DNA of 25,065 nt from a virus, in IMG/VR virus record IMGVR_UViG_3300033149_006669, positions 1 through 25,065 of that record; one strand, 5' to 3'. Below, one piece after another: positions 1-25,065 of this stretch. The notes under the pieces are model-generated. The model had not been told where the DNA came from. It searched no databases and saw nothing but the letters and a program-made list of their open reading frames with translations. A program made the position numbers and the translations under genes. How positions within the stretch are numbered: the stretch's first letter is position 1; each line of letters begins with the position of its first letter.

Positions 1-253
1 GGCCATCTGGAAAGTAGATCTCATACATCTCTCCAGACATCAATAAGAAATATTTTCCAAAGTGCCCATCCTCGGTCTTGAATATCCTGATGTTGTCTGG
101 GTTATCGAACCGGATCATCCTGGATCTGGTTCTCCAGTCGAATTCTGGAAAAACCTTCGTTCCTCGCCTAAGTTTCAGGGTGAACCCCGTTGTAGTATAT
201 AATAAGGTCTCCTTCCTGAGAACTCCAAATCTCTTTCTCTGTATCGCTTCCAT
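1..253 (-). CDS. Hypothetical protein, 3' end outside window
   Basis: An open frame of 84 codons runs from an ATG at 251-253 to the left edge without a stop, so the C-terminus is missing. The ATG follows TTTGGAGGAG with 7-bp spacing, the ribosome binding site style of the whole minus-strand cluster. The protein begins MEAIQRKRFGVLRK and has basic, beta-rich character with alternating hydrophobic residues; I recognise no family. It has its own promoter region (254-378) with a TATA-like box and a large palindrome, so it heads a separate transcription unit from the genes to its right. Function unknown. Confidence 0.7.
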   Translation of the reverse strand, partial: MEAIQRKRFGVLRKETLLYTTTGFTLKLRRGTKVFPEFDWRTRSRMIRFDNPDNIRIFKTEDGHFGKYFLLMSGEMYEIYFPDG

Positions 254-301
254 GGAAGAGCTCCTCCAAAGATGTAATAAGATATAAATATATCCAGATA
301 C

Positions 302-352
302 TTTAACAATTAACAATCGACTATTAATTGTTAAAGGGGTGGGGTATATATT
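302..352 (-). promoter_or_regulatory. TATA box and 34-bp palindromic operator for the leftmost gene
   Basis: Positions 302-335 are a perfect inverted repeat, TTTAACAATTAA-N10-TTAATTGTTAAA. On the minus strand a box AAATATATA (about 344-352) lies just upstream, so the start of transcription predicted about 25 bases after the box falls inside the palindrome. That is the geometry of a repressor operator. A near-identical box plus palindrome occurs at 10270-10322. Apart from this, 254-378 holds no gene. Confidence 0.65.
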
Positions 353-378
353 TTTAGGGCCAAGATTTCTGTCCAAAA

Positions 379-780
379 TTAGGTTCCAGCTAGAGTTTTT
401 CTGCCCAATTTCTCTGCAATCCTCCAGGCATTCAAGAAATTCTTGATCTTATGTTGAGGAATGGATTGTCCGGTTAATCCTTTGATGAGATTCTGACAGA
501 GATTGATAAAACGAGGCGATGAGGAATCTATAAAATTATGGAATATGACGTAGTTTAATCCTTCAGCAAATTTATCTCCATCGGAAACTCTTCCGGAACT
601 CCATATTATGAACTCATTTCCCTTAGAATCTATGAAATCAAAAAATCCGTTTGAAAATTCAGAAACTTCAATTCTTTCTTTACCAATACGGTGAATGGCT
701 TGTATGACTAGGGTTCTTGAAGGGCCTTCTTTCTTTATATCCACTTTTAGATTCCCAATCTTGAATGGAAATTTAACCAT
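379..780 (-). CDS. Hypothetical protein, 133 aa
   Basis: ATG start directly after TTTGGAGGATC, stop TAA. The N-terminal half (residues 1-75) is rich in beta-type alternation (KVDIKKEG, LVIQAIHRIG, FFDFIDSKGNEFIIWSSG) and the C-terminal half is helical and basic, ending GRKTLAGT. No cysteines, no membrane segment and no motif that I can assign. It is the last gene of the long minus-strand cluster, 31 bp downstream of the Alba gene. The opposite-strand reading in this stretch is a shadow. Function unknown. Confidence 0.75.
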   Translation of the reverse strand: MVKFPFKIGNLKVDIKKEGPSRTLVIQAIHRIGKERIEVSEFSNGFFDFIDSKGNEFIIWSSGRVSDGDKFAEGLNYVIFHNFIDSSSPRFINLCQNLIKGLTGQSIPQHKIKNFLNAWRIAEKLGRKTLAGT

Positions 781-811
781 GATCCTCCAAAAAATATGGG
801 GAAAAATAGAG

Positions 812-1084
812 CTAAGTTCGCAGGGTGATTGCGATCCAGCTTATATTCCGCATTCTCTCGGTCTGTCTGTCTTTCAGTGTTTCGGTGCCAATTTCCACGT
901 TGGAGACCTTCGCGTTCGTGGCGAATCTCCGACGCAGAACCTCTGCTACATCTACAGCTCGACTCATTGCCCTACCACGAGCTCGCAGGGTTACCTCACC
1001 CTGCTCATTCAGAGGGAGTAATGCAGCTGTAATGTAGACCAGAATTGGCTTATTTCCGACAAACACCGTAGTATTTTGCTCTAT
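812..1084 (-). CDS. albA: Alba-family DNA/RNA-binding protein
   Basis: The 90-residue product has the Alba signature: VFVGNKPILVYITAAL near the N-terminus (the lysine of the GNKP loop is the one acetylated in Sulfolobus Alba), ARGRAMSRAVDVAEVLRRRF in the middle, and an AITLR final strand. Alba proteins are small dimeric archaeal chromatin or RNA-binding proteins, so this copy could coat viral DNA or RNA or modulate host chromatin. The start is odd: a strong TTTGGAGGAG (1092-1101) is followed at 9-bp spacing by ATA (1082-1084), giving MEQNTTVFVGNKP, the normal Alba N-terminal length. Alternatives are ATG at 1132, which has no ribosome binding site and overlaps the upstream gene, or GTG at 1066, too far from the site. 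Family call is firm; start codon is inferred. Confidence 0.88.
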   Translation of the reverse strand: MEQNTTVFVGNKPILVYITAALLPLNEQGEVTLRARGRAMSRAVDVAEVLRRRFATNAKVSNVEIGTETLKDRQTERMRNISWIAITLRT

Positions 1085-1109
1085 TTTGGTTCTCCTCCAA
1101 ATAGTTCTT

Positions 1110-1511
1110 TTATGCCTCCCATTCCCATTCATCTGAAGCATTGACGAAATCTTCAAATGATCCCTTCCATTGAATCCTTCGAAGAATATACGGAAAATCA
1201 TTACTCTCACAGTAGTTTATTTCTTCCATAGAGTCTCCAATCATCAACGTAACTTGTTTCAATTCACAGTTAATCATGACCACTCGATAAACATCACTGT
1301 GCTGTCTAGTTCCTATCCCAAATCCTAATTCTCCATCTATATCATCTCTAATCATTCTTGAGAATATCATTCTTGCAAGGTACTCAGGGTCATCCCATCG
1401 TTCACCTCGTTTCAAGATTTCTCTAACCAGTTCGGGTAACTCGTCTGCACCCCAGTGAGTATATAACCAAACTCCTGTATCTTCAATAAGAACCTGTGCT
1501 CGATTTCCCAT
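1110..1511 (-). CDS. Conserved hypothetical protein (MGNRA...WGA type)
   Basis: ATG start 10 bp after TTTGGAGG; 133 aa, stop TAA. The opening MGNRAQVLIEDTGVWLYTHWGADELPE and the later RWDDPEYLARMIFSRMI and DDIDGELGFGIGT are patterns I associate from memory with a conserved uncharacterised family in archaea and phages, which I cannot confirm here. The protein is acidic, lacks cysteine clusters and transmembrane helices, and ends in a tryptophan-rich tail (DEWEWEA). Its stop lies just upstream of the Alba ribosome binding site, so the two are probably co-transcribed. Function unknown. Confidence 0.8.
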   Translation of the reverse strand: MGNRAQVLIEDTGVWLYTHWGADELPELVREILKRGERWDDPEYLARMIFSRMIRDDIDGELGFGIGTRQHSDVYRVVMINCELKQVTLMIGDSMEEINYCESNDFPYILRRIQWKGSFEDFVNASDEWEWEA

Positions 1512-1529
1512 CTGATTTGGTCCTCCAAA

Positions 1530-1776
1530 TTATAAGGTAATCGCAAGAAGGCCCTCCCTTTTAAGGGAGGAATCAGACCAATATGGGATTGAAACCGGGC
1601 TGGTGGCGGACAGGGATTTGAATGCGACGCTCAATATCCTCGAAAGGGGATGAGAGATACGGCGGGAACCGCCGGAATTTAGGCCTGTGGAGGAGGGGGC
1701 CGCTACCCGATGGGGCAGGCCCTCCGATGGATCAGGAAGCCCTACTCCTTCAGGGGTAAGGTAGTTCACCTCAATT
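1530..1776. other. GC-rich gene-free segment with hairpins
   Basis: This 250-bp gap is much richer in GC than its neighbours and holds several perfect inverted repeats: CCTCCCTT-TT-AAGGGAGG (1553-1570), ATCCTC-GAAA-GGGGAT (with a G-U pair and a GNRA-type loop on the plus strand, about 1635-1650) and CGGCGG-GAA-CCGCCG (about 1662-1676). It ends with GGGGTAAGGTA-N5-CCTCAA (1753-1774), which recurs at 6741-6762. A 91-codon minus-strand reading exists but has a Ser/Pro-rich, non-protein-like composition and no good start. A structured RNA or regulatory element is possible; a tRNA is not supported. Confidence 0.35.
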
Positions 1777-1965
1777 TCATTCCTGGATTCGCTCAACTCT
1801 CCCACCGCAGTATGTACATCCCATTAGAGGAGTAGGTCTTCTTGCCGCTTTCTTCTTTCTCAAGCGAGGCCTCGATCCATATGCATATCTCACGAATACC
1901 ATTCCGCATTTAGTGCACTTGACGGTAATCTGCGAAGTCCTACTTCTTCGATTTGGTTTTTTCAT
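1777..1965 (-). CDS. Small zinc-ribbon protein, 62 aa
   Basis: ATG start 7 bases after GAGGAGG. Two CxxC pairs, C17/C20 (CTKCG) and C50/C53 (CTYCG), separated by a very basic linker (RPRLRKKKAARRP), form a classic zinc ribbon likely to bind nucleic acid. The N-terminus is also basic (KKPNRRSR). Such tiny ribbons are common in archaeal viruses as transcription or RNA-binding accessory factors. It sits 13 bp after the upstream gene, whose end carries the ribosome binding site. Function beyond metal and nucleic-acid binding is unknown. Confidence 0.75.
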   Translation of the reverse strand: MKKPNRRSRTSQITVKCTKCGMVFVRYAYGSRPRLRKKKAARRPTPLMGCTYCGGRVERIQE

Positions 1966-1978
1966 TTTCTAATCCTCC

Positions 1979-2158
1979 TCAGAGAGATTTTGCAAGTCTC
2001 AGTATTTCAGAGCTTTTAATACGAATCGGTGGAATTGAAATTGTCATGCTCTTTGATTCTAATTTGAGGATTTTTTCGTTCTTTGATAGACCTTCGCCAT
2101 CTTCAAATACAAGATCAACGAAATGAGATATGCATCTTCCTCTCAATATGACCTTCAT
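1979..2158 (-). CDS. Hypothetical protein, 59 aa
   Basis: ATG at 2156-2158 lies 5 bases after TTTGGAGG, so I prefer it to an in-frame TTG four codons upstream that overlaps the ribosome binding site. The product begins MKVILRGRCISHFVDLVFEDGEG and appears to be a small beta-rich protein with a helical tail (SSEILRLAKSL). No recognised family. The stop of the upstream gene is TAG at 2180-2182; reading through it would fuse the two in frame, but the ribosome binding site between them argues for separate translation. Confidence 0.7.
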   Translation of the reverse strand: MKVILRGRCISHFVDLVFEDGEGLSKNEKILKLESKSMTISIPPIRIKSSEILRLAKSL

Positions 2159-2179
2159 TTTATCCTCCAAATTTCTATC

Positions 2180-2479
2180 CTAGCTCCTCTCTCTCTTTTT
2201 TTTTCCTTTCTTTTTCTCTTGTCTAATAAAACCATTTGGAGTGAAATTCGATTCTGGAAGTGGGAGAACTCCATCATTAAGCAGACATAATGCATCTCGA
2301 TAAGAATAATAATTTGGTCCTCTTCGATGAAAGATGCAAGGTACAAATGGATTATCTTTGTTTTTATCTTTGAAAACAATTCCAACTTTGCATGCTTCTG
2401 CGCCCAGACAGAAAGCTATTATACAGCATAATGGATAGCCCTTCCTTAATCCGTTCCTGAGATGTCTTAACCATTTCAG
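2180..2479 (-). CDS. Conserved small Cys-containing protein with apparent CTG start
   Basis: The frame carries the pattern LRNGLRKGYPLCCIIAFCLG followed by NPFVPCIFHRR, which I believe recurs in small uncharacterised viral proteins, and ends in a poly-basic tail (KKKGKKKRERS). A perfect TTTGGAGGA (about 2490-2497) precedes the frame but no ATG, GTG or TTG follows at the right distance; CTG at 2477-2479 is 10 bases downstream and gives 99 aa. The only in-frame ATG (2542) lies upstream of the ribosome binding site and inside the preceding gene. Cysteines in GYPLCC and the later VPC/H residues could bind metal. Function unknown; start inferred. Confidence 0.65.
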   Translation of the reverse strand: MKWLRHLRNGLRKGYPLCCIIAFCLGAEACKVGIVFKDKNKDNPFVPCIFHRRGPNYYSYRDALCLLNDGVLPLPESNFTPNGFIRQEKKKGKKKRERS

Positions 2480-2514
2480 TTTCTTGAGTCCTCCAAAAAA
2501 ATAAGGAAGAGATA

Positions 2515-2679
2515 TTATTGTTTTTTCGTTTCGTATTCCCATTCTCTTGGATATTTAAGTGGACATTCAAGCTCTGCAAACGTGTCGCAGTCTCGATATT
2601 TTTCTTCTGACTGGCAATAGAAATCAAAAGTTAACTTCCTTATTTTCTCTGGGCATTCCATTATATACGGGCAGGGCAT
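2515..2679 (-). CDS. Cys-rich mini-protein, 54 aa
   Basis: ATG at 2677-2679 follows TTTGGAGG with 9-base spacing, stop TAA. The product starts MPCPYIMECPEK and has five cysteines (residues 3, 9, 22, 31, 39), spaced CP-x4-xCP...C-x8-C-x7-C, suggesting a small metal-binding fold. It resembles in style the CPY-type mini-proteins at 3924-4121 and 8511-8735. The downstream gene's ribosome binding site begins close to its stop, consistent with an operon. Function unknown. Confidence 0.7.
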   Translation of the reverse strand: MPCPYIMECPEKIRKLTFDFYCQSEEKYRDCDTFAELECPLKYPREWEYETKKQ

Positions 2680-2713
2680 TAATTCTTTCCTCCAAATATG
2701 AACAACATCAAAT

Positions 2714-2947
2714 CTAAGTTCTTTGAAACTGCAGTTGAACTTCCAACCACAAGTCCAATTGTTCTTTGATATCTCTAATTATCCTTTCTATCTCTTCTCT
2801 AGTTAAACCAAAAATCTCAAATGAGGTCTCTTCAGTATTGAATGAGAGATCGAAATTGACCAAAGAAGTTCCTGATTCATCAAATCGTGCGTTGAGATAG
2901 GGTTCGACTCTAGGATCTTGTTCTGTACATTCCTCAGCAGAAGACAT
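2714..2947 (-). CDS. Acidic hypothetical protein, 77 aa
   Basis: ATG start 7 bases after TTGGAGG; stop TAG followed two codons later by TGA. Strongly acidic (MSSAEECTEQDPRVEPY start; EEIERIIRDIKEQLDLWLEVQ near the end). A predicted beta hairpin (VNFDLSFNTEETSFEIF) precedes a long amphipathic helix with a GLTREEIERII helix-cap pattern. Small acidic proteins of this type are often DNA mimics or inhibitors of host proteins, but nothing here proves that. Function unknown. Confidence 0.7.
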   Translation of the reverse strand: MSSAEECTEQDPRVEPYLNARFDESGTSLVNFDLSFNTEETSFEIFGLTREEIERIIRDIKEQLDLWLEVQLQFQRT

Positions 2948-2996
2948 GATTCAATCCTCCAATATCCATAAACAGAAAAAAAAAGAAATGGTGGAA

Positions 2997-3212
2997 TTAC
3001 ACGACCCTTCCTGCGTCATTAAATTCTTCTTTTGCGAGAGGAATGTTATTAGAGATTTGCTGTATAGATTTTAGGGGAATTGCGAGGAACCTCAAATCAG
3101 ATTCTATTTCTCTGAGTTTTAATATTAAATCGAGCCTATCATCTGCCTCTATGATTTCAAAGTAAGGATTTCTATCCACAAGGAATTCTGTTTGAATTAA
3201 GACCCACTTCAT
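2997..3212 (-). CDS. Hypothetical protein, 71 aa
   Basis: I prefer the ATG at 3210-3212 (MKWVLIQTEFLVDRNPYF) over an in-frame GTG three codons upstream; the ribosome binding site (AGGGTG) is weaker than elsewhere in the cluster. The product has a beta strand start, an acidic stretch (EIIEADDRLDLILKLREIES) and a mixed tail. No motif recognised. It begins 13 bp after the end of the membrane protein gene and is presumably co-transcribed with it. Confidence 0.6.
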   Translation of the reverse strand: MKWVLIQTEFLVDRNPYFEIIEADDRLDLILKLREIESDLRFLAIPLKSIQQISNNIPLAKEEFNDAGRVV

Positions 3213-3225
3213 GCTTTTCACCCTA

Positions 3226-3450
3226 TTAGTTGAATATGAGCGCTATAAGGATTATTATTACGGAGATGAATAAAGAACCTCCCAATAGTAATATGACTGG
3301 GATTAGAATTATATCCAGAAGAGTTAACTGAATATCTGGAAGCAAAACATTGGTTTTAGGCACAATATAGCTAAGAATCGCCCATATCCATAGAAGAAGA
3401 TACGAGACAAGAAGGACTCCAAAACCTACCTTATAGAAATTTGTTTTCAA
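3226..3450 (-). CDS. Small membrane protein with two transmembrane helices
   Basis: TTG start (3448-3450) 8 bases after TTGGAGG. After a short basic N-terminus (MKTNFYK) there are two hydrophobic spans, about residues 8-30 (VGFGVLLVSYLLLWIWAILSY) and 44-73 (rich in I, L and V with one GG), joined by a short polar loop with prolines. No signal peptidase site is evident, so it should be an integral membrane protein. In viruses such proteins may be holin-like or alter the host envelope; this is inference only. Confidence 0.7.
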   Translation of the reverse strand: MKTNFYKVGFGVLLVSYLLLWIWAILSYIVPKTNVLLPDIQLTLLDIILIPVILLLGGSLFISVIIILIALIFN

Positions 3451-3487
3451 TTAAAATCCTCCAAGGAGAGAAATAAATGGAAAAGAA

Positions 3488-3739
3488 CTAGGAATCTACA
3501 ATTCCCTTCAGAATATTTAGATCGCTTTCGAGCATTTTCTTCTTGACTTCTGGATGCCAGGCTGGATCACCAAAACCCATTACGATTTGATGGTGACATT
3601 CCGGGCATTCCCAGAGGTCGGCGTGTCTTGCTCCATTCAAGCCATATGGAACTATTATTCCATTCTTCTTAGGCTCAAATCGAACAATCATCTCGAAGGC
3701 TCTTGAGCATGCTACGCAGATTGGATTGTTATTTGCCAT
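3488..3739 (-). CDS. Zinc-ribbon protein, 83 aa
   Basis: ATG at 3737-3739 is located inside the last codons of the upstream gene, 6 bases after TTGGAGG. Two CxxC pairs, C8/C11 (CVAC) and C45/C48 (CPECHH), form a zinc ribbon with a 33-residue insertion rich in glycine. The tail (VKKKMLESDLNILKGIVDS) is helical. Likely metal-binding and perhaps nucleic-acid binding; no specific function can be assigned. Stop is TAG. Confidence 0.75.
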   Translation of the reverse strand: MANNNPICVACSRAFEMIVRFEPKKNGIIVPYGLNGARHADLWECPECHHQIVMGFGDPAWHPEVKKKMLESDLNILKGIVDS

Positions 3740-3923
3740 TCAAATCCTCCAATTTAGAAAAACAGCGTCTCCTTGCTCTATGCAATGCCTTCAGGAGACG
3801 CGTTTTCTCCATCTCGTGAACCTTAATCTGACATTTTGGGCATAATCCTCTAATTAAATGATGCTGTGGAAAAACTTTCCCGCAGCTTCTGCATCGCCGC
3901 GAGAGCTTGTTCGTGGGTCTCAT
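3729..3923 (-). CDS. Basic zinc-ribbon protein, 64 aa
   Basis: ATG directly abuts the upstream stop (TAAATG) and is preceded by TTTTGGAGG. Cysteines C11/C14 (CRSCG) and C28/C31 (CPKC) give a compact zinc ribbon, followed by a highly basic helix (KTRLLKALHRARRRCFSKLED). The charge suggests RNA or DNA binding. The last 11 bases overlap the next gene, so translation is probably coupled. Confidence 0.75.
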   Translation of the reverse strand: MRPTNKLSRRCRSCGKVFPQHHLIRGLCPKCQIKVHEMEKTRLLKALHRARRRCFSKLEDLNGK

Positions 3924-4121
3924 TTAACCTCCAAAAATAGAGTTGGAAAGCCATTTTTTCCATTTCCATTTCTTCTCAACTGAGAACCACCAGGGTTTTT
4001 TCTTGATTTTTCTGGGAACGAAGTAACTTCGTTTCCCCAGGCTTCTATTGTGGGCACAATCTTTGCATTTATAAGGATAATCCGTGCAGTCCCTAGTATA
4101 CGGACAATCTATGACGCTCAT
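3924..4121 (-). CDS. Four-cysteine mini-protein, 65 aa
   Basis: Start and upstream stop overlap as TAATG; the ribosome binding site is TTTTGGAGGAG. Four cysteines (6, 12, 19, 22) lie in the first third as CPYTRDC...CKDC, an arrangement fit for a zinc or iron-sulphur site. The rest is strikingly rich in lysine and tryptophan (KKKPWWFSVEKKWKWKKWL), which suggests binding to membrane or nucleic acid. One of several CPY-type proteins in this window. Function unknown. Confidence 0.75.
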   Translation of the reverse strand: MSVIDCPYTRDCTDYPYKCKDCAHNRSLGKRSYFVPRKIKKKPWWFSVEKKWKWKKWLSNSIFGG

Positions 4122-4354
4122 TATAGCTCCTCCAAAATTTGAGAAGAGGCAATTCTCTTCTCTTGAATTCTGCTCTGCTCTCTGAGAACCGCGCGTCGCC
4201 TTCCTTCCTCATCCTGAATGAATCTATAGAATATCGTCCTGTTGCACCGTGGGCATGAATGCTCCACGGGATGATAGGCATTGATGGGAAAGGCTCTGTA
4301 GTATCGTTTCTTTCCTTCAATTTTTATCAATTCCGAAATCCAGGTCTGCACCAT
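4121..4354 (-). CDS. Small CxxC protein, 77 aa
   Basis: ATG follows TTTTGGAGGAGGAGG. There is one CxxC knuckle (C34/C37, CPRC) flanked by histidines (H28, H32), enough for one metal site, and a long charged C-terminal helix (DEEGRRRAVLREQSRIQEKR). A longer alternative reading in another frame overlaps it but is a shadow. Likely metal-binding; function unknown. Confidence 0.7.
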   Translation of the reverse strand: MVQTWISELIKIEGKKRYYRAFPINAYHPVEHSCPRCNRTIFYRFIQDEEGRRRAVLREQSRIQEKRIASSQILEEL

Positions 4355-4376
4355 GTTCCTCCTCCTCCAAAAAAAA

Positions 4377-4700
4377 TCAACGGAAATCTAAACAAGAGAA
4401 GCATTCTTCTAATGTGACCGTTTTAGCTTTCTTTGAACACCAGTAATTTCTTCCCTTCCTGAAACGATGAGAACAATGTTCCATGAAAAACATTTTTTTG
4501 GGTTTATTAACTAAGAATGGAGGATTTGTTTGGAAATAAATATAGTCAATTATTGCCCGTCTTATTTCCAGTTTGAATTTTTCTTCTGGGGGTTCAAACA
4601 ACCAAGGCTTTTTCTCGAAGAGCCACAATAAAAACTTTTCCAATTTCTTCGCTTTCTTTATTTTCTCTATCTCCCATTCTCTTGAAACAGCTAAGCTCAT
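4377..4700 (-). CDS. Hypothetical protein with C-terminal four-cysteine motif, 107 aa
   Basis: ATG start after TTTGGAGGAGGG. The first 60 residues are helical and lysine-rich with aromatic patches (KKPWLFEPPEEKF); the C-terminus has cysteines 76, 88, 100 and 103 in the pattern C-x11-C-x11-C-x2-C, ending FSCLDFR. This resembles a compact metal-binding tail. No family recognised. Confidence 0.7.
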   Translation of the reverse strand: MSLAVSREWEIEKIKKAKKLEKFLLWLFEKKPWLFEPPEEKFKLEIRRAIIDYIYFQTNPPFLVNKPKKMFFMEHCSHRFRKGRNYWCSKKAKTVTLEECFSCLDFR

Positions 4701-4800
4701 CTGATCCCTCCTCCAAATATGAAGCGGTGGAGCGGAGACGGAGTTACGCCGTCTTCCGACGAATGAGTTTTCCGTTGCCCATTAATCATTCGCCTTGTCT

Positions 4801-4863
4801 TTAACACCTATCCTTGACATACACCTCCGCGTCATCAGCAACGAGTTTAGACGCTTTCTGCAT
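4801..4863 (-). CDS. Possible 20-aa small ORF in a gap
   Basis: The 207-bp gap between two genes contains a GGAGGAG 20 bases before an ATG that opens a 20-codon frame (MQKASKLVADDAEVYVKDRC). The same frame stays open upstream to a TTG that overlaps the preceding stop. The composition is protein-like but the spacing is too long for a good start. Could be a remnant of a larger gene. The rest of the gap has no other gene. Confidence 0.2.
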   Translation of the reverse strand: MQKASKLVADDAEVYVKDRC

Positions 4864-4907
4864 GCCTACTTTCGGTTCCGCTCCTCCAACAAGAAGAAAA
4901 AAAACAA

Positions 4908-5348
4908 TCAAGAAAGAAGAGCTTCTGGGAAATCAAATTCAATTTCCCATTCATTTCCTTCGCCATGAATTGTTTCTCGATATTCTGCGAAAACCTTTAG
5001 ATTACCGTATTTCTGAACAAGGTAGCAGAGCTGGACTATTGTAGGAGAATCAATAAAAGGCAGAAGCTCCTCAGCCCCCATTTTCTCCACCATGACTTCT
5101 TCGACTACACCTTGGTGGCTCATCGTAGCGCGAAACCTTGCTGCAAGCCCATACTCATCTCCCGATGAAGTCGTTGCTGTAACCTGCAGGAAATCGCTTG
5201 TTTCATGTCTTTCTTTCTTGTGGTGATACTCAAAAGGCTTGCTTTTCAAGACCATCGAGATTCGTTTACGTCTATCCTCCTTTGCTTTAAGTCTTTGAAA
5301 TTTAACTAAGATTGGTCCGAAACAGCGAATTAAATCTGAGATTTTCAA
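4908..5348 (-). CDS. Paralogue A of a virus-specific family, 146 aa
   Basis: TTG start (5346-5348) overlaps the upstream stop as TTGA and follows TTTGGAGG by 9 bases. Its C-terminal two thirds match the protein at 5638-6075: both share V-x-AT-x-x-SG, an LA-x-x-F stretch, EEL, IVQL-x-YL-x-Q, LKV and a terminal WE-x-EFDFP. The N-terminal 45 residues are basic (KFQRLKAKEDRRKR). No known domain recognised; a duplicated binding domain is likely. The gene at 5345-5590 lies between the two copies. Confidence 0.8.
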   Translation of the reverse strand: MKISDLIRCFGPILVKFQRLKAKEDRRKRISMVLKSKPFEYHHKKERHETSDFLQVTATTSSGDEYGLAARFRATMSHQGVVEEVMVEKMGAEELLPFIDSPTIVQLCYLVQKYGNLKVFAEYRETIHGEGNEWEIEFDFPEALLS

Positions 5349-5590
5349 ATTTCTCTTCCTCCAAACTCTGACTTCTGACCAGAATTAGATTTTCCGGTAT
5401 AAATCCAGACTTGATGTTTTGGGTCGAAACTAATTAGGTCCTTCCTTTCAAGTCTGAAGAGGTTTGCATAAAGTTTTAGGGCATTAGGTATGAACTGCTT
5501 ATCTTTCTCGAAGAAATGAGTGTAAATTTCCCAGGTCCCTGGATTTTTCTTTGAGTTCTTAATGAAATTTAAAATCTCATTCTCGCTCAA
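5345..5590 (-). CDS. Small winged-helix-like protein, 81 aa
   Basis: TTG start (5588-5590) 6 bases after TTTGGAGG. The product is short and charged, with two helices (ILNFIKNSKK; FIPNALKLYANLFRLERK) followed by a possible beta wing (DLISFDPKHQVWIYTGK), an arrangement compatible with a winged helix-turn-helix. This is a weak structural guess. It ends in a 4-base overlap with the next gene, so the two are translationally coupled. Confidence 0.7.
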   Translation of the reverse strand: MSENEILNFIKNSKKNPGTWEIYTHFFEKDKQFIPNALKLYANLFRLERKDLISFDPKHQVWIYTGKSNSGQKSEFGGREI

Positions 5591-5637
5591 TTTAATCCTC
5601 CAAATTTAAAAAAAAAGAGGTAGAAAATAGAGTCTTA

Positions 5638-6075
5638 TCATGGGAAATCAAATTCGACTTCCCATTTTTCGTCACGGAGTTCCGAGTCTGGCCAATCGTT
5701 CAAGTCTCGGAACTTCGCCTTTACCTTCAGCGGCTTACCATGATTCTGAATAAGGTAAGCCAACTGAACGATACAAGGCTGATCAGCCAGAGAACGGAGT
5801 TCCTCTGAGCCAAATACTCCACGTCGGGTTTGGCTCCCTGCATAATTTGAGCCAAACTCGAACTCTCCGGCAAGATTGAAAATCTCGCCGGAGGGAGCAG
5901 TGGCTTCCACTTCCAGGGCAGAATAACTCTCTCCCAGAGAGCCATTCCATTCCTGGACATGAGGTATCCCGCGAAGAACCTCCGCCACGCGGCAACTCTT
6001 CTCGTTCTCCTTCCTTACCTTCATCAACTGAGCTGCCAAAACGCCCAACTGATGAAGAAGCTCTGTCTGCTTCAT
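5638..6075 (-). CDS. Paralogue B of a virus-specific family, 145 aa
   Basis: The ATG at 6073-6075 is 8 bases after TTTGGAGG; an in-frame TTG at 6090 overlaps the ribosome binding site and is less likely. An N-terminal helix (KQTELLHQLGVLAAQLMKVRKENEK) could form a coiled coil. From residue 55 it matches paralogue A, ending WEVEFDFP. It is the first gene of the packed minus-strand cluster; a weak TATA-like GTTTAAG lies near 6113. Function unknown. Confidence 0.8.
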   Translation of the reverse strand: MKQTELLHQLGVLAAQLMKVRKENEKSCRVAEVLRGIPHVQEWNGSLGESYSALEVEATAPSGEIFNLAGEFEFGSNYAGSQTRRGVFGSEELRSLADQPCIVQLAYLIQNHGKPLKVKAKFRDLNDWPDSELRDEKWEVEFDFP

Positions 6076-6787
6076 TTGTTGTTCCTCCAAATAAAAGAAA
6101 GAGTAGCTGGCTTAAACACCAAGGAGAACACAACCCAATTTGGATATCTGGCTGAGAATAAACCAACTACCTCGGAGTTTCCTCCAACTTGATTCGGCTC
6201 TCGGGAATAATAAGGCTACCCCTTACCATCCCATGTTCGCAAAAGGAACATGGTTAGACCCGCGTAGGGAGAGAGTTCTTCCTCATTACCCTTAAAACTC
6301 TCTCTCCGTCACCCCTTCAGCGAGCTTAGGGGTTTGGAAGAACCCTGGGTCAGTCCCTCACCTACTTCTTCCCGAAATGGAAGAAATAGGCTTCACCTTA
6401 TTGGAGGTTTCGGTAACCCTCTCATGGTAAGAGGGTCGGGACTCGCCTTTACCCACCATATCTCTATGATGGAACCTCACTTCTATGAGCAGGTTCTCCC
6501 CGAGAACCGCCCAGTTTAACGAGAACTGAGAACGCTCAGAGTGCAGGGACACTCTCATCAAATCTCAAGCGCGGGACTTACCTTCCTCATCTCATCGGAA
6601 GAGTTTACGGCGCTTAGAACTTGATAAGAGCTGCGACTTCCGCACGGCTCGCTGGCTCGGAGGGAAAACAAGCTCTTTACTTGCAGACCTCCCGAGGAGG
6701 GAGGAAAGAGCTTTCGCCGCCCTTACACAAACTGAGTTCGGGGGTAAGGTAACTGCCCTCAACAAGAGGAAGAAGAAAAGGATGGAC

Positions 6788-7012
6788 TTATGCACAGCCC
6801 GCTACCTCAAATGCCTGGTTATCTCTATCCAAATTCCGAGGAAGGAGGAGGAAAAAAATGAAAAGAGGGAGGATAATCTCCCTTCCTTCCTCTAAGGCAA
6901 GGCAGAGGACTTTAGCACGGCTACCCACACGGAAGGCTCTTTCCCTGAAATAGAGTGCTTTCTCTTCCGCTTCAGCCTTTATGCAGTCCTATGCCTTCCA
7001 GAGAGCTTCCAC
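6788..7012 (-). CDS. Doubtful ORF with in-frame TAG
   Basis: A GTG at 7010-7012 sits 8 bases after GAAGGAGG. The frame reads VEALWKA, then TAG, then continues 66 more codons (DCIKAEAEEKALYFRERAFR...) to TAA at 6788-6790. The part after the TAG looks protein-like at first, but purine-rich DNA gives Glu/Lys/Arg-rich readings by chance. If real it would be a pseudogene or a TAG-recoded (for example pyrrolysine) gene; TAG ends at least six other genes here, so global recoding is unlikely. Confidence 0.15.
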
Positions 7013-7117
7013 GATACTCGCCTCCTTCTCCCTAGATTATGTCGTTATGGCATAACCTAAGAAGGAGCTAACGGTCATGAAAGCTCTCTTTCTTCCCTCG
7101 CGGTTACCTCGAACGAA

Positions 7118-7146
7118 GGGACTTTCGTCCCGTCTTACTCGGGACG
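7118..7146 (-). promoter_or_regulatory. Two mutually exclusive hairpins after a stop codon
   Basis: About 33 bases after the stop of the gene at 7179-7649, the minus-strand RNA can form CGTCCCG-N7-CGGGACG (7126-7146) or GGGAC-GAAA-GTCCC (7118-7131). The two share the same central bases and exclude each other. This could be a terminator, RNA-processing site or switch; no archaeal class is recognised. Confidence 0.35.
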
Positions 7147-7178
7147 CTACTTTATTTCAAGTAGGAAAAAAAAGGGGA

Positions 7179-7649
7179 TTAGGCAGATTCCTCTGCCTGA
7201 GTTTCCTGTTTCCGCTTCTTAGCGGCTCTTTTCGCGGAAGCTGAACGCTTACTTGCAATTATCGCGGCATCTTCAGGTAGAATGTCTTCAGCGGGAGTTA
7301 TTTCCCCCGCCTTAGTTTCTACCATAGCCACAGCTTCGTTATGCTTGACTCTCGCCGCCATACTGAATAAGCGTATGGCGGGTGTATAGGGTTTCCGCTT
7401 CTCATTCACTTTCCGTCGAGCTTCCTTAAGCTCGGCGTCAAGTCGGACTGCTTCCTCTGGATTTACCTGATGTCCAGAGAACAAGGCTGAGACTAGCGCG
7501 TTTCTTTGCTTGGTGAGAGCCGACTTAATCTTGGCTTCCTCAGCTGAGGCTTTTTGTGCTTTTTCCTTCTCTATGGTCGCTCTTCTGGAGTATGCGACAC
7601 TCCAGAATAAGCTCCTTTCAGCTTCCGTGAGAAGTTCTAGTTCAGACAT
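7179..7649 (-). CDS. Ala/Lys/Glu-rich coiled-coil protein, 156 aa
   Basis: I take the ATG at 7647-7649 (MSELELLTEAERSLFW); an in-frame TTG at 7682 would add MNENKKKGKEK. Neither has the TTTGGAGG typical of genes further left. The protein is almost entirely helical, with a coiled-coil-like centre (KEKAQKASAEEAKIKSALTK; RLDAELKEARRKVNEKRK) and a very basic C-terminus (ASKRSASAKRAAKKRK) that could bind DNA. No family recognised. An 18-bp inverted repeat (7100-7117 and 7674-7691) brackets the gene. Its codons are richer in GC than those of the genes to its right, suggesting a different history. Confidence 0.65.
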   Translation of the reverse strand: MSELELLTEAERSLFWSVAYSRRATIEKEKAQKASAEEAKIKSALTKQRNALVSALFSGHQVNPEEAVRLDAELKEARRKVNEKRKPYTPAIRLFSMAARVKHNEAVAMVETKAGEITPAEDILPEDAAIIASKRSASAKRAAKKRKQETQAEESA

Positions 7650-7737
7650 TTTCTCTTTCCCTTTTTTCTTGTTTTCGTTCAAGGTAACCGCTTTCCTCCG
7701 GTGTCTCCTTATGAAGGAGAGAAAAAAAATGGGAAGG

Positions 7738-7989
7738 TTATAACGATAGAGCTATCTCGTTGATTTTCTGGATTACCGGATAGAGAATACTATGTTTTTC
7801 AAGAATTGCTTTCAGGGTTTCATATTCCTGTTTTTCTAACATAGAATACTCAACCCTACCTCTGTCAGGGTGGGAATGGTTCTTATGTCGGTTTATCTTC
7901 TTGACAGCTTCATCAAAATTTCGACCTAAAACGAAATGCCCACAGAACAGGCATTTCGCCATGAAGGGATTGCTATATTTTGTTCCCAT
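7738..7989 (-). CDS. C2H2-type small zinc-finger protein, 83 aa
   Basis: The product has CLFCGHFVLG at residues 13-22 and HKNHSH at 35-40: C-x2-C-x18-H-x2to4-H, a zinc finger with a long first loop, followed by a helical C-terminus (KQEYETLKAILEKH). Start ATG at 7987-7989; no SD is seen, and the leader contains AAGGTAATTGCCCTCAA, a sequence that recurs near 6746. Likely a DNA-binding regulator; target unknown. Confidence 0.65.
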   Translation of the reverse strand: MGTKYSNPFMAKCLFCGHFVLGRNFDEAVKKINRHKNHSHPDRGRVEYSMLEKQEYETLKAILEKHSILYPVIQKINEIALSL

Positions 7990-8105
7990 TTTTCGGCACC
8001 GTTTGAGGGCAATTACCTTTAGTCGATAGTAATCAGCGGTTCACCTTTTCTATGCGTTTAAAAATGAGCCAAAAAGCAGGATGGGTTTTACCTCTCAGGG
8101 AGGAT

Positions 8106-8222
8106 TTACCCTCTACGACCGAACCTATACTTTTTGACTCGATTGAGGTAAAGCCGAACCCTACGAATTCCCCTAAAGGATTCTTCAGGTTCAGCCTTTT
8201 TGACCTTAATCACGTTCCCCAT
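8106..8222 (-). CDS. Possible basic peptide, 38 aa
   Basis: ATG at 8220-8222 opens a 38-codon frame (MGNVIKVKKAEPEESFRG..., ending in arginines). A TATA-like TTTTTAAAG lies on the minus strand at about 8257-8265, some 39 bases upstream, with a TTAACA operator just behind it (8294-8311). That promoter supports transcription, but the frame is short and has no SD, so the transcript could instead serve the zinc-finger gene downstream. The rest of 7990-8510 holds the operators listed separately and nothing else I can identify. Confidence 0.35.
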   Translation of the reverse strand: MGNVIKVKKAEPEESFRGIRRVRLYLNRVKKYRFGRRG

Positions 8223-8293
8223 CGCGATGGAGACACGCAAGTAAATAAGTGGGACTTTAAAAACATATCACTAGGGATTTACACTGTCCTATT

Positions 8294-8381
8294 TTAACAT
8301 ATCTCTGTTAGAAATTTTTGATTAACATAGAATTGTTAAAATCAAGGTCTGGAATTGGAATTTTTAACATAAAAATGTTAA
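8294..8381. promoter_or_regulatory. Cluster of three 18-bp operators TTAACA-N6-TGTTAA
   Basis: Three palindromes share the form TTAACA-TA-N4-TGTTAA: 8294-8311 (last base G), 8322-8339 and 8364-8381. A fourth lies at 9495-9512. The three sit upstream of the minus-strand promoter near 8257-8265. Repeated half sites with a constant 6-bp spacer indicate one dimeric repressor or activator. The longer palindromes at 302-335 and 10289-10322 share the outer TTAACA...TGTTAA bases. Confidence 0.65.
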
Positions 8382-8510
8382 GAGCTTTAAAAGACCTAAT
8401 AATGGATTCTTGTATTTAAAGGATTGAAAAATTGATTTTTCCATGTAAAGTTTAGGTTTAGTTTTTTCTAAAAGATTCTTAAAAAAAAAGATTGAAAAAA
8501 AAGAAGGTTT

Positions 8511-8735
8511 TTATAAAAGGGTTTCTTTTACATTTCTGTTTCTATAGGGGCTCTGGTAAAAAGGACTTTTAAATAATTTATGATATTGGTGGTTAAGTCC
8601 CGTTTTTTCCATCATTTTTAATTCCTTAAATCGTAAACAACGTTTTAGTTGTTCCCGATTCAAGGAATACGCTAATGGACACTGTCTTGGATGAAAATAG
8701 AAACATCCTTTCCCATCTATAGGACAGATTTCCAT
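8511..8735 (-). CDS. Cys-rich small protein, 74 aa
   Basis: ATG 7 bases after AGAGGGG, 14 bp downstream of the KOW-protein gene, so the two form an operon. Cysteines 4, 11, 19 and 33 (CPIDGKGC...CPLAYSL...KRC) suggest one metal or iron-sulphur site; the tail is basic and rich in tyrosine and asparagine. Similar in style to the other CP-type mini-proteins in the window. Function unknown. Confidence 0.65.
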   Translation of the reverse strand: MEICPIDGKGCFYFHPRQCPLAYSLNREQLKRCLRFKELKMMEKTGLNHQYHKLFKSPFYQSPYRNRNVKETLL

Positions 8736-8749
8736 TTTTTTCCCCTCTA

Positions 8750-9436
8750 CTATAAAAGGGTTCGTTTTTTAACGTATTTTTCGCATAGCACTTTAAAATC
8801 AGGGGAACAAAACGTACAGGCCGAAATCCAATTAGCTTCTAAAACGGTTGCATAACAAACTCGCATTCGTCGTAAAAGTTCTTTATAGTCTGCTTCGTTC
8901 ATTTTTGAAAGTGAAACAGCGTTTTTTGGTTTTTTAGGTCTCTTTTCTGAGATATACGCTAAACGGATTGAAAAAACCTTGTCTTTATATTTCTCGAATT
9001 TTACTTTAGCCATTTTTCCAGAAATACTTAAGATTTTTCCCCTTGAGCCTTTAAAAATCCCTTTGTGAACATAAACCGTTTGACCAACGGTTTTATGTCC
9101 TTTAATTCGTTTAGCGTATTCTATAAATTCCTCCTTCTCGATAAGACCTAATATTTTAATTTTTCTTAGGTAGTCTGGTGTGACTCCGTCTTTAAACCGA
9201 AGGAGGAAATAGTTTTTAACGCCTCCTTCAACGAGAATCCCTTTTATCGTCGGATTTCCTGAAAGTTCCTGAATTCTGTGTAATTTTGGTTCTTTCGTTC
9301 TTGCTAAAACCCAATTTTCCGAAAAAACCCATTTAAGAGCTTTTTCTACGTATTGGGCCAAGAACAGAGCCTCTTTTGAGGAAAAAATCTCTGTCTGGGA
9401 TTTTTTCACGACTTGAAGGCTTTTTTGATTCACCAT
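8750..9436 (-). CDS. KOW-domain protein, possibly NusG/Spt5-like, 228 aa
   Basis: Residues about 117-153 (VGQTVYVHKGIFKGSRGKIL...VKFEKY) form a clear KOW motif, as in NusG/Spt5 elongation factors and some ribosomal proteins. The preceding region (FLLRFKDGVTPDYLRKIKILGLIEKEEF) sits where an NGN domain would, but I cannot recognise NGN with confidence. The C-terminus is basic, with C-x-x-C (CTFC) and further cysteines. If Spt5-like it would bind RNA polymerase and promote viral transcription. Start ATG at 9434-9436 with only a weak ribosome binding site (GAAGGTC); upstream are a TATA-like TTAAAT near 9471 and an operator at 9495-9512. The gene ends TAG TAG. Confidence 0.65.
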   Translation of the reverse strand: MVNQKSLQVVKKSQTEIFSSKEALFLAQYVEKALKWVFSENWVLARTKEPKLHRIQELSGNPTIKGILVEGGVKNYFLLRFKDGVTPDYLRKIKILGLIEKEEFIEYAKRIKGHKTVGQTVYVHKGIFKGSRGKILSISGKMAKVKFEKYKDKVFSIRLAYISEKRPKKPKNAVSLSKMNEADYKELLRRMRVCYATVLEANWISACTFCSPDFKVLCEKYVKKRTLL

Positions 9437-9494
9437 AGACCTTCAGATTATTAATATCAGCCTCAAAATTTAAGCTAAACTATATTATCGTTTT

Positions 9495-9512
9495 TTAACA
9501 TAGACCTGTTAA
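9495..9512. promoter_or_regulatory. Fourth TTAACA-N6-TGTTAA operator
   Basis: A perfect copy of the palindrome found three times near 8300, located about 25 bases upstream of the TATA-like element of the KOW-protein gene. It suggests that the KOW operon and the 8222 promoter are controlled by the same factor. Confidence 0.6.
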
Positions 9513-9760
9513 AAGTCTTGTGTTCTAAACTCATTTTTTCGTCGAAAGTGTTAAAAATCAAGGTTCAATCCTTAAGGTAAAAACGTATTAGTCAATCTTA
9601 GACCGAAATCCAGACCTCATTTTTTCATTTTTCCATCAAGACAAAATAAACCATTTTTGAGTTTGTTTTAATAGAATAAGCATTTTTCTCTAAGATTTAG
9701 TCCGACTTGAAGGTAAACATTTTTCGTATGCGGTAATATTTCCCATAAGACCATAAGACT

Positions 9761-9795
9761 TATCTTAAATATAAGATATTATTCCTACAGGAATA
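9761..9795. repeat. Two adjacent palindromes
   Basis: TATCTTA-AATA-TAAGATA (9761-9778) is followed at once by TATTCCT-AC-AGGAATA (9780-9795). They lie 40-90 bases ahead of the 19-bp iterons. A 13-codon frame (MRKARIWAFVSKK, 9811-9852) follows and may be a leader peptide or a gene remnant. The rest of 9437-9986 is AT-rich with no gene. Confidence 0.5.
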
Positions 9796-9837
9796 TTTAT
9801 GGTGTAAATTATGAGGAAGGCACGCATCTGGGCGTTT

Positions 9838-9935
9838 GTCTCAAAAAAATGAGACAATCCTAGATTTTTGAGACAATCTTGTTTTTCTGGGACAATATCA
9901 AGATTTTGAGACTGTCTTGTTTTTCTGAGACTGTC
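9838..9935. repeat. Five 19-bp iterons (TGAGACAATC / TGAGACTGTC)
   Basis: The 10-mer begins at 9850, 9869, 9888, 9907 and 9926, exactly 19 bases apart each time: TGAGACAATC twice, TGGGACAATA once, TGAGACTGTC twice. The first copy is also one arm of GTCTCA-N6-TGAGAC (9838-9855). Regular iterons near palindromes in an AT-rich gap are typical of replication initiator binding sites or of multi-operator promoters. No initiator gene is recognised in the window. Confidence 0.65.
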
Positions 9936-9986
9936 GCATCAAATACATTCATATAAAACTAAAATAAAAAACAGAAAAAAAAGGGA

Positions 9987-10187
9987 TTATTTTTCGAGGT
10001 CTCTTTCGAGTTCATCTAAAAGCCTTTCGATGCTTTCGATGTCCTCGAAATCTATCTCGAAGCCACCCACTCGGGTAGTAGGGAACCCGTCGGCGTCCGC
10101 GAGATAGATTGCAACCCCATAATCTCGCGGGTAGACCAAAAATCGTGGCTCCATCATATCACCGCATTTACATCGTTCATCACTCAT
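9987..10187 (-). CDS. Acidic small protein with N-terminal CxC, 66 aa
   Basis: ATG at 10185-10187, no SD; stop TAA. The N-terminus has MSDERCKCGDMMEP, the middle is beta-rich (RFLVYPRDYGVAIYLADADG), and the end is an acidic helix (EDIESIERLLDELERDLEK). Two cysteines alone are few for a metal site unless it dimerises. Function unknown. Confidence 0.6.
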   Translation of the reverse strand: MSDERCKCGDMMEPRFLVYPRDYGVAIYLADADGFPTTRVGGFEIDFEDIESIERLLDELERDLEK

Positions 10188-10244
10188 ATTTAAGTCTTTA
10201 AAAATGCATCATCTGAAACATCTTAGACTCGAATAGGACAAAAA

Positions 10245-10260
10245 TGTTCCAAATGGAACA
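10245..10260. promoter_or_regulatory. Operator-like palindrome TGTTCCA-AA-TGGAACA
   Basis: Perfect 7-bp arms; a second copy with one base changed is at 10354-10369. It sits 58 bp upstream of the gene ending at 9987 and is presumably bound by a dimeric regulator. Confidence 0.5.
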
Positions 10261-10269
10261 ACTCCCCAG

Positions 10270-10322
10270 AAATATATAGAGGGGGGGCTTTAACAATTAA
10301 TAGAGGACTGTTAATTGTTAAA
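10270..10322 (+). promoter_or_regulatory. TATA box plus 34-bp palindrome, second copy
   Basis: AAATATATA (about 10270-10279) is followed by TTTAACAATTAA-N10-TTAATTGTTAAA (10289-10322). In reading direction it matches the minus-strand arrangement at 302-352, including the first three and last two spacer bases (TAG...TG). Here it points rightward into the 24-bp repeat array, where no plus-strand gene starts until 11218, so it may drive a non-coding transcript. Confidence 0.6.
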
Positions 10323-10340
10323 CAGAACACTATTAGAAAA

Positions 10341-10389
10341 ATCACTAGTGATATGTTCCAAATAGAACATTACTACTCCCGAGTAGTAA
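10341..10389. promoter_or_regulatory. Three successive palindromes
   Basis: ATCACTAGTGAT (10341-10352, perfect), ATGTTC-CAAATA-GAACAT (10353-10370, relative of 10245-10260) and TTACTACTC-CC-GAGTAGTAA (10370-10389) lie end to end. Such packing suggests a complex control or origin region. Confidence 0.5.
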
Positions 10390-10635
10390 ACTGAACAATT
10401 GTATATCTTCAAAGTAATATGAAAGTAATTATTATGATATTATGCCGAACTTGAATTAAGACTAACACTATTTGTAAATCATAAGTTTTAGTTTAATCTT
10501 ATATCGCTAGAGAATGGGCGAATGAAGTTTTTTCTAGAACTAAAACTATACATCTGTGAGCTAAAAATAGGTGTTCGGATTTTTAGCTAACACTAACACT
10601 TCGTAATAATTACATAATACTTTAGTCTCATACCA

Positions 10636-11075
10636 AACTCAAAATTAAGTTTCATGTTTAACTTAATATTAAGTTTTATTCTAAGCTTAAAATTAAGTTT
10701 CATCTTAAGCTTAAAATTAAGATTCAGCTGAGGCTTAATATTGAGTTTCAGTTTAGAGTTAATATTAAGATTTATATCAGACTTAAAATTAAGATTCAAT
10801 TTAAACTTAATATTAAGATTTAATCTAAGCTTAATATTAAGTTTCAATTTAGAGTCAATATTAAGTTCCATATCAGACTTAAAATTAAGATTCAATTGAG
10901 GCTTAATATTAAGATTCATCTTTAACTTAAAATTAAGTTTCATGTTAAACTCAAAATTAAGTTTCATGTTAGACTAAAACTTTGAAACTTTAGCTTCAGT
11001 TTTTACTTAAAATTAAGATTTAATTGAGACTAAAAATTAAGTTTTATCTGAAACTGAAACTTCAGTTTTTTCTGA
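10636..11075. repeat. Array of 14+ tandem 24-bp repeats with internal palindrome
   Basis: From 10636 to 10971 fourteen units of exactly 24 bases run head to tail without spacers; each has a core CTTAAAATTAAG or CTTAATATTAAG (a few with one change, e.g. CTCAA), which is itself a palindrome. Degenerate units continue to about 11075. Because 24 is a multiple of 3, an open frame of 8-residue repeats (K-L-N-F-K-L...) appears on the minus strand, but its ATG is inside a repeat and has no ribosome binding site, so I treat it as non-coding. TCGCTAGAGA (about 10504) and TCGCTAGCGA (about 11104) flank the array. Likely roles are origin iterons or a partition (centromere-like) site. Confidence 0.75.
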
Positions 11076-11150
11076 AATTTTAGTTTTATGACAGAGTAAA
11101 AGATCGCTAGCGACATAGACTGCCACCGCGGAGCAAAATTCAAAAGCTAT

Positions 11151-11178
11151 ATATCAAGATATCAAGATATCAAGATAT
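11151..11178. repeat. Short tandem repeat ATATCAAG x3
   Basis: Three perfect 8-base copies followed by ATAT lie just upstream of the promoter of the 11218 gene. Could be an operator array or DNA-unwinding element. The rest of 10188-11217 has no gene I can support. Confidence 0.5.
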
Positions 11179-11188
11179 ACCAATACAT

Positions 11189-11196
11189 TTATATAC
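11189..11196 (+). promoter_or_regulatory. TATA box for leaderless regulator gene
   Basis: TTTATATA lies about 25 bases before the ATG at 11218, with no SD between. This is the standard archaeal layout for a leaderless message. Confidence 0.65.
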
Positions 11197-11217
11197 ATCT
11201 AAATCAAAGATAAAAAT

Positions 11218-11367
11218 ATGGCAAGAATGCTTATAACAATCAGAGAGAAGACGGCTGAGCGGTTTCGGGAGGCGGCAATGCGGAAGTTTGGATGGGGCAG
11301 GGGTTCCCTATCAAGAGCGGCAGAAGAAGCCCTCATCCTCTGGCTCAAGGAGAATTCCACTACATAA
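11218..11367 (+). CDS. Small ribbon-helix-helix-like protein, 49 aa
   Basis: ATG start placed by the TATA box. The product starts MARMLITIREKTAERFREAA: a short strand, then a helix, a glycine-rich turn (KFGWGRGS), and a second helix (LSRAAEEALILWLKE). This resembles ribbon-helix-helix/CopG-like repressors of archaea, which bind palindromes as dimers. It could recognise one of the palindromic operators in the adjacent 1-kb control region; this is inference. It is the first plus-strand gene, ahead of the terminase. Confidence 0.7.
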   Translation: MARMLITIREKTAERFREAAMRKFGWGRGSLSRAAEEALILWLKENSTT

Positions 11368-11409
11368 AACACAAAGTTTTTAAGACCATAAGTAATATGC
11401 ATTATTCGA

Positions 11410-11871
11410 GTGAAAATGGCTCGCCCATGTAGTGTATGCAATCACCCTGACGTCGCAGAGATAAACGACCATCTCATCAGGGGCGATATGACATACAGAG
11501 AACTCTCCGAGCAATACGGACTCTCTCAATATTCTCTGGGCAATCACAAACGCAAATGCATCAAGAAAGTCATAGATGGCATGCAAAAACAGGTCATCGA
11601 GAAGATCAAGGCTTCATATCTATCCACAATCGATGCCTGCAACCTCGTCATTAACAAACTCCCAGAGATGATAGAAACAGGAGATCCGACCTTCACGCAA
11701 GTCCTGGAATTCATGAAGCTTCGTTCCGAACTCCTTGGCGAAAAATTAGGTCCTCCGGAAATCAAGATAGTCTGGGGCGCAGGACTCGAAGAAGAGGAAG
11801 AGGAGATAACAAATAAGGAAGCAGACGGTGAGGAGATTGCAGCGGAAATCTCTGAAATCTCCGGTGGTTAA
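11410..11871 (+). CDS. Terminase small subunit-like protein (zinc/HTH)
   Basis: The N-terminus has CSVCNH (C7, C10, H11), a helix-turn-helix region (MTYRELSEQYGLSQYSLGNHK) and HKRKC (H46, C50), the layout of phage small-terminase-like DNA-binding proteins. A middle helical part follows (LEFMKLRSELLGEKLGPPEIKIVW), with an acidic tail (EEEEEEITNKEADGEE). Small subunits recognise viral DNA and load the large subunit. Start is GTG 11410 or ATG 11416; a TATA-like GTTTTTAAG near 11375 fits the GTG as leaderless. Its 3' end overlaps the terminase large subunit by 44 bases, as expected for partners. Confidence 0.75.
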   Translation: MKMARPCSVCNHPDVAEINDHLIRGDMTYRELSEQYGLSQYSLGNHKRKCIKKVIDGMQKQVIEKIKASYLSTIDACNLVINKLPEMIETGDPTFTQVLEFMKLRSELLGEKLGPPEIKIVWGAGLEEEEEEITNKEADGEEIAAEISEISGG

Positions 11872-13105
11872 GAAAACCCTTCGAATTAACTATTCTCCAC
11901 ACACAGGACAGAACTTAGTCCACAAATCAAAAGCACGATTTAAGGTTCTAGTTGCAGGAAGGAAATGGGGCAAGACAACTTGTGGTGTCATGGAGGCCTT
12001 TCATTATCTCGGAAAACCAAACTCCGTTGTCTGGTGGGTGGCTCCATATCAAAGTGTCGCTCTCGTGGGCTGGAGAAGATTCCTCGAACTCGTTCCACGC
12101 CTGATCATAAAAAGCATAGACAAGAAAAACAGCACCATAACCCTCATAAATAACTCAACGGCGACATTCAAAAGTGCTGATAATGTCAATGCCCTCGTAG
12201 GAGAAGGCATAGATCTCCTTATCCTAGACGAAGCGGCGCGAATCAGAGAGAACACATGGCTCGAGACCCTTAGACCAAATCTAGACGATCCACGACATTT
12301 CGGACGTGCTCTTTTAATCTCAACACCCATGTCTCATAACTGGTTCTACAGAGCATTCGAGCTTGGTTTGAAACGGAAAAATGGATGGGAATCTTGGTCT
12401 CATCCTTACCTGAACCTCAGTGGAGGATTTCCATCATGGCTCAACCCCCACTTCAAGCAGGAAAGCCTTCAAGATGCGAAACGACTCCCAGAAAAAATTT
12501 TTCTTCAGCAGTACGCCGCCAGGTTCCTCCAAGACCTCGGAGAAGTCTTTCACGATGTCATGTCGGCACGCCAGGGAGACTTAGAACCAGCCCTCCCAGA
12601 AGAAGAATACTTCGCTGGGATAGACTGGGGTCGCTCTGATTCATTTACTGTGGTCACGATCCTGAATTCTTCAGGACACCTCGTTGCCTTCGATCGTTTC
12701 AGGCGAATGGCATGGAAACGTCAAGTAGCGAGAGTTGCAAGACTCCTTCGAGAATATAATGCCAGAGCTCTATGCGACAACACAGGAATCGGTGACCCGA
12801 TTTTCGATATGCTCTACTCTCATTACTCCAACATCCGTCCCTTCAAGATCAACGTGGGAAACAAAGCCGATCTAATAGAAAATCTCGTTGTCATGATCGA
12901 ACGAAAAGATATCACTTATCCTGATATCCCAGAACTTCTGGAAGAACTTGCAGTCTTCGGGGCAAAACAGCACAGTACGGGAACTTTCAAATATTCCGCC
13001 CCCAAGGGATTCCACGATGATTTTGTCATCTCTCTTGCTCTAGCCGCCTGGCAAATCCGAAAAAGGTCTCATGAAGCCGGATTTGCCTTCTTCCCGGTTT
13101 TCTAA
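11828..13105 (+). CDS. terL: Terminase large subunit (packaging ATPase-nuclease)
   Basis: GTG start, 425 aa, the usual size. Walker A is VAGRKWGKTT (residues 42-51), Walker B is LILDEAA (131-137), and STP (165-167) fits the coupling motif. The C-terminal RNase H-fold nuclease has the expected acids: FAGIDWGRSD (D266), ALCDNTG (D317) and FHDDF (D397/D398). The enzyme pumps DNA into the prohead at the portal and cuts it. The preceding small-subunit gene overlaps by 44 bases. All key residues are present, so it should be functional. Confidence 0.95.
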   Translation: MRRLQRKSLKSPVVKKTLRINYSPHTGQNLVHKSKARFKVLVAGRKWGKTTCGVMEAFHYLGKPNSVVWWVAPYQSVALVGWRRFLELVPRLIIKSIDKKNSTITLINNSTATFKSADNVNALVGEGIDLLILDEAARIRENTWLETLRPNLDDPRHFGRALLISTPMSHNWFYRAFELGLKRKNGWESWSHPYLNLSGGFPSWLNPHFKQESLQDAKRLPEKIFLQQYAARFLQDLGEVFHDVMSARQGDLEPALPEEEYFAGIDWGRSDSFTVVTILNSSGHLVAFDRFRRMAWKRQVARVARLLREYNARALCDNTGIGDPIFDMLYSHYSNIRPFKINVGNKADLIENLVVMIERKDITYPDIPELLEELAVFGAKQHSTGTFKYSAPKGFHDDFVISLALAAWQIRKRSHEAGFAFFPVF

Positions 13106-13123
13106 CAATCCACCCACAGAAAG

Positions 13124-13132
13124 ATTTAAAAT
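13124..13132 (+). promoter_or_regulatory. TATA box for metallophosphoesterase gene
   Basis: TTTAAAATA is centred about 29 bases upstream of the ATG at 13157, with no useful SD in between, indicating a leaderless transcript starting here. Confidence 0.55.
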
Positions 13133-13156
13133 ATCCTCCTCTCCCTCCTTTATACA

Positions 13157-13987
13157 ATGAGGATAATCAAAAAGGTTATCGAATACTCCTCCAGGAAAGA
13201 AGGAGTTTTCAAGCTTGTGCCGTTCGGAGATCTCCACTTTGGCCATCCGAACTGTGATGTTGATCTTATCGAGAGAACGAGAAATTATATTTTAGAAACA
13301 GAAAATTGTTTCTGGATAGGGATGGGAGATTATTGTGACGCGATTTCTCCGAAAGACAAGCGTTTCAATTTCCATTCAGTGAATCTCAAATACGCGACTC
13401 CCGATGTCCAGTACAGATGGGTACGTAGCTTATTCGATCCCATCAAGGATAAATGTATCGGGCTTTTAGATGGGAACCATGACCTTCTCCACTGGAAAGC
13501 ACATGCTCATAATTACGTAGACTCTCTCGCCTATGATCTAGGAGTTCCCTACTTAACAATCGATGCATATATTAGATTGGTCTTCAAGAGAAAAACCGAA
13601 GATTCATCCAGATCTAACTCTTTCAATATCTATGCTCATCATGGCTGGACTGCATCTCGAACTTCTGGAGGCAAGGTAAACCGAATAGAAGATTTGGCCT
13701 CTATCTTTCCAGGTCTCGAGCTCTATCTCATGGGCCACACTCATGCAAGAGGTGAGACCCCGCCAAAAACTCATCTCTTCGTAAACAAAAATCTTGATGT
13801 CGTAGACCATGAAATGCGATTTCTCTTCACGGGAGCATTTCTCAGGGCATATGTGGACGGACATGCAAGCTACATCGAGGAAAAAACATACAAACCACAA
13901 CCTCTCGGAACTTCGGTTGTCGAGATAGACGTAGAACCAGAAGGTTCTTCGAAACCTCCGAAGATTAAAATCTACCCACTTTCATGA
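13157..13987 (+). CDS. Calcineurin-like metallophosphoesterase
   Basis: All five blocks of the two-metal phosphoesterase fold are seen: GDLHFG (24-29), GDYCD (57-61), GNHD (106-109), HHG (161-163) and GHTH (193-196). Length 276 aa. The closest functional relatives of this fold act on DNA or nucleotides (Mre11/SbcD) or as general phosphatases; nothing here decides which. It has its own leaderless promoter and sits between terminase and portal, not a standard position for such an enzyme. Together with the ligase and 3'-phosphoesterase-like proteins downstream it suggests DNA-end processing in this module. Confidence 0.9.
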   Translation: MRIIKKVIEYSSRKEGVFKLVPFGDLHFGHPNCDVDLIERTRNYILETENCFWIGMGDYCDAISPKDKRFNFHSVNLKYATPDVQYRWVRSLFDPIKDKCIGLLDGNHDLLHWKAHAHNYVDSLAYDLGVPYLTIDAYIRLVFKRKTEDSSRSNSFNIYAHHGWTASRTSGGKVNRIEDLASIFPGLELYLMGHTHARGETPPKTHLFVNKNLDVVDHEMRFLFTGAFLRAYVDGHASYIEEKTYKPQPLGTSVVEIDVEPEGSSKPPKIKIYPLS

Positions 13988-14049
13988 TGAGAATAGTAAC
14001 ATTTATCTCTAAGTACCTCTCTTTTATTAACAGTCTATGAGAGATTTAA

Positions 14050-15612
14050 ATGAGCGCTATAGATAAAATATTAAATAAAATAGGATTATTGCGAAAAACC
14101 TCTGTCATCCCAGAATATCACATGGAAAGCGAATCTAAAGTCAGAATCCCCGAATGGGATCTCAAAACTCTCTACGACGTTGCTTCCAGAAGCTGGGTTC
14201 TGCAGGAAATATATAGAGCGATTATACAGGAAGTGAAGCGTCCTGGATGGAACATCAAACCAAAATTCACTTTAAAATGCGAAGACTGTGGCATGGAATA
14301 TCAGACCAACTTAAAAAGATGTGAGGTATGTGGTTCGAAAAACCTTCGTCCTCCAGATTTAGTTCAGAAAAAACGCGCCTTATCTCTCCTCGAGAAACCA
14401 AATTCCAATCGCGAATCTTTCGGTGATATCATAGGCTCTATCGTTTATCACGATCTAGTTGCAGATGACTGGTATCTCTCCATAGAATTTGCGAGAGCCA
14501 AGATAGGCTCAGATGAACTATTCTTACCGAAAGAAATACGAGTTCAAAATCCAGCATTCATTTTCCCCATAATGGATGAGTTCGGTCATCTCGGGAAATC
14601 AGATGAATGGTTCTGTCCATTTTGTTTCCACTACTCCAAAAACCCTCAAATTTTTTCCAGGCCTGGGGTCTGTCCTTCATGTGGAGGCGAACTTCAAGAA
14701 ACAGCCTACGTCCAACGGGTAAACAATGAAATCACAAGCCGTTGGAGCGTCAAACAAATGGTTCATGGATCCACCTACAGAGTTCTTCCAAGTGTTTTTG
14801 GTTCTCCCAGGGCAAAATCCCTCTGGGATATAATCCATATTCTCTTCGCAATGGATGAATGGTTCTATGATACATTTAGAGAAGCACGTCTTGAGAAAAT
14901 GGTTATCTTTGAGGGTTATACTCAAGATAAAATCACTGAATTAATAAGAAAAGTTCAATCTGAAATTGGGACTCTTCGAACGATGGATGCGCGAACTGGA
15001 AGACTCAGAACGAAAAAGAATCTCAGAACTATCTATCTTGGAATGGATGCGAAAGCTCAAGTGATTGATATCGGTATCTCCCCAGAAAAAATACAGCTTC
15101 TTGATTATTACAAACAGGCAATTACTGCGGCCTGTGGAGTTTATGGAGTTCAGCCCATCTCAATCGCCTTTGTGGAAAAAGGCAAAGCTGGAACCACACC
15201 CGCCATGCAAATCGAAGTTCAGAACAGAACCATCAGAGAAATTCAACGCGACAAAGAAGAAATCTTCAATCAACAGCTCTTTCCGATCTTCGGAATCAGG
15301 GATTGGGTTTTTAAATTCAATTCTCTCGAGAAACGGGATATCGTGAGAGAAACAGAAGTTCTTCAAGGAAGAGCCAATGCTGCAATGACCCTTCTCAATG
15401 CTGGATTCGATGTCTGGTTCGATGAATTCGGAGAGCTACACTGGTCATCTCGTCCTGTTCGTCCGCCTCTTTCATTAAGGCCAACCGGAGCTCTCCCTGC
15501 AAAGCACAAGATAAGTGGAGCAACGGGAAGAGAGATCCAGGGAACAACGACGGAAAGACAGCCCTTCGGACCGAGGCCAGCAACCCAGCAAGACGAGGAG
15601 AGAGAAAAATGA
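14050..15612 (+). CDS. Portal protein with two zinc ribbons
   Basis: 520 aa. The core pattern of tailed-virus portals is present: VLQEIYRAIIQEVKRPGW near the start, FAMDEWFYDTFREARLEKM in the middle, and CGVYGVQPISIAFVEKGK followed by IREIQRDKEEIFNQQLFPIFG in the stem and wing part. The portal forms the dodecameric DNA gate at one capsid vertex. Unusually there are two four-cysteine clusters, C77/C80/C91/C94 and C189/C192/C208/C211, that look like zinc ribbons added to the wing or crown side. The tail is charged and proline/glutamine-rich. It shares an ATGA overlap with the next small gene. Confidence 0.88.
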   Translation: MSAIDKILNKIGLLRKTSVIPEYHMESESKVRIPEWDLKTLYDVASRSWVLQEIYRAIIQEVKRPGWNIKPKFTLKCEDCGMEYQTNLKRCEVCGSKNLRPPDLVQKKRALSLLEKPNSNRESFGDIIGSIVYHDLVADDWYLSIEFARAKIGSDELFLPKEIRVQNPAFIFPIMDEFGHLGKSDEWFCPFCFHYSKNPQIFSRPGVCPSCGGELQETAYVQRVNNEITSRWSVKQMVHGSTYRVLPSVFGSPRAKSLWDIIHILFAMDEWFYDTFREARLEKMVIFEGYTQDKITELIRKVQSEIGTLRTMDARTGRLRTKKNLRTIYLGMDAKAQVIDIGISPEKIQLLDYYKQAITAACGVYGVQPISIAFVEKGKAGTTPAMQIEVQNRTIREIQRDKEEIFNQQLFPIFGIRDWVFKFNSLEKRDIVRETEVLQGRANAAMTLLNAGFDVWFDEFGELHWSSRPVRPPLSLRPTGALPAKHKISGATGREIQGTTTERQPFGPRPATQQDEEREK

Positions 15613-15749
15613 GACCAAGATTTTCCTGGAAGAACGGCGAACTCAGACTAATTCTACCTGGCCCCAAACACTCCAAATGGATAAGGATTTTGGAATCAGG
15701 GGAGGAGAGAAAGGAGGATGGACGAAAATATAGAAGACAGACTTTCTAA
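15609..15749 (+). CDS. Possible small basic protein, 46 aa
   Basis: ATG overlaps the portal stop (ATGA), so translation would be coupled, and the frame overlaps the next gene by 32 bases. The product (MRPRFSWKNGELRLILPGPK...) is basic with a short beta hairpin followed by a charged tail. No family recognised. It may equally be a chance frame filling the portal-to-fusion-protein gap. Confidence 0.4.
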   Translation: MRPRFSWKNGELRLILPGPKHSKWIRILESGEERKEDGRKYRRQTF

Positions 15750-18700
15750 AATTCGAAATCCAAAAACATATGATCCAACTAAAATCTCAAATGAAGTTCT
15801 TGCAGACGACTGGAGGATCGTAAACAGCTGGTTCGCAATCCTACGAGACAAGAATAAAGACATCAAATACTCCGAAGAAGAGATAATCTCCTTAGCCCGC
15901 AAGATCTATCGCGAAATTCTTCGAAGGGTAAAAGCAGGTAAAATGAAGCACGAATTCAAACCCGAAAAAATGAAGCCAACCTCAAAAGAGTTATTCGAAA
16001 TTGTAAGAAAAACCGATACCATGGGGATTTACTTAAAAGAACCTCATGCCGATTGGATTCGTCTTGGTCTCAAGAATCTTATTGTTCAGACCGAAGATTT
16101 CTCTGATCTACTCAACAAACCTCTTACTCTCTTGGGACCAAGAGCATATGGAACGATCACACTCACTTCAATGGAAAAAATCTCACTTTCCGCTTTCAAG
16201 TCCCTACGGGATAAACACAGAATCAGTGAAACCGAGCGACAAGACTGGGGGAGTAAAGATTCTAGATGGCTGAAAGGACCATTTTATGCTTATAAATTCA
16301 AATTCAAGCCATTCCCCCGGGAAAAAGAATATGAAAAACCAAAGAAACTCAAAACCTTCATAAAGAACGTAATAATCAAATCAGAGAGAACTCATGAAAA
16401 CTGCATGAATTTCTTACCTGATCCGAATAATCCAGATTTTGGATTCTGTCGTCTTCATAAGAAGAGAGTTCCGGCTTCCGGAGATGCTTGTCCTTCATTC
16501 ATTCCTAAAATTACCAAGACAGAAACACCCTTCATTAAATTCTATGGCACAAGAGGGATGGTCAAGGAAAAATCTCCCGAGCATCTTTACCATTCAAGCT
16601 TGCTTCTTGATTCGGGTAAGACCAGAGTCTTGATAGACTGGGGTGAAATTCATCCAGAAAACATTCCGGAAAGACTTGATGCAGTAATAATTACTCACGC
16701 TCACCCCGATCACTTCTTCGGTCTTAAAGGTCGCGAAGTACCCAACCTCTTTATAACCGATGCAACCCTCGAATCCCCATATTTCAAAAAAGAAGATTTT
16801 GATCTGAGCCGAGTCCACATCTTCAAAAGAAGATCAAGTTTCTCAATCGGAGATATCTCATTTGTCTCGGTTCCAGTTCTTCATTCCTCTCTTGCTCCTA
16901 ACATCGCTCTCTTTATCACAATGAATGGAAAGCGGATATGTTATGCTAGCGATATCTTGAATATGATGTCGAACCACAGAGATCGATTTCTTCAAGACTG
17001 TGATTTATACATCGGAGATCTCTCAACCCTAGAACCACATTCCATTACCAGATGGAGCTCGAAATACAAAGAACCAATTGGGCATGCGAGTCCAAAACTT
17101 CAAATGAAATGGGCATCTTCCCACTCCGTGAAGCAAATCATTTTCACTCACCTGGGATCCGCGTCTATCTCAAACCCAGAACTTCTCGAGGAAAGAATTC
17201 TTTCTTTCAGTAAGGAGCTCGGTCTATCTCGTCCAATCATAGCAACTGACAATTTAGAAATAAATCTTTCTTCCCTGACAAAAACCAGACCAAATCATCA
17301 ATTTCCAGATTTAGAACGAATAGACGAAAACTACGTGAAAAATCTTTCCGATAAAACCCTTATAGCTCTCGATAAATTCCTCCATGAAAAATACAAGGAA
17401 CTCGGTAAAATCAGCGAACCACTCCTTAATGCCCACATAGAAACATGGAAGGAGATGGATCTGAGAAACCTGCCTCATAAGATCGAAGATCCGCTAACCC
17501 AGGAAACTCGATTCTGGATCATAGAATATCCCGCTCCAAAATCTCTCCTCACGCTAGAAGAAGTCATCGAGGCTTTCCCAGACAAACTTTCTCTTCCAGT
17601 TTCAAATCTTTCGATCTATCTCGTGGGTGGGACTGTAAATCGAGGTTGGACAATCTTCAACCACGACATCGACGTTCTAATTTCAAATTCTAGAAGAATT
17701 CCAGAAGTCGAACGAGAAATAATATCTAAGATCAAGCGAAACGATGTAAGAGAAAAAATCTCCTTCATCTGGGACGAGACCGGCGGGATAGGATGGTCGA
17801 TACTCCTTTACGATGGAAATGGTATCAAGAAATCCGGTCTTCAGCTTTTCCGTCCAATACAACCCACGAAACCAGGCAAACAATTCTTCTCGACAGAGAA
17901 ATTATACAAGGAATGGGTGGCCTCAAGACTAAATCCTGGTATCATGATCCAACCCAAAGCAGATGGAATGAGTTTCATGATCCACATCTCTCCAAACAGA
18001 ATTGCTGCCTATACTGAAGATAAAAAACGAGATCGGATTCAAGCCTTCAAGAAAAGCGAGGAGGACTTTTCAAGAATCAAGGCCAGAAATGGAATCTTTG
18101 TTGCCGAGATGGTAGAATATTCCAATAAAATATTATCTGAAAACGAAACAAAGATATTCAAGAAATTCGAGCAGAAGCCCCGTGAGGAACTTGTCAAGTG
18201 GATCACAGAAAAACCAGAAACTCTGGATGATTCAAGGGTCGTATTCAATTTCCATGATATCCTCTTCCTTAATGATAAACCAGTTTACGACTTACCTTAT
18301 AGAAAACGCTATTATCTCTTGAAGAAAGTAGTTCCTGAGACCAAGCATATGCATGTGATAGATAGCTGGGAAGTAAGTTCAAAAGCTGGATTTGAGGATG
18401 CTCTAGACAAGGCAAGATCGTATCCGAATAGCGAGGGAGCCGTTCTCAAATCATTCAATTTCAAATACAAAATCTCACCATCTCAAGTCCAGAGATCTAA
18501 TGAGGTTGCCAAGATTAAAAACCTCAAAGATATTAACGTAATGGTCTTCGATCCACATCCAGTTTCTGGTTCTCCAGGAAACTTCAATTATACTGCATAC
18601 ATAGGACCGCTTACACCGAAACAACTAAAAGAGGGCTGGAGAAAAGAGGATCTTCGAAAATGGAAAGGTAAAACTTATCTAAGGATAGGAACAACTTACA

Positions 18701-19128
18701 ACGTAAAAGCGAAACTCCCGGCGGGGGCTATTCTCGAAGTCCATCCAATACGAATCCGAGAATACGAGATAAATGGAGTAAGAAGCATTACATGGATGTT
18801 TCCAAGAGTTGGTTCTCCGCGACCAGATAAACATGAACCAGACGATCTCGCCTACGTCAGAAGACTGGTAAAACTTGGAACGGCACCACTCCAAAAATCA
18901 TCGATCTTCATTTCCCTTCAACCTTGCCCTTACTGGGACAACAGCGAGATCTGTCCACTCTACGATAAAATAAAAATCGTGACAGAAGAAAATGGAAAGA
19001 GGGTCATCAAAGCGAAAGAGATTTATGTCGAGGAACTTAAATATCCAGTGAAGGTGTGTCCATTGGCCTCTCATTATAAATGCCAGAGAATAAAGGATTA
19101 TTACTACACTTTCAGGAGAGTGAAATAA
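15718..19128 (+). CDS. MBL-fold hydrolase / nucleotidyltransferase / ATP-dependent ligase fusion, 1136 aa
   Basis: ATG follows two purine-rich ribosome binding sites (GGGGAGG, AAAGGAGG). Domains in order: a helical N-terminus (1-95); a PUA/ASCH-like region (about 98-215: LIVQTEDF, LLGPRAYGTI, DKHRISETERQDWG); a three-cysteine patch (C229, C244, C258); a metallo-beta-lactamase domain (about 270-500) with HAHPDH (327-332), H389, D412 and H478; a nucleotidyltransferase domain with GG (637-638) and DxD (D650, D652); an ATP-dependent ligase core with KADG (747-750), E797 (motif III), EG...K (E906, K911) and KIK (932-934), then an OB-like region; and a C-terminal four-cysteine tail (1070, 1079, 1114, 1122). 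All main catalytic residues appear intact. Such enzymes could trim, extend and seal nucleic-acid ends. Substrate (DNA or RNA) is unknown. Confidence 0.82.
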   Translation: MDENIEDRLSKIRNPKTYDPTKISNEVLADDWRIVNSWFAILRDKNKDIKYSEEEIISLARKIYREILRRVKAGKMKHEFKPEKMKPTSKELFEIVRKTDTMGIYLKEPHADWIRLGLKNLIVQTEDFSDLLNKPLTLLGPRAYGTITLTSMEKISLSAFKSLRDKHRISETERQDWGSKDSRWLKGPFYAYKFKFKPFPREKEYEKPKKLKTFIKNVIIKSERTHENCMNFLPDPNNPDFGFCRLHKKRVPASGDACPSFIPKITKTETPFIKFYGTRGMVKEKSPEHLYHSSLLLDSGKTRVLIDWGEIHPENIPERLDAVIITHAHPDHFFGLKGREVPNLFITDATLESPYFKKEDFDLSRVHIFKRRSSFSIGDISFVSVPVLHSSLAPNIALFITMNGKRICYASDILNMMSNHRDRFLQDCDLYIGDLSTLEPHSITRWSSKYKEPIGHASPKLQMKWASSHSVKQIIFTHLGSASISNPELLEERILSFSKELGLSRPIIATDNLEINLSSLTKTRPNHQFPDLERIDENYVKNLSDKTLIALDKFLHEKYKELGKISEPLLNAHIETWKEMDLRNLPHKIEDPLTQETRFWIIEYPAPKSLLTLEEVIEAFPDKLSLPVSNLSIYLVGGTVNRGWTIFNHDIDVLISNSRRIPEVEREIISKIKRNDVREKISFIWDETGGIGWSILLYDGNGIKKSGLQLFRPIQPTKPGKQFFSTEKLYKEWVASRLNPGIMIQPKADGMSFMIHISPNRIAAYTEDKKRDRIQAFKKSEEDFSRIKARNGIFVAEMVEYSNKILSENETKIFKKFEQKPREELVKWITEKPETLDDSRVVFNFHDILFLNDKPVYDLPYRKRYYLLKKVVPETKHMHVIDSWEVSSKAGFEDALDKARSYPNSEGAVLKSFNFKYKISPSQVQRSNEVAKIKNLKDINVMVFDPHPVSGSPGNFNYTAYIGPLTPKQLKEGWRKEDLRKWKGKTYLRIGTTYNVKAKLPAGAILEVHPIRIREYEINGVRSITWMFPRVGSPRPDKHEPDDLAYVRRLVKLGTAPLQKSSIFISLQPCPYWDNSEICPLYDKIKIVTEENGKRVIKAKEIYVEELKYPVKVCPLASHYKCQRIKDYYYTFRRVK

Positions 19129-21032
19129 TGTCAGGAGCAATAAATTTCATCGATATGATCTGCCCTTCATGTGAAGAAGAATTGCAAAAACAGAGTAAAT
19201 TACATCGATTTATGGAACTTCCTCCACCAGGGAAAAATGGAAAAGAACCATTCGTTCTACAACATCATTTTCGCGGAGAGGGAAGCGTGCACTGGGATTT
19301 CAGATTCAAAGTAAACTCTCATTTAAATGGAATCACAATTCTGGATAACCCAAAGATCGAAAAATTCCCAACATCGAAAGCAGAAGCCGATGAGATCGCC
19401 AGAACGGCAGACTTTAAGTTCAAACCTGTACCAGGTATGGAAGGTAAGAAATGCAGAGCCGAGCTGAAGGCATCTCAACCTTTGGAATGGTTAAAAATTC
19501 AGGGTAAGGTTCCTCCTGGTCGTGTTGGTGCAACTGCTCATAAGCCAGGGTTTTTCAATATCATAGATCGTGGAACCATCACGTTCGGAGCTCAAAAACC
19601 CTATTTTCATGAATATTTCCTTCATGGATCAAAATTCAAAAACCTAAGAGTGATATTAAGAGCCATTCGTCTACCACGTCTGGATCCAGAAACCAAGGAG
19701 CCAATTCAGGGCAAATATGATCTTGTCTGGTCTATCTGGATCCCCAAAGATCAAGACCCATATGCCGTGAGCAAACGAGCTCAAAAAGAGAATTGGTTTC
19801 CACCCAAGAATTTCATACCCATACCAGATTACTGGATTTCTAAGAACAAAGAAAAATTCGAGGAGTGGTTAAAGAGAGCAAAGGCTCATTGGTCTGGAAC
19901 CAAGAAACTGCTCAAAGCTCTAGCTTATTACACGCTTCATGAACACAAATGGATCAGATTGGGGAGAACTGGCGAACCAGTTGGTTCCAGAAAACTTCCT
20001 CAGCGCGAATGGTTCCTCCATTTACAGATTGATGGTAAACCCAGAACCTGGCGGCTTGAGTTCAATCCTCTTTGGGCTTATCCACTCGCGGCATCTTATG
20101 AGGGCAGAACCAACAAGCGATGGATGGATTTCGAGGGAACTCTTGAACCTGGCGAAGCATGGAATCCGAACAAAAAACTAAAATCGAGAATGGTAATTCT
20201 CGCAAAGGGAAGAGTAGAGGTCGATGCATCCAGAGAATCAAATCGTGAGATTCTCAAACTTTCATTTAAATCTGGAACCATGAAAGGAACATGGATTCTC
20301 TCTCAGGAAGAACGAGGATCTGAAATATATAAACTTGATAAAGTGTTTCTCCACAAGGCAAGAACTCAATTCGTACTACAGAAACATACGTGGGCCGGAG
20401 GTCACCACTTCGACATTAGAGTCGATAAGGATTCTTTCCTCGATGAATGGTCTATTCCATCTGACCCACTTAAATTATTCAGGGAAGTTGAGGTGAACAG
20501 AAAACAAATAAAAGACAGAAGCTGGTTAACCACAGAAGGCAAGAAGAAGATCGATGGGGTTATGACGGAAATCAAAATCCTGGATTCTGGTGATGTTGAT
20601 ATTATCAATGACTCTCCATTCTTCGTCTCGATGAGATTCTATGGTAAGAAACTCAAAGGACTTTATCATCTGATCCAGCGAAACAAGAAATGGTTCTTTG
20701 GTCCATCAGAACTCCCCCGAACTCAAAAAGCAATCAAGATAGAAGAAAAACCTTCTAGAATAATCGTCCATCTTCACGACATAAGATTCTTCTCGAGTTG
20801 TGAGCCAGAATCAAAGAATAAACGGTATTCAGTTCCTGAGCCACCCCCAGGAGCAAAACTGAGAATCTGTGCATATCCAAGACCCGACAGGATTCATGGT
20901 GTTATGATACAATCAATCATATTTCCCAAGCCCAAGTTCTCTCTCAAACAAGTTCAGAACATGAACTTTGAGAAATTCATGAATTGGCATGGAACTCAGA
21001 AAAGAGGAAAATCGGAATCGGAGGAAATATAA
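19128..21032 (+). CDS. Protein with three tandem LigD 3'-phosphoesterase-like modules, 634 aa
   Basis: The ATG at 19128 overlaps the upstream stop (TAATG) and follows AGGAGAG; an in-frame ATG at 19080 would lie inside the previous gene. Module 1 (about 40-190) has FVLQHHFRGEGSVHWDFRF with the H-x-D pair H55/D57, then PPG-x-x-GATA and HEYFLHG. Module 2 (about 290-400) has WFLHLQIDG, lacks the H-x-D pair and looks degenerate. Module 3 (about 413-540) has FVLQKH...GGHHFDIRVD with H427/D429, then DEWSIPSDP. In bacterial LigD this domain removes 3'-phosphates and ribonucleotides from DNA ends. The neighbour carries the ligase, as LigD does in one chain. A CPSC pair is near the N-terminus. Confidence 0.8.
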   Translation: MSGAINFIDMICPSCEEELQKQSKLHRFMELPPPGKNGKEPFVLQHHFRGEGSVHWDFRFKVNSHLNGITILDNPKIEKFPTSKAEADEIARTADFKFKPVPGMEGKKCRAELKASQPLEWLKIQGKVPPGRVGATAHKPGFFNIIDRGTITFGAQKPYFHEYFLHGSKFKNLRVILRAIRLPRLDPETKEPIQGKYDLVWSIWIPKDQDPYAVSKRAQKENWFPPKNFIPIPDYWISKNKEKFEEWLKRAKAHWSGTKKLLKALAYYTLHEHKWIRLGRTGEPVGSRKLPQREWFLHLQIDGKPRTWRLEFNPLWAYPLAASYEGRTNKRWMDFEGTLEPGEAWNPNKKLKSRMVILAKGRVEVDASRESNREILKLSFKSGTMKGTWILSQEERGSEIYKLDKVFLHKARTQFVLQKHTWAGGHHFDIRVDKDSFLDEWSIPSDPLKLFREVEVNRKQIKDRSWLTTEGKKKIDGVMTEIKILDSGDVDIINDSPFFVSMRFYGKKLKGLYHLIQRNKKWFFGPSELPRTQKAIKIEEKPSRIIVHLHDIRFFSSCEPESKNKRYSVPEPPPGAKLRICAYPRPDRIHGVMIQSIIFPKPKFSLKQVQNMNFEKFMNWHGTQKRGKSESEEI

Positions 21033-21068
21033 ATGAGCATGATAATAATAAAAAGAGTGCGAGAGTGA
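21033..21068 (+). CDS. 11-codon leader frame coupled to protease gene
   Basis: GGAGG lies 8 bases before ATG 21033, which directly follows the upstream stop. The frame (MSMIIIKRVRE) ends in TGATG, where the protease ATG begins. The best ribosome binding site thus serves the leader, and the protease may be reached by re-initiation. Alternatively this is the remnant of a former N-terminus. Confidence 0.35.
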   Translation: MSMIIIKRVRE

Positions 21069-22372
21069 TGTCCGAATCCATCATTCAGAACTTCATAGGG
21101 ATAGAAGTTCCAGGAGTATTCAGCCACAGAGATACTCTTTTAAAATCTAAATCGGATCGGTTTATAATAGCTGGATATGCCTCATATGATGTTATCGACA
21201 AAGAAGGAGATCGAGTTCCTCTCCCCGTCTTGGCTGAAGCATTTGAGAGAATGATGAAAATTCCAGAACGACGAAATCTCAATTTCTATCATACAAATAT
21301 CCAGATAGGAAGAATTCTTCCAGAATGGAAAAGTCCATCTGGAAAAGTCTTCAGGTCTGGAGTCGACGATCATGGACTCTTCATAGTAGCCGAGCTCTTT
21401 GATGATGTCGAGCAGGCCAGAAAAGTTCGAAGACAGATGAAACGAGGAAATTATCTTGCCTTCTCCATAGGAGGTCAGGCATTAAAACGAAAATTAATAT
21501 GTGACGATGATGTCTGCTGGAAGGAAATCTCAAAACTAGATCTTCATGAAATAACTTCATGTCCACGAGGAGTCAATCAAGCTTCTAAAGCAGTAATACT
21601 CAGAAAGGATATTGAATCTTTTAAGAATGTAGCAAAAATGGCTGGAAAAAACGATAGTTTTATAAATGTTCTTGCAAAAGAGGATTCTGAGGAAAAAATC
21701 ATGTCTGACGAAAATGTAGACGTGAGCACAGAGAAAAGCGACCTACAAGTTGTCCTAGAGAAAATAGATAGTGGAAATACTGCAATGTTAGAAGCACTAA
21801 ATTCCATCGTTGAGAAGCTAAGTCCGAAGGAAGAGGATTCTGAACCCAAACCTGAACCCCTCACCAAGGAGTCAATTAAGGCTCTCTTCGATGAGTGGTT
21901 TGCAGAAAAGGCGAAGAAAAAGCCCGAGGAAGAGGAAGAGGAAGAGGAAGAAAAAAAGCCAGAGGAACCTGAAAAGGCTCAGAAAAAGATCGGTCCGCGG
22001 ACTGATTTGGAAAGGGTTATGGCGCATTTTGGGGTCTCCGAGGCAGCAGCGCGAAAACTTATTGCAGAAGTTCCTCTCAAGGAATTATTGCCTCCGCGGG
22101 GATCTGCTGATAAGCCTGATCAGTACTACTACTACAAGAAACCTCAGAAGGCTGACTTCGAATCCGATGAGGAATTCCAGAAGGCTCTTACTGCCTACAA
22201 TAAATTCAAGGAAGAGTTCCTAGAAGATCTAAAGGCTGATCTTGGCGAGGTAATCTCCAAGAGTCCCGTACCAAAGACCGAAGTTGAACCAGTTAACTTC
22301 GACGAGCTGTATAAGAAGGCAGAAGAGCTGGATATCGATGAACTCCTTGAAGAGGAGGGTGTTGTGCTTTGA
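21068..22372 (+). CDS. XkdF-like prohead serine protease fused to acidic scaffold
   Basis: The start at 21068 gives 434 aa. The protease part (1-180) has GYASYDVIDKEGDRVP, the catalytic-type histidine in FYHTNIQIGRI (H75), the serine in AFSIGG (S133) and DLHEITSCPRGVNQASKA, the pattern of the XkdF/S78-like capsid maturation proteases. The rest (about 200-434) is acidic and coiled-coil-like, with a run of glutamates and lysines (EEEEEEEEKKPEE), and is probably the scaffold that the protease removes during maturation. An in-frame ATG at 20984 overlaps the upstream gene and is less likely. The gene abuts the major capsid gene, as in many tailed viruses. Confidence 0.85.
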   Translation: MSESIIQNFIGIEVPGVFSHRDTLLKSKSDRFIIAGYASYDVIDKEGDRVPLPVLAEAFERMMKIPERRNLNFYHTNIQIGRILPEWKSPSGKVFRSGVDDHGLFIVAELFDDVEQARKVRRQMKRGNYLAFSIGGQALKRKLICDDDVCWKEISKLDLHEITSCPRGVNQASKAVILRKDIESFKNVAKMAGKNDSFINVLAKEDSEEKIMSDENVDVSTEKSDLQVVLEKIDSGNTAMLEALNSIVEKLSPKEEDSEPKPEPLTKESIKALFDEWFAEKAKKKPEEEEEEEEEKKPEEPEKAQKKIGPRTDLERVMAHFGVSEAAARKLIAEVPLKELLPPRGSADKPDQYYYYKKPQKADFESDEEFQKALTAYNKFKEEFLEDLKADLGEVISKSPVPKTEVEPVNFDELYKKAEELDIDELLEEEGVVL

Positions 22373-23652
22373 TCAAGCGATTGAAGTGGGGTAAGAAGTT
22401 CCTCAACTGGTGGTATTTCCAGGGCGGGATGCATGATACAATCTACGGCAGAGATAGCATAACCGGAAACCCGGTTACATCCGAAAGGATTGCAAAGGCC
22501 ATAGGTCCATGGGATGCTCCCACATCTCCATACGCATACTACTTCGAGCCCAAGTTCTCCGCAGTGGTCCAGTCCTACGTGGACCGTGCTTCAGAAGTAT
22601 TCAAGCTTCTGCCGAGAACGACCTTCCTCGCAGAAGGCGATTCCCTCAAGTACTTCGAAAGTGATCTGGCTGGACTCACTGGTGTCACTCATACCTCAAC
22701 TCCATTCTCTTCTGGATCTGCTGAATCTGCTCCGACGATAGCAACTCTTGAGGAATTCGAGCCTGCTTATGTCGTGGATCCCTGGGAGACCAGTCTTCTA
22801 TCCAGAACTCGGGCCACATGGCAGAACGATCCCAAGCTAGACCCTGCGTGGATTAAGCAATATCACGCACAGAATCTTCCAAACCAGCTCGATAAGATGC
22901 TGACGAAGACCGTTGACACCGTTGCGAACGATGGTTCTTCGGCATTTAATATCGAGTCCATTGACAGAATCTGTAGCGGATCTTCGGAGGCATCGACCAC
23001 TTATGTAAGCGATGCTACTGATCCAGATATCTACTGGGGAAAGAGCTCCGCTCTCATAGATAGATCTGCAGACTCCGATGACACTTTCGGCTGTGGTGCG
23101 GGGGATGGCCTAGATCTTCCAGATACTAATGCTGCACGAATCCTCGATCTTGGAATGATCGACGATGTTGTTGCGGCAGTCATGCCTTACTCCAGACGGA
23201 AGCGATACATCGCAATAACGGGTCCCAAGACTCTTCTGGAGATGCAGAAACTCATAGATCCCAAGCAGAGATTCCTTGAAACCAGAATGGATTATCAGCT
23301 AACACTGAATGGTGTCTCCACGAGGAAGGGCGTTGAGACCGGATTCTCAGTTGGAGCTTATGTATCCAACGGAATTACGATTCCCTTCTTCCCAAGCCGT
23401 CATGTAGCAAACGAAACCTCAAGCAATAGAAGTGCGACGATTACGGATGCCGACATCGGAAACATATACATTCTTGACCTCGACGCGATAGAGCTTCGAT
23501 TTGCGATCCCAGTTACTTACCTGGAGACTCCTCCGCCTGCAATGCTTACCGGCGATGTCATGAAGACTCGTCATATGTTCCTGCTTGCGGCTCAGCTCAT
23601 TGCTACGAACTTCCGTGCTCACGCTTCAGTAAAGTACCTAAAAAGTACTTGA
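22369..23652 (+). CDS. Major capsid protein (HK97-fold candidate), 427 aa
   Basis: TTG start overlaps the protease stop (TTGA), with GGAGG 11 bases upstream; ATG at 22429 (MHDTIYGRDSITGNPVTSE) is an alternative that would remove a basic, tryptophan-containing leader. The assignment rests on position right after the protease-scaffold, on length, on balanced composition with few lysines in the core, and on features such as a long N-terminal arm and LTGDVMKTRHMFLLAAQLIATNFRAH near the end. I see no diagnostic motif; structure prediction would decide. This gene is richer in GC and in G/C-ending codons than its neighbours, consistent with high expression. Confidence 0.75.
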   Translation: MIKRLKWGKKFLNWWYFQGGMHDTIYGRDSITGNPVTSERIAKAIGPWDAPTSPYAYYFEPKFSAVVQSYVDRASEVFKLLPRTTFLAEGDSLKYFESDLAGLTGVTHTSTPFSSGSAESAPTIATLEEFEPAYVVDPWETSLLSRTRATWQNDPKLDPAWIKQYHAQNLPNQLDKMLTKTVDTVANDGSSAFNIESIDRICSGSSEASTTYVSDATDPDIYWGKSSALIDRSADSDDTFGCGAGDGLDLPDTNAARILDLGMIDDVVAAVMPYSRRKRYIAITGPKTLLEMQKLIDPKQRFLETRMDYQLTLNGVSTRKGVETGFSVGAYVSNGITIPFFPSRHVANETSSNRSATITDADIGNIYILDLDAIELRFAIPVTYLETPPPAMLTGDVMKTRHMFLLAAQLIATNFRAHASVKYLKST

Positions 23653-23657
23653 CCTTT

Positions 23658-24230
23658 CTAACGGTTAGTGCTAATATCCCCTATTTTTTTCACTCGCAAG
23701 AGATACCAGATAGCTTGTTTGGTAACTCCGAATCGTTTTGCAATCTGGTTCAATGATTCAGTCTTTGCTAGTTTAACTATTTCTGGCCAATCTTCTTGTT
23801 TAATTTTATAAGGTAATCGTCCACCGCGTTTACCTATATAACCGCGAATTTTTAACCGGCTCATTCTCTTTCTGATTGCTTCTACATCCAGAGTAGAATC
23901 TTCTAAGGCGCTGATCATTAGTTCAACTTGCGTCTTCTTACGTCCACGCATATAGGACAAGAGCATTTTGAGCAATCGATGAGTTTCAGCCCTTCGGTTT
24001 ACATAGATTGCTTCCTGCGGGTACTTTCGATTTGTAAAGCGGTATCTGCGATAAGGGATTCCAAGTCGTTTTAGTATTTGCTCAACTTCATCCAAGTTTT
24101 GAATATCTTTAACGCTCTGACTAATCGAAACTCGATACTGAAAGTTTTTTCCAATTTTTTGGATTTGAAAATTACCATCACCCTCAAGAAGGCCTGCCAG
24201 CCACGCGAGGTCAATCTCTCTGGAGCTCAT
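23658..24230 (-). CDS. LAGLIDADG homing endonuclease, 190 aa
   Basis: The motif LAGLLEGDG is at residues 11-19, the single-motif form that works as a homodimer. Further features typical of the family are YRVSISQS, a stretch binding DNA (RRYRFTNRKYPQEAI), and a C-terminal helix-turn-helix (SLNQIAKRFGVTKQAIWYLL). It lies 5 bp after the capsid gene on the opposite strand, free-standing, not inside an intron that I can see. A TATA-like TTTAAGTA about 28 bases before its ATG indicates its own leaderless promoter. It is a selfish mobile gene that probably targets this locus in related viruses. Confidence 0.88.
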   Translation of the reverse strand: MSSREIDLAWLAGLLEGDGNFQIQKIGKNFQYRVSISQSVKDIQNLDEVEQILKRLGIPYRRYRFTNRKYPQEAIYVNRRAETHRLLKMLLSYMRGRKKTQVELMISALEDSTLDVEAIRKRMSRLKIRGYIGKRGGRLPYKIKQEDWPEIVKLAKTESLNQIAKRFGVTKQAIWYLLRVKKIGDISTNR

Positions 24231-24311
24231 GAGTTAAATATTATTATTAAAATACTTAAATTTTTCCTTTCTTTCAATTTCTGATTTATCTTAAAACTTG
24301 ATAAACCACAA

Positions 24312-24320
24312 CGTTTTTAA
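24312..24320 (+). promoter_or_regulatory. TATA box for the 24347 gene
   Basis: GTTTTTAAT is centred about 31 bases before the ATG with no SD in between, fitting a leaderless start after the homing endonuclease insertion. Confidence 0.5.
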
Positions 24321-24346
24321 TTGTCGAATTAACCTAATTAATTGGG

Positions 24347-24757
24347 ATGGTCCTTACCCAGACTGAGACCATAACTCGTGGATATAGACCCAAACCATGG
24401 ATCTATGAAGCCACTGGAATAGAGACCTCCCTTTCTGATTCTTATTCTGAGATCTTAAATGTCGATCTGGAAGAATGGCCCCTTACTAAACTGATTGTGA
24501 TTACAAATACCCACACTTCAAATAAATTAGTTTATTCTATCTTTGGCACCGTAGTTGGTTCTCCCTCCAGTTCTGACTGGATAACATTGGTTGGTACTAA
24601 TGGAGTAACAAAGGAGATCACATTGGATGGTTCGACTTCAGATTATCAGACGACTGATTTACCATGGCGTAGATTAAAAGTCGAGTGCAAAAATGAGACT
24701 GCTGGGTCGAATGCCAGTGTGAAAATAATAATTCGGAGTGCGATAGAATCCAGATGA
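24347..24757 (+). CDS. Beta-rich virion-associated hypothetical protein, 136 aa
   Basis: Beta-rich, with many Thr/Ser residues and few charges (TKLIVITNTHTSNKLVYSIFG; DWITLVGTNGVTKEITLDGS; ASVKIIIRS). This resembles small virion or tail proteins of tailed viruses but no family is recognised. It follows the capsid gene, and its stop overlaps the next start (ATGA). Possible roles: head decoration, head-tail connector or fibre component. Confidence 0.7.
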   Translation: MVLTQTETITRGYRPKPWIYEATGIETSLSDSYSEILNVDLEEWPLTKLIVITNTHTSNKLVYSIFGTVVGSPSSSDWITLVGTNGVTKEITLDGSTSDYQTTDLPWRRLKVECKNETAGSNASVKIIIRSAIESR

Positions 24758-25065
24758 GTATAGATAAACAACCCTTTGTCATCGATCCATTAGCAGGTGC
24801 TGCGACTTATATAGGTTCGAGTATAGATAAACAACCCTTTGTCATCGATCCATTAGCAGGTGCTGCGACTTATATAGGTTCTATTCATCATCAAGTTCAT
24901 GCCGGATATCATTTTACATGTACTGATATAGACTTGGATGTTGACGAAGCCGCACCAAAGGAATGGTTGATAGTGACTCCTAGTCTTCCAATTAGAATTC
25001 ATTTTACGAGCGTCATAATAGTAAGTGTTTCTGGAGAACTCTATATGTTCGAAGGCACTCAAGTC
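24754..25065 (+). CDS. Probable capsid decoration/virion protein, 3' end outside window
   Basis: ATG overlaps the previous stop. Of 104 visible codons, the first 43 contain a perfect 21-residue duplication (SIDKQPFVIDPLAGAATYIGS twice). The following IHHQVHAGYHFTCTD...WLIVTPSLPIRIHFTS resembles, from memory, a widespread uncharacterised virion protein family whose members have an HHEIHxGxHF-like segment and a TPDT-like strand. It is beta-rich, and a structural protein is likely. The C-terminus is missing. Confidence 0.65.
   Translation, partial: MSIDKQPFVIDPLAGAATYIGSSIDKQPFVIDPLAGAATYIGSIHHQVHAGYHFTCTDIDLDVDEAAPKEWLIVTPSLPIRIHFTSVIIVSVSGELYMFEGTQV
24756..24881 (+). repeat. Perfect 63-bp tandem duplication
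   Basis: 24756-24818 and 24819-24881 are identical and in frame, duplicating 21 residues at the start of the last gene. Identity at every base implies a recent event or an assembly artefact. Confidence 0.9.

Follow-up and report, generated by a model that had tools for sequence, protein, structure and literature searches.

Gene content of the window

The window, the whole 25,065-bp stretch of viral DNA analyzed here, carries two arms of genes that diverge at an array of short palindromes, with leftward gene starts from position 10187 and rightward starts from 11218. The ∼1 kb between the last leftward start and the first rightward start is non-coding, and the array lies in its right half (Table 1). 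The nearest gene, starting 135 bp from the array, encodes a 49-amino-acid (aa) ribbon-helix-helix (RHH)-like protein. The protein itself had no Pfam or profile match, and its assignment derives from homologues (39 to 44% identity over ∼45 residues in the five best); six of the seven homologues scanned matched the Pfam family RHH_6 with E values of 2.7e−5 to 2.7e−3, all below the curated cutoff. A single-sequence structure prediction gave two helices and no strand (mean pLDDT, 74), a model that does not decide the fold. Next lie the gene of a helix-turn-helix (HTH) protein in small-terminase position (32 to 45% identity in the hits listed) and the large terminase gene. The right arm also encodes a metallophosphoesterase-like protein, a portal, a LigD-like protein, and a large protein whose gene lies between these two, as well as a prohead protease and the major capsid protein. 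A LAGLIDADG endonuclease-like open reading frame (ORF) is located directly 3′ of the capsid gene (23658 to 24230, minus strand), and an exact 63-bp tandem duplication, either real or an assembly artifact, is present near the contig end (24756 to 24881).

The left arm includes a gene for a viral Alba chromatin protein (812 to 1210, minus strand; Pfam E value, 1.4e−13; just below the NCBIfam cutoff) and two paralogous proteins sharing 34% identity, whose family is not known (4908 to 5348 and 5638 to 6090). An irregular repeat cluster of the TGAGACAATCTTGTTTTTC type, with four to five copies of 18 to 20 bp, occupies positions 9836 to 9935 in the left non-coding block.

The host is an archaeon. 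Searches of INPHARED with the capsid protein returned only archaeal viruses (four records, ∼25% identity), and eight IMG/VR loci encode capsid proteins 56 to 74% identical to it. In the GTDB set, a capsid protein with 71% identity (locus L104) was found on a 49-kb contig of an Archaeoglobales metagenome-assembled genome, the scaffold name of which points to Guaymas. Because three of the related IMG/VR records are 48 to 51 kb long, the 25-kb contig probably represents about half of a genome of ∼49 kb, that of an archaeal tailed virus. Its packaging and capsid module recurs in the relatives. The set of loci compared at that stage contained no relatives of the left-arm ORFs tested, and searches with the KOW-domain protein and with the single TerL sequence likewise identified none. 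DNA matches to host candidates were short and weak, occurring in 6 of 59 genomes of the class to which the L104 genome belongs, and three of them fell inside the Alba gene.

Table 1. Positions of the array, of the features around it, and of palindromes in other elements. Positions are those of the window unless a locus is named.
Feature	Position	Strand	Remarks
Main array	10638–10973	none	14 × (12-bp core CTTAAWATTAAG + 12-bp variable, weakly palindromic spacer); 96-bp period
Shifted array tail	11006–11065	none	Cores at 11006 and 11030; CTGAAACTTCAG at 11054–11065; called by TRF
124-aa octapeptide-repeat ORF	10593–10967	−	Spans array; judged non-coding on pN/pS, resampling, codon use, and AlphaFold
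Palindrome TGTTCCAAATGGAACA, copy one	10245–10260	none	Palindrome scan
Archaeal-type TATA (10271–10278) + 34-bp AT-rich palindrome TTTAACAATTAATAG-N4-CTGTTAATTGTTAAA (10289–10322)	10271–10322	+	Reads rightward into array
Palindrome TGTTCCAAATAGAACA, copy two	10354–10369	none	Palindrome scan
Second copy of TATA-context palindrome	301–336	−	Ahead of leftward gene with GGAGGAG and ATG
TCGCTAGCGA, right flank	11104–11113	none	Left flank TCGCTAG at 10504–10510; pair not significant
8-bp tandem repeat ATATCAAG × 3.5	11151–11178	none	Directly upstream of RHH gene TATA box TTTATATA (11188–11195)
49-aa RHH-like protein gene	11218–11367	+	Nearest gene to array; candidate binder
HTH protein gene, small-terminase position	11410–11871	+	Conserved in relatives
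Large terminase gene (TerL)	11828–13105	+	First recognized gene of conserved head module
AT-rich palindromes in relatives	L019 15364–15401; L025 6098–6135; L004 14399–14430; L104 13785–13820, 20991–21028; L017 5916–5943
11-bp tandem palindromes ACTAATTAGTC	L104 13832–13871; L004 14445–14483		Beside one long palindrome
Three abutting 12-bp palindromes, type CYTAAATTTAAG	L122 1501–1536; L123 1501–1536; L129		Upstream of TATA-like box of small gene

Architecture of the array

A first-pass annotation had described at least 14 units in exact phase, each with a palindrome, and the main block does consist of 14 units of 24 bp (starts at 10638 + 24k, k = 0 to 13). The phase holds for these fourteen only; after a 32-bp step two further cores follow, 24 bp apart and displaced in phase by 8 bp, and after them comes a symmetric variant palindrome. 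Within the main block the core was exact in 9 of 14 units, carried one mismatch in 4, and carried two in the remaining unit (at 10854). The array is 79% AT, in line with the AT richness noted earlier. Its 12-bp spacers are themselves weakly palindromic, with 6.5 of 12 positions self-complementary against 4.1 expected, and a 6-bp rhythm runs beneath the whole: 27 of 56 hexamers read NTTAAN, and 47 of 56 have T as the second and A as the fifth letter. Tandem Repeats Finder (TRF) scored the 24-bp period at 268 and a higher-order 96-bp period at 382, and also called a period of 24 across the tail (11005 to 11077). As the longer period outscores the shorter one, the array probably grew by the copying of four-unit blocks.

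Between 10636 and 11083, 15 cores matched at 11 or more of 12 positions, whereas 1,000 dinucleotide shuffles averaged 0.053 such cores and never gave more than 2. The array is real, and a chance origin of its cores is excluded. A scan of the whole 25 kb placed all 15 sites with no more than one mismatch at the array locus and found none elsewhere.

Constraint on the palindrome and absence of a gene

Cores and spacers vary to different degrees. Letters deviating from the majority occupied 13 of 168 cells in the cores versus 44 of 168 in the spacers (Fisher P = 9e−6), and 7 of the 13 core deviations fall at one center position that can be either A or T. The variant at 11054 was changed in both arms together, so that its symmetry was kept. 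Since the core and the spacer of a unit are of the same age, and yet the cores vary far less, the cores appear to be constrained, and these counts indicate that selection acts on the DNA palindrome. Symmetric sites are usually the targets of protein dimers, and the array is very probably a protein-binding DNA array of some kind. The 24-bp pitch corresponds to ∼2.3 helical turns, so neighboring sites would face different sides of the DNA; a filament winding round the DNA would thus be likelier than one flat complex.

The minus strand of the array carries an ORF of 124 open codons that reads as an octapeptide repeat from 10967 to 10593. Were it translated, for example as a beta-helix spike, the alternation of hydrophobic and polar residues and the weak profile matches to beta-barrels and T4 baseplate hubs would fit; such matches are, however, to be expected from any repeat that alternates in this way. 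The pN/pS ratio between units in this frame was 1.17, and the amino acid sequence is therefore without purifying selection. When the letters of each column were redealt among the units, the frame stayed open in 2,000 of 2,000 resampled arrays, so its openness is a by-product of the repeat. All 10 phenylalanine codons were TTT, compared with 51 of 174 in six virus genes, AlphaFold returned a mean pLDDT of 40.6, the frame does not extend into the shifted tail, and none of the relatives examined encodes a homologue. A coding role is thus extremely improbable, and an octapeptide-repeat protein was rejected on pN/pS, column resampling, and AlphaFold confidence; the earlier description of the array as free of genes is upheld by the same three results.

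A known structured RNA was also discarded as a candidate, with no Rfam match at the gathering threshold. Both strands fold strongly (z of −8.2 and −9.3), as tandem palindromes would in any case. A cis-acting role for the array, as DNA that encodes no protein, is well supported.

Control region around the array

The run of other palindromes reported upstream of the array in the first-pass annotation was confirmed. Two TGTTCC palindromes lie in the control region beside the array, and between them an archaeal-type TATA sequence precedes a 34-bp AT-rich palindrome. The latter arrangement recurs near the left end of the window; the two copies were identical at 40 of 52 aligned columns, counted on the alignment, with a score of 66 against a best of 44 in 500 shuffles. 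This duplicated promoter-operator element, composed of a TATA sequence, a C- or G-rich run, and a palindrome of 34 to 36 bp, heads two different transcription units. The palindrome at 10289 to 10322, which is distinct from the array, is the likely operator palindrome of the window. The TCGCTAG sequences that had been noted as flanking the array are present at 10504 and 11104 and carry no statistical weight: four matches were found versus 1.8 expected, a count reached in 7 of 100 shuffles, and a functional pair was rejected.

Between the array and the RHH-like gene, 8-bp tandem repeats abut the TATA box of that gene. RHH regulators of archaeal viruses bind tandem repeats and oligomerize along the DNA toward promoters (PMC5569661), and F55 of SSV1, which acts in this way at its own and early promoters, offers the nearest parallel to the 8-bp repeats. 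By analogy, these repeats look like the RHH protein's own operator, in which case a different protein may be the binder of the 24-bp array. F55 sites also differ from the array, having two tandem repeats per site as opposed to a series of 24-bp palindromes.

Distribution in related viruses and proviruses

The search for the array in related viruses, proposed in the first-pass annotation, did not find it in the relatives examined. Reading the region upstream of the small-terminase gene revealed no array in five related genomes (G001, G002, G006, G007, and G008), none was found in the genome carrying L104, and the paired-core pattern was absent at up to three mismatches from all eight IMG/VR records of capsid relatives. 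The exact paired-core pattern, with its own or a variable gap of 0 to 30, was not found in IMG/VR viral contigs, a search from which records very near the window were possibly excluded. The sole BLASTN hit of positions 10200 to 11400 was 27 bases long, in one Enterobacter plasmid; phages gave none. A filtered TRF analysis of 90 loci produced no comparable array, and in a periodicity scan of 30 sources the 24-bp excess identity was 0.42 in the window versus 0.23 or less elsewhere. The contigs of two of the closest relatives end at this very boundary, L026 starting inside TerL and L007 at the small-terminase start codon, so that the comparison covers relatives other than these closest cases.

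What several relatives do carry are near-perfect AT-rich palindromes of 28 to 38 bp, of the type AATATTAAATAAATA..TATTTATTTAATATT, in intergenic positions and in several copies per genome. They are likely a family-wide operator. G002 has three intergenic copies, one of them between divergent genes upstream of the small-terminase operon; G001 and G007 have a palindrome at the same placement, and none was found there in G006 or G008 at the arm length scanned. The likely counterpart in the window is the palindrome at 10289 to 10322 and not the array, which suggests that the array was an addition to an ordinary operator-like control region. Other small ladders exist: L104 and G002 carry 11-bp tandem palindromes (ACTAATTAGTC, 3.5 copies) in another non-coding region. 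In this virus group, then, small ladders of palindromes can form elsewhere in the genome and from different sequences. In G008, a separate AT-rich non-coding stretch of 1.1 kb with irregular direct and inverted repeats (TTTAAGCCTTATTTCATGAA) is located at 10543 to 11683 of locus L022 and possibly serves that virus as an origin or control region.

When 392 genomes of the phylum were searched for the pattern, two matches were obtained versus one for the reversed control, so statistically the likeness is at chance level. Both matches were in related, methanogen-type proviruses, at the same small gene and with a TATA-like sequence directly downstream. Of the four loci examined, the palindrome triplet was also kept in a third genome (L129) and degraded in another (L127). 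No relatives of the small gene were found among phages or viral contigs; by our reading, the G238 element also encodes a Zot-like ATPase. With no descent implied, these examples show that promoters in archaeal mobile DNA can carry CTTAA..TTAAG palindromes spaced 12 bp apart.

Could the array, then, be an operator or enhancer? A viral RHH or HTH regulator would coat the palindromes and switch the divergent promoters (∼10205 leftward, ∼10275 and ∼11190 rightward) between early and late states. We regard this as a possible though rather unlikely role. It draws on the density of the control region, with its duplicated TATA-palindrome element, paired TGTTCC palindromes, and 8-bp repeats ahead of the RHH promoter; on an RHH-like gene (11218 to 11367) only 135 bp away; on the precedent of archaeal virus RHH proteins on tandem repeats (PMC5569661); and on the provirus triplet of CYTAAATTTAAG palindromes directly upstream of a TATA box. 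Set against it, at least 16 sites far exceed the needs of an operator, the 25 kb contains no scattered sites at one mismatch or fewer, the provirus resemblance is at chance level, and the likely operator palindrome of the window is a different element, with a second copy and with counterparts in relatives.

Replication, partition, or packaging

Iteron origins of plasmids and phages consist of tandem sites of ∼20 bp in AT-rich non-coding DNA, and the array likewise comprises tandem short repeats in non-coding, AT-rich DNA. A replication origin with iteron-like sites is the likeliest single reading of the array, and one that we hold tentatively. At least 16 predicted sites for a dimeric protein are arranged head to tail at a 24-bp pitch. 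Virus-encoded dimers would fill the palindromes cooperatively to form a filament, and strain from this filament would open the array or its AT-rich neighbors; replication proteins could then load at the opened DNA, leading to initiation. The binder may be the adjacent 49-aa RHH protein or a protein encoded in the other half of the genome.

Several features are consistent with an origin. The cores are conserved relative to the spacers (P = 9e−6), with symmetry kept even in the altered core at 11054, and all sites with no more than one mismatch are gathered in one locus, unlike those of a dispersed operator. The contig's lowest stability over 100 bp is reached inside the array (start at 10752), and segments starting at 10402, 10600, 10946, and 11135 are also among the ten least stable. 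The left and right gene arms part at the array. In G001 and G002, detrended cumulative GC skew, sampled every 1 kb, was lowest at ∼6 and ∼31 kb, respectively, that is, at the same gene boundary (5.9 and 30.4 kb), a test of origin that is confounded because gene orientation switches at that boundary. A published archaeal precedent is plasmid pTC1 of Sulfolobus, the origin of which was placed by skew and repeats in a repeat-rich, ORF-free region (PMC4390865); its repeats are short and dispersed, in contrast to the phased palindromes here.

Other results weigh against an origin. The GC-skew analysis that the first-pass annotation had recommended returned no minimum at the array in the window's own cumulative skew. 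No initiator or Rep gene was identified among the ORFs searched in the window, which probably covers about half of the ∼49-kb genome. The array was not found at the same boundary in the relatives and hence is not an origin conserved across the family. Iterons are typically direct repeats that lack palindromes and lie next to a rep gene, and the palindromic units are unlike these. The label "iteron" describes the shape of the array, which is a candidate member of the class. Also similar in form are the family of repeats of Epstein-Barr virus oriP and the hr regions of baculoviruses, which have many tandem units, each with a palindrome, and serve as origin, enhancer, or tether; these belong to eukaryotic viruses, and no kinship of sequence or protein is claimed.

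Tandem symmetric sites suited to dimers, here predicted sites with constrained cores, are equally a feature of centromeres of the sopC/parC type. In sopC (parS) of the F plasmid, twelve 43-bp units each contain a 16-bp inverted repeat bound by a dimer (PMC9178275), and the number and layout of the units resemble those of the array; the units here are 24 bp, and sopC lies next to sopAB, whereas no ParA gene was seen here. As a centromere-like partition site, the array would be loaded by a dimeric binder, and a ParA-type motor or tethering to chromatin would keep a plasmid-like form of the virus. This appears unlikely, although SegB of archaea recognizes its sites with an RHH motif (PMC9178275), an RHH-like gene lies 135 bp from the array, and the virus has a gene for an Alba chromatin protein. 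Searches revealed no ParA-type ATPase, either among the ORFs of the window submitted to Pfam, from a contig that is incomplete, or among ten ORFs of G001, where we read the AAA_5 match as MoxR-like, and there was no sign of lysogeny or of upkeep as a plasmid.

A further reading is a pac-like packaging start, at which the small terminase would bind the array to begin headful packaging. The terminase genes lie 327 bp downstream of the end of the array. The terminase and capsid genes of G001 belong to one gene order and yet are found close to opposite ends of the contig, which suggests circular permutation. However, the small-terminase-like protein is conserved in relatives (32 to 45% identity in the hits listed) in which the array was not found, and pac regions are not known to have so many sites. 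Packaging is accordingly highly unlikely as its role.

A replication origin is still the reading we favor. The original proposal of an origin or partition site stands in that the array is a cis-acting, non-coding element with an origin as its likeliest role; origin, partition, and operator functions are inseparable on the present evidence, and the skew minimum expected of an origin is missing from the window. In a combination of roles, the array would serve an archaeal tailed virus as a lineage-specific centromere-origin: a self-expanding palindrome ladder (6, 12, 24, and 96 bp) on which the RHH protein, perhaps with Alba, would build a chromatin-like filament that both licenses replication and maintains the viral genome extrachromosomally. 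This we consider quite improbable; if true, such an element would be new for archaeal head-tail viruses with respect to the literature found.

Significance

The element was not described in the literature searched on replication origins of archaeal viruses that contain iterons or tandem palindromes, within a scope that leaves out most subscription journals. To our knowledge, few origins or maintenance sites have been mapped in uncultured tailed viruses of archaea, and a phased palindrome array with an adjacent candidate binder provides a concrete, testable target. That relatives with ∼70% identical capsid proteins are without the array suggests rapid gain and loss of such elements. If the array is a centromere or an origin, it could supply a maintenance module for archaeal vectors.

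Follow-up and report, generated by a model that had tools for sequence, protein, structure and literature searches.

End-processing and ligation domains encoded among the head genes of a tailed virus, probably archaeal, and its relatives

The locus and its genes

The window analysed here is a stretch of 25,065 nucleotides (positions 1 to 25,065 of the IMG/VR record IMGVR_UViG_3300033149_006669) from a tailed virus whose host is probably archaeal. Two adjacent genes, ORF A and ORF B, are both present at the coordinates given by an earlier reading made from the letters of the DNA (hereafter the sequence-only reading). They encode end-processing and ligation domains in the midst of the head genes, with the portal gene upstream and the prohead protease gene downstream, as that reading had proposed (Table 1). 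It had further claimed an overlap or tight coupling at the start of each gene, which strictly holds only for the junction of ORF A and ORF B. There the start codon at 19128, which lies behind a GGAGA, overlaps the stop of ORF A by one base (TAATG), and ORF B probably starts at this position. The portal gene and ORF A are separated by about 105 nt, and ORF B and the probable protease start by about 35 nt. Scans for sigma-70 promoters and terminators gave no excess over shuffles, and no tRNA and no Rfam match was found within the window.

Table 1. Genes, domains and neighbouring head genes of the locus
Feature	Position	Strand	Remarks
Terminase large subunit (TerL)	11828..13105	+	context
Portal protein	14050..15612	+	context, upstream of ORF A
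ORF A, 1136 aa, ASCH-MBL-NTase-ligase multidomain protein	15718..19128	+	
Helical N-terminal region ('DDWRI')	15748..16017	+	kept in 40 non-redundant loci
ASCH (PUA-like) domain	16015..16380	+	TTHA0113 match, E 2e-7; Pfam ASCH in 9/39 members
Metallo-beta-lactamase (MBL) fold hydrolase	16555..17352	+	HAHPDH / H / D / H motifs intact
Short helical linker domain preceding NTase	17353..17544	+	
Pol-beta superfamily nucleotidyltransferase (NTase)-like domain	17518..17922	+	GGTVNRG..HDIDVLI
ATP-dependent DNA ligase catalytic core and OB domain	17899..18807	+	K747 (I), E797 (III), E906 (IV), K932/K934 (V)
C-terminal tail of ORF A with several Cys	18808..19125	+	in 28 non-redundant loci
ORF B, 634 aa from preferred ATG 19128 (650 aa from 19080), three PE-like modules	19128..21032	+	
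PE-like module 1	19209..19775	+	extra invariant QKP..HEYF motif
PE-like module 2	19926..20345	+	PE family by profile; metal site lost
PE-like module 3	20358..20708	+	H436, H443, D445, R447 in 16/16
C-terminal extension of ORF B	20709..21029	+	kept in part of family
Prohead (head maturation) protease, Peptidase_S78	20984..22372	+	context; likely start 21068
Major capsid protein	22369..23652	+	context, downstream

Domains of ORF A and ORF B

The MBL, NTase and ligase signatures noticed earlier in the single chain of ORF A were borne out by Pfam matches to Lactamase_B_2 (E 6e-15) and DNA_ligase_A_M (E 5e-14), both above cut-off, and by the GG..DID motif of the NTase. The ASCH domain in the N-terminal part of the chain was missing from that reading and is added here; in two relatives (L027 and L029) it is fused to the portal. 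The HxHxDH motif and the downstream His, Asp and His of metallo-beta-lactamase fold hydrolases are all present, and the catalytic residues are nearly invariant among relatives. Among the profile matches of the MBL domain are RNase Z, PhnP and Apyc1, an anti-Pycsar protein. A single-sequence phmmer search of ORF A against the PDB gave weak MBL matches only, so profiles and models were required.

Profile comparisons support the NTase as a Pol-beta-type domain. The palm motif G[G/S]...DxD is present, with G637 and D650 invariant in 35/35 aligned relatives and D652 kept in 34/35. Individual Pfam matches are weak, as are the best PDB matches of the profile, terminal transferase (TdT) and Pol mu (E 0.02), although every match falls within the Pol-beta superfamily and the hhalign probability is 77% versus at most 1.7% for controls. 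The alignment to TdT and Pol mu covers about 44 positions in the region of the palm motif alone; no Pol X thumb was detected, and the domain is palm-sized only.

The ligase carries motifs I, III, IIIa, IV and V of ATP-dependent DNA ligases together with an OB domain. Its fold match was confirmed, and the nearest structures are archaeal DNA ligases. Among 35 relatives, K747 of motif I and E797 of motif III are each kept in 34, D847 in 33, and E906-G907 of motif IV and K932 of motif V in all. Inteins usually sit in essential enzymes, and the ligases of relatives contain them before motif I (L010) or before motif V (L003 and L025).

The three modules of ORF B, likened earlier to the 3'-phosphoesterase (PE) of LigD, proved to belong to that family. 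Each stretch independently matches cellular archaeal PE proteins, and the best PDB sequence match is 3p4h, an archaeal LigD-type PE. Pfam LigD_N matches residues 434-532 (E 3e-6), slightly under its curated cut-off (27.6 versus 31.1 bits). The AlphaFold model of ORF B, made from an alignment without the ANMV-1 row, has the beta-barrel fold of the family. All of its listed matches at E <= 0.001, seven in number, are LigD or archaeal PE structures, and a viral structure library gave two weak matches only. The metal residues of LigD (His42, His48, Asp50, Arg52) are present in modules 1 and 3 and lost in module 2; in module 1, H63, H71 and D73 are kept in 21/21 relatives and R75 in 20/21. The transition-state pair His84 and Tyr88 is missing from all three modules, its places being taken in module 1 by Q or E and by W, and module 3 having no equivalents. 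Both residues are required for PE catalysis in the LigD of P. aeruginosa (PMC8656161).

RNA binding is common among ASCH domains, which are PUA-like. This, together with the RNase Z, PhnP and Apyc1 matches of the MBL profile, fits a polyvalent protein for counter-defence or RNA repair, in which the MBL, NTase and PE parts would target host RNA, damaged tRNA or nucleotide signals, with RNA resealed by the ligase. A parallel known from jumbo phages is the association of RNA ligases and Pol-beta NTases (RlaP; PMC7824862), and the methylase in the chain of one relative, described below, points the same way. We nevertheless regard this explanation as distinctly unlikely: the ligase, OB domain included, is a member of the DNA-ligase family with archaeal DNA ligases as its nearest structures, LigD-type PE is a DNA end-repair family, and domain searches of the window and relatives found no RNA-ligase family (T4 Rnl or RtcB type), kinase or 2H domain. 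A DNA substrate is favoured over the tRNA repair suggested earlier, on the grounds of this ligase family and of the fusions to head proteins that the chain shows in relatives.

Conservation and head-gene context in related viruses

The PE part was found in 72 non-redundant viral loci, in 69 of them with the ligase and in 60 with the NTase. The conserved synteny that the sequence-only reading had proposed to look for in virus databases is present in many viruses, and about 70 related contigs rule out a one-off chimera. Selection is strongly purifying in pairs with unsaturated dS (dN/dS 0.02-0.07 for L038 versus L037), which together with conservation across about 70 divergent contigs excludes a chance origin. 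The loss of the metal site from PE module 2, and of the His84/Tyr88 pair throughout, might suggest catalytically dead remnants that serve as structural head proteins. This is hardly credible given the nearly invariant ligase, MBL and NTase motifs, the inteins at ligase active-site motifs and the low dN/dS.

Head genes surround or join the module in many of these viruses. Six loci encode the chain and a head protease as one fused protein, for example a 1143-aa chain with an XkdF protease (Pfam E 8e-33) and a ligase (E 7e-17) in L058; Pfam likewise places protease and ligase in one chain in L071, L079 and L032. In 20 loci a protease gene starts between -45 and +132 nt relative to the module, TerL or portal was detected upstream in 33, and the nearest flanking genes often belong to portal or minor-head families upstream and head-protease families downstream. 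This place among head genes, or fusion to them, is that of virion-ejected polyvalent proteins, whose genes lie with portal, MuF and protease genes. For roughly half of the loci, most of them from a large-genome group (L003, L007, L012, L014, L021 and L036), the neighbours were not identifiable as head genes. One locus, L077, encodes a D12 methylase in the same giant chain.

Among 50,697 phage records, the uncultured archaeal virus ANMV-1 was the only match to a query without the protease part, and 229 records matched when that part was included. ANMV-1 has the order portal, NTase-ligase-PE, and a protein with a head-morphogenesis C-terminus. The ORF B profile also matched 57/393 and 53/398 archaeal genomes; this tally was rejected as a measure of the spread of the viral module, since the matches are mostly short ones of module 2 or 3 to apparent cellular stand-alone PE proteins, and long matches occur in few genomes only.

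The gene position could reflect timing only, the enzymes repairing replicating or concatemeric viral DNA inside the cell before packaging and never travelling in the particle. The module ligase is the sole ligase detected in most larger relatives, which makes a general part in viral DNA repair or replication conceivable. We consider such a role unlikely, because the fusions to the protease and of ASCH to the portal tie the chain physically to the prohead, and because two relatives (G800 and G801) own a second, stand-alone ligase elsewhere, so that the late copy is not simply a replication ligase. A position beside the TerL, portal and protease genes, together with the protease fusions, would suit action at packaging, with the module healing terminase-cut ends or closing nicks as DNA enters the head. 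Terminase-cut ends normally stay as cut and a ligase has no obvious task in a filling head, which makes this alternative very improbable.

Proposed role and comparison with known systems

We propose, with roughly even confidence for and against, that ORF A and ORF B encode a late-made, head-associated machine for healing and sealing DNA ends, which would leave the particle with the genome and repair or circularise the DNA on entry. Both products would be built into the head with the portal and the head protease and would enter the host together with the genome. There, 3' ends that are damaged or blocked may be trimmed or cleaned by the domains that depend on metal, namely MBL and PE modules 1 and 3. 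The NTase may add or fill one or a few nucleotides, and the adenylylating ligase would seal nicks or join ends. The linear genome would in this way be repaired, circularised or both before it falls to host nucleases. Nucleic-acid binding is the likely role of ASCH and of PE module 2.

The place of the set among head genes, in some relatives fused to the head protease, suggests tools for mending the virus's own genome ends. This proposal is supported by the near-invariant ligase motifs, the ligase inteins, the MBL motifs and the metal site of PE modules 1 and 3, as well as by the Pol-beta matches of the NTase profile, the joint occurrence of ligase and PE, the protease fusions, the TerL, portal and protease neighbours, the gene order of ANMV-1 and the second ligase of G800 and G801. 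The missing His84/Tyr88 pair, the palm-sized NTase, the loci without identifiable head genes and the failure to find Ku in ten records count against it. The interpretation in the sequence-only reading, a repair or genome-end kit acting at packaging, on ejected DNA or on host RNA, is accordingly supported in part. More tentatively, and with some doubt, a large group of archaeal tailed viruses may possess a self-contained, Ku-independent end-joining machine of Pol-beta-type NTase, ligase, triple PE and MBL nuclease, which would be assembled into the head as a polyprotein cut by the protease and would be ejected together with the genome. If true, prokaryotic viruses would gain their first example of DNA end joining carried in the virion. 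Little is known of how archaeal tailed viruses guard and close their linear genomes once inside the host, and a conserved ligase-NTase-PE module fused to the head protease provides a concrete, testable candidate.

The sequence-only reading knew of no earlier description of such a composition, and our literature search, which covered mostly open-access papers, found none either. Several known systems share parts of it. Phage polyvalent proteins are likewise large multidomain chains beside portal, MuF and head genes, and those near portal and head genes are thought to be ejected with the DNA (Iyer et al. 2017, PMC5512222). The text of that study contains no LigD and no ligase-PE cargo, and it reports Pol-beta NTases only in proteins of conjugative elements and a paucity of polyvalent proteins in archaea. 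Lactococcus and Pseudomonas phages offer a parallel link of protease and DNA enzyme, with an XkdF head-protease region within genes annotated as DNA methyltransferase, but carry a methylase where the viral module has NTase, PE and ligase.

The core of African swine fever virus (ASFV) contains Pol X and ligase, packaged as part of a base-excision repair set with AP endonuclease (PMC12172490). The virus similarly brings a Pol-beta family enzyme and an ATP ligase for the repair of incoming DNA, as separate eukaryotic-virus proteins without PE or MBL, so the likeness is an analogy only. Mycobacteriophages Omega and Corndog, according to the citation of Pitcher et al. 2006 in PMC7719229, circularise their own genomes by end joining; they bring Ku and use the host LigD, whereas the viral module brings ligase and PE and no Ku was found.

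The annotated precedent is the 'ATP-dependent DNA ligase' of ANMV-1 (KP703175, AJP62006), which has NTase-ligase-PE-PE in one chain directly behind the portal. It differs in being one fused gene whose chain has no MBL or ASCH, and its record names the ligase only, leaving the NTase and PE parts unnamed.

With bacterial LigD and archaeal NHEJ the viral set shares an ATP-dependent ligase, a nucleotide-adding domain and PE-fold domains, and its PE modules are homologous to archaeal stand-alone PE. Its nucleotide-adding domain is of Pol-beta type, where that of LigD is a primase-polymerase; no primase-polymerase (AEP) domain had a Pfam match in the window or relatives. It also has three PE copies without His84/Tyr88, adds MBL and ASCH, and lies among head genes with no Ku found in ten records, which include two archaeal MAGs and several possible fragments. 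The viral module would work like LigD and is not LigD. It would be a natural LigD analogue made from different parts, and useful for understanding end joining without Ku.

Late gene order

The window is a virus record of 25,065 bases, and gene calls and domain searches place its late genes rightward in the right half. The sequence-only reading had proposed, between portal and maturation protease, one chain (ORF A) combining metallo-beta-lactamase (MBL), nucleotidyltransferase (NTase) and ligase domains, followed by a gene (ORF B) with three modules resembling the 3'-phosphoesterase (PE) of LigD; Pfam, profiles, models and 72 related viral loci show this arrangement to be real.

Features of the window
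Feature	Position	Strand
KOW-motif protein	8750-9436	-
24-bp tandem repeat array	10635-10979, 11005-11077	
TerL	11828-13105	+
Metallophosphoesterase (PHROG "DNA repair exonuclease")	13157-13987	+
Portal	14050-15612	+
ORF A	15718-19128	+
ORF B	19128 (likely start)-21032	+
Prohead protease	21068 (likely start)-22372	+
Major capsid protein	to 23652	+
LAGLIDADG homing endonuclease	23658-24230	-
63-bp perfect tandem duplication	24756-24881	

The ORF A stop (TAA, 19126-19128) shares one base with an ATG (TAATG) that is preceded upstream by GGAGA, and because the alignment of relatives to ORF B begins at about this point, the sequence makes this ATG the likely start rather than 19080. The metallophosphoesterase between TerL and portal was otherwise detected in two loci only (L004 and L041), and so is not a constant partner of the ligase, NTase and PE gene set. 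The 24-bp repeats fall between the leftward genes and the rightward late genes, where they may serve in replication or packaging. The KOW-motif protein resembles the Spt5 KOW region, and the homing endonuclease gene is free-standing, directly behind the capsid gene.

Domains of ORF A and ORF B

Pfam detects the MBL and ATP-dependent DNA ligase of ORF A above cut-off, and the MBL metal residues are conserved among relatives. An ASCH domain was recognized with a profile built from relatives (PDB TTHA0113, E 2e-7), 9 of 39 members matching Pfam ASCH. An AlphaFold model spanning NTase and ligase (mean pLDDT 86) has archaeal DNA ligases as its top structural matches (E 3e-20), and the ligase motifs are almost invariant in 35 relatives, as are G637 and D650 (invariant) and D652 (34/35) of the NTase. 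By profile the NTase falls in the Pol-beta superfamily: of 57 members, 6 match Pfam NTP_transf_2, with 1e-4 as the best E, and the best PDB matches of its profile are terminal transferase and Pol mu (E 0.02), with all matches up to E 5 carrying names from that superfamily. Compared by hhalign with cellular archaeal NTases it scores 77% probability, a value that falls to 1.7% or less with unrelated families or after column shuffling; because the eight cellular sequences were chosen from Pfam matches with the pattern G[SG]..DxD, which favours the motif, this supports NTase identity without proving it independently.

By fold and family, the three ORF B modules are PE. Each matches stand-alone archaeal PE proteins in profile searches of a small set (E 1e-5 to 1e-14) and in hhalign (96-98% probability), and seven LigD or archaeal PE structures are the only PDB matches of the ORF B model below E 0.001. 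The model has a mean pLDDT of 82 and a pTM of 0.43, so the relative placement of its domains is uncertain. In modules 1 and 3, nearly all relatives retain the Arg and the His, His and Asp that bind metal, and PE activity of these two modules is plausible; module 2 is without the conserved metal-binding residues. All three have replaced the equivalents of LigD His84 and Tyr88, which are required for activity in P. aeruginosa (PMC8656161), and module 1, without them, carries an invariant QKP..HEYF motif.

Occurrence and head-gene linkage

Loci were gathered with ORF B and its alignment, and their domains were mapped locally. This yielded 72 non-redundant loci, of which 69 have the ligase, 60 the NTase, 39 ASCH and 25 MBL, in differing domain order; the PE-like profiles (B1, B2, B3) are related and cross-match, so that separate module counts are not independent. 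Values of dN/dS for the domains range from 0.02 to about 0.2 in pairs with usable dS, which is saturated in many others. Several loci have inteins: in L010 an intein precedes ligase motif I, and in L003 and L025 one precedes motif V; the ligase gene of L015 also contains inteins, as probably do the long ORF B versions of L003, L015, L019 and L025. One 2011-aa chain (L077:5366-11398) joins the gene set to a D12 DNA adenine methylase.

In 33 of the 72 loci the gene set is preceded on its own strand by TerL or portal; a head protease adjoins it in 20 and is fused to it in 6. By Pfam, an XkdF protease is C-terminal in ligase-containing chains of L058, L071, L079 and L032; in L045 it ends a chain that has NTase and PE parts. 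By PHROGs, the closest gene upstream is often a portal or minor head protein and the closest downstream often a head maturation protease; in the large-genome group (L003, L007, L012, L014, L021, L036) few neighbours could be identified. In phage records matched by the protease-containing query (H7-H32; Lactococcus and Pseudomonas phages), an XkdF-like head protease lies inside genes annotated as DNA methyltransferase, a parallel protease-enzyme link.

Among 50,697 phage records, the only match to the non-protease part was ANMV-1 (KP703175), from an uncultured seep archaeon. Its gene at 1907-3190, for which the record gives a MutT-like hydrolase, encodes a portal (E 2e-30) and lies just upstream of the gene carrying the set; a 1168-aa neighbour (5862-9365) has a head-morphogenesis-like region at its end. 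The set is also present on two contigs of archaeal MAGs from Guaymas, under the titles Archaeoglobales and Thermoprotei, one of which may be a binned virus, since its length and match equal those of IMG/VR contig L007. Because ANMV-1 and both contigs carry it, the window virus likely has an archaeal host.

Proposed role and known systems

End trimming, nucleotide addition and sealing are the parts list of an end-joining system, and assembly with the head is what the place in the operon and the fusions to protease and portal point to. Taken together, this suggests a role beyond co-encoding and fusion with head proteins, in which the ORF A and ORF B proteins would be assembled with the head, packaged and ejected with the genome, and would then trim ends, add nucleotides and seal, healing and closing the incoming genome. 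Repair of RNA, also entertained in the sequence-only reading, is less likely, as the ligase belongs to a DNA family. In two relatives a stand-alone ligase is encoded separately as well, which speaks against a ligase that serves replication only.

Analogous cases are polyvalent proteins (PMC5512222), the repair enzymes that ASFV packages (PMC12172490), and phages using Ku with host LigD (Pitcher et al. 2006, as cited in PMC7719229). No Ku partner was found in the ten records searched, some possibly fragments. The gene set would work like LigD, yet it is not a LigD: no primase-polymerase was found in it, its PE sites are altered, it adds MBL and ASCH, and it sits in a viral late operon. Within the literature that could be searched its composition is new. 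Multidomain proteins linked to the head are a known theme, to which this gene set adds cargo of a new kind.
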